From Bacillota bacterium (lineage in GTDB: Bacteria; Bacillota_A; Clostridia; Lachnospirales; Lachnospiraceae): a DNA stretch of 64,000 nt. The position numbers were made by a program, and so were the translations under genes. The stretch covers positions 434,001-498,000 of the forward strand of contig JAEYMU010000053.1 in the NCBI GenBank assembly GCA_023407175.1, read 5' to 3'. The notes below the pieces were generated by a model that saw only the letters and a program-made list of their open reading frames with translations, did not search any database and had not been told where the DNA came from. Below, in pieces: positions 1-64,000 of the stretch; the stretch's first letter is position 1; each line of letters begins with the position of its first letter.

Positions 1-3000
1 CTCGGTATCCACCGTGTAGCCGGAGGTATAAGGAAGTGTCTCCAGCTTACCTGTTTCCTTATTATAATGATACAGATAAATCCTGCCGCCCTGAGTAAAG
101 CCGATTAGATCTCCGACGTAGATACGGACAACTGCCTGTACCGGCAGCACACCGTCCTGGGAGAAATGAAGTATGATGCTTTGCCCGGAACCCTCCGTTC
201 CCAGTGTAGTATCAAGTCCTTCTACATCCTCCGGCTTTATTGTTTGCATAGAAATATCCACATCGGTCAACTGCTGTGCAGCGGCAAGCTGTCCAGGAGT
301 AAAGGTCCATCTGTATCTTAGATTACCCTCAGGGTCACATACCTGAATCGTCAGCCCCTTGTTGGCATCCTTTATACTTTGAAGGACTTCTTCACTTAGT
401 ATGAGACCGGAGAAGGAGGCTGTCTCCTCATCCTCTGCCAGGGTAAGGTTAATATTAAAAGTGTCTGTCTCAAGCTCTGATAAAGCCTCCTGTAGATCCT
501 TCGTATCAATGGGCAGTTTCACCTTCCCGTTTTCATCCGCCTTCAACTGATCTAAAGCAATATCAAGCTGTCCAGGGGTTTCCACTGCCTCCGGCACCGG
601 GGTAGGGGTAGGCGTACTGCTGCCTGGATTATTATTCACCGGTGCCGCATTCACAGTCACCGTACAGGTAGCCTGAAAGCCTCCGTCTAAGGTAGTTACC
701 GTAATGGTTGCCGTCCCCTGGGAAAGAGGAGTTACCACTCCGGCAGCAACGGATGCAACTCCAGGATTACTTGACGTCCAGCTTATATTCTGATTGGTTG
801 CGTTATCCGGCGCTACAACCGCATGCAGTGTCACAGCCGTGCTCCCGGCGGTCAGTGTCAGGGCATCATTGTCCAGGGTTACTCCCGTTACTGCTACCAC
901 AGATATTATTTCCACTCCCGAAGAGGCCGCACTTAGGCTGCTCCTTTTATAGGCTGTGCTTTCAGTCTCCGGCAGGGCTGCTATTTTATAATAATAGGTT
1001 CCTGAATTACCAGGGGTGTCCGTATAGCTATTCGCAGCCGAGGAGCCAATATAGCTATAGCTTGCGCTCTCCGAGGCCGCACGATACACCTGATATAAAA
1101 CTGCATTCTTCACCGCATCCCAGGTAATCTCCACCGAGTCGCTGTCAGCAGCCTTGAGAGCAGTTAGATTTCCCGGCACGGATAAGGCCACCTGCGCCGA
1201 AGTATCCTTTATCTCTATCAGGCTGATATTGCTTACAGCCAGGGTATGGGCCTGCAGATCATAATCATTGCCTCCGGGCATAAAGAGAACATAAAAGCTG
1301 GTGCTTGCTCCGGGTGTAAAGGTATATTCATAGCTATGGGTTCCCGGCTCCAGAGAAATAGTATGCTGTGCTGCTCCTGATCCCAGCTCGATCACCATAT
1401 CCCGATTGGAGGTTATAGAGGTATCATCATAAACCAGCTCAGCATCAAAGGATAATTTATACTGCTTTCCGTCAAGGGTGGTAATTCCCGTCTTTCTGGC
1501 CTGGATTGACCAGAACTCCGGAATATTCCATTGTGAATTCATTGTTGATACGAAATCCACCGTAAAGGAATCCCCCAGACAGGTTATCGTGCCCTGCTCA
1601 CCGGGTTCCAACCAGGTAACCCAGTCTCCTGTGAATAAATTCGTATCCTCGGAGCTTAGCACCTGCAAATTAACCACTGCCGCTTCATAGCCCGCAGCCT
1701 GCACGGCAACGGTATAGGAGCCTGCTGCGGTAAAAGCTGCCTTGTCAATGGTAATGATATTATTCTGTGTATCGATGCCCACCAGGGAGGATACCTCCGT
1801 ACCATTGACTGTGACTGTAATCGGCTTTGTCTCCCACACACTATTTTGTGAATAACCAAGCTGTACATCCTCTCCAAGAATCACGCTGTCGGTCAGAGCC
1901 ACCGTCGGCGTCTGCACCGCCTCAACCTGGCTTAAGCTGGCCTGATACAAGCTCACATTGTCAATATAAATATCATGTTCTCCCACGGCTGCAAAGTCGG
2001 CAAGGCAGCCATTTACATTACCTGTCATGAACAGTACGCTGGCTGCGCTGGACGCTCCTACGCCGCTTAATACAATATAATAGGTCTTCTTCTCCTGGGT
2101 AAGGTCAACGATTGTGCGGGACGGTGTTCCCAGTGCACCAAATTCAAGCTGGATCGGACGGTTCACCGTTGCCGATGCATCAAACTGCAGAAGATAATAA
2201 TTGCTTGCTTCCACCTCGATACCGGATTGCTTCAGCTGACAATCCCAATTGTTGCCCTCGGTGCTTACCACATGGATATCGGCCTGCCCGTCCTGAACCG
2301 CAGCCGTACCGTTCACTACATTCCAATCGGAGAAATAGGTCGTCCAACCATCCAAATCGGTATCAAAGGTTCCGTTCACAATTAAATTCCCTCCGGCCTC
2401 CAAAACCGTCTGGGTGATCGCCTTTGTCTGGACATAGCCCTCCGCATCAAATTTAATGGAATAGGTGCCTGCAGCCGGCATAGCCTCCGCAGCAATGGTC
2501 AGGGTCTGATCCTGATTCACGGTTACCAGCTCCAGATCTATGGAAGTTCCGTTGATATAGGCAGCCGTCAGCTCCGACGCCCATGCCGCATCACTGTATT
2601 TTAACACAATATCGCTGCCGGCTCTTACATTACCGGACGAAGTAAGACTCGCCGGCTTTGCATATCCTGCCGGAATCGAAATTAATGAGCTGTCTACCTC
2701 CACATCGATGCTGTCGATGGTGAAATTATAAGCTCCCTCACCGATTCCAAAATACATGGAAAATTTGCCGGTTATGTTACTGGCAGGTTTGAATTCGATT
2801 ACCTTAGTATTATCGCCGGCGGTAAAATCATAATTTTGCTGAATTCCGTCCGGTGTTTCAATCTTGATTGTCTTATCCTTGCTGCCATTCAGATGAATGG
2901 TGAATTTATAAGGAATCCCTCCGGTAAAGGACATAGCGGAGCTTTGGACTCCCACACACCAGAAATCCGGATTAGCGCCGATATTCGCCTGGACATTAAG

Positions 3001-5172
3001 CACTCCGTCGGTTACCGTATGAGTCTGGAAGCCTGCATTCTCCGACCAGATATTCCAGCCGTCATCGCCGTTAAAGAAATCTCCGTTGTACAAGGGCCAG
3101 AAATCCACGCTGGACCAATCCACATTATTATTGGTAGTTCTTATCATGGTTACATTGTCCAGATATACCGTATGATTACCGGTCACAATCTCCAGGATAC
3201 CTTCTGTGTCCGTAGCCTCTTCCATGGTAAATTCAAAGCTGTAGTTCGCCGTGGACGTCGTTATGCTAAAGGTCTTCTCCCCATAGACCACACTCTTGTC
3301 ACTGCTTACCAGCTTCACCGTTATATCCCCGGCAGTCTGGGCTCTTGCATCCAGGGAAACTTTATAGGTATCTGTCCCAAGCAAATTCATACCCTTCTGG
3401 TACAGATAGGAGTCTGCCGCAGTCCCCACAGCCGTAAGCTCAAGTGCCGCTTTCTCCACCGATATTGCTGTACCGGCTCCCGCATGCCAGTAATAATACC
3501 TTCCGGTTCCCTGATCAAAGGTACCATTATATACATGATTTCCATTGGAAAGAGGCTCCTTTGCATCATCCTCTCCCTGAGTTGGAATAAGTCCCGTACA
3601 AATCACTGAGAAATTCTTAAAATAGCAGGCCCCAGTAGTCAGGCCCAGGTTAAATTCAATACGTCCGGTGGCATCCGTCGTATTCGTCATATCAAAAGTA
3701 TAGGTATAATGCTTCCACTCTGGCAGCAGATCCACGGTATAGCTATCAGAATAGGCAGGATAGCCGCCGATATTTCCGAACTTGGCTGTCAGGGCTTTGG
3801 AGGCATCCGCTTTGGCATCAAAGCTTAGTACATACCGGTATCCCTTGGTCAGAGGAACATTATGTATCAGCTGTACACTGTAGTTTTGCGTACCGGGTGC
3901 CGTAACATCCACCTTCAGGGCTCCATCCGCCACGCTCTTTGCAGCTGTTCCTCCCAGCATGGTGGATAGATACCATTCATTTTCACTCTCACTGGGGTAG
4001 GAGGTGGTCTCCTTGATATCCGCAAGAGCAGAATCAACATAATTGGTCACATTAATTTCACCGGATACCAGGTTAGGGTCTGCCTGCTCCACCGGCTTCA
4101 CTGCGGAAGCCTCCATGGCGGCATAATCTGCGATCTCACCGGTTGACTCATCAAGCAGATCATATACTCTGACATAATCCACATACATATTAGCCTCGTT
4201 CCAGGAATCACTCAAGGCTCCTCCGTCGTAGTTGCCTCCGACGGCCAGATTTAAAAGGATATAGAAATTCTGGTCATAGGGTGCCGGATAGGTAAAATCC
4301 GTTGCATTGTTTTCCGTAGTGGAATACCAGTTACTGGTCTTATAAAAAAGTTGATCATCCACATACCAGCGAATCTCCCCTGGAAGCCATTCCACTGCAT
4401 AGGTATGATACTCCGCAGTGGTAAAATCCGCATCGTAGGGTGCCAAACTGCTGCTCTTATTATAGCTTCCTCCATTGGATTTATTATTGGGCCATTGGCT
4501 GCCGTAATGGATGGTTCCGTCCACAGAGCCCGTATTGCTGCCCCTTGCTTCCATAATATCAAGCTCACCGGAAGCAGCCCAGGTACCATAGACATCCTCA
4601 GCCGGCATCATCCAGAAGGCCGGCCACAATCCGGTACTGTCTGTGCTGTCGCTGGTTATCTTAATTCGGGCCTCGATACGGCCGTACATTTTTGAATATT
4701 TTGTTGTCTTTTCTCCTCCCCGGTTTGCGGAATCATCCATCGTCCAGAGCCGGGTTGAGGTATAGCTTTTACCGCTGTAATTTGCCTTTTCACTGTCCTC
4801 CAGCTTTCTGGCTGTAATTTGAAGATTGCCATCCGATACACTGGCATTTTCTCCCTCGGTATAGTATTCCTTCTCATTGTTACCCCAGCCATCACCGGAA
4901 TACTCTGCACCGGTTCCGATCATATAGCTCCATTTGGTACTGTCCAGGGCAGAGCCGTTGAATTCATCGCTCCAGTCAATCGTCCAGGTTCGCTCCTCAC
5001 CCGCAGCGCCGGTGGTTATCTCTCTGTCCTGCGCAGGTGTTGCTGCGTAGTCGGCATCGTTTTCAACTTCCGCCGCGGCTGCCGGTTGGTACGAAGCTTC
5101 CGGCAGCAGGGTCAGCACCATAACTGCCGACATCATTACCGCTATCCGCTTCATCATCTTTTTCTTTTTCAC
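1..5172 (-). CDS. Secreted multidomain GH16 beta-glucanase (laminarinase/lichenase type), 3' end cut by window
   Basis: Predicted extracellular endo-beta-glucanase. The GTG start at 5172 has an AAGGAGG site 7 nt upstream; 1724 codons are visible without a stop, so the C-terminus is outside the window. Residues 1-35 form a signal peptide. A GH16 domain spans about residues 40-310, with the catalytic motif ELDIMEARG (E203, D205, E208, matching ExDxxE). Next come roughly five CBM4/9-like beta-sandwich modules (about 395-525, 543-678, 695-825, 930-1076, 1171-1320), two DUF1533-like modules (about 828-925 and 1083-1170), an FN3 domain (about 1331-1420), a Big_2 domain (about 1425-1506), a Thr/Pro linker and a C-terminal module related to that of the GH13 enzyme at 13822-20520. 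Substrate is probably mixed-linkage or beta-1,3-glucan. The GH16 call is firm; exact specificity is inferred. Confidence 0.9.
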   Translation of the reverse strand, partial: MKKKKMMKRIAVMMSAVMVLTLLPEASYQPAAAAEVENDADYAATPAQDREITTGAAGEERTWTIDWSDEFNGSALDSTKWSYMIGTGAEYSGDGWGNNEKEYYTEGENASVSDGNLQITARKLEDSEKANYSGKSYTSTRLWTMDDSANRGGEKTTKYSKMYGRIEARIKITSDSTDSTGLWPAFWMMPAEDVYGTWAASGELDIMEARGSNTGSVDGTIHYGSQWPNNKSNGGSYNKSSSLAPYDADFTTAEYHTYAVEWLPGEIRWYVDDQLFYKTSNWYSTTENNATDFTYPAPYDQNFYILLNLAVGGNYDGGALSDSWNEANMYVDYVRVYDLLDESTGEIADYAAMEASAVKPVEQADPNLVSGEINVTNYVDSALADIKETTSYPSESENEWYLSTMLGGTAAKSVADGALKVDVTAPGTQNYSVQLIHNVPLTKGYRYVLSFDAKADASKALTAKFGNIGGYPAYSDSYTVDLLPEWKHYTYTFDMTNTTDATGRIEFNLGLTTGACYFKNFSVICTGLIPTQGEDDAKEPLSNGNHVYNGTFDQGTGRYYYWHAGAGTAISVEKAALELTAVGTAADSYLYQKGMNLLGTDTYKVSLDARAQTAGDITVKLVSSDKSVVYGEKTFSITTSTANYSFEFTMEEATDTEGILEIVTGNHTVYLDNVTMIRTTNNNVDWSSVDFWPLYNGDFFNGDDGWNIWSENAGFQTHTVTDGVLNVQANIGANPDFWCVGVQSSAMSFTGGIPYKFTIHLNGSKDKTIKIETPDGIQQNYDFTAGDNTKVIEFKPASNITGKFSMYFGIGEGAYNFTIDSIDVEVDSSLISIPAGYAKPASLTSSGNVRAGSDIVLKYSDAAWASELTAAYINGTSIDLELVTVNQDQTLTIAAEAMPAAGTYSIKFDAEGYVQTKAITQTVLEAGGNLIVNGTFDTDLDGWTTYFSDWNVVNGTAAVQDGQADIHVVSTEGNNWDCQLKQSGIEVEASNYYLLQFDASATVNRPIQLEFGALGTPSRTIVDLTQEKKTYYIVLSGVGASSAASVLFMTGNVNGCLADFAAVGEHDIYIDNVSLYQASLSQVEAVQTPTVALTDSVILGEDVQLGYSQNSVWETKPITVTVNGTEVSSLVGIDTQNNIITIDKAAFTAAGSYTVAVQAAGYEAAVVNLQVLSSEDTNLFTGDWVTWLEPGEQGTITCLGDSFTVDFVSTMNSQWNIPEFWSIQARKTGITTLDGKQYKLSFDAELVYDDTSITSNRDMVIELGSGAAQHTISLEPGTHSYEYTFTPGASTSFYVLFMPGGNDYDLQAHTLAVSNISLIEIKDTSAQVALSVPGNLTALKAADSDSVEITWDAVKNAVLYQVYRAASESASYSYIGSSAANSYTDTPGNSGTYYYKIAALPETESTAYKRSSLSAASSGVEIISVVAVTGVTLDNDALTLTAGSTAVTLHAVVAPDNATNQNISWTSSNPGVASVAAGVVTPLSQGTATITVTTLDGGFQATCTVTVNAAPVNNNPGSSTPTPTPVPEAVETPGQLDIALDQLKADENGKVKLPIDTKDLQEALSELETDTFNINLTLAEDEETASFSGLILSEEVLQSIKDANKGLTIQVCDPEGNLRYRWTFTPGQLAAAQQLTDVDISMQTIKPEDVEGLDTTLGTEGSGQSIILHFSQDGVLPVQAVVRIYVGDLIGFTQGGRIYLYHYNKETGKLETLPYTSGYTVDTE

Positions 5173-5369
5173 AAAAATACCTCCTTCTCAAAAATGTATT
5201 TTTCTGAATGAATCAGGAATACTGTATTCTGCCCCTGCATCCCTCTGCAAACCTTATAAATAATTCCAGATACATCCTCCTGATCCATACACTTCTATTT
5301 TGATTTTTCAGGACGGGATTTATAAGATACATTTTTTCAAAAAGGTATCAATTTTTAGATTTTGCAAAC

Positions 5370-5428
5370 AAAGGAGCTGCGGATTTCATCTGCGCCGTTT
5401 CGGCATGCAGATGGTCCGCAGCTCCTTT
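5370..5428 (-). terminator. Hairpin terminator after the methyltransferase gene
   Basis: Perfect 14-nt arms (AAAGGAGCTGCGGA at 5370-5383 and its complement at 5415-5428) enclose a second short stem (CATCTGC/GCAGATG). Read on the minus strand the stem is followed by TTTGTTTGC. It separates the ktr/methyltransferase genes from the GH16 gene. Confidence 0.75.
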
Positions 5429-5449
5429 AAGCCTTTATTATATCCGCTT

Positions 5450-6316
5450 CTATTCCCTTTCCCATCTTCCTGACGCGCCGCAGGGAAGTATCAGGCCATT
5501 GCCTGACACAGGAAGTCCTATCTCATCCGCCGTAACCCTGCCGCCGAATTGCCTGCCCAGCTCCTCGGACAGCATATAGGACAATACACCTGCCTGCAAG
5601 CCTGTCGTATAGGAATTAATCAGAAAGAATAACGGGTCATCAGACAAAACCTTGGTACATAGTTGAAGGAATGGATAAATGCTGTCCTCTATCTTCCATA
5701 TCTCACCCTTTGGCCCTCTTCCGTAGGAGGGAGGGTCCATAATGACCGCATCGTATTTGCTTTCCCTTCGGATTTCCCGTTCCACAAATTTCACACAGTC
5801 ATCTACAATATATCGCACAGGAGCTTCCCCTAGTCTCGAAGCAACTGCATTTTCCCTTGCCCAGGTTACCATACCCTTGGAGGCGTCCACATGGGTAACA
5901 ACGGCTCCCGCTTTTGCCGCAGCCAGCGTAGCTCCCCCGGTATAGGCAAACAAATTCAAAACCTTGACCTGCCTGTCCTTTACTGCTGCTATTTTCTCTG
6001 AAAACCAGTCCCAATTCACTGCCTGTTCCGGGAAAAGTCCGGTATGCTTGAAGCTGAAGGGCTGAAGATGAAAGGTCAGCTCCTGATAGGAAATATCCCA
6101 TTGCTTCGGAAGGTCAAAAAATTCCCATTCTCCTCCGCCCTTGGAGCTTCTGTGATAGTGTGCATTGGGTTTCTTCCACCCCTTTTGTGTTCGGGGTGTA
6201 TCCCAGATAACCTGAGGGTCCGGTCTTACCAATGTATATTGACCCCAACGCTCCAGCTTCTCTCCGCCGGAGGCATCGATAACTTCATACTCTTTCCAAT
6301 TCTTAGCGACCCACAT
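5450..6316 (-). CDS. Class I SAM-dependent methyltransferase, RlmI/RlmK-like (COG1092 type)
   Basis: 288-residue Rossmann-fold methyltransferase. The SAM-binding loop reads VLNLFAYTGGATLAAA (about residue 120) and the catalytic-loop motif MDPPSYGRG (about 195) is of the kind used by RlmI-like rRNA cytosine methyltransferases. It is shorter than E. coli RlmI and has no obvious N-terminal PUA domain, so the RNA target is uncertain. The gene starts 21 nt after the ktrA stop and probably shares its transcript, ending at the hairpin at 5370-5428. The family is clear; the specific substrate is not shown by the sequence. Confidence 0.8.
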   Translation of the reverse strand: MWVAKNWKEYEVIDASGGEKLERWGQYTLVRPDPQVIWDTPRTQKGWKKPNAHYHRSSKGGGEWEFFDLPKQWDISYQELTFHLQPFSFKHTGLFPEQAVNWDWFSEKIAAVKDRQVKVLNLFAYTGGATLAAAKAGAVVTHVDASKGMVTWARENAVASRLGEAPVRYIVDDCVKFVEREIRRESKYDAVIMDPPSYGRGPKGEIWKIEDSIYPFLQLCTKVLSDDPLFFLINSYTTGLQAGVLSYMLSEELGRQFGGRVTADEIGLPVSGNGLILPCGASGRWERE

Positions 6317-6337
6317 AATATTTTCTCTTTTCTCGAT

Positions 6338-6988
6338 TTATATGATATTTCTTAATTTTTTCAGATGAGAGTTCATTCCAAGCACAGTAATCACCGAGTC
6401 TCCGGTAATCACCGTATCGGCATTCGGTATAATTATTTTATCCTCATTATTTTTAACAGCCAGAATATTAATTCCATATTTCGTTCTTACTGCAAGCTCG
6501 CCAAGAGTTTTTCCCAGCCAGGATTTTGGCGGAGTCACGCTGGCGATACTGTACTCCGGCGAAATTTCAATCATCTCATAGAAATTATCGGCTGCCAGAT
6601 TATTCGCAACCTTAATACCGATATCCTTTTCCGGTAATATAACCTTATCAGCCCCAAGCTTATATAATATTTTCTCCTGAAAATAATCCTGGGTCTTTAC
6701 AAGAATAAATTTGGCCCCCAGCTCCTTAAGCAGAACCGTCGTCATGATACCGGTCTGTATATTTGAGCCAACCGCTACGATAGCCACATCAAATTCATCA
6801 ATATCCACTGATCTTAGGAAAGCTTCACTGGTGATATCCGCCTGAACCACATGCATAATATCTCCTGCAAATTCATTCACGATCTTCTCGTCAAGGTCCA
6901 CACCCAAAACCTCATAATCTAATTCATAGAGAGTTTTCGCAACGCTTCTTCCAAATTTCCCAAGTCCTAACACAATCGCCGACTTCAT
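6338..6988 (-). CDS. ktrA: Potassium uptake regulatory subunit KtrA (RCK/TrkA family)
   Basis: 216-residue cytosolic RCK protein. The N-terminal nucleotide-binding Rossmann fold begins with GLGKFGRS near residue 8 and has an acidic end (VLGVDLDE) to its second strand. A C-terminal RCK_C/TrkA_C domain covers about residues 135-216. KtrA forms an octameric ring that gates the KtrB channel in response to ATP/ADP and, in Firmicutes, c-di-AMP. It lies 51 nt downstream of ktrB on the same strand, the usual ktrB-ktrA pairing. Length is normal for the family. Confidence 0.92.
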   Translation of the reverse strand: MKSAIVLGLGKFGRSVAKTLYELDYEVLGVDLDEKIVNEFAGDIMHVVQADITSEAFLRSVDIDEFDVAIVAVGSNIQTGIMTTVLLKELGAKFILVKTQDYFQEKILYKLGADKVILPEKDIGIKVANNLAADNFYEMIEISPEYSIASVTPPKSWLGKTLGELAVRTKYGINILAVKNNEDKIIIPNADTVITGDSVITVLGMNSHLKKLRNII

Positions 6989-7039
6989 GGTTACCTCCCG
7001 TCCCCTTCCGATTCATTCATTAATTATACTTATCTAACC

Positions 7040-8419
7040 CTATCCTACCGTAATTTCTTCTTCCGGACAACGGTAATTTCTTTCATCCTTTCTCCTCATG
7101 GGGGAAAGGGCTGCAAATATAGTTAATATTCCTGCCCTTCCGCATAGCATGGTAATTATAAGCTGGTATTTGCTGAAATCACTCAGCCCCGGTGTTATTC
7201 CGGTTGAAAACCCTGCTGTACTGAATGCTGATACCGTCTCGAACAATGCCTGCATCAGAGTTCCTTCCTGATTGAAAAGCAACACCATTGTGGAAACCAT
7301 AACAAGCACCAGGCTTAATAAGAATACTGCAACTGACTTATTGATAATCTCCCCCGAAACTCTTCTCCGGAATACCTGTGTTTCGTCCCGGTCGTTAAGA
7401 TAGGAAGCCACAGCAGCAACCAATACAAAAAAGGTAGTTATCTTAATTCCGCCCCCGGTTGACCCGGGTGCAGCACCTATAAACATCAGCAGCACTGTAA
7501 ACAGAGAGGTGGCAGGCTTCATATCTCCAAGGGTAATTGTGTTAAAGCCAGCCGTTCTTGTCGAAACCGACTGAAAAAAGGCATTCAGGAGCTTTGTATG
7601 CAAGGGAAGCCCTTTCATCGTCCCCTCTGCTTCAAAGGCCATAAATACGATGCTTCCCGCAATAATCAATAGTGCTGTCATGAAAAGAACCACTTTTGTA
7701 TTCAGACGGAATCTCGAAAACCTTCTTACTTTTATCAGGTCCTCCCATACAACAAAGCCCATTCCGCCGACAATAATCAGGGCCGATGTCGTTAGAAGCA
7801 TTAAAAAATTCCCGTAAAAACCGGTAAGACTGGCAAACTTGTCTGTCCCGGTTCCAAACACATCAAAGCCTGCATTACAAAAGGAGGAAACCGAATGAAA
7901 AATACTTTTTCCTACCCCCTCTGCCAGACCGTACTTGGGGATCAATATAGCCGAGATAAGAACGGCTCCTATCCCCTCTGCTATCAGCATCATTTTAACA
8001 ATTCTCCAAAACATCGGAACAATATTTTCAAGAGAATAGTTACTGATTGACTCCTTTAATGCCATTCTATGGCTCAGCCCAAGATTTTTTCCTGCAATTG
8101 ACGTAAACAGGGTCACCATTGACATAATTCCCAAAGCACCGATCTGTATTAATAATAAAATAACCAGCTTCCCAAAGAAGGACCAATAGGTGTTGGTATC
8201 CTCAACAGCAAGTCCGGTTACACAGACGCAAGAAGCTGATGTAAACAGTGCATCGGTAAATCCGGTGCTTTTTCCGCTTTGTGTGCTTATGGGCAGGGAT
8301 AGCAGCAGCGTACCCGCCATAATAAGAAGGATAAATCCATAAACCAATATCCTTGCAGGAGTCAGTCTGCCAAATCCCCTGATACGCTTTGACGCTTTTA
8401 TATTGATCGTATCTTTCAT
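7040..8419 (-). CDS. ktrB: Potassium transporter membrane subunit KtrB (TrkH/KtrB family)
   Basis: 459-residue integral membrane protein of the Trk/Ktr/HKT superfamily, built of four M1-P-M2 repeats. The four selectivity-filter glycines can be seen in CVTGLA, NAGFD, TAGFN and TAGFS. Hydrophobic helices run throughout. It would form the K+ (or Na+-coupled K+) conducting dimer under the KtrA ring encoded downstream. There is no space upstream for a ydaO-type c-di-AMP riboswitch: only 82 nt separate it from the preceding gene, and that gap contains a promoter-like sequence. Confidence 0.93.
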   Translation of the reverse strand: MKDTINIKASKRIRGFGRLTPARILVYGFILLIMAGTLLLSLPISTQSGKSTGFTDALFTSASCVCVTGLAVEDTNTYWSFFGKLVILLLIQIGALGIMSMVTLFTSIAGKNLGLSHRMALKESISNYSLENIVPMFWRIVKMMLIAEGIGAVLISAILIPKYGLAEGVGKSIFHSVSSFCNAGFDVFGTGTDKFASLTGFYGNFLMLLTTSALIIVGGMGFVVWEDLIKVRRFSRFRLNTKVVLFMTALLIIAGSIVFMAFEAEGTMKGLPLHTKLLNAFFQSVSTRTAGFNTITLGDMKPATSLFTVLLMFIGAAPGSTGGGIKITTFFVLVAAVASYLNDRDETQVFRRRVSGEIINKSVAVFLLSLVLVMVSTMVLLFNQEGTLMQALFETVSAFSTAGFSTGITPGLSDFSKYQLIITMLCGRAGILTIFAALSPMRRKDERNYRCPEEEITVG

Positions 8420-8453
8420 ATATAAGACCCCGGTTCCTTTGAATTCAAGAAAA

Positions 8454-8483
8454 ATTATAGCACACTAATATCCTTGCATGCAA
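8454..8483 (-). promoter_or_regulatory. Probable ktrB promoter overlapping TTGCATGCAA palindrome
   Basis: On the minus strand TTGCAT (complement of 8478-8483), an 18-nt spacer and TATAAT (complement of 8454-8459) form a sigma-A-like promoter 35 nt upstream of ktrB. The -35 is inside the palindrome TTGCATGCAA (8474-8483); TTGCATGCAT recurs at 8489-8498, 15 nt away. Confidence 0.55.
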
Positions 8484-8501
8484 CTTGCTTGCATGCATAC
8501 T

Positions 8502-9119
8502 CTATTGCCTTGCGGAATAATCCATACCCATATAGGCGTCACCGGAGCGCAGCTCCTCCAGCATCTGTTCCATCCGCTTTTGTCTTGTTTCCGGGCGTTT
8601 GGCCCGTATAATCCATCCAATATAGTCGTTTTTCTGATAGGGGGGACGTGCCTCGTACTTCTCCAGCAGCCCCTCCCGGTACAGTGCTTCCGTCATATCC
8701 TCCGGCATGGGATAGCGCGGCCTCAGTACCTTTTCATTTTTCTTTCCCGTTTCTTTCTCTTTTACAAGCTCCTCCTGCTCCGTCACTCGATAAAGCACCA
8801 TTCTCCGGATCAAATCCAGGGGCAATGGTTGTCCATAAGGAAACTGCACCGTACCCTTGGAGCAGTTATAATTCGCAAGCTCCTCCTGAAATTTTTCAAT
8901 AGCGCTGGGTGTCGGGTGAAACCCAACGTGCTTTTTTTGTGCAGAAAAATGTACCAGATTACCATGATAAACAAAGGTGGCCATCCCCCAGCTGATCTTT
9001 TCGGTTGCTTTTGGTGCGGCCTCTGTAATCGTTTGGTGAAGCTCACGCAAAACCGGCTGCACTTCAGGAGCACATCCGGCAATATATTCTTCAATCGTGG
9101 TTGGAAGTTCCTGTGCCAT
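8502..9119 (-). CDS. DUF1801 / YdeI-like protein
   Basis: 205-residue soluble protein. The N-terminal half resembles the DUF1801 (YdhG-like, SRPBCC-type) fold, with the recognisable stretches ISWGMATFVYHGNLVHF and HVGFHPTPSAIEKF. The C-terminal third (about 125-200) resembles the bacteriocin-resistance YdeI/OmpD-associated domain with conserved YPMPEDM and YIGWIIRAKRPETRQKR. Its biochemical role is not known. A strong AAAGGAGG site precedes the ATG. The gene lies upstream of and codirectional with ktrB, which seems to have its own promoter, so a functional link is unproven. Confidence 0.75.
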   Translation of the reverse strand: MAQELPTTIEEYIAGCAPEVQPVLRELHQTITEAAPKATEKISWGMATFVYHGNLVHFSAQKKHVGFHPTPSAIEKFQEELANYNCSKGTVQFPYGQPLPLDLIRRMVLYRVTEQEELVKEKETGKKNEKVLRPRYPMPEDMTEALYREGLLEKYEARPPYQKNDYIGWIIRAKRPETRQKRMEQMLEELRSGDAYMGMDYSARQ

Positions 9120-9220
9120 GTCCTCTTTCCTCCTTTTATATGATATCGCTCTTTTATTATCTTTCCCTTTACTAAAGTTGTCCTTCCTATTCTACCATAA
9201 AAAGCTCATGTAACAAAGAC

Positions 9221-9445
9221 AGGAAATTTAGTTATAGTTCAGCCTTGCAGGGAAGGCGACAGGTTCCGGGGAAAAATGTTCTCCATTCGGAGTATTTGCA
9301 TTCGCCGGTATTTAGGCTCCGTATTTTGGAGCCTTATGTACCGCTGCGTAATGCAATTAAGCGAAAGCGGCTCCGATATGGAAACATTTCTTTCCCTGGG
9401 AACTGTCTATTTCTCTGCAAGGCTGACTATAACTAAATTTATCCT
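9221..9445. repeat. About 220-bp imperfect palindrome (long inverted repeat)
   Basis: The two outer arms match almost exactly: AAATTTAGTTATAGT at 9224-9238 reappears as its complement ending at 9440, followed inward by CAGCCTTGCAG on both sides. Complementarity continues with gaps and mismatches to an apical GGCTCC/GGAGCC stem (9315-9320/9328-9333) around a 7-nt loop. The right arm is about 16 nt longer because of a small extra hairpin (GCGAAAGCGG region). No convincing ORF or transposase is present. It could be a decayed miniature inverted-repeat element or the template of a long hairpin RNA. Confidence 0.7.
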
Positions 9446-9662
9446 TCCGCCCTGCTTAAGCGCTCTCTCATTATTCTAACCATAATTTAACTTGACGGAG
9501 CAGGCAAATAATAATAAACTTATAACTGTAGCAAGTACAGAAAGCAGCCTGTAGAAAGCAGGTTTCGGACACATACACCCGGTAATTGACAGACCGCTGT
9601 ACCGGTTATAAAGGGTACGGCAAAACACAAATTAATATTAGGAGGAAACACCACATAATATC
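9446..9662 (+). promoter_or_regulatory. Intergenic region with candidate pspA promoter and GTACC-N10-GGTAC inverted repeat
   Basis: No gene seen. TTGACA at 9586-9591 and TATAAA at 9607-9612 could be a promoter, although the 15-nt spacer is short. An inverted repeat GTACC (9599-9603)/GGTAC (9614-9618) overlaps the possible -10 and could be an operator or a hairpin. No clear sigma-W-type (TGAAAC/CGTA) promoter is visible, although that is how pspA is driven in Bacillus. Confidence 0.35.
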
Positions 9663-9800
9663 TAAGGTAATTACTCCTTAAGAAAATAGGAGGTGAAAAT
9701 CCTCCTGCAAATCAAGGGGGAAAAAATCCCCTACAAAACAAGGGAGGTTTAATTCCTCCCAGAAAATGTGGAGGAGAAATCCTTCCAAGAAAATGGAGGA
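9663..9800 (+). repeat. Tandem array of small hairpins containing Shine-Dalgarno/anti-Shine-Dalgarno arms
   Basis: Five consecutive hairpins lie in the pspA leader: TAAGG/CCTTA (9663-9680), AGGAGG/CCTCCT (9688-9706), AGGGG/CCCCT (9715-9732), GGGAGG/CCTCCC (9742-9760) and GGAGGA/TCCTTCC (9770-9786). A-rich spacers of about 9 nt give a period near 27 nt. The final unpaired GGAGGA (9795-9800) is the pspA ribosome binding site. The array looks like repeated duplication of a ribosome-binding unit. Confidence 0.75.
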
Positions 9801-9809
9801 ATGAGCAAA

Positions 9810-10484
9810 ATGAGTATTTTATCAAGATTCAAAGACATTATGTCAAGCAACATCAACGCCCTTTTAGACAAGGCAGAGGACCCTGAAAAGATGATCGACC
9901 AGTGCCTTAGAAACTTGAATTCCGACCTGGGCAAGGTAAAATCGGAAACCGCAGCAATTATGGCCGAGGAGCAGAGAGCTAAGAGAGTTCTCGACGAATG
10001 CAACGAAGAGATTGCCAAGATGCAGTCCTATGCGGTGAAGGCTCTGGAAGCAAACAACGAAACTGATGCACGAAAATTCCTGGAACAGAAGGCTGCCCTT
10101 TCTGCAAGATTGTCCGGATTGCAGGGAGCTTATGATCTTGCCAGTGCAAATGCAGCTCATATGCGTGAGATGCATGACAAGCTGGTGAATGATATCAACG
10201 AGCTGGAAGCCCGTAAGGATATGATTAAGGGTAAGCTTGCCGTAGCGAAGACCCAGGAGCGCATTAACAAGATGAGTTCCTCAGTATCCAGCGCAAATGA
10301 CTCCATCGCAAGCTTCAAAAAATACGAAGAGATGGCTGATAAGGCCCTGGATAAGGCCAATGCAATGGCCGAATTGAACCATTCCTCTAACGAGCAGTCC
10401 ATTGAGGACCTGACCAAAAAATATACCGTTAATACAGAAGTAGAAGACGAGCTGGCTGCCTTAAAAGCAAGCTTAAATAAATAA
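9810..10484 (+). CDS. pspA: PspA/IM30 family membrane-stress protein
   Basis: 225-residue coiled-coil protein of the PspA/IM30/Vipp1 (bacterial ESCRT-III-like) family, beginning MSILSRFKDIMSSNINALLDK with the amphipathic N-terminal helix and the DPEKMIDQCLRNL motif. It lines damaged membrane and stabilises the proton motive force. ATG 9810 is preferred because GGAGG lies 10 nt upstream; the frame is also open upstream to 9768. It heads a pspA-ydjG-ydjH-ydjI cluster like the Bacillus subtilis ydjFGHI operon. A hairpin follows at 10594-10640, so downstream genes may be read at a lower level or from a second start. Confidence 0.93.
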   Translation: MSILSRFKDIMSSNINALLDKAEDPEKMIDQCLRNLNSDLGKVKSETAAIMAEEQRAKRVLDECNEEIAKMQSYAVKALEANNETDARKFLEQKAALSARLSGLQGAYDLASANAAHMREMHDKLVNDINELEARKDMIKGKLAVAKTQERINKMSSSVSSANDSIASFKKYEEMADKALDKANAMAELNHSSNEQSIEDLTKKYTVNTEVEDELAALKASLNK

Positions 10485-10593
10485 TTTGCTTGGCTCTGAA
10501 CGGTTATAATAATTTTAGGCTGCAACCGGCATAGACCCATCACGGAATACGTGACTTGGCGTTTTCAACAGAATAATTAATTTTATAAGAATA

Positions 10594-10640
10594 ATGTCCG
10601 CAAAGATAAAGCCAAGTCTTTATCCTTTGCGGGCATTTTA
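10594..10640 (+). terminator. Hairpin terminator or attenuator between pspA and ydjG
   Basis: Arms of about 17 nt (10594-10610 and 10620-10636, one G.T pair) close on a short loop and are followed by TTTTAT. It would uncouple pspA level from ydjGHI. Confidence 0.7.
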
Positions 10641-10650
10641 TCAAGTTTGC

Positions 10651-10708
10651 AGGAGGAGAAATCCTCCTACAAAGCAAGGGAGGAGAAATCCTCCTTAAGA
10701 ACAGGAGG
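10651..10708 (+). repeat. Two Shine-Dalgarno/anti-Shine-Dalgarno hairpins before ydjG
   Basis: AGGAGGAGAAATCCTCCT (10651-10668) and a near-identical GGAGGAGAAATCCTCC unit (10676-10696) precede the true ribosome binding site AGGAGG at 10703-10708. They repeat the theme of the pspA leader array about 900 bp upstream. Confidence 0.75.
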
Positions 10709-10714
10709 ATTGGG

Positions 10715-11860
10715 ATGTCTACGGTTATTAATTATAAATGTCCTAACTGCGGTGCCGACATGGCATTTGACAGCCAGACCGGGATGCTTCGCTGTGCCAG
10801 CTGCGGAAGAACGGATAACATAGAGCAGATGGCCGGAAATAGCAATACTCAGGATGGGGATTATACCTATGATATGGATGATGAGGACAGAAAGGCCGCT
10901 GAATCCGCCTTTAACAATGATTATACTGACCCTCATGAGCATGATGAGCCAAGCAATCACTCCACCTTTGGAGAGAATGAGGCGACCGAATATCACTGTA
11001 ATAACTGCGGTGCCGTACTGATTACTGACGCACAGACCACCGCTACCACCTGCAGCTTCTGCGGCGCCGGTGTGGTAATCGGGGAACGCCTAAGCGGCAG
11101 TCTCGCTCCTGCCAAGGTAATTCCATTTTCCATCAGCAAGCAGCAGGCACAGGAGGCCTTCCGAAAATGGTGTAAGAAAGGCTTGCTGACACCGGGCGAT
11201 TTCATGACCGCCGACCGCATTAAGAATATAACCGGTATCTATGTTCCCTTCTGGCTGTATGATCTGAATGGACGCGGAGAGGCGGAAGCCACCTGTACCA
11301 GAGTCAGGACCTATACCCTGGGCGATTGGATTTATACCGAGACAAAATACTATCATGTATGGCGTAAGGTCGATTTAAATTATTCCCATGTTCCATGCGA
11401 TGCCTCAAAGAAAATGGAGGATGGCATGATGGATAAGCTGGAGCCCTATGGGTATGAAAATCTCAAGGATTTTAATATGCCCTACCTTGCCGGATATATC
11501 TCGGAAAAATATGATTTCACAGACGAGCAGATGCTGCCCCGTATAAAGGCAAGGGTTAATACTTATGTAGAGAACTACATAAGGTCCACTATAAATGGAT
11601 ATACTACCGTCAACTTTAACCACACGGATATCAACATCCGCAAAAGGAAGGCTGATTATACACTGATGCCTGTCTGGATGGTTTGCTATGACTATCGGAA
11701 GGCCGAGCATGTTTTTGCTATGAATGGACAGACCGGCAAGGTGGTAGGCAGGCCTCCCTTGAGCAAAGCCAAAATAGCCGCCTGGTTTTCCGGTATTTCT
11801 GTTGCAGGCTTTCTCCTGCTTCGCATCATCACTGTGCTGATGGGAGGTAATATTCTATGA
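10715..11860 (+). CDS. ydjG: YdjG-like zinc-ribbon membrane-anchored protein
   Basis: 381 residues with two N-terminal zinc ribbons (YKCPNCG...RCASCG, about residues 8-32, and YHCNNCG...CSFCG, about 92-118), a large beta-rich middle region and one C-terminal transmembrane helix (about 352-374). In Bacillus subtilis YdjG, YdjH and YdjI form a membrane complex that recruits PspA; gene order and domain content here are the same. The stop overlaps the ydjH start by 4 nt (ATGA), implying translational coupling. The specific biochemical activity is unknown. Confidence 0.8.
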   Translation: MSTVINYKCPNCGADMAFDSQTGMLRCASCGRTDNIEQMAGNSNTQDGDYTYDMDDEDRKAAESAFNNDYTDPHEHDEPSNHSTFGENEATEYHCNNCGAVLITDAQTTATTCSFCGAGVVIGERLSGSLAPAKVIPFSISKQQAQEAFRKWCKKGLLTPGDFMTADRIKNITGIYVPFWLYDLNGRGEAEATCTRVRTYTLGDWIYTETKYYHVWRKVDLNYSHVPCDASKKMEDGMMDKLEPYGYENLKDFNMPYLAGYISEKYDFTDEQMLPRIKARVNTYVENYIRSTINGYTTVNFNHTDINIRKRKADYTLMPVWMVCYDYRKAEHVFAMNGQTGKVVGRPPLSKAKIAAWFSGISVAGFLLLRIITVLMGGNIL

Positions 11861-12630
11861 AAAATTATTTTACCAAAAGCTTTTTGCCCCTGCTGGCAGT
11901 TTGCCTTGGACTGACCATATCGGCTGTACTGCCTTCCCATACGGCCATGGCAAATACGAGCGCAGAGATTCAGCATGTATATGACGAAGCCGACCTGCTA
12001 TCCTCCTCCGAAGCGAAGGAGGTAGAGGATATGTGTTCACAGTACAGTGAAAAGGATGACCTTGATATCATCATCCTGACACACAAGGATGCCAGTGCTG
12101 TCGATGCCGAAACCTATATTGAAAACTTTTATGACAGCTTTTATGACAGCCGACGCAGTGACAGTGTTATCCTATTAATCGATTTATATAACCGCGTAGT
12201 TTTCATAGAAGGCTATGGCTTTGCAAAAACCAGTATAAATTCCGGCCGGATTGATAGCATCATTGATGAAATCACTCCTGACTTAAGCAATGGTAATTAC
12301 TCCGCTGCATTCCGGCAGTTTATCAAGCTTTCCGACCATTATATCAACACCGCTCCCATTTATTTAAACGTATGGCTTCATCTTGGCATAGCCCTTGCAA
12401 TCGGTGGAATTACTGTCGCAGTTATGGCATATAATGCCGGGGGCAGAATGACTGTGAGCGGAGGTACTTATCTGGAGCCCGGCAATTCCGGCCTGATTGG
12501 AAGAAGGGACGATTATATCCGCACCCTTGTTACACGTGTCAGAAAACCTCAGAATAATAACGGCGGTGGCGGTGGTGGAAGAATCTCTGCCGGCGGTCAT
12601 TCCCACAGCTCGGGAGGCGGCAGATTCTGA
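11857..12630 (+). CDS. ydjH: YdjH-like TPM-domain membrane protein
   Basis: 257 residues: N-terminal signal or anchor helix (KSFLPLLAVCLGLTISAVL), a TPM domain (about 38-160, with VYDEADLLSS and the phosphatase-like alpha/beta core), a second transmembrane helix (about 168-190) and a flexible tail ending in Gly/His/Ser-rich sequence (GGGGGG...GGHSHSSGGGRF), typical of TPM proteins. It overlaps ydjG by 4 nt. By analogy with Bacillus it belongs to the YdjGHI complex anchoring PspA at the membrane. Confidence 0.82.
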   Translation: MKNYFTKSFLPLLAVCLGLTISAVLPSHTAMANTSAEIQHVYDEADLLSSSEAKEVEDMCSQYSEKDDLDIIILTHKDASAVDAETYIENFYDSFYDSRRSDSVILLIDLYNRVVFIEGYGFAKTSINSGRIDSIIDEITPDLSNGNYSAAFRQFIKLSDHYINTAPIYLNVWLHLGIALAIGGITVAVMAYNAGGRMTVSGGTYLEPGNSGLIGRRDDYIRTLVTRVRKPQNNNGGGGGGRISAGGHSHSSGGGRF

Positions 12631-12744
12631 CAAGGAAGCGGCTGCTTATGCATTAAAGTATTTTTATGCTTTCCATATTTGATTATAACCTTAACAAAAA
12701 TTTTTTCAGTACAATCACATTTGAATTCATAGGAGGATACCGGT

Positions 12745-13725
12745 ATGGGTCTATTTTCAAAGCAGTTTGCCAATGTTGTTGAGTGGCAGGAATTCCGCGA
12801 CGACATGGTATTTTACAAATGGAGCAATGATGAGATAAAGAAGGGAAGCCGGCTTATCATTCGTCCGGGGCAGGATGCTGTGTTCCTGTACAATGGAAAG
12901 ATAGAGGGAATCTTCAAGGATGAGGGGGATTATGATATCGAATCCCAGATCATCCCGTTCCTCTCCACCTTAAAGGGCTTTCGATTCGGCTTTAACAGTG
13001 GTCTCCGGGCAGAGGTTCTCTTTATTAACACCAAGGAATTCATCGTAAAATGGGGCACCCAGAACGCCATTAATATTCCAACCCCGCAGCTTCCGGGAGG
13101 GATACCCATTCGTGCCAATGGTACCTTTACCTTTAAGGTATCCGATTATGTCAAGCTGATTGATAAAATTGCAGGCATCCGGCAGAATTATTTTGTAGAG
13201 GATGTAAAGCTTCGTATGGTGGCTATCCTTGACCAGCTCTTGATGAAATGGATTCCCAAGGAAGGCAAGGATATGTTTAACCTTCAGGCCAATTCCTTCG
13301 ATATTGCTTCGGGTATTCGTGCTGATCTGGATATGCAGCTATTCGACTCCGGGTTATCGGTTGTGAGCTTTCATATTATGAGCTTTACCTACCCGGAAGA
13401 AATCCAAAAAATGATTAACAAAAATGCCTCCTACAGTATGGTTGGCGACTTGAACCGTTACCAGCAGGTTGCCATGACAGAGGGCATCTCCACCGGCCAG
13501 GTTCACGGCGGTGGCGCCGCTTCCGATATGGCCGGTATGATGATGGGCATGAATATGGCAAATCAGATGATGCAAAATATAAATAATCCCAGTTCCTCCC
13601 CCTCTGCTCCCGACAGCAATGCAGCACCCCAGGGTGGAGCCAAGCCTAACTTTTGCCCGAATTGCGGAACAAAAACCGGCACCGCCAATTTCTGTCCAAA
13701 TTGCGGTCAAAAGCTGATAAGCTAA
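12745..13725 (+). CDS. ydjI: YdjI-like SPFH-domain protein with C-terminal zinc ribbons
   Basis: 326 residues. The first 230 form an SPFH/virion-core-like domain (EWQEFRDDMVFYKWSNDEIKKGSRLIIRPGQDAVF near the start). A Met/Gly-rich region (GGAASDMAGMMMGMNMANQMMQ) follows, and the C-terminus has paired CxxC motifs (FCPNCGTKTGTANFCPNCG). A TAGGAGG site lies 10 nt before the ATG. It is last in the operon. In Bacillus YdjI contacts PspA and mediates its membrane recruitment, and the same role is inferred here. Confidence 0.85.
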   Translation: MGLFSKQFANVVEWQEFRDDMVFYKWSNDEIKKGSRLIIRPGQDAVFLYNGKIEGIFKDEGDYDIESQIIPFLSTLKGFRFGFNSGLRAEVLFINTKEFIVKWGTQNAINIPTPQLPGGIPIRANGTFTFKVSDYVKLIDKIAGIRQNYFVEDVKLRMVAILDQLLMKWIPKEGKDMFNLQANSFDIASGIRADLDMQLFDSGLSVVSFHIMSFTYPEEIQKMINKNASYSMVGDLNRYQQVAMTEGISTGQVHGGGAASDMAGMMMGMNMANQMMQNINNPSSSPSAPDSNAAPQGGAKPNFCPNCGTKTGTANFCPNCGQKLIS

Positions 13726-13749
13726 TAGCACTTTATCCATAATAGAAAG

Positions 13750-13795
13750 AAGGTGACAAGGAAAGCCAGATGGTTTCCCTTGTCACCTTTTCTTT
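13750..13795. terminator. Bidirectional terminator between ydjI and the GH13 gene
   Basis: Arms AAGGTGACAAGGAAA (13750-13764) and TTTCCCTTGTCACCTT (13774-13789) pair with one bulge, and T-rich sequence follows on both strands. It serves the convergent ydjI (+) and GH13 (-) genes. Confidence 0.85.
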
Positions 13796-13821
13796 GTTCT
13801 GCTAAGCTTATCGCTCTGTTT

Positions 13822-16800
13822 TTACTTCTTTACAGTTATTTTGGTCTTGTAGACATACTTCTTGCCTGCCTGAACCACAGTTGTGGTAACAGTCACCGTT
13901 CCTGCTTTTTTCGCCGTAATTTTTCCTGTCTTGCTTATCGTCACGATACCCTTTTTGCTTAGGCTATAGGTTACCTTGGCTCCCTCAAGTGCATTGGAAG
14001 GCTTCAAAATATAGGTCTTGCCAACCTTAATGGTTCTCTTTTCGATTACGGAAGGAAGCACCGGATTTATGGAGGTCAGTACATAGGAGGAGGCATGCTT
14101 AAAGGTCAGCGTTACCTTTCCGTCCTCACCTACAACTCCGTAAGCAGTCACCTTAATCTTTTTAGTTACCTCATTATAATAGCTTAAGAATATATATTTT
14201 CCGATGTATTTGGAGGGTACTGTAAGTGTCAGGTTAGCCGTAAACGGAAGTGTACCGCTGTAAGCGATCTCCAGCTGGCGTATCTGGATATTATTATTCT
14301 TCAATCCGCTGGCCTTTAAGGCTTCCTCTGTAGCCTTATCGATACCCGCTGTAACCTTACTGTTTGTAACATCACCCACACTTAAATCGTAGATATCAAC
14401 TATCCCGTCTCCGCTTTCTATGGAGGCACCGTTAATTGTCCAGGTATAATCGCCATAATCCAATACCAGATCAATATTCTTACCGGCAACCTCTGATAAA
14501 ATATTGCCCGGTATTCCTGATGCTCCATTCATGCTGATGGTTACCCTGGGCGCTTCTTCCCCGTCCTTAAGATCGGTAACCAGCTTATTAAGCTCGGTTA
14601 AGATATCATCCCAGCCGGATACACTTTGGCCGTTAAGGACAGGCTCCTTGGTATTCGAATCGTTGTCCCCCGTTCCTTCATTATTCCCTGTATCAGTGTC
14701 TCCGGTATCTGTATCTGTGTCACCGCCATTCTGATTTCCGTTATTATTCCCGTTATTGCCATTGTCCGTATTGCCGCCGTTGCCCGGATCAGAAGCCTGT
14801 GTTCTGGTAATCCTGATGGTTGTGGAAGCCGTCATCTGAGTGGTAATTCTTCCGGTATCGGTAAGCCAGGATTGCTCCCTCGTCTCCTGTGTCGGTTCAA
14901 TATGCAATACAAATTCATTCACACCCACTGTCAGAGGTATATTATTCAATCTGACATTACCATAGGCATCCAGTGCTCCTGCCTGCATCGTATTGATATC
15001 CGTACCATTGATGGTGAAAATACCGCCGTAGGGAACACTGGCCTGCAGATTGAAGCTGCTGTCCGTCGTGGTATATTCAATAGTCCCTCCATAGTAGGAA
15101 ATTCTCGGCACCGTAATCATAATCGGCATATCTACCCAGCGAAGCACATAGTCCTCGATCAGCATTCGATTGCCGCCCTGATTGGTTACGGTAACACGGA
15201 TATTGGTATCAGTGGAGCTGTAACCGTAATTACCGGGTGAGGTGGTATCTCCCTCTATATTACTGGTCAGAGCCTCGGTTGCCCAGGTTCCTCTGGTATA
15301 CTTATATTCAATCTTCTTTCCGGCCATAATCTGGAAGGTATATTCCACGATGTTATTATCTGTCGCACCGCTGGGCTTTTTCAGCAGCCATCCGGAAGCA
15401 TTCCAGCCGTTTTTATCACTGGCCATATAAATGCTGTCCGTGGAGGCGGGCATAACCTTATCCGGAATATGAAGCCTGACTGTAACCTCAATCATCGTCA
15501 GCTTCGGTGTAACCGTTACTATTGCTGAAGTACTCCTGTTATATTCACTGTTATAGGCTGCCACACGATAGGAATAGGTCGTGTCATTGCTTACCAGGAA
15601 GTCGGTATAGGTCAGGGCGCTCGCATCCAATACCGCAATTCTCTCCTCATAGGCATTTTCAGAACCCAGCTTTGTGCGGTAGATTTCAAAACCGCTCAAA
15701 TTATCTTCAGATTCCACGGACCAGTTTAAGGTAACCCGGCTGGATTCCTGTACCGGCTGCTCCAGTGCCGGAGTGGCAGGTGCCGGCAGAGTAAAGTTGC
15801 CGACAGCGGACATACTGGTCTGAAGCGATTCTGTATAGGTATAGCCGTTATTAACGCTCACCTTGGCAAAATACAGGTAGGTTCCTTCCACAGTAGGTTC
15901 AAAGGACGCCGTATAAATCTTTCCTGTACCGTCATCTGCCAGATAGCGCAGCTTTGTAAACTGTGCCGAAGCTTTATCGCTGCCTTGCAAATAATATCCC
16001 AGTGTAGCTGAAATGCTGGAAATTTCCCTGCCTGCATAGGCGCTGTCATCCGTCAGGCCGTTTACCGTTATCTTCACATTTATGGTGTCTGTTTTCTTTC
16101 CTACACCAATAGTTACCTCGTTTACCGATGAGGGTGCGGTCACTTCCGTTATCTCAAAGCTTGGCAGAGCAGACACAACGCTGCTGCTTACACTTAAGCT
16201 TTCATCGACCACACTTCTCACATAATAATAGTATCTGGTTCCATTCGTTACGCTGGTATCCACATAGGAGGTCTCTGTTACCGGCGTACTGTTCAGACGC
16301 ACAGCTTCAGTTCCTTCCAGAAGAGTACGGTATACATAATATCCGTCAGCACCTTCTACAGCATCCCAATGCAGGGAAACCTGAGGTGTTGTCCCTACCG
16401 AAGCCTCTGCCGTTACATTGGCAGGTGCTGCCGGAAGTGCGCTAAGCTGGGTGGTCGATACCATCATAAGTCCGGTATAAGCAGGAACGTGAAGGGTAAT
16501 GGTTCCGTTAACAACGGTACCGGTAATACCGCTTCCCAGTTCATCTGCAAGGGTCAGCCCTTCGGGAAGAAAATCCGTTACATCGGCTGTAATATCAATT
16601 GCTGCGTCAGAACGGTTAATCAGAGAGAGACCGCCCTCCTCAGAACTCTTTCTGGCATATGCAATAACATCCCCTTCCGCATAGGCTGTTTTGATCTCAC
16701 CGGTTGCAAAAAGGTCAAGATGAGCATTACGAACCTCTGCGGCCTTCACATAGGCGTTAAATAAATCTCCGTAGGTATCGGCATAAGCATCTGAAATTTC

Positions 16801-19800
16801 ATAGGTTCCGTCTGTCTGCTCAGTTACTCTCTCCCAAGGGAAGGTTCTTCTGGAATCCGGGTCCTTGGTTCCGGTTACTCCAACTTCATCTCCGTAATAA
16901 ATCGTAGGCGCACCCGGATAGCTTAACTGGAATATTGCCGTCAGAGCCTGAAGCTTAATCGCTCTCTCAGAGGCATCCGGTGCATTCTGTGTATTTTCTT
17001 CCTCCCAGGTGGGATTATCAATCTTTGTTATATTTCTTACAGTATCATGGGAATCCACCAGATTTAACATGGCCTGCCATGCTTCCTCGGGATAATTTTC
17101 CCGGATGATCTCCAGTGCTTCGTTCAGTGCAGATGCATCTCCTCCGTCTACCAGGAAGCCCTGAAGCGCTGCTCTGAACTGATAGTTCATTACGGAGTCA
17201 AACATATCACCTAATAAATAATCTGTTGCAACACCCCATTCTTCTCCCAGAATTACCGGATCTTCAATGGTGTTGCCGTTAATATCCGTCTGCCCTTCCG
17301 CCGACTTAACAGCGATACGGAACTGTCTCCAGGTGTCATCGGATACATCGGGAGCCACATCCAGTCTCCAGCCGCTTGCTCCCAGGTAAAGCCATCTCTG
17401 GGAATTAGCCGACTGCATTGCCTCGGTTACATCCGTTGCCGTGCTAAGGTCATAGCCGATAACTTCCTCTCTGTAGCTTACATTGTTATATTCATGCTCT
17501 CCTGCAATAGTAGCAGAAGAATCATTCGTCAGATTAGTCGTTTCCGCAGATACAGCCTTTATAACAGGAAGAGAATCATATCCCCACCAGCCTTCATAGG
17601 CATATCTTACAAACTCTCCTGTAACAGAATCATATACCTTATCAGGGCCTACATCGAACCAGCTGATATAGCAGAAGTCTGCATCGGTATAGTTTTCCCC
17701 GGTAGAGGGATTAATCTGAGACTTGTAATAATTCTTTACCGCTGTCTCAGCTTCTGCCTGGGTTACATCATCTTCTTCCACCTTCTGCCATACCCTGCTC
17801 CAATACTCATAGGCACCGATTTCAGGGTATTTCTCATAGCGGTCAAAGTAAATGGAGTCATCACCCACATGGTTGAAGACACCATCCGTAATCAGATGGA
17901 TACCAAGCTCATCGCATACCTCGGCAAAGTCACTGTAAACCTTGTCGGAGGCCTCCTTGGTAGCTTCATAATTTAATCCGGAGGTAGAATCACCCGGTGT
18001 ATTGTACACCGGCTCTCCAAACATCGGGTCCAGATGCTTGTAATCAGTAGCATCGTATTTATGATTGGAGGCTGCCCAGGATACGGGATTTAAGTAAATG
18101 GCCGTAACTCCCAGCGTCTGCAGGTAGGAAAGCTTTTCCCTGATACCCTCGATATCGCCGCCATAGAATTCATTGGACCATACACCATCCGTCGTAGCAT
18201 CGGGATAATAGGGCTTATTTGCCTCCTCCGACTGTCTGGGATTTTCAGGAAGTGTGGACCATTCATCCCCGTCAAAGAGCTGTACCTCATCACCTCTGCT
18301 TCCCTCCACATCCTTTGCATGATTGTTGGAGGTATCCCCGTCATAAAAACGGTCGGGGAAAATCTGATAAACCACTGCATTCTTCATCCAGTCGGGTGTT
18401 TCGTATTCATCATCATATACGGTCAGGTCATAGGGGGTCTGTCCATCCTCGGATACGGCTCCCGTACCTCCGCTGCTTGCATCATCCCCATATTCGTATT
18501 TGGCTGTACCGTCAATTACAATAAATTTGTAGCTCCATACACCGATTTCGCTGAAGGTTTCCTTCGGAACGGTTACTTCCCAATAATCCTTTCCATCAAG
18601 AACCGTTGCTACCGACATGTCGAAATCCCTGGACACATCGTTATAATCAATCAGCTCCAGCTTAACCAGCTGCGCATCGTTTTGCTCCGCTGCAAACCGG
18701 AAGGTCACGTCCTCGCTTTCTTCCTTAATTGCACCAAAGGGTTTCTTATAGGTAATGTCCCTGCTGTCATAATACAGAGCCGAGGTCTTGATGGCTCCGT
18801 CATAAAGAGAATCCTTCGGCTTATAATCGTGGCTTAAAGCCTTTGTCTCCGCAGCATTATTAATGGTAAAAGCAACATCTGCCGAACCGTCCACGATTTT
18901 CAGTGCAAGATTTCCGTTGCTGCTAGTAGGATCTCCATAGTTTGCTCCGCTCCAGTCACTTCCGAAAACTACCTTGCATTCATAGGCGCCCTTCGGAAGC
19001 GAGCGCTGAAGCTTGTATACCGTATTATTAAAATAATAATCCACGAACATAAGCTGTGAGCTTCCGGGAGCCCAATCACTGCTTTCTCCAAGCTCTGTCT
19101 GGAGATCTCCGACAAGTCTTGGCCAGCCGCCTTCCTCAAGGGCAGGCGTATATTGCTGAAGGCCCTGACTTTCCAGAGAGGTTAGGTTCGTACGTACCTT
19201 ATTCAGTCCCTCCATCTCATCATTCAGATAGAAGTTCACCTTGGTCTTTTCATCCAGATGTAGTGAAAAATTAGCCGAATTGTCACCGATTCCATCAGAA
19301 CCAATGGCACTGTTCCAGGAGCCGTTTTTCGTAAATTTGAATTCATAATCGCCTGCATCCAATACCATTGATTTCGCATAATACTCTCCAACCAGATGAC
19401 TCATTACAGAGGTGGTATTCGAGATATTCCAGCTGTCATAACTGCCCAGGGAACCGGTAACCCTCCATACAGCGCTTCCTCCCGGCTGGGCTGCAAAGGT
19501 ATCTGCCAGTATATCTGTCCCTCCGCTTACCGGAAAGCCAAGTGCCTGTGCAATGGTATCATAATTGTTAACTGTATCATAAATGGTTCCGCTGCTCTTA
19601 TCATAGAGGAAGAGAACCCTTTGATTACTCTCTGTGGTTGTTAAGGATTTATTACTGCCGTTATCCCATTGTCCCGCAGTACGGTTATAATATTTATACT
19701 CATAGGTAGCCGGGGTAGCAAATTCCTTCTCATACAGATAAAGATTTGCACTGATAGCTCTGAAATCATATCCGTCATAATCCGGATTCCAATTGTTGTC

Positions 19801-20520
19801 TCCGGCCTCTCTGACTGTACCGATGATTGAATACTTCTCCAGAATTGTAGATGTATTCACAGAATCGGTTATGTAACCAGTATTAGTATCTGCAAAAACA
19901 GTGATACTGCTGCTGCCGGCAGGCACGGTAAGCAAAACCTTGCCGTTATCTCCTACCTCGCCATTACCCCAATCATGGTTGTAAGCAACCTTATAGCCTC
20001 CGTCTCCCAAGGCTACATCGGCTTCCAACTGGGTAAATGTGAAGGTTTTCGCAAAGATACCTCCGCCGAGGTAGGATAGGTCACCATTCGTATCCCCGGG
20101 CGTCCAATTTACTATTCCCACGTCCAGTCCGGTAAAATTACCTACCCAGGTGGCATAGTTCTTGTATACTCCCGTATTGGAAATTGAATTGGTTACTTCT
20201 CCGGTAACCGAATTGTACCTCAGGTAGACACTGGTCTGGGTGGTTTCACCCCAGCTTGTGCTGCCCTTTTCCGCGCCGTTTACATAAATTGTGGCAGATG
20301 AACCCGAGGCGGTACTCACCAGCCCCTCATACATGCCGTTTTGATAAAGTGACAGGGATACGCTTTGGCTGCCAACGACTCCTACTACTTCATCTGTTAC
20401 ATTTCTTACCGCTGTTGTTTCTGCTGCCTGTACCTGTGGAATTGATGGAAACATCGAAAACAACAGGGCCACAATCAGGAGCAGACTGATTGCTTTGTTC
20501 TTTCTCCAGCTTTTTTTCAT
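13822..20520 (-). CDS. Very large secreted amylopullulanase-like GH13 enzyme
   Basis: 2232 residues with a signal peptide (about 1-33). Four related beta-sandwich starch-binding modules of the X25/SusF type lie at about 120-220, 227-320, 350-440 and 463-563. A CBM34-like domain (about 594-700) precedes a GH13 catalytic domain (about 712-1275). Catalytic regions: DGVFNH (D879), GWRLDV (nucleophile D1054), GEEWG (acid/base E1093) and VDSHDT (D1159). Then follow FN3 (about 1360-1453), an Ig-like domain, a second FN3 (about 1580-1676), a CBM20-like module (about 1677-1783), another beta domain, an Asn/Gly/Asp/Thr-rich linker (about 1910-1960), the module shared with the GH16 enzyme, and a Big_2-like end. 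It probably cleaves alpha-1,4 and alpha-1,6 bonds in starch and pullulan; the bond preference is inferred. Confidence 0.92.
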   Translation of the reverse strand: MKKSWRKNKAISLLLIVALLFSMFPSIPQVQAAETTAVRNVTDEVVGVVGSQSVSLSLYQNGMYEGLVSTASGSSATIYVNGAEKGSTSWGETTQTSVYLRYNSVTGEVTNSISNTGVYKNYATWVGNFTGLDVGIVNWTPGDTNGDLSYLGGGIFAKTFTFTQLEADVALGDGGYKVAYNHDWGNGEVGDNGKVLLTVPAGSSSITVFADTNTGYITDSVNTSTILEKYSIIGTVREAGDNNWNPDYDGYDFRAISANLYLYEKEFATPATYEYKYYNRTAGQWDNGSNKSLTTTESNQRVLFLYDKSSGTIYDTVNNYDTIAQALGFPVSGGTDILADTFAAQPGGSAVWRVTGSLGSYDSWNISNTTSVMSHLVGEYYAKSMVLDAGDYEFKFTKNGSWNSAIGSDGIGDNSANFSLHLDEKTKVNFYLNDEMEGLNKVRTNLTSLESQGLQQYTPALEEGGWPRLVGDLQTELGESSDWAPGSSQLMFVDYYFNNTVYKLQRSLPKGAYECKVVFGSDWSGANYGDPTSSNGNLALKIVDGSADVAFTINNAAETKALSHDYKPKDSLYDGAIKTSALYYDSRDITYKKPFGAIKEESEDVTFRFAAEQNDAQLVKLELIDYNDVSRDFDMSVATVLDGKDYWEVTVPKETFSEIGVWSYKFIVIDGTAKYEYGDDASSGGTGAVSEDGQTPYDLTVYDDEYETPDWMKNAVVYQIFPDRFYDGDTSNNHAKDVEGSRGDEVQLFDGDEWSTLPENPRQSEEANKPYYPDATTDGVWSNEFYGGDIEGIREKLSYLQTLGVTAIYLNPVSWAASNHKYDATDYKHLDPMFGEPVYNTPGDSTSGLNYEATKEASDKVYSDFAEVCDELGIHLITDGVFNHVGDDSIYFDRYEKYPEIGAYEYWSRVWQKVEEDDVTQAEAETAVKNYYKSQINPSTGENYTDADFCYISWFDVGPDKVYDSVTGEFVRYAYEGWWGYDSLPVIKAVSAETTNLTNDSSATIAGEHEYNNVSYREEVIGYDLSTATDVTEAMQSANSQRWLYLGASGWRLDVAPDVSDDTWRQFRIAVKSAEGQTDINGNTIEDPVILGEEWGVATDYLLGDMFDSVMNYQFRAALQGFLVDGGDASALNEALEIIRENYPEEAWQAMLNLVDSHDTVRNITKIDNPTWEEENTQNAPDASERAIKLQALTAIFQLSYPGAPTIYYGDEVGVTGTKDPDSRRTFPWERVTEQTDGTYEISDAYADTYGDLFNAYVKAAEVRNAHLDLFATGEIKTAYAEGDVIAYARKSSEEGGLSLINRSDAAIDITADVTDFLPEGLTLADELGSGITGTVVNGTITLHVPAYTGLMMVSTTQLSALPAAPANVTAEASVGTTPQVSLHWDAVEGADGYYVYRTLLEGTEAVRLNSTPVTETSYVDTSVTNGTRYYYYVRSVVDESLSVSSSVVSALPSFEITEVTAPSSVNEVTIGVGKKTDTINVKITVNGLTDDSAYAGREISSISATLGYYLQGSDKASAQFTKLRYLADDGTGKIYTASFEPTVEGTYLYFAKVSVNNGYTYTESLQTSMSAVGNFTLPAPATPALEQPVQESSRVTLNWSVESEDNLSGFEIYRTKLGSENAYEERIAVLDASALTYTDFLVSNDTTYSYRVAAYNSEYNRSTSAIVTVTPKLTMIEVTVRLHIPDKVMPASTDSIYMASDKNGWNASGWLLKKPSGATDNNIVEYTFQIMAGKKIEYKYTRGTWATEALTSNIEGDTTSPGNYGYSSTDTNIRVTVTNQGGNRMLIEDYVLRWVDMPIMITVPRISYYGGTIEYTTTDSSFNLQASVPYGGIFTINGTDINTMQAGALDAYGNVRLNNIPLTVGVNEFVLHIEPTQETREQSWLTDTGRITTQMTASTTIRITRTQASDPGNGGNTDNGNNGNNNGNQNGGDTDTDTGDTDTGNNEGTGDNDSNTKEPVLNGQSVSGWDDILTELNKLVTDLKDGEEAPRVTISMNGASGIPGNILSEVAGKNIDLVLDYGDYTWTINGASIESGDGIVDIYDLSVGDVTNSKVTAGIDKATEEALKASGLKNNNIQIRQLEIAYSGTLPFTANLTLTVPSKYIGKYIFLSYYNEVTKKIKVTAYGVVGEDGKVTLTFKHASSYVLTSINPVLPSVIEKRTIKVGKTYILKPSNALEGAKVTYSLSKKGIVTISKTGKITAKKAGTVTVTTTVVQAGKKYVYKTKITVKK

Positions 20521-20660
20521 AATATCTTCTCCTTATATCTTACTATAGCCTCGAAAAAGCCTTCCAGGAGGTTACCAGTCCCCATGTACCATATGCTTTT
20601 ATCCCAGCTATTGTTTTAGATCCCAAGCAGGCTTGGATATCCTCACTACATTTTTATTAT
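20521..20660 (-). promoter_or_regulatory. Promoter and about 130-nt leader of the GH13 gene
   Basis: On the minus strand a TATAAT lies at the complement of about 20656-20661, placing transcription start about 130 nt before the ATG. The leader includes a small hairpin (CCAAG CCTG CTTGG) and repeats GGGAT-like stretches, then AAGGAG before the start. No known riboswitch consensus was recognised. Confidence 0.35.
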
Positions 20661-20674
20661 ATCACAGATTTTAT

Positions 20675-20727
20675 AAAGCCAAGGAATATTTTTCGAAATT
20701 TTTCGAAAAATATTCCTTGGCTTTTTT
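20675..20727. terminator. Perfect 24-bp hairpin between the hemerythrin and GH13 genes
   Basis: Arms 20675-20698 and 20701-20724 are perfectly complementary with almost no loop; six Ts follow on the plus strand. It probably ends the minus-strand hemerythrin transcript, though the better U-run is on the plus strand. The rest of 20725-20886 shows nothing recognisable. Confidence 0.6.
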
Positions 20728-20886
20728 GTGCACTTTTACCAATTTGTATCTAAAAAAACATAAATAAGGACAAGTAATTAACAACATTTTCCGTAAAATG
20801 GATTGGTTGAAAATTATTTGTCCTTTTCTTCATCCTATAAAAGCATTATCGGTTGCTTTAAACTATCTTTCCGCAATATAACACTG

Positions 20887-21288
20887 CTATGAAATCGATT
20901 TTTGATTCAGATATTCCCCCAGCCTCTTATCGGTATTCATAATATGGATAGACAGCCAGTTCATCAAATAAACCAGCCAATTCTCAATAACATTTTTCGG
21001 CTGCTCCACATCCAGAATATTAAATTTACCCAAATCATAGCGAAATTGGTTATGCTCCTTCACATGCTGTTCCAGCTCCGGATAATCCTGCTCCAGCATA
21101 AGCTGCTCCTCATATTGAAAATGCTCCGTAATATATTGATCCAGCCTGACAATAATTTCATATAGTCCGTTAAAATTATAATCCTGATATTTTACCATTT
21201 TAACAACCTCATTGATGATTGAAATCAATACCTTATGCTGATTATCTATTTCCTGAACATTCACCGAAAAACTAAGTGACCATTCCAT
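20887..21288 (-). CDS. Bacteriohemerythrin
   Basis: 133-residue four-helix diiron O2-binding protein. All seven iron ligands are present with family spacing: H18, H56, E60, H75, H79, H115 and D120. Single-domain bacteriohemerythrins bind O2 reversibly and in anaerobes probably scavenge or sense it. The gene appears monocistronic, bounded by hairpins on both sides (21316-21358 and 20675-20724). The start is supported by the standard N-terminus MEWSLSFSVNVQEIDNQH. Confidence 0.92.
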   Translation of the reverse strand: MEWSLSFSVNVQEIDNQHKVLISIINEVVKMVKYQDYNFNGLYEIIVRLDQYITEHFQYEEQLMLEQDYPELEQHVKEHNQFRYDLGKFNILDVEQPKNVIENWLVYLMNWLSIHIMNTDKRLGEYLNQKSIS

Positions 21289-21315
21289 TCTCTCGTGCCT
21301 CCTCTTCTAAATAAA

Positions 21316-21358
21316 GTGAACCTCTTTACTGCCTATGTTCCATAATCAGAGGTTCACC
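21316..21358 (-). terminator. Terminator after pgcA
   Basis: GTGAACCTCT (21316-21325) pairs with AGAGGTTCAC (21349-21358). On the minus strand the stem is followed by TTTATTTAG. It separates pgcA from the hemerythrin gene. Confidence 0.7.
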
Positions 21359-21381
21359 TTATTCAAAATACCATATTTTAA

Positions 21382-23097
21382 TTAGCTTACAATAAACACT
21401 TCATCACTCATCAGCTTCTTAAGCTTTGTATCCGCGTCTGCCGCACTGCTGCCCTTAACACCGAAATAGAACTTGATCTTCGGTTCTGTTCCGGAGGGTC
21501 TGACCGCGCACCAGGCATCATCATTCAGTTCAAAATAAAGAACATCCGATTTCGGCAGTCCCGTCGGTGTAACTTCTCCGGTGGCAAGATCGGTAATGGT
21601 ATCCTTCTTATAATCCCTAAACTTAAGTACCTTGTAATCTCCCGCAGCCTTTGGAGGATTACTGCGATAGCTTTCCATAATATCCTTGATTTTCTGCATA
21701 CCCTCGATACCCTTTAAGGTAACAGACACCAAATCCTCCTTAAAATAGCCATATTTCTCATATATCTTCTCCATCTGCTGATACAGTGTAATACCCTTGG
21801 TCTTATAATAGGCCGCCGCCTCACATAAGCACATAACAGCCACTACCGCATCCTTGTCTCTTGCATGGGTTCCCACCAGACAGCCATAGCTTTCTTCATA
21901 ACCGAATACATATTCATTGGAGCCAGTCTGTTCAAAGAGCTTAATCTGCTCACCGATATATTTGAAGCCGGTTAAAACCTCAATGAGTCTGGCGTTGTAA
22001 TGCTTTGCAATCAAATCGGACATATTGCCTGTAACAATGGTTTTGATCAAAGCGGAATTCTTAGGCAAAATCCCCTTCTCCGCCTTCTGCGAAAACTCAT
22101 ATTCCGCAATCAGGGCACCGGTCATATTGCCGTTAAAGAGAACAAATTTACCTTCTTCGTCCCTTACCATAATACCAAGGCGGTCCGCATCCGGATCGGT
22201 TGCCAGAATCAGGTCCGCTCCCACCTCATCGGCAAGCTTCTGCGCCAGGACAAATACCTTCGGATCCTCGGGATTCGGATAGCCCACAGTAGAAAATTCA
22301 GAATCGGGAAGCTCCTGCTCTGGAACGACAAATACCTGCTCAAAGCCTAATTCCTTTAATATCCTTCTCACCGGAAGATTACCTGTACCGTGCAAGGGGG
22401 TATAAACAATTTTTAATGCCTTGCCTCCCTCACTGACAGGATTAATGACCAGCTTCTTAAGCTGCTCCATGTATTTATCATCGATTTCCTTACCTATGAT
22501 AGTAAGAAGTCCCTTTGCCAGAGCTTCTTCCTTCGCCATAGTCTTTGCTTCAGAAAAATCGGTAATTGCATTTACCTCACTGATAATCTCAGCATCCTTC
22601 GGATAAGTAATCTGGGCACCATCCTCCCAGTATACCTTATAGCCGTTATATTCGGCAGGATTATGACTTGCAGTTATAACAATACCTGCCACACATCCCA
22701 GCTCTCTTACTGCAAAGGAAAGCTCCGGTGTCGGCCTCAGTGTTTCAAAAAGATAGGCGTGAATCCCATTGGCTGCCAGGCACAGTGCACTGTCAAGTGC
22801 AAACTCCGGCGACATCCTCCTGGAATCATGGGCAATCGCAGCACCCTTACTTTCTCCGCCCTGCTTCAATATCGTATTGGCGAGTCCCTGGGTTGCTCTT
22901 CTTACCGTATATAGATTCATCCGGTTTACGCCGGCTCCCAGAATACCGCGAAGACCTCCCGTACCAAACTCCAGGTCTTTAAAGAATCTTTCCTGTATTT
23001 CTTTATCATTATCCTTAAGGGCAAGAAGCTCTGCTCTGGTTGCCTCATCGAAATAGGGGTTTGTGGTCCATTCCTCGTATTTTTTTAAATAATCCAT
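21382..23097 (-). CDS. pgcA: Phospho-sugar mutase (phosphoglucomutase, PgcA type)
   Basis: About 571 residues, the normal length of Firmicute alpha-phosphoglucomutase. The catalytic phosphoserine is in TASHNPAEYNGYK, the Mg-binding loop is DPDADRLG, the sugar-binding loop is GYEESYG and the phosphate-binding loop is RPSGTEPKIKFYFG. It interconverts glucose-1-P and glucose-6-P, linking glycogen or cell-wall precursor synthesis to glycolysis, which fits with nearby starch-degrading capacity. ATG 23097 gives the usual MDYLKKYEEW start; an in-frame TTG two codons upstream has a better spaced AAGGA, so the start may be 23103. Confidence 0.92.
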   Translation of the reverse strand: MDYLKKYEEWTTNPYFDEATRAELLALKDNDKEIQERFFKDLEFGTGGLRGILGAGVNRMNLYTVRRATQGLANTILKQGGESKGAAIAHDSRRMSPEFALDSALCLAANGIHAYLFETLRPTPELSFAVRELGCVAGIVITASHNPAEYNGYKVYWEDGAQITYPKDAEIISEVNAITDFSEAKTMAKEEALAKGLLTIIGKEIDDKYMEQLKKLVINPVSEGGKALKIVYTPLHGTGNLPVRRILKELGFEQVFVVPEQELPDSEFSTVGYPNPEDPKVFVLAQKLADEVGADLILATDPDADRLGIMVRDEEGKFVLFNGNMTGALIAEYEFSQKAEKGILPKNSALIKTIVTGNMSDLIAKHYNARLIEVLTGFKYIGEQIKLFEQTGSNEYVFGYEESYGCLVGTHARDKDAVVAVMCLCEAAAYYKTKGITLYQQMEKIYEKYGYFKEDLVSVTLKGIEGMQKIKDIMESYRSNPPKAAGDYKVLKFRDYKKDTITDLATGEVTPTGLPKSDVLYFELNDDAWCAVRPSGTEPKIKFYFGVKGSSAADADTKLKKLMSDEVFIVS

Positions 23098-23103
23098 TTC
23101 CAA

Positions 23104-23417
23104 AATTCATCCTTTCATAATACCAATGTAAAGCTATGGAGTAATCCTAAGTCCATATTTTAAGCAATTATACAATAGAATATTTAGTATCATGATACAA
23201 TGCTTTTTTTTGAAATGCAATATCTTTTTATCTATAAAGCTATTATTTTTACCGTACCGTTACTGTTCACACCCCTGCTAAAAACAGCAGTGTTGGGAAC
23301 AATAACGCACTTCGCGATGCACACAAAACGCAAAAGCAGCGTTTTGGCGCTGCAATTCTCCAGTTTTCTGTGACTTTCGCTTTGCTGCACTCACAAATAT
23401 TTCCGAATAAATTTGTG
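23104..23417. other. Intergenic region with pgcA -10, a 12-bp palindrome and several short hairpins
   Basis: No gene seen. A minus-strand TATAAT (complement of 23168-23173) and the perfect palindrome GTATCATGATAC (23187-23198) lie where pgcA would be controlled. Further on are short inverted repeats, including AAAACGC/GCGTTTT near 23327-23347 and CACAAAT/ATTTGTG near 23391-23417. Their role is unclear. Confidence 0.4.
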
Positions 23418-23446
23418 TTGACAAATAGACCATATGCGAATATACT
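23418..23446 (+). promoter_or_regulatory. Promoter of the radical SAM/ABC transporter operon
   Basis: TTGACA (23418-23423), a 17-nt spacer and TATACT (23441-23446) make a near-consensus sigma-A promoter. It gives a leader of about 125 nt before the ATG at 23579. Confidence 0.8.
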
Positions 23447-23503
23447 ATAAAACATACATAACATATAGAATTACTATGAAATAATAAGACTGACTAGAAA
23501 ACT

Positions 23504-23551
23504 AGAGGTCTCAAGGACAGATAACAACAGGTCTGTCCCTGGGATCTTTTT
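23504..23551 (+). terminator. Intrinsic terminator (attenuator) in the leader of the radical SAM operon
   Basis: 18-nt arms (23504-23521 and 23532-23549, with several G.T pairs) enclose a TAACAACAGG loop and are followed by a run of Ts. A competing CTAG/CTAG hairpin at 23493-23504 overlaps the left edge. Lying between promoter and start codon, it looks like a regulated terminator; the signal it senses is unknown. Confidence 0.65.
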
Positions 23552-23578
23552 GTCATCTGACAGAAAGGAAGAAGAGTT

Positions 23579-24832
23579 ATGGCTGAAGCAGAATACGACA
23601 GGGAGTGGAGAAAAAAGGAGCTGGGTTTAAGAGAAGTAATTGAAAAATATCCCCATATCTCCCCCTTTGTTATCATCAAAACCGATGTACAAAGAAGAGG
23701 TGTTATCTATACGGATGCAGCCTTAGATCTGGTTGATGAGAATATCCATCAGACAGTACATAGGAACTTTGCAGGAGAAAAGAATGACAAGGCACCTGTA
23801 TCTTTATTACTTCGGGATGGAACCAGCGTACTTACCGGTGGAAGCTACCGGGGATTATCAACGAAAAGAGATCCCTTCGTGGTAGACGTAGCCGATGGTA
23901 AAATTGTGCTCACTGACAACGGGGAAGTATTTGAGGAGGTAGAATACTGGGAGAAGCCCCGTTTCTATGATAAGGCAACCAGCAGCGGAAAGCCCATGTG
24001 GCAGGTTGCATGGGCGAGACCCCAGAGAATTGATATTAATCCCAATCAATATTGCCAGTTTTGGGAGACACCGGGTCATGGCTGTAAATATTGTTCCATT
24101 GCCGCCGCCTATAAATCCAGTGACAAGGAACAGTTTCTTCTGGTGGATGACATTGCTGAAACCGTAGCAGAAGCCTTGAAGGAAAAAGGCCGGTTTACTA
24201 GTGTCTTTTTAACGGGCGGGACAATTTTAAATGGCAAGGAATTACTTGATGAGGAGGTCGATTACTATATTGCTATTTTAAAACGGATCGGAGAGAATTT
24301 TGGAGGCAGAAAATTCCCCAGTCAGCTCATCGGAACTGCCTTCAACGAACGGCAGTTGAAGAGACTGTACGAGGAAACCGGTTTGATGAGCTATACGGCG
24401 GATATTGAAATTCTTAATGAAGAAAAATTCAATTGGATTTGTCCGGGAAAGGCAGCAAAAATCGGTTATACCGAATGGAAGGAACGCCTGTACAAAGCGA
24501 CAGAAATCTTTGGACGGGGAAATGTCAATACAGGTCTTGTGGTAGGAACAGAAATGGCGACGCCAAAGGGCTTCCAATCGGAGGACGAGGGTGTGGAAGT
24601 AATCCTGGCCGAAGCAGAGGAATTATGCCGGCATGGAGTCAGTCCGGTGGGCTGTGTGTGGACCGTTGCTCCGGGCTCTATCTTTTTCAATCAGAAAACA
24701 CCGTCTTTGGAGTATTATATCAGAATATCCGAGGGACTGGATCAGCTTCGCAGAAAGTACGGTATCAATATTGATATGGATAACTATCGCCGATGCGGCA
24801 ATCATCCTGATACGGATTTATCAAGGATTTGA
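23579..24832 (+). CDS. Radical SAM protein with unusual CX9CX2C cluster motif
   Basis: 417 residues. About 145 N-terminal residues do not match a domain I recognise. The presumed 4Fe-4S motif is C159-X9-C169-X2-C172 within NQYCQFWETPGHGCKYCS, not the common CX3CX2C. The aromatic residue before the last Cys, the downstream FLTGGTI (SAM amino-group motif position) and the alternating alpha/beta pattern support a radical SAM barrel. It is first in a five-gene run with a PNPOx-like flavoprotein and a sulfonate/taurine/NMT1-type importer, so it may act on an imported small molecule. The reaction is unknown; GAAGGAAG precedes the ATG. Confidence 0.75.
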   Translation: MAEAEYDREWRKKELGLREVIEKYPHISPFVIIKTDVQRRGVIYTDAALDLVDENIHQTVHRNFAGEKNDKAPVSLLLRDGTSVLTGGSYRGLSTKRDPFVVDVADGKIVLTDNGEVFEEVEYWEKPRFYDKATSSGKPMWQVAWARPQRIDINPNQYCQFWETPGHGCKYCSIAAAYKSSDKEQFLLVDDIAETVAEALKEKGRFTSVFLTGGTILNGKELLDEEVDYYIAILKRIGENFGGRKFPSQLIGTAFNERQLKRLYEETGLMSYTADIEILNEEKFNWICPGKAAKIGYTEWKERLYKATEIFGRGNVNTGLVVGTEMATPKGFQSEDEGVEVILAEAEELCRHGVSPVGCVWTVAPGSIFFNQKTPSLEYYIRISEGLDQLRRKYGINIDMDNYRRCGNHPDTDLSRI

Positions 24833-24887
24833 GAAAGGTGCACAGGTTGAGAAGAAAAATATTTTCTAACAGCAAAGGGAGATAAGC

Positions 24888-25373
24888 ATGGCAGTTGAAT
24901 TAAATGATGATATTAAGGCCTTATTGCAGGAAAAGGGCACAATAAAGGCAATTGCAAGCGTAGACAGGGAGGGAAATCCTCATGTGACCTATAAGGACTC
25001 TCTTCATATAAATAAGGATGGCAATCTGGAATTTTATGAACTGATTGAGACTTCACAGACCAATAAGAATTTTGTGTCAAGTATCTGGTTTAATCACAAG
25101 GTTGCAATTAATATCCTGGGAAGAGATAAGCGGAGTTATCAGATTAAGGGAACCCCATATAAGGCCATCATTGCAGGCCGGGAATTTCAAAGGCATTATG
25201 ATTTGGTTCAGGAGCAATTCGGTGACATTGACTTATCCACAGTTTGGGTGATAGAGCCGGAAGAAGTAATTGAGGAATCCTTTGAAAAGAGAAGACTGGA
25301 AGAAGAAAAAGCACACCCATTGTTAGGGCATTTGGACCGATGGGTTGTTAATAAAGAAAGTGAGGAAAATTAA
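24888..25373 (+). CDS. PNPOx-like (pyridoxamine 5'-phosphate oxidase family) flavoprotein
   Basis: 161 residues with a split-barrel flavin-binding fold: a start like MAVELNDDIKALLQEKGTIKAIASVDREGNPHV, typical of the PNPOx-like family, and the strand VAINILGRDKRSYQIKGT. Such proteins bind FMN, F420 or haem and reduce diverse substrates. It follows the radical SAM gene by 55 nt with an AAGGGAG site, and its stop codon lies 1 nt before the next start. The function is probably linked to the importer substrate; a true PdxH role is unlikely given the context. Confidence 0.75.
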   Translation: MAVELNDDIKALLQEKGTIKAIASVDREGNPHVTYKDSLHINKDGNLEFYELIETSQTNKNFVSSIWFNHKVAINILGRDKRSYQIKGTPYKAIIAGREFQRHYDLVQEQFGDIDLSTVWVIEPEEVIEESFEKRRLEEEKAHPLLGHLDRWVVNKESEEN

Positions 25374-25374
25374 C

Positions 25375-26439
25375 ATGAAGAAAAAATTCTTAGCCTGGCT
25401 GACTATATTAAGTGTGGTTGGATTAACAGCAGCAGGATGTCAGAAGTCTGAAGACCAGGCAGCAGATACCACTGCCGGGCAGAAAACCAAAGTAACAGAA
25501 GGTGCGGCAGTGTCGGTAACGGAGCAGGCGCAGGACGAACCGGATTATTCCGGATTAGTCATCCGTCTTGCACACCAGCCCGGTCATGCACAGCCTTTAA
25601 TTGCACAGAAGCTGGGTTTATTTGAAGATGAGTTTGCCGATGACGGTATTACTGTTGAATTAAAACAATTTGCATCGGGACCTCCGATTATCGAAGCCTT
25701 TGCAGCAGGTGAGGTCGATTTTGGACTAGTGGGCGATCAGCCGGCAATTCAGGGAAAAGCAAACAATCTTCCCCTCAAAATTATTGGTACTTATGGTTCT
25801 ACTGAAAAAGGAAACGCATTAATTGCAACAAAGGAATCTGGAATTAAAACTCTGGCAGACATCAAGGGAAAGAAAATAGGCTATACGGCAGGCAGCGTAG
25901 GCCACCAATTATTATTAAAATTTCTGGAGTCTGAGGGCTTAACGACAGAGGATGCAGAGCTGGTTAACCTGACTCCCGGCGACATCTATACCTCTCTGGA
26001 AAGTAATGCAATTGATGCTGCTGTTACCTGGGAACCCTATATCACAAACAGCGTAGCGGCAGGTGTCGCCGATATCATTCAGGATGGAACCGGCTATAAA
26101 TATAATGTCAATGTAATTATCGGTGATGAGAGCTTCTTAGACAAGTACCCGGAAATTGCCGCCCGTTTGCTAAAGGTGTTTAATGAGGCAACAGAATGGT
26201 CCAATGATAATGAGGAGGAGAGCCTGCAGATCCTGGCAGATGCCAGCGGCCTTGACGCCTCTGTCTTTGCAGCTTCCTTTGAAAAGTTTGACCGCAGCTT
26301 ATTCCTGGATCAAAAGAAAATTGACTCAATTAAGGAAACAGCCGCATACCTGAAAAAGCAGGGAACAATCAGAAGTGAAGTAGATGTCGATGCTCTTATT
26401 GATTTATCATATTTACAAGAGGCTGGCATCACAGAATAA
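25375..26439 (+). CDS. ABC transporter substrate-binding lipoprotein (SsuA/TauA/NMT1 type)
   Basis: 354 residues with a lipoprotein signal ending in TAAGC (lipobox). The rest is an SsuA/THI5-like periplasmic-binding fold: LAHQPGHAQPLIAQKLGLFEDEFADDGITVELKQFASGPPIIEAFAAGEVDFGLVGDQPAI is the hallmark region (first part cited in pieces; residues about 57-117). The ATG at 25375 was chosen because it starts 1 nt after the preceding stop and gives a standard lipoprotein signal; an upstream in-frame start would overlap that gene. Family members bind sulfonates, taurine, nitrate or pyrimidine precursors, so the ligand is open. Confidence 0.85.
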   Translation: MKKKFLAWLTILSVVGLTAAGCQKSEDQAADTTAGQKTKVTEGAAVSVTEQAQDEPDYSGLVIRLAHQPGHAQPLIAQKLGLFEDEFADDGITVELKQFASGPPIIEAFAAGEVDFGLVGDQPAIQGKANNLPLKIIGTYGSTEKGNALIATKESGIKTLADIKGKKIGYTAGSVGHQLLLKFLESEGLTTEDAELVNLTPGDIYTSLESNAIDAAVTWEPYITNSVAAGVADIIQDGTGYKYNVNVIIGDESFLDKYPEIAARLLKVFNEATEWSNDNEEESLQILADASGLDASVFAASFEKFDRSLFLDQKKIDSIKETAAYLKKQGTIRSEVDVDALIDLSYLQEAGITE

Positions 26440-26450
26440 GAGGGTAAACA

Positions 26451-27242
26451 GTGAGCAGGTTAAAAAAAGGCAGCAGCCGTAAAACCATCATAAGAAAAAT
26501 TATTATGGGAGCAATTTTCCCCGTGACATTGCTGGCCCTATGGGAATATTTCGGAAGAACCGGCGCCATCAATCAATCTATTCTTCCAAAGCCTTCTACC
26601 CTGTGGGAGGCTTTGGAATATATGACTCTGTCCGGCGAATTGCAAAAGCATTTGCTGATCAGTATAATACGTGTGATTAAAGGCTTTGCGCTCGGTGCTT
26701 TGTTAGGCTTGGCAGCAGGAACTATGATAGGTCTGTCGAAAACAGCCGGTGAGCTTTGCGCTGCGCTGATCGGCATACTGCGGCCGGTTCCGATTATAGC
26801 ATGGGTTCCGATGCTGATTCTTTGGATGGGTATTGACGAGTCCTCGAAGGAAACCCTCATCGCGATTGGAAGTTTCTGGCCGATTTTGTTGAACACCATC
26901 CGGGGCATTCAGAATGCAGATAAAAAATTGCTTGAGGTTGCCTTTATTCTGGAAAAAAATAAAAAACAGGTATTAGCAAAGGTAATCATCCCCGCAGCGC
27001 TGCCATCTGTATTTACCGGCATCCGTCTGGGAATCGGTGCGGCCTGGTCCTGCGTAGTAGCAGCAGAAATGATAGCTGCCGCAAAGGGAATCGGATATCT
27101 GATCATGTATTCAAGAGAATTATCCCAGCCGGATATTATGCTGGTGGGTGTATTTTCAATCGGTATCATAGGACTTGTGATTGATGCGGTATTAATAAAG
27201 ATTGAAAAAAGGGTGTTAAGATGGAATATCGTGGAGGAATAG
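26451..27242 (+). CDS. ABC transporter permease (SsuC/TauC family)
   Basis: 263-residue membrane protein with about six helices and the BPD_transp_1 EAA loop near residue 170-190 (EVAFILEKNKKQVLAKVIIPAALPSVFTGIRLG region). It starts at GTG 26451 after AGAGGG. It sits between the binding lipoprotein (11 nt) and the ATPase (12 nt), giving a complete importer. The substrate is not determined by the permease sequence. Confidence 0.87.
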   Translation: MSRLKKGSSRKTIIRKIIMGAIFPVTLLALWEYFGRTGAINQSILPKPSTLWEALEYMTLSGELQKHLLISIIRVIKGFALGALLGLAAGTMIGLSKTAGELCAALIGILRPVPIIAWVPMLILWMGIDESSKETLIAIGSFWPILLNTIRGIQNADKKLLEVAFILEKNKKQVLAKVIIPAALPSVFTGIRLGIGAAWSCVVAAEMIAAAKGIGYLIMYSRELSQPDIMLVGVFSIGIIGLVIDAVLIKIEKRVLRWNIVEE

Positions 27243-27254
27243 GGGCATATATCG

Positions 27255-28034
27255 ATGGGACTTAATAAAAAATTAGCCATTAATCATGTTAAAAAAATAT
27301 TCCAGCTGGATACCGGCAATCTTGAGGTGCTGTCGGATATCAATTTGGAGGTTGAAAGCGGAGAATTTATCAGTATTGTCGGGGCCAGCGGATGCGGGAA
27401 GAGCACGCTCCTTCGGATCATAGCCGGACTGGAAACCGCCTCTGAAGGCGGTGTAAGCATCGGAGACCGGAGGGTTGAAAAACCCTCCGTAGAGACAGGC
27501 ATGATTTTTCAGGAGCCCAGATTGTTTCCGTGGCTAACTGTGGAGCAAAATATTGAATTCGGAATCCATAAGAAGCTTCCAAGGGAAACCCGGAACAGGT
27601 TAATTAGGGAGCACATCGACCTGGTAAAGCTGGACGGCTTTGAAAAGGCATTGCCCAGGCAATTATCAGGCGGAATGCAGCAAAGAGTCAGTATCGCCAG
27701 AACATTAATTAACCAACCAAGTGTATTGCTTTTGGATGAACCCTTTGGAGCTCTGGATGCTTTGACCAGAATCAATATGCAGAATGAGGTTTTAAGGATA
27801 TGGCAGGCAGAGCAGACTACCATGCTTCTTATCACACATGACATCGACGAGGCAATTTTCTTAAGTGACCGTATTATTATCATGTCTGACCGCCCGGGGA
27901 TCATAAAAAAAATCATACCTGTACCAATGCCAAGACCAAGAGACAGAAGCAGCTATGAATTTATGAAAATCCGAAAAGAGATTTACTCGGAATTTTTTGA
28001 AGACAGCGACATATCAATTGATTATTACCTGTAA
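27255..28034 (+). CDS. ABC transporter ATP-binding protein (SsuB/TauB family)
   Basis: 259 residues. Walker A GASGCGKST (about 46), Q-loop FQEPRLFPW, signature LSGGMQQR, Walker B VLLLDEPFGALD and switch ITHDIDEA are all intact. The C-terminal segment (RPGIIKKIIPVPMPRPRDRSSYEF) is typical of nitrate/sulfonate/taurine ATPases. Last gene of the 23579-28034 operon, followed by a bidirectional terminator. Confidence 0.9.
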   Translation: MGLNKKLAINHVKKIFQLDTGNLEVLSDINLEVESGEFISIVGASGCGKSTLLRIIAGLETASEGGVSIGDRRVEKPSVETGMIFQEPRLFPWLTVEQNIEFGIHKKLPRETRNRLIREHIDLVKLDGFEKALPRQLSGGMQQRVSIARTLINQPSVLLLDEPFGALDALTRINMQNEVLRIWQAEQTTMLLITHDIDEAIFLSDRIIIMSDRPGIIKKIIPVPMPRPRDRSSYEFMKIRKEIYSEFFEDSDISIDYYL

Positions 28035-28043
28035 AATAAATAT

Positions 28044-28076
28044 AAAGGCCGGGGAAATAATTTCCCGGGCCTTTTA
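28044..28076. terminator. Bidirectional terminator between the ABC operon and rpoC
   Basis: AAAGGCC-GGGGAAAT pairs with ATTTCCCGGGCCTTTT around a minimal loop, with T-rich flanks in both directions. It serves the convergent ABC operon (+) and rpoBC (-). Confidence 0.85.
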
Positions 28077-28132
28077 ATATACTTTAATTATTTATATTAT
28101 TTTTTATATGCTTAGGTGTCAATTCACGGCTT

Positions 28133-31100
28133 TTATTTATCATCACCGTAATTGTCCTCGCTGATTCCCTTAAGGTTGAAGCTGGTTTCTGTCCAATCCC
28201 CCTCATTATGGGAGTTCTCACCGTAATTTACATGAGCATCATCCATTCCGGCAATTGCATCCTCTCTTTGCAGATAATCCTCCTCATTGGAATACTTATC
28301 TTCATCATAGACGATCTCCGCAATGCCGTCCTCCGGCTCATAATAGCCTTCTTCCTCATATTCCTCACCGAAGAATTCCTCATCATTATAGCCGTCCTCG
28401 GAATATTCGAAGCTGCCGAATTCATCCAGATAGCTTCCGTCACCCTCCAAATCCTCGGAGAGCATATATTCCTCAGGGGTATCGGTGTCCAGCTTAACGG
28501 AGCGGTATCTCTTCATACCAGTTCCGGCAGGAATCAACTTACCGATGATAACATTTTCCTTCAGACCGATGAGCGGGTCAATCTTGCCCTTGATCGCTGC
28601 CTCGGTAAGCACCTTGGTGGTCTCCTGGAAGGAAGCGGCTGATAAGAAGGAGTTGGTTGCAAGGGAAGCCTTGGTGATACCAAGCATTACCTGCTTGCCC
28701 TCTGCCGGCTCTAAGCCCTGCTCCTGCATTCTTACGTTCTCATCATCGAATTCCAGAATATCTACCAGTGTTCCCGGCAGGAACATCGTGTCACCGTTTG
28801 TCTCGATACGAATCTTCTTCAGCATCTGACGCACGATTACTTCGATATGCTTATCATTGATCTCAACACCCTGCAGACGGTATACTCTTTGTACCTCCTG
28901 GATCATATAGTCCTGAACGGCACGGATTCCCTTGATCTTTAAGATATCATGAGGATTGACACTGCCTTCGGTCAGCTCATCACCAGCCTCCAGCACATCG
29001 TTATCCATAACCTTGATTCTGGAGCCATAGGGTATTAAATACGCCTTGGATTCCATGGTTTCATTATTGGTTACGATAACCTCACGCTTCTTCTTCGTAT
29101 CCTTTATCGTTACTACGCCGCCGAATTCTGCAATAATCGCAAGGCCCTTCGGCTTTCTTGCTTCGAAAAGCTCCTCAACACGGGGAAGACCCTGTGTGAT
29201 ATCATCACCTGCAACACCGCCGGTATGGAAGGTACGCATCGTAAGCTGTGTACCGGGCTCACCGATGGACTGGGCTGCAATAATACCGACTGCCTCACCC
29301 ACCTGTACTGCCTCGCCGGTTGCCATGTTGGCACCATAGCATTTTGCACATACACCAATATGGGACTTACAGGTTAATATGGTACGAATCTTTACCTTAT
29401 CAACACCAGTAGCGATAATCCTTGCGGCACGCTTCGGTGTAATCATATGATTTGCCTTAACAATCATCTCGCCGTTTTCATCATAGACTGTCTCACAGGA
29501 ATATCTTCCGGTGATTCTCTCCTCCAGGCTCTCGATTACTTCCCTACCGTCAGTAAAGGCTTTGATCCACATACCCGGAATTTCATGACCCTCGCAACAG
29601 TCAACCTCACGGATGATCAAATCCTGTGATACATCAACCAGACGGCGGGTTAAGTAGCCGGAGTCAGCGGTACGAAGGGCGGTATCGGAAAGACCCTTAC
29701 GGGCACCATGAGCGGAGATAAAGTATTCCAATACGTCAAGACCCTCACGAAGGTTGGACTTGATCGGCAGCTCAATGGTTCTGCCGGTGGTGTCTGCCAT
29801 AAGTCCACGCATACCGGCAAGCTGTTTGATCTGCTTATCGGAGCCACGGGCACCGGAGTCGGACATCATCTTGATGTTATTGAATTTATCCAGACCGCTA
29901 AGCAGAGTCTCTGTCAAAGTCTTATCTGCATCCTTCCAGGTCTCTATAACGGTGTTATATCTTTCTTCCTCCGTCATTCTGCCCCGCCTGTATTCCTTGG
30001 AGATACTCTCGATGGTAGCCTCCGCATCTGCGATAATCTTCTTCTTCTCATCCGGCACCTTCATGTCGGAGATGGATACGGTCATCGCTGCCCGGGTGGA
30101 ATATTTGTAACCCAGGGACTTAACGGCATCAAGGATTTCCGCTGTCTTGGTAGCCCCGTGGATATTAATGCATTTTTCAAGAATCGGCTTTAACTGCTTC
30201 TTGCCAACCAGGAAGTTAATCTCAAGCTGTAAGAAATTATCCGGATCGGAACGGTCTACAAAGCCAAGGTCCTGCGGGATGATTTCATTGAAGATGAAAC
30301 GTCCCAGGGTCGATTCAATCGCTTTGATTTCCTCCACCCCTTCGCTGTTGATACCGGTGCGCCTTACCTTGACCATCTCATGAAGAGAGATAGCACCATT
30401 CTCGTAAGCCAGAATTGCCTCATTCAGGCTCTTGAAATGATGGCGGATTCCGCCTTCCATTTCCCTTACGATGGTCAGATAGTAGATACCAAGCACCATA
30501 TCCTGCGAAGGAACGGCTACGGGTGCACCATCGGAGGGCTTAAGCAGGTTGTTCGGTGAAAGCAGCAGGAAGCGGCATTCCGCCTGTGCTTCCACGGACA
30601 GCGGCAAATGCACCGCCATCTGGTCACCGTCGAAGTCCGCATTGTAAGCGGTACATACAAGCGGATGAAGCTTGATGGCCTTACCTTCAACCAATACCGG
30701 CTCAAAGGCCTGGATACCAAGTCTGTGGAGAGTTGGGGCACGGTTTAGCATAACCGGATGCTCCTTAATAACCTCCTCAAGGACATCCCAAACCTCTGTC
30801 TGGAGTCTTTCAACCATTTTCTTGGCGGATTTGATATTGTGAGCGGTTCCTCTTGCTACCAGCTCCTTCATAACAAAGGGCTTGAAGAGCTCAATTGCCA
30901 TTTCCTTAGGCAGACCGCACTGATATAGCTTAAGCTCAGGTCCGACTACGATAACGGAACGTCCTGAGTAGTCAACACGCTTACCCAGAAGGTTCTGACG
31001 GAAGCGTCCCTGCTTACCCTTTAACATGTCGGACAGAGATTTGAGCGCACGGTTACCGGGTCCGGTTACCGGCCTTCCTCTTCTGCCGTTATCAATTAAT

Positions 31101-32002
31101 GCATCAACCGCCTCCTGAAGCATTCTCTTCTCATTGCGTACAATGATATCCGGAGCGCCAAGCTCAAGAAGTCTCTTCAGACGGTTGTTACGGTTAATAA
31201 TTCTTCTGTACAGATCATTCATATCAGAGGTGGCGAAACGTCCTCCATCCAGCTGAACCATAGGACGAAGATCCGGAGGAATGACCGGAATTACGGAAAG
31301 GATCATCCATTCCGGCTTGTTGCCGGACTCACGGAAGGCCTCTACAACCTCCAGACGCTTGATAATTCTTGCACGCTTCTGGCCGGTGGAATCCTTCAGT
31401 CCTCTTTTTAATTCCTTCGATTCTTTCTCAAGATTGATTGCCCGTAATAATTCCTGAATTGCTTCCGCACCCATGCCGAGGCGGAAAGCGCTGTAGCCGT
31501 ATTTTTCAGCTGCTTCCTGTCTTTCCTTCTCATTTAATACCTGCTTATACTGTAAATCGGTGGTTCCTTTATCCAGTACAATATAAGAGGCAAAATACAG
31601 CACCTTCTCCAGGGTTCTTGGAGAAAGATCCAGAATGAGGCCCATACGGCTGGGTATTCCCTTGAAATACCAGATGTGGGAAACGGGTGCTGCCAGCTCA
31701 ATATGACCCATTCTTTCACGACGTACGCTCGCCTTGGTTACCTCAACACCGCAGCGGTCGCAGACTACACCCTTATATCTGATCTTTTTATATTTACCGC
31801 AATGACACTCCCAGTCCTTGCTGGGTCCAAAAATCCTCTCACAGAACAATCCGTCCTTCTCAGGCTTTAAGGTTCTGTAATTAATTGTCTCCGGCTTTCT
31901 GACTTCGCCCTTGGACCATTCCCTTATTTTCTCAGGTGAAGCTAAACCAATTTTTATCGCATCATAGGTTATCTCTTGAATGCTACTTCCTAATTCAGAC
32001 AT
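28133..32002 (-). CDS. rpoC: RNA polymerase beta' subunit RpoC with acidic C-terminal tail
   Basis: 1289 residues. The catalytic Mg-binding loop [10 protein letters not shown] is intact. The N-terminal zinc site ([20 protein letters not shown]) and the second Cys cluster (CEGHE...[13 protein letters not shown]) are present, and so are the bridge-helix and trigger-loop regions ([37 protein letters not shown]). After the conserved end (MKRYRSV) comes about 110 residues rich in Asp, Glu and Tyr, longer than in E. coli or Bacillus. GGGAG precedes the ATG. It follows rpoB by 121 nt and ends at the shared terminator at 28044. Confidence 0.97.
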
Positions 32003-32123
32003 TCTATGGCTCTCCCTTCGTTTTACCGATGCAGAAATTTTTAAGTTCCTGCCTTCAGCTTTATGACAACTACTTATTCTCTACTGTACACAGAATTCCA
32101 CAGCGTTTTTACACCACTTGGTT

Positions 32124-35100
32124 TTAAATCTCCTCTTCCGGATCTTCGCCAAGCTCAAGGTCATCTTCCTCTGCATAAATTCCGTCATCCAGTATATCTT
32201 CCGATTCATCTTCATAAATATCGAAAATATCTGCATCAATATCTTCCACATTTGCTTGGGTGAAGCCGGCATCTTCATAGCCTTCATCATATCTGAAATT
32301 ATTATCGCCTTCAATTAATGGAGTCAGGTCTGAATCACCGTAGTCAATGCTTTCTGTCATCTTCACCTCATTACCGTTCTCATCAAGAACTGTAACATCC
32401 AGGGCAAGGGATTGAAGCTCCTTTAAGAGAACCTTGAAGGATTCCGGAATACCGGGCTCCGTAATATTTTCTCCCTTAATGATTGCTTCATAGGTCTTAA
32501 CACGTCCGGTTACATCGTCGGATTTTACCGTTAAGATTTCCTGGAGGATATAAGCGGCACCATAAGCCTCAAGTGCCCAAACCTCCATTTCACCGAATCT
32601 TTGTCCGCCGAATTGTGCCTTACCGCCTAACGGCTGCTGCGTTACTAAGGAGTAAGGACCGGTGGAACGTGCATGGATCTTATCATCAACCAGATGGTGG
32701 AGCTTCAGATAATGCATGAAGCCGACTGTTACGGAGCCGTCAAAATACTCACCGGTCCTGCCGTCACGAAGCCTTACCTTACCGTCGCGGTTGATTGGAA
32801 CACCCTTCCAATCCTCTCTATTCTCAGGATGCTTTTTCAGATAATCCATAAAATCGGCATCCAGGGTATCTTTATACTTTACTTCAAATTCCTCCCAGGA
32901 GGTATTGGCAAAATCATTGGCAATTTCCAGAGTATCCATGATATCAAACTCGTCGGCACCGTCAAATACCGGGGTGGAGATATCGATTCCAAGTACCTTA
33001 GAAGCCAGGGACAGATGGATTTCCAGTACCTGTCCGATGTTCATACGGGAAGGAACACCTAAGGGATTTAACACAATATCAAGGGGACGGCCATTCGGAA
33101 GGAAGGGCATATCCTCTACCGGGAGTACACGGGAAACAACACCCTTGTTACCGTGACGGCCAGCCATCTTATCACCAACCTGGATTTTTCTCTTCTGTGC
33201 GATATAAACACGAACCGTCTGGTTTACACCAGGGGATAATTCATCGCCGTTTTCTCTGGTAAATACCTTAGCATCTACGATAATGCCGTACTCACCGTGA
33301 GGAACACGAAGGGAGGTATCCCTTACTTCTCTTGCCTTCTCACCAAAGATTGCACGAAGGAGTCTTTCTTCTGCTGTCAGCTCGGTCTCACCCTTGGGAG
33401 TAACCTTACCAACCAAAATATCTCCGGCACGAACCTCGGCACCGATACGGATGATACCTCTCTCATCCAAATCCTTTAAAGCATCATCGCCGACACCGGG
33501 AACATCCCTTGTAATTTCTTCCGGCCCAAGCTTGGTGTCTCTGGCTTCTGCCTCATATTCTTCAATATGCACGGAGGTGTATACATCCTCCTGCACCAGT
33601 CTTTCACTAAGAAGTACGGCATCCTCGTAGTTATAGCCTTCCCAGGTCATGAAGCCGATTAACGGATTCTTACCAAGGGCAAGCTCTCCCTTCGCCGTGG
33701 AGGGTCCGTCCGCAATTACCTGACCTGCCGTAATCTTCTGGCCCCGGAATACAATCGGTCTCTGATTGATACAGGTGCCCTGATTACTCTTGGCAAATTT
33801 AATCATGCGGTAGGAGGATTTTGTATTATCTTCATTTTTAATAACAACTTCCTTGGCTGTAACGCGCTCAACCACACCGGATTTCTTGGCAACAACGCAA
33901 ACACCGGAGTCGATGGCCGCCTTTGCTTCAATACCCGTACCAACTACGGGAGCCTCGGTCAAAAGCAACGGAACCGCCTGACGCTGCATGTTGGCACCCA
34001 TGAGGGCACGGTTTGCATCGTCATTTTCCAGGAAAGGAATTAACGCAGTCGCTACGGAGAATACCATCTTCGGAGATACATCCATAAAATCAATCAGATG
34101 CTTCTCATACTGGGAGGTTTCTTCCCTGTGACGTCCGGAGATACTGTTTCCTACGAAAAATCCGCTCTCATCCAGCTCTTCGTTCGCCTGGGCAACAACA
34201 TATTTATCCTCCTCATCGGCTGTCATATAGATAACCTCATCCGTAACTCTTGGATTCATCGGATCGGTTTTATCACATTTACGATAGGGAGCCTCAATAA
34301 AGCCATATTCATTAATTCTTGCATAGGTAGCAAGGGAATTGATCAAACCGATGTTAGGACCTTCGGGGGTCTCAATCGGACACATTCTTCCGTAATGGGA
34401 ATAGTGAACGTCACGAACCTCAAAGCCTGCACGGTCACGGGACAAACCTCCGGGTCCGAGGGCTGAGAGACGTCTTTTATGGGTCAGCTCGCCAAGGGGA
34501 TTGTGCTGATCCATGAACTGGGACAGCTGGGAGCTTCCGAAGAACTCCTTCACCGCTGCGGTAACCGGTTTGATATTGATTAAGGACTGGGGACTGATCC
34601 CCTCAAGGTCCTGGGTTGTCATTCTTTCTCTTACCACACGTTCCATTCTGGAAAGACCGATCCGGTACTGGTTCTGTAACAGCTCACCCACCGCTCTGAT
34701 TCTTCGGTTGCCCAAATGGTCGATATCATCGGAGTTACCGATGCCATATTCCAGATGAATATTATAGTTAATGGAAGCAATAATATCTTCCTTTGTAATA
34801 TGTTTCGGAATCAATTCGTTGATATTCTTCTTAATTGCATTTTTAATTGCATCAATATCGGAATTTTCGGCCAAAATATTCTTAAGTACGGGGTAATAAA
34901 CATCCTCGGTCACACCGAGTTCCTTCTTATTAATATCTACATAGTAAGAAGGATCAACCATCATATTGGAAATGACCTTAACATTACGCTCTTCCGCTTG
35001 TACCATAACAAAGGGCACGGCAGCGTTCTGTATCTGTCTTGCTATTTTATCATTCACCTGTGTTCCCGCTGCTGCAATAATCTCACCGGTGGAGTGGTCA

Positions 35101-36014
35101 ACTACATCCTCTGCCAGTACAAAGCCCGTAATTCTATTGCGAAAATGCAGCTTCTTGTTGAATTTATATCTGCCGACCTTCGCAAGGTCATATCTTCTGG
35201 CATCAAAAAACATGCTGTTTAATAATGACTCCGCATTCTCTACAGCAAGCGGCTCACCGGGACGCAGCTTCTTATATAATTCCAGCAGACCGTCCTGATA
35301 GCTTCCGGTCGGGTCCTTGGAGGTACTTGGGTCTCTGGCAAGACTTGCAAGAATCTTCGGCTCCTCACCGAATAGCTGCTTGATTTCTTCATTGGTACCA
35401 TAGCCCAAAGCCCTTACAAAGGTAGTGATCGGAACCTTTCTGTTACGGTCAACACGTACGTAAAACACATCATTGGAATCTGTCTCATATTCCAACCATG
35501 CGCCTCTGTTTGGGATTACTGTAGAAGAAAATAATTTCTTACCGATTTTATCGTGATCTATAGAATAATAAATTCCAGGGGAACGTACTAACTGGCTTAC
35601 AATAACTCTCTCTGCACCGTTGATAACAAAGGTACCGGTCTCTGTCATTAAAGGCAGATCACCCATAAAGATATCATGCTCGTTAATTTCGTTGTTTTCT
35701 TTATTATGAAGTCTTACTTTTACCTTCAAAGGAGCTGCATAAGTAGCATCTCGTTCCTTGCATTCTTCAATCGTATATTTGATATCATCCTCGCATAATG
35801 CAAAATCCACGAATTCTAAGCTCAAATGTCCGCTGTAATCAGCAATCGGAGAAATGTCATCAAATACTTCCTTGAGTCCCTCATCCAGAAACCACTGGTA
35901 GGAATCCTTTTGTACTTCAATGAGATTGGGCATCTCCAGGACTTCCTTCTGCTTGGAGTAACTCATTCTAACGTTATTACCAACCTTAATTGGATGCATT
36001 CTGTTCTTGTCCAT
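32124..36014 (-). CDS. rpoB: RNA polymerase beta subunit RpoB
   Basis: 1296 residues from ATG 36014, chosen because it has AAGGGGTG upstream and the usual [11 protein letters not shown]...[24 protein letters not shown] start (cited in parts); the frame is open to 36071. The rifampicin region [20 protein letters not shown] and SALGPGGL keeps the residues equivalent to E. coli D516, H526 and S531, so no classical resistance change is seen. The C-terminus carries a Glu/Asp-rich extension of about 70 residues. rplL is not upstream; it lies about 20 kb away at 56743. Confidence 0.97.
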
Positions 36015-36134
36015 TGACGTTTTCACCCCTTGAGTTTTTTGTATATCATTGCCTAAAAAACTTCTTTTCATTTTCTTACATATATGTTATAATATAAGTA
36101 ATTAGGCATATAACACCACAATAGTGCATCTTTC

Positions 36135-36163
36135 ATATTACCATACTTATTTTCAACTGTCAA
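36135..36163 (-). promoter_or_regulatory. Promoter of rpoBC
   Basis: On the minus strand TTGACA (complement of 36158-36163), a 17-nt spacer and TAATAT (complement of 36135-36140). It is 121 nt upstream of the rpoB start. With rplJL absent from this position, rpoBC needs its own promoter, and this is the best candidate. Confidence 0.75.
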
Positions 36164-36198
36164 CTTAAAATGTTGATTTTTTTTATTTTATACAAACA

Positions 36199-36415
36199 AA
36201 TATATACAATTTAAACGGGCCTGCGACAGCAGACCCGTTTAAATTGTATATATTCAGCCCTGTGAATGCACTATTCACAGGGCTTGCTGCCGAAGGCAGT
36301 GTTTGTATAACGAGCGAATTGCGCCCTCTGCAATTCGTGAGTCTATTGTATATCCCTTAGAACACCTCTTTGAACCACCACCACAAAACTTGCTGCCGAA
36401 GGCAGTGTTTGTTCT
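36199..36415. repeat. Hairpin cluster with a 24-bp direct repeat between eetB and rpoB
   Basis: No gene. There is a perfect 21-bp inverted repeat (36199-36219/36234-36254), a perfect 12-bp hairpin AGCCCTGTGAAT/ATTCACAGGGCT (36256-36284), a 24-bp direct repeat (36283-36306 and 36389-36412, each containing CTGCCGAAGGCAG), and CGAATTGC/GCAATTCG (36315-36337). At least one of these should terminate the EET operon on the minus strand. Confidence 0.7.
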
Positions 36416-36916
36416 CTAATCTATCTTCTGAAATTTCTTAATTCTAAGTACAATTGCTGCCCCAAGCAGTCCGATCACAGCTCCCGTAACCGCTCCGGAA
36501 ATCAACAAAAAAGGAAGATAGGATACCAGTATCACATTATTTACCAACCAGACCGCCACCAGAATTTGTCCTATATTATGGGCTACTCCGCCGGTGATGC
36601 TGACACCCGTCATCCCCAGCAGCTTTGTTTTATATAACAGCGCCATGCATAACCAGCTTAAGAGTCCTCCGGCCATGCTAAACATAAGAGTTGCCGGACT
36701 TCCGAAGGTAAAGCTGACGAGTATAATCCGAATTACGGATAATACAAAGGCATCCCTTGCACCCAGGGTATATAAACCGCAGATTACCACCAGATTTGCC
36801 AGGCCCAGCTTGATTCCCGGAATAGGTATCGGCACCGGCAGGATACTTTCAATATAGCTTAGGAGGAATGCCAGTGCAATCAGCAGTCCATAGGTCGCTA
36901 CTCTTTTTGCTTTCAT
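36416..36916 (-). CDS. eetB: EetB-like membrane protein (Gx transporter / heptaprenyl diphosphate synthase component I family)
   Basis: 166 residues with about five transmembrane helices; the family signature PGIKLGLANLVVI and GGVAHNIGQIL are visible. Databases often call the family heptaprenyl diphosphate synthase component I or Gx transporter. In the Listeria flavin-based EET locus a membrane protein of this kind, EetB, is needed to pass electrons from Ndh2/quinol to the outside. An AAGGAG site lies 5 nt before the ATG. It is last in the operon, 12 nt after eetA. The same family also occurs beside rnf genes, but none are seen here. Confidence 0.78.
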   Translation of the reverse strand: MKAKRVATYGLLIALAFLLSYIESILPVPIPIPGIKLGLANLVVICGLYTLGARDAFVLSVIRIILVSFTFGSPATLMFSMAGGLLSWLCMALLYKTKLLGMTGVSITGGVAHNIGQILVAVWLVNNVILVSYLPFLLISGAVTGAVIGLLGAAIVLRIKKFQKID

Positions 36917-36928
36917 TTCTGCTCCTTA

Positions 36929-37300
36929 CTATTTGGCTGTTATGTCTACATCATCCTCTTCGCCGCCAACGATCTCAAGTACAACCTTATGCGGCAGGCA
37001 TACGATGGTCTCACCATTATAATGAATGCTTTTATGCTTTACGCAGAGCTTGTCCGGGCAGTTGGCACCGGTCATATCCACTATACCATCCTTAATGACT
37101 ACGGTATTATAATCCCCGTTTTCGTCCTCTATGGTTATTGTCGCATCCTTATCTAAATCCAGGGTTTTATATTCTTTTCCATTTACGGTAATTACAACCC
37201 TGCCGCCTTCTGTGCGATTCAGATTCAGGAAAAAGATTGCGGCTATTGCTATCAATATCAGAATTGCAAATAATATAATATCATTTTTTTTAATCATCAC
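36929..37300 (-). CDS. eetA: EetA-like NusG domain II protein
   Basis: 123 residues: an N-terminal membrane anchor (IILFAILILIAIAAIFFL), then an extracytoplasmic NusG domain II with conserved GANCPDKLCVKHKSI and ETIVCLPHKVVLEI. The two Cys in CPDKLC could bind metal or form a disulfide. It lies between fmnB and eetB, the expected EET context. EetA and EetB are thought to link the quinol pool to PplA; the mechanism is not established. Confidence 0.8.
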   Translation of the reverse strand: MMIKKNDIILFAILILIAIAAIFFLNLNRTEGGRVVITVNGKEYKTLDLDKDATITIEDENGDYNTVVIKDGIVDMTGANCPDKLCVKHKSIHYNGETIVCLPHKVVLEIVGGEEDDVDITAK

Positions 37301-37312
37301 AGGTCCCTTGTA

Positions 37313-38371
37313 TTATTTCACAATGAATTTTTGAAAACCGGAGCTATATTTTTGGGTTCCGTCCTTGAATACCCAGAGAGCTTCCGTATCCTCCAGGGAC
37401 TCAATCAGTTTAAGTCCATCCTCATAGGACATAATAAATATTGCGGTTGAAAGGGAATCCGCCATACCAGAATCCTTACATACAATGGAAACTGACAGAT
37501 ATTTATCTGCCGGCATCAGGGTGTCGGGGTCGATAATATGATGATACTGCTTTCCATCTACTGTATAATATCTTTCATAAACACCGCTTGTTACCAAGGA
37601 ATAGTCCTGAAGCGCAAGGATATACAAATTGGTATCGGAGCTTTCTGTATCCGGATTTTGAATTCCGATATGCCAGGGCTCCTCCTTGCCGTCCACCAGC
37701 TTGCTTCCGATCGTCCTGACATTACCTCCCACAGAAACAGTTCCATGGGTAAAACCATTGGCAGCTACATACTCGCATACCTGCTCTGTTGCATAGCCCT
37801 TGGCAATCGAGCCTACATCAAGGCTCATCTGGAAATCCTTCAGATATACGGTGGATGCTTCCTCATCGATAATCACATCATTAATATCCGTATGCTTTGC
37901 CTTTTCCTTCAATAAATCCATCGGCGGAAGCTCCGCATTCTCCGGGTCATCCAACCCTTCGGTGCGGTAATCGTGCCATATGGAAAGCACGGCACCCATG
38001 GCAATATTTTTCTTTCCTTCGCTAAGGTCATAGTCTTTCTTGGAAAGCTCTAAAAGATCAATAATTCTCTGATCAACCTTAACCGGTGCAATTCCGGCAT
38101 TGTCATTGATCGTTTTTATATTATTGATGCCTTCATAGGAATTGTAGATATCATATAGTTCATGATATTCTTTTAATTTATCATAAATCATCTGCGCATA
38201 TCCGGTAAACTCTTCTTTATTGTCGGCATATCCTACAATCGTTGTCACAGTATCAAACAAGTCCAGAAAGCTGGCCTCATACCGTTTCTCCCCGGCTTTA
38301 TTGCAACTGACCAGGCTGGCCAGTATAACTATCATAAGCATGACTGCTGTTATTTTCCTTCTCAAAATCAT
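37313..38371 (-). CDS. fmnB: FAD:protein FMN transferase FmnB (ApbE family lipoprotein)
   Basis: 352 residues with a lipoprotein signal (lipobox LVSC, C23) and an ApbE domain. Conserved features are SIAKGYATEQV, TVSVGGNVRTIG, YHHIIDPDTLMPAD and the Mg-binding DSGMADSLSTAIFIM. ApbE enzymes transfer FMN from FAD to a Thr/Ser in a D-x(2)-SGAT-like motif; here the expected substrates are PplA (38557-39573) and possibly Ndh2. The gene starts 185 nt after pplA, and that gap contains two hairpins. A TTG two codons downstream of the ATG would have better ribosome-site spacing. Confidence 0.9.
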   Translation of the reverse strand: MILRRKITAVMLMIVILASLVSCNKAGEKRYEASFLDLFDTVTTIVGYADNKEEFTGYAQMIYDKLKEYHELYDIYNSYEGINNIKTINDNAGIAPVKVDQRIIDLLELSKKDYDLSEGKKNIAMGAVLSIWHDYRTEGLDDPENAELPPMDLLKEKAKHTDINDVIIDEEASTVYLKDFQMSLDVGSIAKGYATEQVCEYVAANGFTHGTVSVGGNVRTIGSKLVDGKEEPWHIGIQNPDTESSDTNLYILALQDYSLVTSGVYERYYTVDGKQYHHIIDPDTLMPADKYLSVSIVCKDSGMADSLSTAIFIMSYEDGLKLIESLEDTEALWVFKDGTQKYSSGFQKFIVK

Positions 38372-38410
38372 CCACCTCTTATGTTAAGTATTATTCCGGC
38401 TTGTATGACG

Positions 38411-38484
38411 CTTATCTGTAGAATGTTGCACTAGATAAGTATGGGGGATTATCATCTCTACCTAAGTATGATGATTCATCCCCC
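38411..38484 (-). promoter_or_regulatory. Two hairpins between pplA and fmnB
   Basis: GGGGGAT-t-ATCATC (38443-38456) pairs with GATGAT-tc-ATCCCCC (38470-38484), and CTTATCT/AGATAAG (38411-38417/38433-38439) forms a second stem. With no clear U-run they may be a processing or partial-termination signal giving more pplA than fmnB message. Confidence 0.5.
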
Positions 38485-38556
38485 AAGCTTGATAACTGGT
38501 ATTTTATTTACCTGTAATGCCAGGACATACCGGTCCTATCAAATTTTTAAAACAAT

Positions 38557-39573
38557 TTATTTGGCATTTGTTACGGCCTTATCAACAACTGAAATTAAAG
38601 GTGTAATATGAATTGTTACAGAAGAAGTAAGATCCGCCTCAGTTGCAACACCCTCTTCACTCACTGCTATGCCGTTTACCTGATCAATTGTCTTGCCCTT
38701 TACATAATCAGCAAAGGAATTAGCCTGCTCATACCACTCTTTGCCGATTCCGGACTGATCCTTCATATTGTATGCTTCCTTCAGCTCCTGCTTTGTCTGA
38801 ACAGCTGCAGTTAAATCAGTTGTAATCGTACCGGTTGTATCAAAATTAACCTTACCCTGGGAAGCATCCACTACGCAGCTGGTAATCTTCTTATCAGCGT
38901 CTGTTGTTACTACAGAATAATAGGAATAAGCCTGTACCAAGCCTACGGCATCTGCTGTTGCATCTGTGGAATCACTAATGCTTGTTGAAATTGCAAGGCC
39001 AAGCTTGTCATTTGCGGAAGCACCTAAATCCTTTGCATTGGACACTGCCTTTTCAATCGCGGAGATAAAGTCTCCTACATGGATGGTTACAGAAGAAGTA
39101 AGATCAGCCTCAGTCGTAACGCCCTCTTCACTTACTGCAATACCCTTTACCTCATCAACGGTTTTTCCTACCACATAATCTGCGAAGGCGTCCGCCTGCT
39201 GATACCATTCCTTACCGATACCGGATTGGGAAGCCATACCGTAATCAGCACCCCTCTCCTGCTTTGTCTGAAATTCAGTTGCAACATCAGTTAAAAGCTT
39301 TCCTTCTGCGGAAAAATTAGCCTTAGTCTGTGCCACATCAATACGGCAAGCTAAAATCTTTCCGTCACTGCCAACTAATACGGCAGCCACCGTGGAATCC
39401 ACCTCGGCAAGTCCGTCAGCGTCTCCGGCGCTGGTCGAGCTGGCAAGGGATGTAACTACGCCAAGACCTGTTTTTGCTGCTGCGTCCGTGCCTGCATCCT
39501 TGCTTTTGCCACATGCGGTTAACAAGGACACTATTAATATCATGCTAAGCAGTAAGGTAACTAGTTTTTTCAT
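38557..39573 (-). CDS. pplA: PplA-like extracytoplasmic flavoprotein (FMN-binding lipoprotein with two repeats)
   Basis: 338 residues with a lipoprotein signal (LLTAC, C21). The mature part has two homologous repeats (about 35-180 and 190-338), each ending with the predicted flavinylation motif DLTSSVTIH (T163 and T320). In Listeria PplA is covalently loaded with two FMNs by FmnB and donates electrons to ferric iron or free flavins outside. ATG 39573 is chosen for its GGAGG site 6 nt upstream; the frame is open to 39660. The gene follows dmkA by 121 nt. Confidence 0.88.
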   Translation of the reverse strand: MKKLVTLLLSMILIVSLLTACGKSKDAGTDAAAKTGLGVVTSLASSTSAGDADGLAEVDSTVAAVLVGSDGKILACRIDVAQTKANFSAEGKLLTDVATEFQTKQERGADYGMASQSGIGKEWYQQADAFADYVVGKTVDEVKGIAVSEEGVTTEADLTSSVTIHVGDFISAIEKAVSNAKDLGASANDKLGLAISTSISDSTDATADAVGLVQAYSYYSVVTTDADKKITSCVVDASQGKVNFDTTGTITTDLTAAVQTKQELKEAYNMKDQSGIGKEWYEQANSFADYVKGKTIDQVNGIAVSEEGVATEADLTSSVTIHITPLISVVDKAVTNAK

Positions 39574-39694
39574 AAAATTCCTCCATCCTTCCGCCATTGG
39601 CGGTATTATTTGATTTTTATTTATTATGATCCGCTCTTTTGAAGCGAAACAATAACCCAAATGATTCGTGCAGCCTCGGCTGCAAATTGAACTA

Positions 39695-40609
39695 CTACGG
39701 AACCAGGCAGCTTATAAAAATAAAAGCAGCATTTGTCCCCATGATAATGATAAAATTCTTAATAGAGCAAATAAAGGTTACGGCCTTTTCCTGCCTGTGG
39801 AAGAAGGTATTAATATTCTTTTGCACAAGGAATATTGACAGTAGGGAAAGCAGGCAAACCGGAGAAAGTATCCCAATTATCACCATCACCACCGTAGCAG
39901 CGTAGGTCAGGTAATATAAGCCTGCAAATAAGTAAAGGGCCTTCCTGCCAATATAATAAGGCAGGGTATAACGTTTTACCTTGATATCATTCTCCACATC
40001 ACAGATGTTGTTGGCAAGCATAATATTTGCCGTGGTACAAAAGGGTGCAACGGAAAACAAAAGTAAAACCAGAAACGGAACAATCTTAACCTCCAGCGAT
40101 AGGGAAGTAAGGCTCAAATGGTAGGAAAGATACGTTCCCGGTTCCGAATTAATGTAAAGCAGGATAAACGGTATCATTACACCATAAAAAAACCCGGAAA
40201 ATATTTCACCAAGGGGCTGTCTGGAAATCGGCAGCGGTCCATATGTATAGAAAACGCCACACAGAAAGCACACCATCCCACAAAAAAACACCACCAGATC
40301 AGAGGAAAAAGCCAAATATAAACCAAGGGCCGTACTTATGCCAAACAGACAGTAAATAATCAGCAACGCTGTTCTTCGGCTAAATCCCAAACTTTGGTGA
40401 TTTGTCCTGGAATCAATATAATTGTTAATCGCTGTAGTTGTCAAGTCAAATAAAAACATTGCGGCAAAGAAAATGAATGTCAGTTTCCAGTTGATGATCT
40501 GCTTGCGATACAGCAAAAATGCAATTGTAATTGCAAAAGTAAATGTGCTGGTTATCTTCGTTTGTATTTCAATATAATTCAGAAATCTTTTCAACAAGAT
40601 CTTCTCCAT
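39695..40609 (-). CDS. dmkA: UbiA-family prenyltransferase DmkA (demethylmenaquinone synthesis)
   Basis: 304 residues with about nine transmembrane helices. The first prenyl-PP/Mg motif reads NNYIDSRTN, a divergent form of NDxxD, and the second is NNICDVENDIKVKR. In EET loci this enzyme prenylates 1,4-dihydroxy-2-naphthoate to make a demethylmenaquinone pool reserved for extracellular respiration. It follows dmkB, the expected supplier of its prenyl diphosphate, by 21 nt. MenA is the related housekeeping enzyme; the EET assignment rests on context. Confidence 0.82.
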   Translation of the reverse strand: MEKILLKRFLNYIEIQTKITSTFTFAITIAFLLYRKQIINWKLTFIFFAAMFLFDLTTTAINNYIDSRTNHQSLGFSRRTALLIIYCLFGISTALGLYLAFSSDLVVFFCGMVCFLCGVFYTYGPLPISRQPLGEIFSGFFYGVMIPFILLYINSEPGTYLSYHLSLTSLSLEVKIVPFLVLLLFSVAPFCTTANIMLANNICDVENDIKVKRYTLPYYIGRKALYLFAGLYYLTYAATVVMVIIGILSPVCLLSLLSIFLVQKNINTFFHRQEKAVTFICSIKNFIIIMGTNAAFIFISCLVP

Positions 40610-40630
40610 CCAATAATTCTTAATTCAGCT

Positions 40631-41611
40631 CTAGGTCCTGATCCGTGCCGCCTGATTTAAAATTGCAACCATTCTTTCCTTCTTACTCTGTGTCAGCTCC
40701 AGCCCATTGATCCGCTCCATGGCTTTCCTATAATATTTCCTAACGATCCCCTGTGTAAATGCAAGACCTCCGGTTTTTTCCACCGCCCCATTAATCTCTG
40801 CTCTATTTACTCCGCTTTCTGCAGCCTTTTCTTTAAATTCCTTCGACTGTGCAAAGGCATGAATGAGGGGCAGGGTAATTACTCCCTGTTCATAATCGGA
40901 TTGCACCGGCTTATTGGCTTCCTCTACTGAGGAATCAAAATCAATACAATCATCCGATAGCTGGAATATCATACCGATATAGTGGCCGAGCTGTCTGTAG
41001 CTTTTTGTTTCCCTTTCATCCAGGCCCGCAAGTACTGCTCCGCCGTAAAAGGAGGCCTCAAATAACGCAGCCGTTTTTCCTGAAATTATCTTCATATATT
41101 GAAAGATTGATAAATTTAAATTTTTATTATTGATATGCTGGTTCAATTCACCCAAGCAAAGTCTGCTGATATAATCAGGAATATCCAAATCCAGATAATC
41201 CTTTTTATTGGATATATCCGCCACTCGCCGCAAAGCAAGACTTAGAAGATAATCTCCGCAGATAACTGCTGTCCGTTTATCGTACTTTTTTTGCAGAGTG
41301 GCTTTTCCCCTCCGCAAATCCGCATTATCTATGACATCATCATGGACTAAGGTAGCAAGATGCAGGATTTCTATCGCAGCCGCTGTCTTAACCGCATTGA
41401 TATGGATCTTGCCCTCCTTATTCTCGGCGCAAGCAAGGATAGAAACAGCCCGGATAAATTTACCCTGGGATAAGGATAAATGCGTCAGATACTCGCGAAT
41501 GATTATCGGTGATTTTGTCAGAGCCTGGTCGACCTCTTTTTTCACAAGTCCGATTGCTTCCTCATAGCTCATAACATCATTATTCATATTCTTCGTTATA
41601 TTATTAGTCAT
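40631..41611 (-). CDS. dmkB: Polyprenyl diphosphate synthase DmkB
   Basis: About 326 residues of the trans-isoprenyl diphosphate synthase family. The first Asp-rich motif is LVHDDVIDNADLRRGK and the second QLSDDCIDFD. It would make the C35-type side chain for the demethylmenaquinone of the EET pathway. ATG 41611 overlaps the end of ndh2 by 8 nt, giving coupling; the frame is open to 41635, and the ribosome binding site is weak for either. It is followed by dmkA. Confidence 0.85.
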   Translation of the reverse strand: MTNNITKNMNNDVMSYEEAIGLVKKEVDQALTKSPIIIREYLTHLSLSQGKFIRAVSILACAENKEGKIHINAVKTAAAIEILHLATLVHDDVIDNADLRRGKATLQKKYDKRTAVICGDYLLSLALRRVADISNKKDYLDLDIPDYISRLCLGELNQHINNKNLNLSIFQYMKIISGKTAALFEASFYGGAVLAGLDERETKSYRQLGHYIGMIFQLSDDCIDFDSSVEEANKPVQSDYEQGVITLPLIHAFAQSKEFKEKAAESGVNRAEINGAVEKTGGLAFTQGIVRKYYRKAMERINGLELTQSKKERMVAILNQAARIRT

Positions 41612-43661
41612 TATAAAGATACGTCTTTCTGACAAATGGTAGTTTTTTCCACAGCTTCTTCAGTCCGGGCATCGCATAATAATCCAGTCCAAGGGTTCTG
41701 CCTGCACCAATCAACACAGCAATTGCAGCAAATATCATCCAGAAGGTTCCCAGATACAGACCTGTGGTACATACAAACATAAATTGCAGGATCAGTGAAA
41801 ATGCGGCTGCCGGTGATGTAAACAAGCCTCCGAGCAGTGCCAGACCGATAAGAATCTCCGCAACAACAATAAATATCTGCATTACCATCTGAATATTATC
41901 GTTTGCCAGAATCACCTTATCAACAAACCAGTTCATCAGTGGTATATCAAGCTTAAAGGCATAATCGCTAAGGGTGGACTGTACCCAGTCCTTGCCTGTT
42001 ACAAAAATTATTTTGAACAAGCCCAGGAAATTAAAATTAATCAGCACATGGCCAACTGCTACCGCAGCATCTGCGGAACCTGAGGCGGCTCCTGCCGAGT
42101 CGGTTGCGGAGGATACCGCGTCAACCGGAAGGGTACTAACTGTCTGGGACACTACTGACATTACCTTCGCAGCTGTACCGGCTGCAGCGGAGGTAGCACC
42201 TGAAGTGGCATCTGCCCCTCCTGACAGAATGCTGTTATACCAGCTGGTTGCTCCTCCGAAGAAGGCTTCCAGCTTAGGACTCTTAAACCAGCCTTCCGCA
42301 ATCTTCATAACTCCTTCAAAGACCCAGACTGCACCCAGCCAAAGTCTTAGGGGAACCAGAAGGAAGCTGGGCGTCCGGTTGGAAAAATGTCCGCCTACAA
42401 AGCTTCTGCAATTGCGGATGGTAAAGAATTCATGCCTCACATAACTGAATACCTTATTCCATCCAAGCACCTGTATAAAATAAATAATATTAATAAAATG
42501 CTTCGCAAACATTGCCAAAAAGGAAGGAAGGCTGAAGAAATGGCCTGGCAGTCCCACATGGGCAACCCCATACCGTCCTCCGATGCTTACCATTACACCG
42601 TGGAATTTCGGTTCATAGCTCTCAAGTTCAGCCTTGCCCGTTATCTCACTGGTAATATTATGTGCTGCCGTATCGGCGCTTTGTTCACAGTTTTCCACCA
42701 TCTGCGGAACCGGAGCCTTGTCCCCCTCCGCAATGTAGTACATATTATCACCGATAACATATACCTCCGGATGCTTTGTGGAACGAAGATATCCATCCAC
42801 CTGGATACGGCCTCCGCGCTGCACCTCAAGAGAGGCACCCGCCTGTCCGGTAATATCGGCACATTGAATTCCTGCGGCCCAAATTACCGTTGCAGTGTCT
42901 GCATGGCAAACCTGATCATCCTTTTTATATTCAATAAATCCCTCTCCTACTTTTGTAACAAAGGAATTCAAGATCAACTGCACACCCATTTTTTCAAGAC
43001 GTCTTGTTACCTTGCCCGATAATTTCTCAGGCAGGTTGGGGATTGGTCTGCTCAGGCCATCTATATTAACTAAAGTTACCTCGTTTTTATCAATATCAAA
43101 TTTCTCGCACAAAATCGGAACATATTCCGCTAATTCTCCGACCATTTCCACACCGGTAAAGCCGGCGCCAACAACATAGAAGGTCAGCAGCTTCTTTCTT
43201 GCAGCCGCCTCTGCCATACGGGAGGCCTGGCGGAACGTGTTTTCAATATGGTCCTTTAAAAGAACTGCATCATCATAGGACCAAAGCTGGTAGGAATTTT
43301 CCTCTGCACCCTCAACTCCGTAAAAGGTGGGCTTTGACCCCGCTGCCAGAACCAGATAGTCATAGGGATAGCTTTCCTGTGTTCCCTTAACAGCCCTTTG
43401 ATCAAAATCAATGGCAGTAACCGTATCCAGCTTGACCTGGACCTTTCTTCCGGCAAAGACCTTCTTTAAACTGATTTTGATGCTGTCCTCATCTACACGG
43501 TTTGCCGCAACCTCATGAAGCTCTGTCAGCATGGTGTGGAAGGGATTTTTATCTATGATTGTTATTTTAACATCTTCATGCTTTTTTAATCTTTTTGCCA
43601 GCTTCTTCGCAGTCAGAATTCCCGCATAACCGGCACCGACAATAACGATATTTTTCTCCAT
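41604..43661 (-). CDS. ndh2: Type II NADH dehydrogenase Ndh2 with DoxX-like membrane domain and putative flavinylation motifs
   Basis: 685 residues from ATG 43661, which has GGAGG 7 nt upstream; an in-frame GTG at 43673 overlaps that site. Residues 1-390 are an NDH-2 flavoprotein: FAD motif IVIVGAGYAGI, NADH motif FYVVGAGFTGVEMVGEL and VIGDN. The remaining 290 form a membrane domain that begins like DoxX (VPLRLWLGAVWVFEGVMKI). Between the first and later helices lies an Ala/Ser/Thr-rich stretch containing DATSGATS (484-491) and DAVSSATDS (514-522), both like ApbE flavinylation sites. First gene of the EET operon; it would feed NADH electrons to demethylmenaquinone. A Rex-like palindrome lies upstream. 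Confidence 0.88.
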   Translation of the reverse strand: MEKNIVIVGAGYAGILTAKKLAKRLKKHEDVKITIIDKNPFHTMLTELHEVAANRVDEDSIKISLKKVFAGRKVQVKLDTVTAIDFDQRAVKGTQESYPYDYLVLAAGSKPTFYGVEGAEENSYQLWSYDDAVLLKDHIENTFRQASRMAEAAARKKLLTFYVVGAGFTGVEMVGELAEYVPILCEKFDIDKNEVTLVNIDGLSRPIPNLPEKLSGKVTRRLEKMGVQLILNSFVTKVGEGFIEYKKDDQVCHADTATVIWAAGIQCADITGQAGASLEVQRGGRIQVDGYLRSTKHPEVYVIGDNMYYIAEGDKAPVPQMVENCEQSADTAAHNITSEITGKAELESYEPKFHGVMVSIGGRYGVAHVGLPGHFFSLPSFLAMFAKHFINIIYFIQVLGWNKVFSYVRHEFFTIRNCRSFVGGHFSNRTPSFLLVPLRLWLGAVWVFEGVMKIAEGWFKSPKLEAFFGGATSWYNSILSGGADATSGATSAAAGTAAKVMSVVSQTVSTLPVDAVSSATDSAGAASGSADAAVAVGHVLINFNFLGLFKIIFVTGKDWVQSTLSDYAFKLDIPLMNWFVDKVILANDNIQMVMQIFIVVAEILIGLALLGGLFTSPAAAFSLILQFMFVCTTGLYLGTFWMIFAAIAVLIGAGRTLGLDYYAMPGLKKLWKKLPFVRKTYLYND

Positions 43662-43771
43662 GTTTACCTCCACAATTATGTCTCACTTTTTGCGGGACAT
43701 TCTTCACATATTCGTTTTCTCAATAATTCATCTATATTCATTGTATCCAATATGGCAATAATTCATTAGAT

Positions 43772-43789
43772 TTGTTATTTCTGTAACAA
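43772..43789. promoter_or_regulatory. Candidate Rex operator upstream of the EET operon
   Basis: TTGTTATTTCTGTAACAA is a perfect TTGTTA-N6-TAACAA inverted repeat, the conserved half-sites of clostridial Rex boxes (TTGTTAAN4TTAACAA). It is 111 nt upstream of the ndh2 start, in the only sizeable upstream gap. Rex represses when NADH is low relative to NAD+, which would make EET respond to reductant excess. Confidence 0.6.
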
Positions 43790-43883
43790 TCATGGATATA
43801 TTACCTTTTTGGTTTTAACTAATACTTTTAAACTTAATAATAACAGATAACAGTATGAAATTCAATCAGTTAATTTTTGTATT

Positions 43884-44858
43884 TTATCGGCCCATTTGTT
43901 CCCGTAAAACATCGATTTGCTTTAGGTAATGCAGCAATAACAAATAGTAATCCGCCTTCTTTTGTACGCCAAGCACCAGCTTCTTATACTGAGTATTATC
44001 GGAAGCCGCCTTTTCTATAAAATTAAGCAGCTCTGAATTTATCTCTGATATTTCCGATATGTTATCATCCTGGGAGGTAATAACAGCCTTCACGTTTTGG
44101 ATCAGGCTATTTTCCAAACTTTCGAAATTATCAAAAACAACTGCGGAAGCCTCAACCATCTTCTGGGTCGACGGCATCATCTGGGCACCCTCCATTGTTT
44201 TATCATTCAGCTTATTAATAACCGTCGTCATGGAACCCAGAGAGTTGATTATACTTTTCGCATTCACCTGGGTGCTTTCGGAAAGCTTTTTGATTTCATC
44301 CGCCACAATGGCAAAGCCCCTTCCCTGCTCTCCTGCCCGGGCAGCCTCAATGGAGGCGTTCAGGGATAATAGCTTGGTTCTGTTGGCAATGCCGGAAATA
44401 ACTGAGGCCAGCTTCTCGATTTGATTATATTCCTGCTGCAATTCACCGAATAAGAGATTAAACTGTGCAAACACCTCAATCACATGATTCATCTCTGAAA
44501 CCATCGACTCATTTTTCTGCCTGGCCTCGGACAGCTCCGCAGTAGATTCCTCCAGGTTTCCTATGATCTCATCCAGCAATTCCTTGGTTTGGTTGCTGCT
44601 GGTGACCACACTTTGCAGATGCTGCTGCACATTCTGTATCTGCTCATTGGTATCGCTTTCATTATTCAGCAGGGAATTAAAATTACCGGTGCTGACTCCC
44701 TCTTCCTTAATTAGCTGATCCGTCTGTTTTTGAATCTGTCCCGCCAGCTCCAGAATAAAATCTGTGTAATCCGGGGCTTCTGCCCCCGCAGCGGCTGTTC
44801 CATTTCCGCTTATATCATCCATAGCTGCTGCATTCTTTTTTCCTAAGATTTTAAGCAT
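43884..44858 (-). CDS. Soluble methyl-accepting chemotaxis-type signalling protein
   Basis: 324 residues without a transmembrane helix. The C-terminal half is an MCP signalling domain: its hairpin tip is [48 protein letters not shown] (about 145-192, cited for position). The N-terminal part is coiled coil with no recognised sensor domain. The start lies 12 nt after the FIST gene, so FIST probably supplies the sensing function in trans. There is no CheA/CheW in the window. Confidence 0.88.
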
Positions 44859-44870
44859 CCTTTTGCCCTC

Positions 44871-45923
44871 CTATTCGACCAACAGCAATACCATCGTCTG
44901 GTTGGAATGGTTTCTGTAATACTGCTCTCCATAGCTGATAAAGCCGGCTGTATTCTCACAAAAGGCAAGCATTTCTCGATCAAATCCCGCCCAGGTTTTA
45001 TCCTGCAGGAATTTCAGGCTTCGTAAAATACAATTGACGGAAAATACAAAGGAAGGCTTAAACTCAGCACGTTTGATGGTTTCTCTTAATATTTGCAGAG
45101 GAGCTTCCGCCTTCAGCACCTGCAGGAAGGTATTCTCCATCAGCTCACAATAAAAGGTAATGGATTTATCACTGTTAACCTTCATTGGAGAAGCAATGAA
45201 AATGTCGTCCTCATAGTTTTTTCCAAAGGGATTATTCATAAAATAGTCCGGCAGCTCCTTTTCGCTGACGCCGATTGCCTTGGCATATTCCGTGCTTGCC
45301 GGGCTGTTGTTGAAGGTTTTTACTGTTCGGTTCAATATATCCGCCGAGGTTACCAGCAGTTCCTTTCCTGTCTGTGTATATATATTTTCCTTCATTATGC
45401 TGGTTCTTCTGCTGCTGTTAAAGAAAATGGCTGCGTTGCAGACTCTTTTTTGCCCAATAAATATGTAGGTTTCCTGAAACTTCAAATTGTCCCCGGCGCT
45501 GCCGCCTATGATTTTAAAATCCGGAGCCATAAAATAAAAGGTTGATAATACGCTTTCCTCCGTCTGGCTTAACCCGTCACACAGCAAAAGCATAAATGCA
45601 TTTTTATTATCCTTTACTTTTTCATAAGCCTTTTTTAAAGAATTAATACTTTTGATTGCCGGATAGGGAATTTCAACAATCTCGGCTTCCTTCTTAGAAT
45701 ATTGGAAGCCGGTGATCACACCGTCCTTATAGCCTTTGCAGGTATACTCTCCTGCGGTTGAGCATAGAATTGTATCCGGCGAGGCATTGCCCGAAAGCTC
45801 ACTGACCAAATCCGCCGACGCAAACAGTATCATACCTTCGTCTGCCGTCCTGCCGGTATCCCGCATATACGCCGATGCTTCATTGGCTGAAGTAAATAAT
45901 AATTGCTGCATATAAGCCCCCAT
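44871..45923 (-). CDS. FIST-domain sensory protein
   Basis: About 350 residues with FIST N (about 1-200, including ILCSTAGEY and GGSAGDNL) and FIST C (about 210-340, ending FISYGEQYYRNHSNQTMVLLLVE). FIST domains are proposed small-ligand sensors often coupled to chemotaxis or cyclic-di-GMP outputs, which fits the downstream soluble MCP. The start is uncertain: the frame is open to 45971, and ATGs at 45923 and 45911 follow G-rich sequence. The 45972-46193 region upstream shows no clear gene. Confidence 0.82.
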   Translation of the reverse strand: MGAYMQQLLFTSANEASAYMRDTGRTADEGMILFASADLVSELSGNASPDTILCSTAGEYTCKGYKDGVITGFQYSKKEAEIVEIPYPAIKSINSLKKAYEKVKDNKNAFMLLLCDGLSQTEESVLSTFYFMAPDFKIIGGSAGDNLKFQETYIFIGQKRVCNAAIFFNSSRRTSIMKENIYTQTGKELLVTSADILNRTVKTFNNSPASTEYAKAIGVSEKELPDYFMNNPFGKNYEDDIFIASPMKVNSDKSITFYCELMENTFLQVLKAEAPLQILRETIKRAEFKPSFVFSVNCILRSLKFLQDKTWAGFDREMLAFCENTAGFISYGEQYYRNHSNQTMVLLLVE

Positions 45924-46193
45924 TCTGCCATACCCCCCAGTTTGGGCTCCGGCCTCTCCCTTGTTAATCATAATTTTATGTCGAATTCAACGGATTTTCA
46001 ATATATTTTTATAATTCAGCTTTATGCCCAAAGAATAATCTATATTTCCTATGGGACTACTCTATTTTTAATCAAAAAACGTAATCTGTACCTATAATCT
46101 ATTATCTATTTATCGGTAATCAAATTACATTATATTAAGGGTTGGTCATATATACAAGAGCTTTTATTGATAATATTTTTCAATATCAGTAAA

Positions 46194-46224
46194 GGACGGT
46201 GCAGCAATGCTACACCGTCCACAT
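46194..46224 (-). terminator. Terminator of the phosphonate operon
   Basis: GGACGGTG (46194-46201) pairs with CACCGTCC (46213-46220), just beyond the phnX stop on the minus strand. The trailing U-run is short. Confidence 0.6.
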
Positions 46225-46240
46225 TAAATCCGGTTATTAC

Positions 46241-47038
46241 TCATTTCCCTTTGTTATGCCGCTCTATTGCATCGATTAGTGGGGGAAGCCCCTTAATATT
46301 AGCGATTACATAATCCGCCCCTGCTTCCCAATAAACCTTCGCTGCCCTGGCACAGGCTTTTTTTCGTTCTTCTCCGGTAAGCCGGTTGAATTCTTCCTCG
46401 GACAATCCCATGACCGAACTTCCCTCTACCACGCCCACGGAAAGGATTCCGGCATTCTTCCCCTCCTGGATGTCTGCCACAGTATCCCCCAGCTTAAGTA
46501 CAGTCATAACAGAAGAAACTCTCAAAGCCTCCATATTCTTAAATATCATATACGGATATGGCCTTCCCAGATTACTCACAAGGTCGGGGGTAAACCAGGT
46601 GTCGGCCTCATAGCCGGCTTCCTTTGCCTTGGCAGTTACAATTTCCATCATCTGACTGGTATAGCCAGTTGTAGAGCCGATTTTAATTCCCCTTTCCCGA
46701 AGTGCTGCAGCCGTTTCAACCACGTATGGCTTAGGCGCTGAAAACTCATGTACTATATTTAGGATACCTGCTTCGCTCTGCTCATATATGGCATCCACGT
46801 CCTCCTGTGTCCATTCCCTATCATGCTTTTCCAGCCACAGCTTTTGCAGACGCGGCTGGGACAGCATTGCTACAACATGATCTCTTTTGCGAAGTCCCAT
46901 TGGTTTTCTGACCTCCTCCAGTGTCGGAAGAATTCCCGCCTTCCTGAAGGCGTCTACAAATGCCTGTACCGGTGCCATACAACCGAAATCCACCGTCGTT
47001 CCGGCCCAGTCAAGAATTACTGCTTCTATTTTTCTCAT
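46241..47038 (-). CDS. phnX: Phosphonoacetaldehyde hydrolase PhnX
   Basis: 265-residue HAD-superfamily phosphonatase. The nucleophile D10 is in LDWAGTTVD, and the cap-domain Schiff-base lysine (K51) is in MGLRKRDH, matching Bacillus cereus K53. The Mg-site motif is LGDTVADI. It cleaves phosphonoacetaldehyde to acetaldehyde and phosphate, completing 2-aminoethylphosphonate catabolism started by PhnW 36 nt upstream. Last gene of the operon. Confidence 0.95.
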   Translation of the reverse strand: MRKIEAVILDWAGTTVDFGCMAPVQAFVDAFRKAGILPTLEEVRKPMGLRKRDHVVAMLSQPRLQKLWLEKHDREWTQEDVDAIYEQSEAGILNIVHEFSAPKPYVVETAAALRERGIKIGSTTGYTSQMMEIVTAKAKEAGYEADTWFTPDLVSNLGRPYPYMIFKNMEALRVSSVMTVLKLGDTVADIQEGKNAGILSVGVVEGSSVMGLSEEEFNRLTGEERKKACARAAKVYWEAGADYVIANIKGLPPLIDAIERHNKGK

Positions 47039-47074
47039 CTGCTTCTCCGTTCCTTAATGTACTAACTCAATATT

Positions 47075-48181
47075 TCAATCCTTCACACTAATCTCATTCT
47101 CCAGAAATTCCTTGATAATCTCACAAAGCCTTAGAATATCCTCCCGGTATATCTCACCAATATTTCCGATACGGAAGGTGTCTGCCTGTGTCACCTTGCC
47201 CGGATATATGGCATATCCGTTTGCCTTGATATAGGCATATAGCTCAGCAAAGGTAAAGTTCTGGTGATCGGGATAAAGAAAGCTGGTAATGATTGGTGAT
47301 TGGTGTGTACTGCCAATATAAGTATGAATGCCTATTTCCTCCATCTTTGCAATCAGCAGCCGGTTATTTTCAAAATATCTTTGGTTTCTGGCCTTAATTC
47401 CGCCTTCCTCCTCCAATTCCTCCAGCGCCTTTGCGAAGGCCAGTACTGTATGAGTGGGTGAAGTGAATCTCCATTTCCCGTCCTCCTCCATGGTCTCCCA
47501 CTGATCATATAAATCCAGGGACAAGCTCCTTGCCTTACCCTTGCACTCTAATAAAAGACTTCTTCTGGCGATAATGAAGGAAAAGCCGGGAACACCCTGA
47601 ATGCACTTGTTAGCAGAGCTGATCAAGAAATCGATTCCCATTTTCTGCATGGGTATATCCACTCCGCCAAAGCTGCTCATGGCATCCACAATAAAGACAC
47701 GTCCCTGGTCCTTCACCACCCTTGCCACTGCTTCAATATCATTTTGTATGCCAGAGGTGGTCTCAATATGTACCATGGATACATGGGAAACGGAAGGGTT
47801 TTTACTTAGGATATTCTTTATCTCCTCCGCATCGGGAATTCTGTTGTAGTTTTCCCTATAGGTTATAAAATCAAGTCCGTTGTGCTCCGCTATGTCTTCC
47901 ATGCGGTCACCGTAAGCTCCGTTTGCAACGATCAAAAGCTGGTCCTTTTTGCCCAGAGCGCTTGATAATACGGCTTCCACGCCATAGGTTCCGCTGCCCT
48001 GCAGCAAAATGACTGTATATTCCTGCGGCGAAGCATGGGCCAGCTCCAGAAGCCGGCTTCGTATCTTCTGGGTAATCTGCTTATAATCCTCATCCCAGGT
48101 ACAATGGTCGGATAGCATCTCTTTTTTCACAGAAGCCGTCGTCGTGAGCGGTCCAGGTGTCAGTAATTTATAGTTTATCAT
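47075..48181 (-). CDS. phnW: 2-aminoethylphosphonate:pyruvate transaminase PhnW
   Basis: 368-residue class V PLP aminotransferase. The PLP lysine is in SSANKCIQGVPGF, and the start LTPGPLTTTASVKKEML and VDAMSSFGG are classic PhnW. It converts 2-aminoethylphosphonate and pyruvate to phosphonoacetaldehyde and alanine. The upstream ABC genes probably import the substrate and phnX downstream finishes the pathway, giving P, C and N from a common natural phosphonate. Confidence 0.95.
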   Translation of the reverse strand: MINYKLLTPGPLTTTASVKKEMLSDHCTWDEDYKQITQKIRSRLLELAHASPQEYTVILLQGSGTYGVEAVLSSALGKKDQLLIVANGAYGDRMEDIAEHNGLDFITYRENYNRIPDAEEIKNILSKNPSVSHVSMVHIETTSGIQNDIEAVARVVKDQGRVFIVDAMSSFGGVDIPMQKMGIDFLISSANKCIQGVPGFSFIIARRSLLLECKGKARSLSLDLYDQWETMEEDGKWRFTSPTHTVLAFAKALEELEEEGGIKARNQRYFENNRLLIAKMEEIGIHTYIGSTHQSPIITSFLYPDHQNFTFAELYAYIKANGYAIYPGKVTQADTFRIGNIGEIYREDILRLCEIIKEFLENEISVKD

Positions 48182-48267
48182 TTCAACCTCATTCTGTAGT
48201 GCACTGCAAATTCGGCATGCACACGAATTTACAGCGCGTTCTTATTTTTATTATGTAAAGCAGCTTC

Positions 48268-49248
48268 CTACTTACAGCTCTCCGACAGCTCCTGATGCTT
48301 TTCCAGTAAATCCACCGTTAACTTTTCAGCAAATTTCTTCGGATAAGCGGAAGAGTTTGCACTGTCGGTAGTTTCGCCTTCGTACAGGGCATTCGGATAA
48401 TAGGTAATCAGCTCGGCCCTTGCATTTTTTATAATACACTCCGCCATCTCCATGGCCTTCGCATTAGTTTTATCCCCCTTATCCAGTACGGCCACTGATT
48501 CGGTTAAGGAGAAATTACCTTCGGTCGGATCGACAAAATCAATCGGAAGTCCTTCTGCCTTGTCGGCAACTGCCTGCTGCCTGAGTCCGAAGCCGATTGC
48601 GATTTCACCGGCGCGCAATTTTTTAAGCGGGCCGGAGCCGGACTCCTCAATATGGGCTCCGGCATTCTTATAGATACCGGTTAGTACCTCCTTTGCTCCA
48701 TCCTCGCCATAAGCTGTCACCAGGGCCTGTATCATCAGCCATGCTGTGGAGGAGGATGCAATATCGGGTACGGAAATCATTCCGCTGTACTCTGCGCCTG
48801 CAAGGTCCTTCAGGCAGGTTGGCAGGGTAAGATTATTCTCCTTCATTAATTCTGTATTCACAAGGATTGTACCCTCCTGTGATGTAATCGGTGCGCAGTA
48901 AGAGGGAAATTCATCAATTGTATTCACGTCGAAATCAAGATCAGTAAACATCTGATTCTGATCCTGGGCGCTTTCTACATAGAAGGTGCTCATCGTAATC
49001 AGATCCGCCTCCAGATTCTTGCCCTCTGCAAGCAGCTTTCCTCCCAGCTCCGAGGTTCCGAAGGTCTGGAATACATACTGATCCTTATAGCCGTTATGAT
49101 CGAGTGCGTTTTTCATGGCAAGAATTGCCTCATCATCCGCATTGGAATAGATTACTACCGTCTTATCCTTGGAGCCGCAGCCGCTAAGACCTGCACACAC
49201 CATCACTACTGCCAGCAGCAGCACCAATACTTTCTTTATATCTTTCAT
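48268..49248 (-). CDS. ABC substrate-binding lipoprotein, probably for 2-aminoethylphosphonate
   Basis: 326 residues with lipobox GLSGC and an iron/Fbp-like type 2 binding fold (VVIYSNADDEAILAMKNAL near the start), as in PhnS-type 2-aminoethylphosphonate binding proteins. AAAGGAG lies 7 nt before the ATG. The start is inside the 3' end of the permease gene (65-nt overlap in another frame). Ligand inferred from the adjacent phnW-phnX. Confidence 0.85.
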   Translation of the reverse strand: MKDIKKVLVLLLAVVMVCAGLSGCGSKDKTVVIYSNADDEAILAMKNALDHNGYKDQYVFQTFGTSELGGKLLAEGKNLEADLITMSTFYVESAQDQNQMFTDLDFDVNTIDEFPSYCAPITSQEGTILVNTELMKENNLTLPTCLKDLAGAEYSGMISVPDIASSSTAWLMIQALVTAYGEDGAKEVLTGIYKNAGAHIEESGSGPLKKLRAGEIAIGFGLRQQAVADKAEGLPIDFVDPTEGNFSLTESVAVLDKGDKTNAKAMEMAECIIKNARAELITYYPNALYEGETTDSANSSAYPKKFAEKLTVDLLEKHQELSESCK

Positions 49249-50881
49249 TATTTTTCTCCTTTCGAATTCCCAATCTGCCCAGACGAGTAAATACTACCCT
49301 GCCCGACAGATTTATAATTAATATCAGCATCGACAGAACAAATACTTCGTTAAATTTATTATAATATTGCAATTCCTTAATTTTGGCGGTTATCACCATG
49401 GTCCTTGCCCCTGCGATAAAGATGACTGCACTGATCGTTACCATTGCATTGATGAAGTAATAGCCGAATACCTCCACAATCGTCCCGAAAGCATTGGGCG
49501 TAACCACCCGCAGGATGGTATGAAGCCATTTGTCCCCCATCAAAAGTGCCGTAGTTTCCCAGGAGGCATTCATTTTAGACAGACAGCTCTTCATCATCAG
49601 ATAGGGGGTGGAAAAATAATGGACAATGGTACACCCAACGAGGATTGCCAGGGTTCCCTGCAAAAATGTTCCCGAAAAAACAAACAGATAGGAGAGCCCC
49701 AGCACCATTCCCGGAATGGTATTGGTTACCATTGCAATTCCCTCAATCATCCTTTTGATGGGATGTCCGAGATTACTGCGCGCCGTAATCAGGGCACTTC
49801 CATAAGCCGTCAATGTACCAAAGAAGGCCGTAATCAGTGATACCTTAAGGGAATTGATTACTACCTGCGACAATGCATTATCCCGAAAAACCGATTTGAT
49901 ATGGTCAAGTGTAAAGGTAATACGATAGGGCCATTCATGGATAAAGGGAAGTATAAAAATAACTGCGAAAACGGATAGAACACTGATAAGTATCAGAGTA
50001 CTGAAGGTCCCGCAGATTCCATCCCGCAGTCTGCTTTTTCTCACCTCCAGGTTACTAACCTTACTGTAACGGACATTGTATTTTTCCAGAGCATGAAGTC
50101 CAAGGATACTAAGCACGGACGGAAGCAGCATAACAAATGCTACTACGGCCCCTTTTCCAAAGTCCGGCACGCTTCCGAGCATTTCCTTGTAAAGCACGCC
50201 TGCGATTGTTTCATACCTTCCCCCCACTGAGGCAGGTATCCCAAAATCGGTAAAGCACAGAAAGAAGGTCTGTATAAATGCAGAGACCAGCGTGCTAAGA
50301 AGCGGTCGGAGCAAGGTGGTGCAAAAGGTTCTGACCGGATTGTCTCCCATGATACGGGATACCACCATAAAGCTTTTATCAATATAATGCATCGTGTTTT
50401 GTATTAACAAAAATGCCACCGGCAGCGTATAGATCACATACCCGGTCAGTAAACCGGCAAAGCCGTACAGCTCAAAGGGTTGCCTTCCCAATATTCTTGT
50501 AATCAGACCCTGCTTTCCAAAGGAATAAATGATTGCAAAGCCATAGGTTATGGTGGGCAGATACATGGGAAGCTGCGCCAGCCTGTAAACAAAAGTCTTA
50601 TGTATCCGCGGCAGCCCCGTATAATGAATAGTATAAGCCAGAAAAAAACCAAGCAGGGTTGAAGCCGCGGCACTTACCGCTGATATGACAAAGCTGTTTT
50701 GCAGCGCCTGAAAGAAGCCTCTTTTCCCAAGCACCTCCTGATAATTTGCCAGTCCGGTCTGCTCGTCTGCCTGCAGTGATTTAAACAGCAGCATTAATAT
50801 CGGAACGGCAAGAAATATGAGAAAATAGATGGTTACCACCAGAAATATTATTTTTAATTCCTTATTTTTTTTATGTTCCAT
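49184..50881 (-). CDS. ABC permease with two fused transmembrane units (2-aminoethylphosphonate type)
   Basis: About 565 residues with roughly twelve helices: two BPD_transp_1 halves fused (about 40-300 and 330-550), like PhnU and PhnV joined, or FbpB. Each half has an EAA-type loop (MVVSRIMGDNPVRTFCTTLLRP; ALLMGDKWLHTILRVVTPNAFG, cited for location). Starts at 50902, 50890 and 50881 are all possible after the ATPase stop at 50907; 50881 has the best upstream purine stretch. The last 21 codons overlap the binding-protein gene. Confidence 0.83.
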   Translation of the reverse strand: MEHKKNKELKIIFLVVTIYFLIFLAVPILMLLFKSLQADEQTGLANYQEVLGKRGFFQALQNSFVISAVSAAASTLLGFFLAYTIHYTGLPRIHKTFVYRLAQLPMYLPTITYGFAIIYSFGKQGLITRILGRQPFELYGFAGLLTGYVIYTLPVAFLLIQNTMHYIDKSFMVVSRIMGDNPVRTFCTTLLRPLLSTLVSAFIQTFFLCFTDFGIPASVGGRYETIAGVLYKEMLGSVPDFGKGAVVAFVMLLPSVLSILGLHALEKYNVRYSKVSNLEVRKSRLRDGICGTFSTLILISVLSVFAVIFILPFIHEWPYRITFTLDHIKSVFRDNALSQVVINSLKVSLITAFFGTLTAYGSALITARSNLGHPIKRMIEGIAMVTNTIPGMVLGLSYLFVFSGTFLQGTLAILVGCTIVHYFSTPYLMMKSCLSKMNASWETTALLMGDKWLHTILRVVTPNAFGTIVEVFGYYFINAMVTISAVIFIAGARTMVITAKIKELQYYNKFNEVFVLSMLILIINLSGRVVFTRLGRLGIRKEKNNERYKESIGAAAGSSDGVCRS

Positions 50882-50906
50882 ATGCCTCATCTCTTCACCC
50901 ATCAAC

Positions 50907-51692
50907 TCACACAGCGGGCAGGGAGGGCTGTGGCATGAAATTACTGTTCTGAACCGAAAAAAGCTCAAAGATATTGTTTCTCTTAATTTCCAGTTGATTC
51001 AGAATAAATTTTTGTACAAATGTATTTTCCGGTCTGTTAATTATGTCCTCAGGCTTCCCGAATTGAGAAATCCTTCCCTCATTTAAAATCAGAACACGGT
51101 TGGACAGGGTTAATGCTTCCTCCGGGTCATGTGTTACAATAATAGTCGTCAGATGGTATTCCCGAGCAATCGCCTTGATCCTATCCTTGATAGATTCCTT
51201 GATTACACCATCCAGTGCACTTAAGGGCTCATCCAGCAGCAAAAGCTTTGGTTTCATCACCAAAGTTCTGGCAAGAGCCACCCGCTGCTTCTGTCCCCCA
51301 GACAGCTGGTCAATTCTCTTATGCAGGTGCTCTTCAAGCTCCAGAAGATGGATTAATTCCTCAATTTCCTTCTGTGTGGACAGCTGCGGCTTATTCTTCA
51401 GGCCATAAGTAATGTTTTTGTAGACATTCAGGTTGGGAAACAAAGCATAATCCTGAAACACAATATTAAAGCCTCTTTTTTCCATCGGTACCTTCGTAAT
51501 ATCCTCCCCTTGGAACAGTATCCTTCCGCTGTCCATCCCGGTAATACCGAGGATCATATTCAGCAGAGAGGTCTTTCCACAGCCGGAGGATCCCAGGATG
51601 GATACAATCTCCCCCTCCTCAATTTCCAGACTGATATCCGTCAGTACGATCCTTCCATCATAACTCTTTTTTAAGTTCTCCAGTTTCAGCAT
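50907..51692 (-). CDS. ABC ATP-binding protein (2-aminoethylphosphonate type)
   Basis: 261 residues: Walker A GSSGCGKTS, Q-loop FQDYALFPN, signature LSGGQKQR, Walker B LLLLDEPLSALD and switch VTHDPEEA are all intact. It has no long regulatory C-terminal domain. First structural gene of the phosphonate transport operon; a TGTAG-N5-CTACA site lies 123 bp upstream. Confidence 0.9.
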   Translation of the reverse strand: MLKLENLKKSYDGRIVLTDISLEIEEGEIVSILGSSGCGKTSLLNMILGITGMDSGRILFQGEDITKVPMEKRGFNIVFQDYALFPNLNVYKNITYGLKNKPQLSTQKEIEELIHLLELEEHLHKRIDQLSGGQKQRVALARTLVMKPKLLLLDEPLSALDGVIKESIKDRIKAIAREYHLTTIIVTHDPEEALTLSNRVLILNEGRISQFGKPEDIINRPENTFVQKFILNQLEIKRNNIFELFSVQNSNFMPQPSLPAV

Positions 51693-51814
51693 TATACTCT
51701 CCTTTTTGTTTCTGCGCAGATTTCACTTCCTGAAACACCCCCATTCTAGCAATGTCTTTTTTCAGAATCAATCAAATCTGTTTCAAACATTTGTGAAGGA
51801 AATGTAAAACGCCG

Positions 51815-51829
51815 TGTAGTATTTCTACA
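51815..51829. promoter_or_regulatory. Candidate RpiR-regulator operator, site 1
   Basis: TGTAGTATTTCTACA, an inverted repeat TGTAG-N5-CTACA, lies in the 149-bp gap before the ABC ATPase gene. It matches the site at 52791-52805 at 14 of 15 positions. Confidence 0.55.
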
Positions 51830-51841
51830 AAAAAACTGCCT

Positions 51842-52729
51842 TCAATAGGCCTTATCCCGGATTACATTGCTGACCTTGTCCAGCCTTTTTGCATAGGTTT
51901 CATAATCCGAGGTTATAATGCCCGTGTAGATCATGTCCACAATCATCATCTGTGAGGTGCGGGAGAAAATTGCATCTCCATACAGAAGCTGGTCCTGTGA
52001 GGTACAAAGCAAAAGGTCGGCATACTGGCAGATCAGTGAATCCTTGAAATTTGTAATAACAATGGTTTTTGCCTTGTGCCTCTTTGCCTCCGAAATCGCA
52101 TCCACCGTGTCCCTGGAGCAGCCAGAATAGGAAATACCGATTGCCACATCCTGTTCGCACAGATAGCTGGCCCCGATTCTCTGCAAATAGCTGTCACTTA
52201 CATAATGGCAGTTAAAGCCCAGATAAATCAGCTTTGTTGCCAAATCGCTGGCGGGTGCGCCGGAATTTTCAACCGCATAAATTTCAATCCGCCTTGCCGC
52301 CTTAATGGTCTCTATCATTTTCTGAAATTCCTTCATGGATATACATTTCAGGGTATTCTTCATTATTTCCAGTGTCGTTGCAACGATCTTTTCAGGGACA
52401 TCCAGCACGGAATCCTTTTTGCGAATGCGGTATCCGAACATTGGGTACATTTCCTCTGAGCTGCTGTTCTTCCCCGCATGCTCCGTAGTCAGGGCATGCT
52501 CAGCAATCAGGGCATACCGGAATTCCTTATACCCCGGATAGTTTAACGCCTTCACCATTCTGACAATCGTGGGCTGGCTCACCTTGCTCATCTTTGCCAG
52601 CCGCTCAAGTGACATGGTTCTGATCTCATTCAGATGCTTCAGAATATAATCTGCCGCCTTCTGCTCGGAAGGGCGCAGGTCCTGATATCCTGCCTTGATG
52701 CTTATAGATATATCATTTTCTTCCTTCAT
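51842..52729 (-). CDS. RpiR/MurR-family transcriptional regulator
   Basis: 295 residues: an N-terminal HTH_6 domain (about 1-80, LERLAKMSKVSQPTIVRMVKALNYPGYKEFR) and a C-terminal SIS phosphosugar-binding domain (about 130-265, IEIYAVENSGAPASDLATKL; GISYSGCSRDT). SIS regulators usually sense phosphorylated sugars; here the neighbours suggest an organophosphonate or C2/C3 phosphate signal. It is codirectional with and immediately upstream of the phosphonate operon, and divergent from gapN. Confidence 0.88.
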   Translation of the reverse strand: MKEENDISISIKAGYQDLRPSEQKAADYILKHLNEIRTMSLERLAKMSKVSQPTIVRMVKALNYPGYKEFRYALIAEHALTTEHAGKNSSSEEMYPMFGYRIRKKDSVLDVPEKIVATTLEIMKNTLKCISMKEFQKMIETIKAARRIEIYAVENSGAPASDLATKLIYLGFNCHYVSDSYLQRIGASYLCEQDVAIGISYSGCSRDTVDAISEAKRHKAKTIVITNFKDSLICQYADLLLCTSQDQLLYGDAIFSRTSQMMIVDMIYTGIITSDYETYAKRLDKVSNVIRDKAY

Positions 52730-52790
52730 CCTTTACTCCGTTCTGTGGGTTCTATAGCTAAGGGACACCGCATGGCAATGTCCCTGTTCT

Positions 52791-52805
52791 TGTAGGATTT
52801 CTACA
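52791..52805. promoter_or_regulatory. Candidate RpiR-regulator operator, site 2
   Basis: TGTAGGATTTCTACA, 62 bp upstream of the regulator start, the same inverted repeat as site 1, suggesting autoregulation. An AGGGACA/TGTCCCT hairpin lies beside it at 52760-52785. Confidence 0.55.
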
Positions 52806-52955
52806 GAAATTTTAATTTTTTATGAAAATCTATCATAATTTCAGCATAGCATAAGATAAAAATTTTTTTGTCAAATCTTTGTGAAATCAGTCTTCCTGCC
52901 GATAAAATATAAAATTCAGTCTCCAGATAATTATGCTACAGGTTATTAATATTGT

Positions 52956-52983
52956 TTGACATTGATATAATATTGCATATACT
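52956..52983 (+). promoter_or_regulatory. Promoter of gapN with long leader
   Basis: TTGACA (52956-52961), a 16-nt spacer and TATACT (52978-52983). The leader of about 130 nt to the ATG contains a GC-rich CCGCG/CGCGG stretch near 53040-53062 and no known riboswitch that I recognise. Confidence 0.7.
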
Positions 52984-53118
52984 ATGAAATTATAGTAACA
53001 GTTCAGAGCCAAACTCGAAAGCACTGCATATTTCTAACCCGCGAAGGTAATGCTGCCGCGGAACACACCATGCTACAGACATTTTTAAAACCACACCATA
53101 AAAGAAAGGCGGGATAGA

Positions 53119-54576
53119 ATGTTCGAAAATATTCATTCAAATAAGGTATACCGTAATTTATTCAACGGAAGCTGGGTGGAATGTGCCACCAAACAAACTT
53201 CCGATATTCTTTCTCCGGTTGATGGCAGCCTGGTTGGTAAAACCCAGCTTCTCTCCCGTGAGGAGATCGACCTGATTGTACAAAACTCCAGGGAATCCCA
53301 GAAGGTCTGGCAGGATACCCCGGTCAGTGAACGAGCGAGGATTTTGGAGCGAGCCGCCGATATTCTGGAGGAACATACAGAGCTTCTGGCCGGCATTTTG
53401 GAAGCTGAAATTGCCAAGGATACCGATTCTGCCATATCCGAGGTCAAGAGAACTGCTGATTTTATCCGTTTCACTGCAAATGAAGGGATGCATATGCAGG
53501 GCGAGGCAATCGGTGCAGAGCATTTTCCGGGCTTTAAGAAAAACAAGATTTCCTATGTTACCAGAGTACCCCTTGGTATCGTTCTGGCCATATCACCCTT
53601 TAATTACCCCATCAATCTGACCGCCTCCAAGGTTGCTCCTGCTCTGATTGCAGGCAACAGTGTTATCCTAAAGCCTCCGACACAGGGCTCTATCAGTGCT
53701 CTTTATCTGGCGGAGGCATTTCACCAGGCCGGCCTTCCGGCGGGTGTGCTGAACACGGTTACCGGAAAGGGCTCGGAAATCGGCGATTATCTGATTACCC
53801 ATAAGGACATCAGCTTTATTAACTTTACCGGAAGTACTAAGGTCGGAAAGCACATTGCACAAATTGCCGGCATGGTACCCATGCTTCTGGAGTTAGGCGG
53901 TAAGGACGCTGCGATCGTACTTGAGGACGCCGATCTTACCGTAGCCGCAAAGAACATTGTCTCCGGTGCCTACAGCTATTCCGGTCAAAGATGTACTGCC
54001 GTTAAACGGATTCTGGTGGTTGACCAGGTTGCAGACGAGCTGGTTGGACTGATTGAGTCCGAGGTTCGCCATCTTAAGGTGGGAAATCCGGGAAAAGGAG
54101 TTCAGATCACTCCCCTGATCAACAAGGAGGCTGCCGACTTTGTCGAAGAATTAATAAGGGATGCTCTGGCTAAGGGGGCCAAATTAATTACAGGGAATCT
54201 GAGAGAGGGAAATCTCATTTATCCTACACTCATGGATTATGTCACTACGGATATGAGGCTGGCCTGGGAGGAGCCCTTCGGACCGGTCCTTCCCATCCTT
54301 CGCGTGAAAGACATCGAGGAAGCGATTGATATTGCCAACCGCTCCGAATACGGCCTCCAGTCCTCCGTATTTACAAGAAACATTGACCTTGCCTTTCAGG
54401 TTGCCGAACAGCTGGAGGTGGGAACAGTGCAGATTAATAATAAGCCGGAGCGCGGACCGGACCATTTCCCGTTTCTTGGCGTCAAGTCCTCCGGTATGGG
54501 AACGCAGGGAATCCACTACAGCATCGAGGCTATGAGCCGGCCGAAGGCAATCGTTGTTAATTTGAATCAATCATAG
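53119..54576 (+). CDS. gapN: Non-phosphorylating NADP-dependent glyceraldehyde-3-phosphate dehydrogenase (GapN-type ALDH)
   Basis: 485-residue aldehyde dehydrogenase. Catalytic Cys C292 (SGQRCTAVKR) and general base E258 (LELGGKDAA) are in place. The closing motif NNKPERGPDHFPFLGVKSSG is characteristic of GapN, which oxidises glyceraldehyde-3-P directly to 3-phosphoglycerate and makes NADPH. Given the neighbouring phosphonate genes, oxidation of phosphonoacetaldehyde or a related aldehyde is a possible alternative. Monocistronic, followed by a strong terminator. Confidence 0.85.
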   Translation: MFENIHSNKVYRNLFNGSWVECATKQTSDILSPVDGSLVGKTQLLSREEIDLIVQNSRESQKVWQDTPVSERARILERAADILEEHTELLAGILEAEIAKDTDSAISEVKRTADFIRFTANEGMHMQGEAIGAEHFPGFKKNKISYVTRVPLGIVLAISPFNYPINLTASKVAPALIAGNSVILKPPTQGSISALYLAEAFHQAGLPAGVLNTVTGKGSEIGDYLITHKDISFINFTGSTKVGKHIAQIAGMVPMLLELGGKDAAIVLEDADLTVAAKNIVSGAYSYSGQRCTAVKRILVVDQVADELVGLIESEVRHLKVGNPGKGVQITPLINKEAADFVEELIRDALAKGAKLITGNLREGNLIYPTLMDYVTTDMRLAWEEPFGPVLPILRVKDIEEAIDIANRSEYGLQSSVFTRNIDLAFQVAEQLEVGTVQINNKPERGPDHFPFLGVKSSGMGTQGIHYSIEAMSRPKAIVVNLNQS

Positions 54577-54585
54577 GATATTAAT

Positions 54586-54634
54586 AGAAGCAGATATTCC
54601 TTTTGAAATTATAGCGGAATATCTGCTTCTTTAT
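54586..54634 (+). terminator. Terminator of gapN
   Basis: Perfect 15-bp arms AGAAGCAGATATTCC (54586-54600) and the complement at 54616-54630, then TTAT. Confidence 0.85.
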
Positions 54635-54689
54635 GTTTAAGAAAAAATTCGGCAGGGAGTGTCTTATTTTTCATTTATGCCCTGAACAT

Positions 54690-54721
54690 GACATGCTATT
54701 GTCCTGTTCCTGTGTTATAAT
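54690..54721 (+). promoter_or_regulatory. Promoter and operator of the WYL regulator gene
   Basis: GACATGCTATTGTC (54690-54703, GACA-N6-TGTC) is followed by TGTTCCTG and TATAAT (54716-54721). The same arrangement occurs before the next gene. Confidence 0.6.
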
Positions 54722-54740
54722 GGATTGGAGGTGAAAACAT

Positions 54741-55646
54741 ATGAAGCTTGACCGTCTGATCGGTATTCTTACCATTCTTCTTCAAAATACCAGAGTAACT
54801 GCACCGCAGCTTGCAGAAAGATTTGAGGTGTCGCGCCGTACCATCGGGCGGGACATTGATGCCCTTTGCCAGGCCGGAATTCCAATTGCGACCTATCAGG
54901 GGGAGGGCGGCGGCATCTCCGTTGCCGAAGGCTATAAGCTTGACAAAAGTATTCTGACTGCCGATGAGCTTTCCACTATGATTGCAGCACTGAAGGGAAT
55001 TGGCAGCGTATCTGAGAAATCACAGATTGAACGGACTCTTGATAAGCTATCAGCAAATAAAGATGCTGTGGTGTCTTTGCGGGAGCCTGTTGTCATTGAC
55101 CTTGCCTCCCATTACAGGGGTAATCTTACACCAAAGATAGAGCTGATCAAGCAGGCTGTCTTGGAACAAAGACTGATTGAATTTGACTATTATTATGAAA
55201 AGGGACAAACTCACCGTCAAATGGAACCCTGCTTTGTCATCTTCCAGTGGACAGCCTGGTATGTCTTTGGCTTTTGCCGGAAACGTCATGACTGGCGGCT
55301 GTTCAAGCTGGCGCGGCTGTGGAAGCTTCAATTATGCAACGAAACCTTTTCTTTCCGCGAGATACCCCCGGAAAGAAGGGATTTTAACGCACATTTTTCT
55401 GATGACAACAAGCTGGTTGCACTGTTTGATCCATCCGCGAAATATCAGCTGATGGAAGAGTATGGGCCGGACTGCTATGAGGAAACACCGGAGGGAAATC
55501 TGCGGCTTGAGGTTGGCTATACCAGGCGGGACTATATCATAAGCTGGCTGCTGGGCTTTGGAAACAGAGTTAAAGTGATTGAACCGACCGATATTGGCGA
55601 GGAAATAAAAGGAATTGCCGAAAATATTTTGCAACGTTACAGATAA
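54741..55646 (+). CDS. YafY-type HTH/WYL-domain transcriptional regulator
   Basis: 301 residues: an N-terminal HTH_11 winged helix (LAERFEVSRRTIGRDIDALCQAGIPI, about 22-48, cited for location) and a WYL domain (about 135-215, with EPCFVIFQWTAWYVFGFC and WRLFKLARLWKL). A WCX-like C-terminal part follows. Such regulators sense small ligands through WYL. It probably controls itself and the next gene, since both share the GACA-N6-TGTC promoter element. GGAGGTG precedes the ATG. Confidence 0.88.
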   Translation: MKLDRLIGILTILLQNTRVTAPQLAERFEVSRRTIGRDIDALCQAGIPIATYQGEGGGISVAEGYKLDKSILTADELSTMIAALKGIGSVSEKSQIERTLDKLSANKDAVVSLREPVVIDLASHYRGNLTPKIELIKQAVLEQRLIEFDYYYEKGQTHRQMEPCFVIFQWTAWYVFGFCRKRHDWRLFKLARLWKLQLCNETFSFREIPPERRDFNAHFSDDNKLVALFDPSAKYQLMEEYGPDCYEETPEGNLRLEVGYTRRDYIISWLLGFGNRVKVIEPTDIGEEIKGIAENILQRYR

Positions 55647-55650
55647 ACAC

Positions 55651-55683
55651 GACAGACTGCTGTCATGTTCCTGATGTTATGAT
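55651..55683 (+). promoter_or_regulatory. Promoter and operator of the DUF3795/peptidase-E gene
   Basis: GACAGACTGCTGTC (55651-55664) followed by TGTTCCTG and TATGAT (55678-55683), the same layout as upstream of the WYL regulator gene. Confidence 0.6.
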
Positions 55684-55742
55684 ACCCATAGCTGCAAACG
55701 AAAGCCTTCGTATGCAGAAATAAACATAAAAACTGGGGGAAC

Positions 55743-56651
55743 ATGAAAATGAACAAGAATATCCTTGCCTATGAAAACAAGATTGGTTCGCGCTGCGGGC
55801 TGCATTGTACGGGCTGCAGCTTTAAAGAAAGCCACGGCTGCGGCGGCTGTATCGAAACCATGGGGCATCCCTTCCACGGCGAATGTAAAATAGCCGTATG
55901 CTGTCAGGCAAAGGGCCTGCTGCACTGCGGCGAATGTGATATCATTCCCTGTTCCAAATTATATGCGTATTCCTATCTCGATCCGGAGCATGGAGACAAG
56001 CCCCAGGGTGCCCGTGTAGAGCTGTGCCGCCGCTGGGCAGCCGAAGACAACAAACAGGTATGGACTAAGGTTTTGCTCACCTGTGCCGGCTTTGAAGATG
56101 TGAATGGAAAGCCAATGCCAAATATTATCAAATGCTTTTATGATATGCTGGAAAAACCGGCAGGTGATGCAAAGGTACTTTTTATCCCTGTTGCCGCTGT
56201 TAATTATGTTGCAAAAAAAATGGCCCAGTTGTGCAAAAGCGAACTGCTCCATCTCGGTATTCTTCCTGAAAATATTACTGCCTACTATCTTGACAAGGAC
56301 CTAAGTGAGGCTGAAGCCATGTCCTACGATGTCATTTACTTCACCGGAGGAGATACCGGTTATCTGCTCCGCCGCATCAAAGAGTCCGGTTTTGATTTAC
56401 TTATAAAGAAAATGGTATTTCGGAACAAGGTATATGTGGGTGTGAGTGCAGGCAGCCTTATTGCCACTCCAAACATTGGAGACCCCTATAACGAGGCTAC
56501 GGCAGGGCTATGTCTTGTCAACACTTATCTCTCAGTTCACTGTACAGGGGACGAGGAGCAGGGAACGGAGCTGCCCCTGCCCCACATCGCCCTTGCAGAC
56601 CATCAGGCTTTGGCGGTTACCTGCAAGGGGTACCGTGTGATTGAGGGGTAA
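55743..56651 (+). CDS. DUF3795 (Cys-rich) fused to peptidase E-like (S51) domain
   Basis: 302 residues. The N-terminal part (about 1-110) is a Cys-rich DUF3795-like domain (CGLHCTGCSFKESHGCGGC; HCGECDIIPCSKLY) that probably binds metal. The C-terminal part (about 125-302) resembles the S51 dipeptidase/cyanophycinase fold: FTGGDTGYLLRRI and the nucleophile elbow VGVSAGSLIATP, with HIALADHQALAV near the end. Downstream of the WYL regulator and probably controlled by it. No experimental function is known to me for this fusion. It ends before a bidirectional terminator. Confidence 0.75.
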   Translation: MKMNKNILAYENKIGSRCGLHCTGCSFKESHGCGGCIETMGHPFHGECKIAVCCQAKGLLHCGECDIIPCSKLYAYSYLDPEHGDKPQGARVELCRRWAAEDNKQVWTKVLLTCAGFEDVNGKPMPNIIKCFYDMLEKPAGDAKVLFIPVAAVNYVAKKMAQLCKSELLHLGILPENITAYYLDKDLSEAEAMSYDVIYFTGGDTGYLLRRIKESGFDLLIKKMVFRNKVYVGVSAGSLIATPNIGDPYNEATAGLCLVNTYLSVHCTGDEEQGTELPLPHIALADHQALAVTCKGYRVIEG

Positions 56652-56656
56652 TCCAC

Positions 56657-56710
56657 AAAAAGAGCTTTTGCTCCATAGCTTATCAGCTACTTTGCAAAAG
56701 CTCTTTTTAT
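56657..56710. terminator. Bidirectional terminator between the peptidase-E gene and rplL
   Basis: AAAAAGAGCTTTTGC (56657-56671) and its complement (56694-56708) with A/T runs at both ends serve the convergent genes. Confidence 0.88.
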
Positions 56711-56742
56711 AGCTTCACAATTTTACAAGAAAATTGTTTCAA

Positions 56743-57108
56743 TTACTTTAATGTAACCTTAGCGCCTTCAGCTTCTAACTTAGCCTTGATGTCATCAGCT
56801 TCTGCCTTGCTTGCGCCTTCCTTAAGCATCTTCGGAGCTGCATCTACAAGATCCTTAGCTTCCTTTAAGCCTAAGCCTGTTGCTTCACGAACAACCTTGA
56901 TAACCTTAACCTTGTTAGGACCAACTTCGGTTAACTCTACATTGAATTCTGTCTTCTCTTCTTCCTCAACTACTGCAGGGCCAGCTGCTGCTACAACAAC
57001 ACCTGCTGCTGCGGATACACCAAATTCCTCTTCACATGCTTTTACTAATTCATTTAATTCTAATACAGTAAGGCCCTTAATAGCCTCGATAAATTCCTGA
57101 GTTGTCAT
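56743..57108 (-). CDS. rplL: Ribosomal protein L7/L12
   Basis: 121 residues: N-terminal dimerisation domain ([27 protein letters not shown]), Ala/Val-rich hinge ([18 protein letters not shown]) and the conserved C-terminal domain ([28 protein letters not shown]). It is the multicopy stalk protein that recruits translation factors. GGAGG precedes the ATG. It is followed by a terminator, not by rpoB, which lies about 20 kb away. Confidence 0.97.
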
Positions 57109-57153
57109 TACTATTTACCTCCATTTAATTTTATTTTTTTATACAGGACAGCT

Positions 57154-57227
57154 TATTATGCCTGCTTTTCTGCGACCTGAAATCAGATTGTTCATGATAT
57201 AGCGGCCTATTATGCCTGCTTTTCTGC
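57154..57227 (-). repeat. Duplicated 3' end of rplJ in the rplJ-rplL gap
   Basis: TATTATGCCTGCTTTTCTGC occurs at 57154-57173 and 57208-57227, 54 nt apart. The second copy is the end of rplJ including the stop; the first is a non-coding copy in the spacer, probably a slippage duplication. Confidence 0.75.
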
Positions 57228-57695
57228 AATTTGATTGAGTACCCGTGCAAGATTTGTAATCGGGGACTGTAAGCTTCCAAGTAACTTGGAAATGAGAACT
57301 TCTCTGGAAGGAATTGTTGCGATAACTTCCAGCTGCTTTGCATTGTAATAATTTCCTTCTACAACGCCTGCCTTGAATTCCAGCTTCGGCATTGTCTTAA
57401 CGCAGTCAAATAAAATTCTTGCAGGAGCAGTTGCGTCATCCATACCAAATGCTATCGCACTCGGTCCGTTCAGATCCTTTGCCAATGCTTCAAATTCTGT
57501 TCCCTTGAAAGCAAAGTTAAGCATTGTGTTCTTATATACCTTGTAAACTACTCCGGCTTCTCTTAACTTCTTACGAAGTACAGTATCCTGTTCCACAGTT
57601 AAGCCACGGTAATCTACTAATACAGCTGCTTTTGCAGTAGCCACATAACCCTTGATTTCTTCTACAACGGGCTGTTTTAATTCAATTTTAGCCAT
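57210..57695 (-). CDS. rplJ: Ribosomal protein L10
   Basis: 161 residues, normal for Firmicute L10, with VDYRGLTVEQDTVLRKKLREAGVVYKVYKNTML (about 27-59, cited for location) and the C-terminal helix that binds L7/L12 dimers. AAGGAGGTG lies upstream of the ATG. It is preceded by a promoter and L10-type leader, and rplK/rplA are absent from the adjacent upstream position. Confidence 0.97.
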   Translation of the reverse strand: MAKIELKQPVVEEIKGYVATAKAAVLVDYRGLTVEQDTVLRKKLREAGVVYKVYKNTMLNFAFKGTEFEALAKDLNGPSAIAFGMDDATAPARILFDCVKTMPKLEFKAGVVEGNYYNAKQLEVIATIPSREVLISKLLGSLQSPITNLARVLNQIAEKQA

Positions 57696-57696
57696 T

Positions 57697-57895
57697 TACG
57701 TACACCTCCTTGTAAAAATATAAAGAAAACCTCTTCCCGCCAAAGCAGAAAGAGGTCAACAAAATCAAATATGATTCCAATCAACGTTTCCTCGGTAGGC
57801 GGCTTCTCCTTATGCCTTGCGGCACCTACTGTCTTCGGCAGATGAATTCCAATGAATTCTATTTGTTTGCAGTAAATCTATAAAAATTCACTGCA
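57697..57895 (-). promoter_or_regulatory. L10-type autoregulatory leader with terminator hairpin
   Basis: The 200-nt leader between the promoter and rplJ is GC-rich and structured, and resembles L10 leader RNAs, which bind L10(L12)4 and cause premature termination. A terminator stem ACCTCTT/AAGAGGT (57729-57735/57750-57756) is followed on the minus strand by TTTTCTTTA. Confidence 0.65.
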
Positions 57896-57901
57896 GATGG
57901 A

Positions 57902-57931
57902 ATTATAGCATGAAGTATAGGATGTTGTCAA
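57902..57931 (-). promoter_or_regulatory. Promoter of rplJL
   Basis: On the minus strand TTGACA (complement of 57926-57931), 18-nt spacer, TATAAT (complement of 57902-57907). It is immediately after the end of the upstream arylsulfotransferase gene. Confidence 0.8.
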
Positions 57932-57961
57932 TCAAAAAATCACAAGTTATTCTTTTAAATA

Positions 57962-59950
57962 CTAGAATTCAACCTTCTTGCCGGTATGATAGGTGACTCC
58001 TCCCAATACCACATAAATATCATAGGAGGCTCCTTCCAGTCCCTTAGGTGAAACATATCCGGCAACACTGACGCTGACATCCTTCTCCTGCTCTGTTGTT
58101 GTCTGCTGCAGCAGATATACCAGAGTTGTATGGTCGGCTTTTTCAAGAACAAGGTAGCTGTCCTTTAAATCATCTGCCGATGCAATCGTATAGCTTGCCG
58201 AAAGGGTCAGCTTAACCGGATCGAGGGACAGAGTACAATCTGTGACTGCCTCTGCATTTGCCGTATCAATTGTAACATCCCCGGCTGTTTCGGTAACTCC
58301 AAGGCTTCCCAGATACTGTCCCTGTACATTCGCATCATAGGCTCCCACATCCCCGTAGGGAGACAGCCTGAGTGTCCTGTAGGTCAGGAAATCCAGCTTC
58401 ATCGTATATACCGGTTCATTCTCCTTGACCTGGACAATATTCGTAGACTTTATTAAATCAGGGTTAAACATATCAGCCGGCCCGTAATCGTAGCTGTCCT
58501 CCTGGGAACTATACAGGTTGGCTCCTGAGGTTATCCAGATATTATTCGGATCATTATCCAGGCTGATGGCGCCGCTGACCCATTCTGAGTTAAATTCGCC
58601 CCCCAGCTCCTTGCCGTATTCCCAAACCTGCTTAATTGTCATAGCCTTCTCGTCAATCTGATATACCACTGCTCTTGAATATACGCTGTCACCAGTTACC
58701 TTCTGCTCCTCTTTGGTAGCCTTGGTTCGTCCGGCTCCGTTATCAAAGCACATGATATTGCCGTTTGACAGTATGCTGACCTGATGCTGGGCATATTGCC
58801 ATTCAAAATTATCACCGGATGGCGTAAAGAAATACTGCTGATATTCCTCACTCCAGCCCTCCGGATCACCCAAAATCCATTTGATCTTTTTCTCCGATTT
58901 ATCAATTCCTACAATTGCATCCACATGCCTGCCGGATAGCAGCAGGGTATCGGAGGCCTCATCATACCATACGCCGTTATTATGGAACCAATCCTCATCC
59001 GTCCGGTTGATTGAACCTCCCTCAGAGGGGTCAATCAAATCTGTAAGGTCCAGCTCCCATACAATTTCACCGGTATTTCTGTCCAGTTCAACCACATAAT
59101 CCTCGACTGTCTCAAAGTCGGAAGGATCAGAGGCAACTAAAAGATTACCGTTAGACATTTCGAAAATATCATGGTGCATGCCTCCCGGAATTGCATATTC
59201 CCGGTATACCTTTCCCAGCAAATCAATCTCAAGAATACCTGATTTGTAGTACATGGGTCTTAGCGTATAGGCGGAGGGTACCGCCAGATGTCCATTGGAT
59301 AAAGCCTTTACTCCAAGGGTTCCGCCGCTGTAATAATACCAGCGCAAGTCCCCCTTGCTGTCCAGGGCTGTAATATTTCCGTTAAAATCGCAGACAAAGG
59401 TCAGATTGGTATAATCGTAGGAAGATGAATCCTTCATATCCACCTCAAAGCCGTCCGTGCCAAAATCAACGGTATCTGTTTCCACCTCCAGCGATACGGA
59501 GGTGCCGTCCTCCAGCTTTAATTCCACCTGCGTGGCTGCTCCCGCATAGAGTCCGTATATTGGTACAATATGCTCTTTTGCAGCGGCAAAGCTTCCCGTA
59601 ATATCATCCTCCGGTGACTTTCCCTTCACCGTTATGGTTCCTCCGGTTTCAGTGTCCGTAGAAAATATGGCAACTGCAGTCAAGGGCGAGGTTCCGTAAG
59701 GATTAACCACCACCAGGGGCTCCTCGAAGGTATATCCCTTTTTTGCTTCCGCAAGCAGGCTCTGGTCAATTTCTGTCTGAGTGTCAAAATAATTTACTTC
59801 CTCCAGAACATTTTCATCATCTGCACCATCCGCGGCGGCCGTAACTGTCGGCTCCTCCACTTTGGCAGTGTCTTTGCTGTCCTTCTGGCATCCGGATAAT
59901 AGGACAAGCATAAGCAGTAATAAGATAGTAAGACCTTTTAATCGTTTCAA
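57962..59950 (-). CDS. Arylsulfotransferase-family lipoprotein (AssT-like), copy 1
   Basis: About 662 residues. The TTG start at 59950 has GGAGGAG 6 nt upstream and gives a proper lipoprotein signal (lipobox LLSGC); the frame is open to 59980. An Arylsulfotran_N beta-sandwich (about 70-180) precedes a six-bladed propeller. The catalytic His equivalents of E. coli AssT can be matched: GGMHHDIF (about 259), DWFHNNGVW with downstream LSGRH (about 322-345), and YAQHQVSIL (H389). These enzymes move sulfate from one phenol to another without PAPS. A further C-terminal region of about 130 residues is beta-rich. Confidence 0.85.
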   Translation of the reverse strand: MKRLKGLTILLLLMLVLLSGCQKDSKDTAKVEEPTVTAAADGADDENVLEEVNYFDTQTEIDQSLLAEAKKGYTFEEPLVVVNPYGTSPLTAVAIFSTDTETGGTITVKGKSPEDDITGSFAAAKEHIVPIYGLYAGAATQVELKLEDGTSVSLEVETDTVDFGTDGFEVDMKDSSSYDYTNLTFVCDFNGNITALDSKGDLRWYYYSGGTLGVKALSNGHLAVPSAYTLRPMYYKSGILEIDLLGKVYREYAIPGGMHHDIFEMSNGNLLVASDPSDFETVEDYVVELDRNTGEIVWELDLTDLIDPSEGGSINRTDEDWFHNNGVWYDEASDTLLLSGRHVDAIVGIDKSEKKIKWILGDPEGWSEEYQQYFFTPSGDNFEWQYAQHQVSILSNGNIMCFDNGAGRTKATKEEQKVTGDSVYSRAVVYQIDEKAMTIKQVWEYGKELGGEFNSEWVSGAISLDNDPNNIWITSGANLYSSQEDSYDYGPADMFNPDLIKSTNIVQVKENEPVYTMKLDFLTYRTLRLSPYGDVGAYDANVQGQYLGSLGVTETAGDVTIDTANAEAVTDCTLSLDPVKLTLSASYTIASADDLKDSYLVLEKADHTTLVYLLQQTTTEQEKDVSVSVAGYVSPKGLEGASYDIYVVLGGVTYHTGKKVEF

Positions 59951-60036
59951 GATATTCTCCTCCCATGGAAAATGTATCAATCATCGGTTGCATAAATCCT
60001 TGGAAAACCCAATGCGGCGCAATACGGCGACCTGTT

Positions 60037-62091
60037 TTATTGCAGGGTTATCGTTTCATTCGTATCATAACGGACTCCATCATAGGTGATCACAAGACGG
60101 TATTCACCCTGTGTGAGATTGGAAAACGGTACCACAAGGCTATAGGTCAGCTTGTGATAGGTCTTTTCGCCTTCCCCGGTATAGGAAAAATCCAGTAGAT
60201 AACTGTTGTCCTTGCCGATAAATTCCACCTTGGACACCTGATGATCCTTGGCCTCAATATACAGCAGCTGCTGTATGGTCCACAGGCCTACTCCCTCCGG
60301 CAGTAATTCTTCCGGAACTTCCTCGGCCTGGGTATTTACCTCGGCAGCTCGCAAGGTTCCTTTCAGGTAATTATCCGCAAGCGTCAGCGGCTCTGCACAG
60401 GTATTAAAGTCGGGGGCAAACTCATAGGCACGGTAAAAGGTATAACGCAGGGAATACTGGTTCAAAACCTCCCCTGTATTATAATCATACTCGTATATCA
60501 TGCCGTTTTTCCCATCCTCTGTTTCTTCTGCCAGATAACCGCCCATAAAGAAAACTCTTCCTGCTTCATAATCAAAACCGAAATTCGAGGTTATCTTGGA
60601 CTTAACCCCCGCATAGGTCTTAAGCTGGGATACGGTCATGGCAGCTTCATCCACTGTAAACAGCGAAACATAGGAATCCTCCAGGTCATCAAAAAAATCT
60701 ACCTTCCTGGTTTTATCCCAATGGTTATCAAACATCATAATTTGGATTGTGGCCTGATTATCATCCAGGTCCTCGGCAATCTCATATACACTGTGCTGCT
60801 GATAATTCCAGATGATATCTCCCTGTGGCTGTAAGACCTTGTCCTCATAGGGAGTCCCTTCCCAAACTTCGGGATTTCCCAGTATCCAGACCAGCTCTTT
60901 CGTTGACCAGTTGACCTTGATCGCACTGTGGACATTTCTGACTGACAGAATGACACAATCATTGTCCGGATTATAGGAAACCGTATTGAGATGGGCCCAG
61001 TCCATCATATCCACATAGGTGTCTCCGAAAATCTCTCTCATATCCAGAGACCTTATAATTTCGCCGGTTTTCCGGTCAATTTCCTGAACCATGTCCTCAA
61101 CATGCTCATCGATGGAATTTGTCAAAACCAGCAGGTTTCCTCCGGGTGTCTTCTCTATTACCTCATGGTGCGCACCGTTTTCAACCATATAAATCTGATA
61201 TACCCGGCCCAGATAATCCATCTCATAGAGCTGCTGTGCATGGGGCTTTTCATAGGTCTGTATCATTACATCCGCATCCATGACGATAAAGTGTTCATTA
61301 GAAAGAGGAAAATAACCATAGCTTGCATAGGTTTCCGACAGATACCATCTGACGTGGCCCTCCGTATCAAAGGCAAAGGGATAGGGTGTCCCAAAGCCGG
61401 ATACTTCAATCAGCCCGTAGGCGGAAGCTTCTGCTGATTCCTCCACCTCTACTACCTTCTCCATGGAGGAGGGCAGCGGATCTGTCGTTATGGTTATTGT
61501 CTTCTCCTGGGTTACATTGCCCTTCTCATCCAGCAGCTGCAGTACCACTGTGTTATCCTCACCCGGATACAGGCCGATGACCGGAACACGGTGCAGGGTC
61601 TCGGAGTCCACATTACCCACAACATCTGTTGCCTCCGTATGGCCCTTTACAGTAACACGAACCGGACACTCCTCCTCTGTCTGAAACAGCACAACTGCAG
61701 TCAGGGGTGAATTGCCAAAGGGGTTCAGTACGATAAAGGGGTCCTGGAAGGTATATGATCCCTGCTCCAATTCCTGTCCCAGCTCCTGGTCCAGCTGGTA
61801 GCTTTGCAAAACTCTATCCTCTTTGGCCTCCAGCGTACCCGTATAAGTATATTGATTACTATTTGTGACAATTGCCTGGGCAAATTCCGGAGCCGTCTGA
61901 ACTTCACCCTCCAAGCTGTAGGCCTCCGTATCCTCTGCGGCCTCATCTTCCTTATCACTCACAGCCGGAGTAGCAACCACTTCGCTACTGGTATCCTTCT
62001 GCTTACAACCGGTCATGGCTGCTAAAACACAGACGGCCGTAATCATAAATATTATTTGCTTTCCACTTCGCAGCATATCTGATTTCATCAT
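60037..62091 (-). CDS. Arylsulfotransferase-family lipoprotein (AssT-like), copy 2
   Basis: About 684 residues, a paralogue of the next gene. Start 62091 (or 62088) is 20 nt after the preceding stop and gives a lipoprotein signal ending MTGC; the frame is open to 62145. Arylsulfotran_N region: FIVLNPFGNSPLTAVVLF. Active-site motifs kept: GAHHEVIE, DWAHLNTVSY...LSVRNVHSAI and YQQHSVYEI followed by MMFDNHWDKTR. Diverged loops suggest a different phenolic donor or acceptor. In an apparent operon with a lipoprotein and a histidine kinase. Confidence 0.83.
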   Translation of the reverse strand: MMKSDMLRSGKQIIFMITAVCVLAAMTGCKQKDTSSEVVATPAVSDKEDEAAEDTEAYSLEGEVQTAPEFAQAIVTNSNQYTYTGTLEAKEDRVLQSYQLDQELGQELEQGSYTFQDPFIVLNPFGNSPLTAVVLFQTEEECPVRVTVKGHTEATDVVGNVDSETLHRVPVIGLYPGEDNTVVLQLLDEKGNVTQEKTITITTDPLPSSMEKVVEVEESAEASAYGLIEVSGFGTPYPFAFDTEGHVRWYLSETYASYGYFPLSNEHFIVMDADVMIQTYEKPHAQQLYEMDYLGRVYQIYMVENGAHHEVIEKTPGGNLLVLTNSIDEHVEDMVQEIDRKTGEIIRSLDMREIFGDTYVDMMDWAHLNTVSYNPDNDCVILSVRNVHSAIKVNWSTKELVWILGNPEVWEGTPYEDKVLQPQGDIIWNYQQHSVYEIAEDLDDNQATIQIMMFDNHWDKTRKVDFFDDLEDSYVSLFTVDEAAMTVSQLKTYAGVKSKITSNFGFDYEAGRVFFMGGYLAEETEDGKNGMIYEYDYNTGEVLNQYSLRYTFYRAYEFAPDFNTCAEPLTLADNYLKGTLRAAEVNTQAEEVPEELLPEGVGLWTIQQLLYIEAKDHQVSKVEFIGKDNSYLLDFSYTGEGEKTYHKLTYSLVVPFSNLTQGEYRLVITYDGVRYDTNETITLQ

Positions 62092-62110
62092 TATTTTCAG
62101 CCCATCCTTC

Positions 62111-62719
62111 TCAATCAAAGGTATATTCCGAGACAGCATCATCAAATTGAATCGTAAGCTTCAACCCCTTGGCGCCCTCATTAATTTCAAAAGCAATCCA
62201 GCCCTCGTTTGAGCCAAAATTCAAATCTGTTCCAGGTACCCGTTTCATTCCGAGGTCTTCAATAAATACATCCTCCGTCCGGTAATAAACCTGATTCTCC
62301 TGGTCTGTCAGGGTCACTTTATCCCATTGTACATTCTCCTTGCTGTCGTCCTTTTCAAGCTTTAGCTTAATCAGAAAGTATTCCTTCCCCTCCGGCGCCT
62401 CCTGTACAAATTCGGTTGTTGTAGTGTCGGTATAGCCAAGTACGGTAGCCGCGTTTTTCATAGAGGTATCCCTCATATAATTTTCAAGGAGAATGGTCCA
62501 ACCGGCTGCCGAAATATCGACCTGCTGGAATTCCTGTGTTTCACCCAGATCCTTTGCCGTACTGTCGTCCTCTTCCGGTGACTGCGTTACCTCTTCCGAT
62601 ATCCCTTCCTGCTCATTGCTGCTATCGCCTGCCGTATCTTCGGATTTATTCTCCGAACACGCAGCAAAGGACAGCAGCAATATCGTTACCATCATGACAT
62701 AAGCTAATTTTTTTTTCAT
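62111..62719 (-). CDS. Small lipoprotein with DUF4352-like domain
   Basis: About 202 residues from ATG 62719, which puts a lipoprotein signal (LLLSFAAC) at the N-terminus; the frame is open to 62797. An acidic Ser/Glu linker is followed by a beta domain (about 75-202; EYFLIKLKLEKDD, NFGSNEGWIAFEINEGAKGLKLTIQF) of the DUF4352/telokin-like kind. Between the kinase and the arylsulfotransferases, so it may be a surface partner or signal-input protein. No enzymatic motif seen. Confidence 0.7.
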   Translation of the reverse strand: MKKKLAYVMMVTILLLSFAACSENKSEDTAGDSSNEQEGISEEVTQSPEEDDSTAKDLGETQEFQQVDISAAGWTILLENYMRDTSMKNAATVLGYTDTTTTEFVQEAPEGKEYFLIKLKLEKDDSKENVQWDKVTLTDQENQVYYRTEDVFIEDLGMKRVPGTDLNFGSNEGWIAFEINEGAKGLKLTIQFDDAVSEYTFD

Positions 62720-62809
62720 TTTTATACCCATCTGCGCGTTGCGACGCGCACTCAAATCAATAGTTGAATACGCATTTTTATTCAACCTTACCTCCATTCT
62801 TTGCAGTGG

Positions 62810-63988
62810 TTAAAATACCACCTTAAAGGTTGTGATATGATTTTTACTGGTTACGGAAATTTTACCGTCATGGTTTTCCGCAATGGATTTCGCAATGGCA
62901 AGACCCAGTCCATAATTTCCATTCTCCCTGACCCGTGCCTTATCCAGGCGATAGAACCTCTCGAAGATATGCTCTCGTTCACAGGCCGGTATCTCCTCGC
63001 CCGTATTTGACACCGTAAGTATTTTTTTCTCGCGACGCTGCGACAGCCTGACCAGAATGTTTCCATTGCCCTGTGCATAATTTAAAGCATTGTCAATTAA
63101 TATCGCGATCAGCTGCCCAAGCTGAACTCTGTCTCCCAGGATATAAATATCATTCTCGACCTCTTCATTCAGATTAACCTGCTTTTCAAAGGCAATGCTT
63201 TCAAAGGGTAAGGCAATCCCCAGTACCAGTTCACTAAGATTCAACCGTTCGAACATATTCCTGTTCTCCCAGGAATCCATTGCCGCCAGTTGCAGCAAGT
63301 CCGATACCAGGCCATTCATTCTTGAGGCTTCTGTTCGTATATATTCGATCCATTTCTTCTCCCCGACCTCTCGCTCCAGTGTATCGGCATTGGAAGTAAT
63401 AATTGCAATCGGAGTTTTCAACTCATGGCTGGCATCGGATATAAATTGCTTTTGTTTCTGGAAAGCATTCGCAATGGGTGCGACCAGCCAGCCTGACAGC
63501 CCAATCGAAAACAGGAATAAAAGAGCCACTCCAAAGCTTCCAAAAAACAGCATAGTATAAAGCAGGGAATTCAAATAATCCGTTTGCTGGCTATTATCCG
63601 CAAAGGCAACATAGGTTCCAGTCTTGCGCCTTATCTTATAATAGGAAAAATTATCCACGCTGCCTCTCATGCCCCTTTTATCCACCAGCTGTGCCGCCAT
63701 ATTGCCAAGCTCCTTATCCGTATATCCGGAATCATCATTGGATATTTTTAATATTTCCTTGTTCTCTCCGACAAGAACCAGAAAATAATTGGAATACCTG
63801 CTGCTGTTTTTTGGCTTGTCCAGCAGTTCAAAGCCGGCCTTTCTGCACAGCTTCTTCAGCACTGCCTCTGTCCGATCTACACTTTTCTGATAGCTGGCAA
63901 AGTAGATTGCCACCAGAATACCTATGAATAGAAGGGTCAGCACCCCCATTATGATCGCAGTGACCTTAATTCGAAAACGCTTAATCAT
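62810..63988 (-). CDS. Sensor histidine kinase
   Basis: 392 residues: transmembrane helix (about 9-30), extracytoplasmic sensor region (about 31-150), second helix (about 150-172), HisKA with H-box SDASHELKTPIAIITSN, and HATPase_c with N-box LIDNALNYAQG and G2 box NYGLGLAIAKS. The start lies 13 nt from the window edge, so a response regulator is expected just outside. The downstream lipoprotein and arylsulfotransferases may be its targets. Confidence 0.92.
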   Translation of the reverse strand: MIKRFRIKVTAIIMGVLTLLFIGILVAIYFASYQKSVDRTEAVLKKLCRKAGFELLDKPKNSSRYSNYFLVLVGENKEILKISNDDSGYTDKELGNMAAQLVDKRGMRGSVDNFSYYKIRRKTGTYVAFADNSQQTDYLNSLLYTMLFFGSFGVALLFLFSIGLSGWLVAPIANAFQKQKQFISDASHELKTPIAIITSNADTLEREVGEKKWIEYIRTEASRMNGLVSDLLQLAAMDSWENRNMFERLNLSELVLGIALPFESIAFEKQVNLNEEVENDIYILGDRVQLGQLIAILIDNALNYAQGNGNILVRLSQRREKKILTVSNTGEEIPACEREHIFERFYRLDKARVRENGNYGLGLAIAKSIAENHDGKISVTSKNHITTFKVVF

Positions 63989-64000
63989 ATTAATTCAACT

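Follow-up and report, generated by a model that had tools for sequence, protein, structure and literature searches.

Conserved ApbE-type motifs on a predicted extracytosolic loop of a DoxX-fused Ndh2 suggest that the NADH dehydrogenase of a Lachnospiraceae EET gene cluster is itself a substrate of FmnB

The type II NADH dehydrogenase Ndh2, encoded in an EET gene cluster of a Lachnospiraceae bacterium, carries two ApbE-type flavinylation motifs, which are conserved among its homologues with the exact ApbE spacing and lie in the same operon as an ApbE-family flavin transferase gene, fmnB. We infer that FMN is attached to Ndh2, that quinol is its electron donor and that the electrons are relayed to PplA; the reading in which the operon's Ndh2 is an FmnB substrate, with FMN on an outside tether taking quinol electrons to PplA or other acceptors, is given a probability of roughly three in four. 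The analysis covered a stretch of 64,000 nucleotides (contig JAEYMU010000053.1, hereafter the window), in which the following features, listed by position within it, are relevant.

41604..43661, minus strand: ndh2, type II NADH dehydrogenase with a fused C-terminal four-helix DoxX-like membrane domain (685 aa)
42426..43661, minus strand: complete NDH-2 domain of Ndh2 (FAD/NADH fold and membrane helix), residues 1-412
41607..42425, minus strand: DoxX-like domain, residues 413-685, from AlphaFold secondary structure and a weak DoxX match
41901..42296, minus strand: first loop of the DoxX-like domain, residues 456-587, predicted extracytosolic
42060..42215, minus strand: motif-bearing tether, residues 483-534 (AlphaFold pLDDT < 50)
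42192..42212, minus strand: site 1, DATSGAT (residues 484-490), canonical ApbE motif with candidate acceptor Thr490
42102..42122, minus strand: site 2, DAVSSAT (residues 514-520), ApbE-like with Ser at -2, candidate acceptor Thr520
40631..41611, minus strand: hepT/dmkB-like polyprenyl synthase (PF00348)
39695..40609, minus strand: ubiA/dmkA-like prenyltransferase, quinone synthesis (PF01040)
38557..39573, minus strand: pplA-like lipoprotein, recognised by its lipobox and two DLTSSVT sites (39085-39105 and 38614-38634)
37313..38371, minus strand: fmnB, ApbE-family flavin transferase with a lipobox-like N terminus (LVSC; PF02424, E 9.2e-68)
36929..37300, minus strand: eetA-like, NusG_II domain (PF07009)
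36416..36916, minus strand: eetB-like, Hpre_diP_synt_I / ECF substrate-binding family (PF07456)

The genes ndh2, dmkB/hepT, dmkA/ubiA, pplA, fmnB, eetA and eetB thus form an EET gene cluster on one strand at 36416-43661, the start of the hepT/dmkB-like gene overlapping the ndh2 stop, and the first-pass annotation was right to place an ApbE gene in the operon of ndh2. The product of fmnB would be the likely enzyme for the predicted modification of Ndh2. The pplA-like protein matched no Pfam family at E 0.001. Cultured bacteria with an EET operon include Lachnotalea glycerini and Ruminiclostridium cellobioparum (loci L010 and L026). The ndh2 open frame spans 41604-43673 (minus strand) with its ATG start at 43661, and its translation confirms the reported DATSGATS at residues 484-491 and DAVSSATDS at 514-522; the candidate acceptors Thr490 and Thr520 are both encoded by ACC, at 42192-42194 and 42102-42104, respectively. 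Trypsin would release the motifs on long peptides, of 36 and 51 residues as counted from the sequence.

The N-terminal part of Ndh2 combines an FAD/NADH domain of two dinucleotide folds with a membrane helix, as in NDH-2 enzymes. Residues 2-412 superpose on the whole resolved chain of the Staphylococcus aureus NDH-2 (5na1) and residues 2-408 on that of the C. thermarum enzyme (4nwz), whereas these chains end where Ndh2 continues into the four-helix DoxX-like domain and the motif loop. The Foldseek and VIA lists for the whole model were filled by relatives of the NDH-2 domain. Describing the C-terminal membrane part as DoxX-like seems correct, though the likeness is weak by sequence: PF07681 scored 16.6 bits in the corresponding piece of the window's Ndh2 against a Pfam cut-off of 23.6, 23.3 in L129 and 15.4 in L134, while three relatives (P0241, P0123 and L151) reached 25.2-25.5. 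A search for the FMN_bind domain (PF04205) found nothing in Ndh2 at E 0.001 and, even at E 10, nothing in the C-terminal piece; Ndh2 may therefore work like the NqrC/RnfG/PplA kind, yet outside that domain family.

In the AlphaFold model, built with 116 sequences (an earlier one from 28 close sequences had a poor membrane part), mean pLDDT was 86.7 and the helices of the DoxX-like domain were assigned to residues 433-455, 588-611, 615-632 and 641-652. The motif loop is the first loop after helix 1 of this domain; it is rich in A, T, V, S and G and includes a helix (464-479) and three strands (538-545, 549-555 and 567-572). The sole stretch below a pLDDT of 50, residues 483-534, holds both motifs and is presumed to be a disordered tether. 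The loop is predicted to face the outer side of the membrane, given the NDH-2 superposition, the charge pattern and the helix count; the motif segment would lie outside, between helices 1 and 2.

Both sites are conserved. Across 116 aligned sequences, window included, the acceptor column holds Thr or Ser in 104 (site 1) and 112 (site 2) and Ala in none, despite the Ala-rich loop, so that the orthologue alignment proposed earlier as a check favours the motifs. At -6, Asp occurs in 98 and 106 of the 116 sequences and Glu in 6 and 7, respectively. The Thr is kept while its codon drifts among ACA, ACC, ACG and ACT (48 and 58 loci having a residue at columns 1 and 2).

Wider surveys used a stricter pattern, D..[ST][SGA]A[ST], and a broad one, [DE]..[ST].A[ST]. 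The counts for Turicibacter-like and Paenibacillus-like proteins and for loci L001-L080 and L125-L179 run over all residues after 420 rather than the loop alone, and 10 of 360 listed proteins (< 560 aa) were dropped from this set. The stricter motif was present in all 116 Paenibacillus-like proteins, and in 19 of 20 Paenibacillus-like loci; Turicibacter-like proteins carried it in 18 of 117 cases and the broad one in 117 of 117. Among the whole-genome loci L125-L179, the figures were 17/55 and 22/55, with 33/55 proteins no longer than 645 aa. Five of the 80 loci L001-L080 (L042, L047, L049, L071 and L079) lacked even the broad pattern, L049 having Met at the acceptor position. A further 13 loci from the class to which the Paenibacillus-like ones belong, two of them sharing identical C termini, showed [ST]GA[ST] in 12 cases and D..[ST]GA[ST] in nine (DPVSGAS, DATSGAS etc.). 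Short-loop homologues (mostly 580-645 aa) showed [SA]G[AS][ST] in 16/16 cluster loops and the stricter motif in one of the 16, and their sites count as possible candidates only.

Linkage to ApbE extends beyond the window. An ApbE gene lies within 6 kb of ndh2 in 42 of the 43 related loci, and in 30 of the 40 whole-genome loci, that have 6 kb on both sides. The suggested co-occurrence of motif and fmnB is not strict: one clade keeps ApbE while lacking the motif, and in L129, L131 and L133 the loop is motif-free with ApbE 3.5-4 kb away. At genome level, ApbE was present in 44/44 genomes with an Ndh2 match versus 218/354 others (Fisher p 2.6e-9, for genomes that are not independent and with kinship uncorrected); this association says little on the motif, as just 14 of the 44 carry the stricter and 17 the broad form. 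PplA matches were found in 64 of the 80 loci L001-L080 and in all 20 Paenibacillus-like loci. Within L001-L080, the cognate PplA has a D..[ST].[AVG][ST] site in 41 loci and D..[ST]SVT in 38, and none of them has Gly at -2; Ser at -2 is thus common to these PplA proteins and to Ndh2 site 2. The remaining 23 of the 64 matches showed nothing that fits the site pattern; a contig end truncates some of them. In L213, L215 and L218, Glu occupies -6 in both PplA (EVVSGAT) and Ndh2 (EATSGAS or EPVSGAS). Two further ideas were discarded. A matching choice of Ser or Thr as acceptor in PplA and Ndh2 was not consistent, Paenibacillus-like loci having mostly Ser in both (DAISGVS / D..SAAS) and the Turicibacter-like L125 Thr in PplA and Ser in Ndh2; and L213, L215, L218 and L221, considered as loci with FmnB and a motif-bearing Ndh2 in the absence of PplA, carry PplA-like lipoproteins (EVVSGAT or EVVTGAT).

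In the proposed mechanism, FmnB would act at the membrane's outer face, coupling FMN via a phosphoester to the canonical Thr490, and probably also to Thr520, on the disordered tether, rich in Ala, Ser and Thr, that joins the first two helices of the DoxX-like domain. Electrons would pass from NADH to FAD in the cytosolic NDH-2 domain, from FAD to demethylmenaquinone made with the hepT/ubiA products, and from there to the outside FMN, whose tether would serve as a swinging arm delivering them to PplA or other acceptors. A seven-residue motif is reported to be enough for ApbE, at a terminus or, with lower yield, on a surface loop, as exploited in the engineered Flavin-tag, of which Ndh2 would be a natural case (passages of PMC12052999 and PMC10722498).

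Alternatively, the sites may be flavinylated but serve direct reduction of ferric iron or another acceptor outside, or anchoring, with no relay through PplA. According to the parts of PMC9864754 drawn upon here, EET to ferric ion in Enterococcus faecalis depends on EetB (suggested to supply FAD to FmnB) and on the NADH dehydrogenase Ndh3 but does not require PplA, and what donates electrons directly to ferric ion in Gram-positive electrogenic envelopes is stated as not known, a role that a dehydrogenase-borne flavin would fit. The PplA matches in most L001-L080 loci and in every Paenibacillus-like locus weigh against this alternative, which nonetheless keeps an appreciable, if minor, share of plausibility.

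It is rather unlikely that site 1 alone is used, site 2 being a relic or a poor substrate. The published consensus does have Gly at -2 and yield falls without it (PMC12052999 and PMC10722498, as excerpted). One tested substrate kept about 50% of its flavinylation when Gly was replaced by Ala, and likewise when Ala was replaced by Val, and Ser in place of Thr brought losses of 10-55% (same portion of PMC12052999); with the scarcity of Gly at -2 in Ndh2 loops, these figures also count against the main reading. However, conservation is higher in the column at 514-520 than in that of site 1, and the operon's own PplA has Ser at -2 twice.

The motifs might instead be units of a structural repeat, amphipathic or wall-spanning, spread by duplication and resembling ApbE sites by accident. 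Copy number does range from 0 to 7 (e.g., seven DAVTAAT in L144), and some proteins contain near-identical tandem units. This is nevertheless improbable, because the loop's low pLDDT points to disorder, the residues kept are the ApbE motif positions D(-6), S/T(-3), A(-1) and T/S(0), and the same motif recurs in Paenibacillus-like and other Bacilli, whose loops otherwise differ; outside the motif, the loops of distant relatives are unlike that of the window's Ndh2, as judged by eye.

Motif frequency was compared with several controls. In the 117 loops parsed from 120 listed homologues (three were not parsed), 256 copies were counted, whereas 2000 composition shuffles averaged 4.15 and never gave more than 15. 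A clustered set of 79 long loops, delimited by alignment and with short-loop homologues and loci L184-L224 outside its statistics, held 121 copies of the stricter motif, at least one in 66 loops and with Gly at -2 in just 16 copies, versus an expectation of 0.73 and a maximum of 4 in 500 shuffles. Shifting the Asp in these loops gave 0 copies at -1 and at +1, 3 at +2 and 2 at +3 (shuffle means 0.69-0.78), the reversed pattern gave 1, and K/R/N/Q in place of D gave 4 (shuffle 1.25). Real sequences provided further baselines. The N-terminal 430 residues of the 95 cluster heads (40,850 aa) contained no motif, and the loci's other open frames had 36 in 535,162 aa. Among Ala/Ser/Thr-rich 40-residue windows, 25 from other genes held one motif and 74 from Ndh2 loops held 84. 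That the low-complexity composition of the loop yields ApbE-like words by chance alone, a residual option of the first-pass annotation understandable for a segment so rich in A, T, V, S and G, is scarcely credible against these shuffle, spacing and real-sequence controls and acceptor columns devoid of Ala.

Several known systems resemble this arrangement in part. The Listeria monocytogenes FLEET locus (Ndh2, DmkA/B, EetA/B, PplA and FmnB) has the same gene set, FmnA aside, with Ndh2 taken as NADH:quinone donor and FmnB modifying PplA and FrdA; its Ndh2 is not described with covalent FMN in the sections consulted, whereas the window's Ndh2 has conserved ApbE sites (PMC8906456, PMC9888254, PMC9094743). 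FMN_red proteins carry their ApbE motifs on a C-terminal extension that is unstructured, according to the relevant part of PMC11334425, in whose main text 'Ndh' has 0 occurrences. They share with Ndh2 one to two motifs on a disordered stretch, the lack of an FMN_bind domain, a co-located apbE and a mostly Firmicutes distribution, but are a different protein whose tether adjoins a conserved flavin site. Na+-NQR is another NADH dehydrogenase system of the membrane that carries FMN covalently, a feature predicted in the case of Ndh2; it is a six-subunit pump as opposed to a single-chain type II enzyme with its sites on a loop. NqrB is itself a membrane protein, as is RnfD. In Na+-NQR, NqrB and NqrC are the subunits given as modified by ApbE in the portion of PMC12052999 used.

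No report naming Ndh2 as an ApbE substrate was found in the literature searched, passages of PMC8238504 and PMC10572741 included, outside which preprints lie; this is an absence there, not proof. Ndh2 is required for EET in Lactiplantibacillus plantarum, as stated in the part of PMC8837199 consulted, and a flavinylated dehydrogenase, if real, would fill the ferric-donor gap with a protein already required for EET. It would also add a class of natural ApbE substrate, with flavin on the disordered tether of a membrane dehydrogenase and in variable number across several Bacillota lineages. More tentatively, and with the odds somewhat against it, the DoxX-fused Ndh2 could be a self-contained trans-membrane electron exporter, in which cytosolic FAD oxidises NADH, quinone crosses within the four-helix domain or next to it, and the outside arm, bearing one to seven FMNs, hands electrons directly to PplA, to other flavinylated reductases or to ferric iron. 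Such an exporter would explain why ferric reduction in E. faecalis needs EetB but not PplA, as the cited part of PMC9864754 has it, and would make the Ndh2 arm a natural flavin analogue of the lipoyl swinging arm.

The features concerned, in window coordinates, are:

36416–43661, minus strand: extracellular electron transfer (EET) operon, encoding among others FmnB (ApbE-family flavin transferase) and PplA (putatively flavinylated lipoprotein)
41604–43661, minus strand: ndh2, a 685-residue type II NADH dehydrogenase with a C-terminal DoxX-like membrane domain; loop site 1 is DATSGAT (residues 484–490, acceptor Thr490) and site 2 DAVSSAT (514–520, acceptor Thr520)
43884–45971, minus strand, directly upstream of ndh2: methyl-accepting-type signalling protein and FIST-like protein
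46241–51692: genes like phosphonoacetaldehyde hydrolase, 2-aminoethylphosphonate transaminase and ABC transporter

The last two entries were named by reading the sequence; the former suggests possible sensing beside the EET operon, and the latter look like ordinary phosphonate use.

Strong sequence evidence points to Ndh2 as an ApbE substrate, and with a probability of roughly three in four it is flavinylated by FmnB on this loop and relays electrons outward. The stricter motif, D..[ST][SGA]A[ST] (acceptor at position 0, Asp at −6), occurred at least once in 116 of 117 parsed loops from the best 120 Ndh2 homologues, with 256 copies against 4.15 expected. Because these proteins are similar to each other, 486 Ndh2 proteins were reduced to 95 clusters, 79 with a long and 16 with a short loop. 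A chance match in low-complexity sequence, which the first-pass annotation had allowed for, can be dismissed: the long-loop clusters held 121 copies in 66 loops, against a mean of 0.73 and a maximum of 4 over 500 shuffles, and shifting the Asp by −1, +1, +2 or +3 left 0, 0, 3 and 2 copies, respectively. In the same clusters, 16 copies were fully canonical (0.21 in shuffles), replacement of Asp by K, R, N or Q gave 4 copies, and the reversed pattern 1. No stricter motif was found in the N-terminal 430 residues of the cluster heads (40,850 aa), and other open frames at these loci carried it only rarely (36 in 535,162 aa); Ala/Ser/Thr-rich windows of those frames contained 1 motif in 25 windows, versus 84 in 74 windows for Ndh2 loops.

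Conservation of the motifs among orthologues, on which the original proposal depended, was borne out by an alignment of 116 sequences, the other members being 45–76% identical to the window Ndh2. Column 490 contained Thr in 75, Ser in 29, a gap in 10 and Met in 2, and column 520 Thr in 78, Ser in 34, and Met, gap, Glu and Asp once each; Ala occupied neither column in any of the 116, though it is the commonest residue of the loop. Position −6 was Asp in 98 and Glu in 6 at site 1, and Asp in 106 and Glu in 7 at site 2. Among the related loci in this alignment, all four Thr codons encode the conserved acceptor, so it is the residue that is kept, not its nucleotide sequence.

Among the matches listed of at least 560 aa, the stricter motif was present in 116/117 proteins of the Clostridia set, 116/116 of the Paenibacillus-like set and 18/117 of the Turicibacter-like set, in which all 117 carried the broad motif, [DE]..[ST].A[ST]; the genus labels follow the sources recorded for the proteins. 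The stricter and broad motifs were found in 71 and 75 of 80 related loci, and in 17 and 22 of 55 whole-genome loci (L125–L179). In proteins of 646 aa or longer (334 in all), stricter copies numbered 0 in 115 (99 of them Turicibacter-like), 1 in 57, 2 in 117, 3 in 33, 4 in 11 and 7 in 1. Ndh2 matches occurred in 36 of 398 genomes sampled from the class of the Paenibacillus-like genome G419, comprising L145, L146, genome G641 (locus L157, motif DAVTGAT), 20 Paenibacillus-like loci, 19 of them with the stricter motif, and another 13 loci whose genomes measure 2.1–3.1 Mb. These 13 showed [ST]GA[ST] in 12 and D..[ST]GA[ST] in 9 (for example DPVSGAS with EATSGAS, or DATSGAS), with ApbE in the available sequence around ndh2 in 12. 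Judged by eye, the loop types are mutually unlike except in the motif.

Three individual loci deserve mention. One Ndh2 tether carries seven tandem DAVTAAT units (L144:7366–9627); one EET cluster contains two distinct ndh2 paralogues (L134:9833–12109 and 17038–19110) with canonical sites DVTTGAT and DALSGAT; and a Spirochaetaceae-labelled MAG contig (L065) bears a clostridial-type, motif-bearing Ndh2, which may reflect a binning error or transfer.

Exceptions were also encountered. The Ndh2 loops of L129, L131 and L133 lack the motif despite an ApbE 3.5–4 kb away, and L129 also encodes, nearby, a lipoprotein resembling PplA that carries D..[ST]SVT. All eight genomes of the order of L129 have an Ndh2 match, and the motif was absent from the four in which it was sought (L129, L130, L131 and L133). 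The loop after helix 1 in these four is longer and ordered-looking, with two Cys (YCTLNEFP...GLxC), and ApbE is nearby in three. The broad motif was likewise absent from seven other loci, of which L049 has Met in the acceptor position and L042, L071, L079, L135 and L149 match [DE]...[GSA]A[ST], with a different residue at −3; the seventh is L047. Short-loop homologues have an SGAS-like core, and the stricter motif was missing in 15 of their 16 clusters, with a single copy in total. The short-loop fusions of L150–L179 (e.g. L151, L159, L160) share a (D/N)KL(V/A)(S/A)G(A/S)S-like core in an equivalent loop, often with apbE 0.1–1.6 kb away; with its Asp one residue too distant, this core could represent an altered ApbE site or some other feature.

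NDH-2 enzymes sit on the inner membrane face, and the NDH-2 domain is placed in the cytosol because NADH is cytosolic. Sequence and AlphaFold model show a basic stretch (400–432), helix 433–455, three later helices and a basic C terminus. From charge pattern, helix count and model, helix 433–455 is predicted to lead the chain out and the three helices to return the C terminus inside, which would put the motif loop outside, as first supposed, rather than on the cytoplasmic side. In the second AlphaFold model (mean pLDDT 86.7, pTM 0.75), the sole stretch below 50 is residues 483–534, containing both motifs; 27 other residues lie at 50–70. Lipobox-like N termini on FmnB and on PplA place these two proteins outside as well. 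Helix 464–479 and strands 538–572 may, as a guess, form a small outside subdomain docking the flavin.

As to the suggested co-occurrence with fmnB, ApbE lies within 6 kb of ndh2 in 42/43 related and 30/40 whole-genome loci whose flanks each extend 6 kb or more. Of 398 sampled genomes, all 44 that matched Ndh2 at E 1e-90 had an ApbE, versus 218 of the 354 others (kinship uncorrected), an association resting mostly on Ndh2 proteins without the motif: only 14 of the 44 had the stricter motif, and in 32 no such protein exceeded 645 aa, which links ApbE more closely to the fusion enzyme than to the motif. Two one-motif homologues (L007, L020) lie by ubiA/hepT-like matches, without apbE or pplA matches in the available flanks. 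By sequence, the neighbouring substrate PplA appears to show the same site preference as Ndh2. Among 64 PplA matches in L001–L080, 41 had a D..[ST].[AVG][ST] site, 38 of these being D..[ST]SVT; none of the 41 had Gly at −2, where they resemble site 2 of the window Ndh2. At three loci (L213, L215, L218), Glu stands at −6 in Ndh2 and adjoining PplA alike.

According to the accessible text of a 2025 ApbE review (PMC12052999), ApbE needs only a seven-residue motif, which works at reduced yield in a surface loop; in one tested substrate, Gly→Ala or Ala→Val lowered flavinylation to ~50% and loss of Asp had minor effects only. Asp is described as essential for Vibrio cholerae ApbE in the accessible part of PMC10722498. 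Given these published requirements, FmnB would attach FMN to Thr490 and probably also Thr520; the tethered FMNs would accept electrons from demethylmenaquinol and pass them to PplA or directly to acceptors. As far as the accessible texts go, Ndh2 is required and PplA conditionally required in L. plantarum (PMC8837199), and an electron-donor gap is stated in the Discussion of an E. faecalis paper (PMC9864754). In the accessible main text of two broad ApbE-substrate surveys (PMC8238504, PMC11334425) no word begins with 'Ndh', the former using a membrane-helix NADH dehydrogenase only as an EET marker gene; 'Ndh2' is likewise absent from the accessible text of the review, and no paper in the literature search visibly proposed it as an ApbE substrate. 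Since these sources, to the extent available, do not name it as such, Ndh2 would be a new kind of ApbE substrate inside a known pathway.
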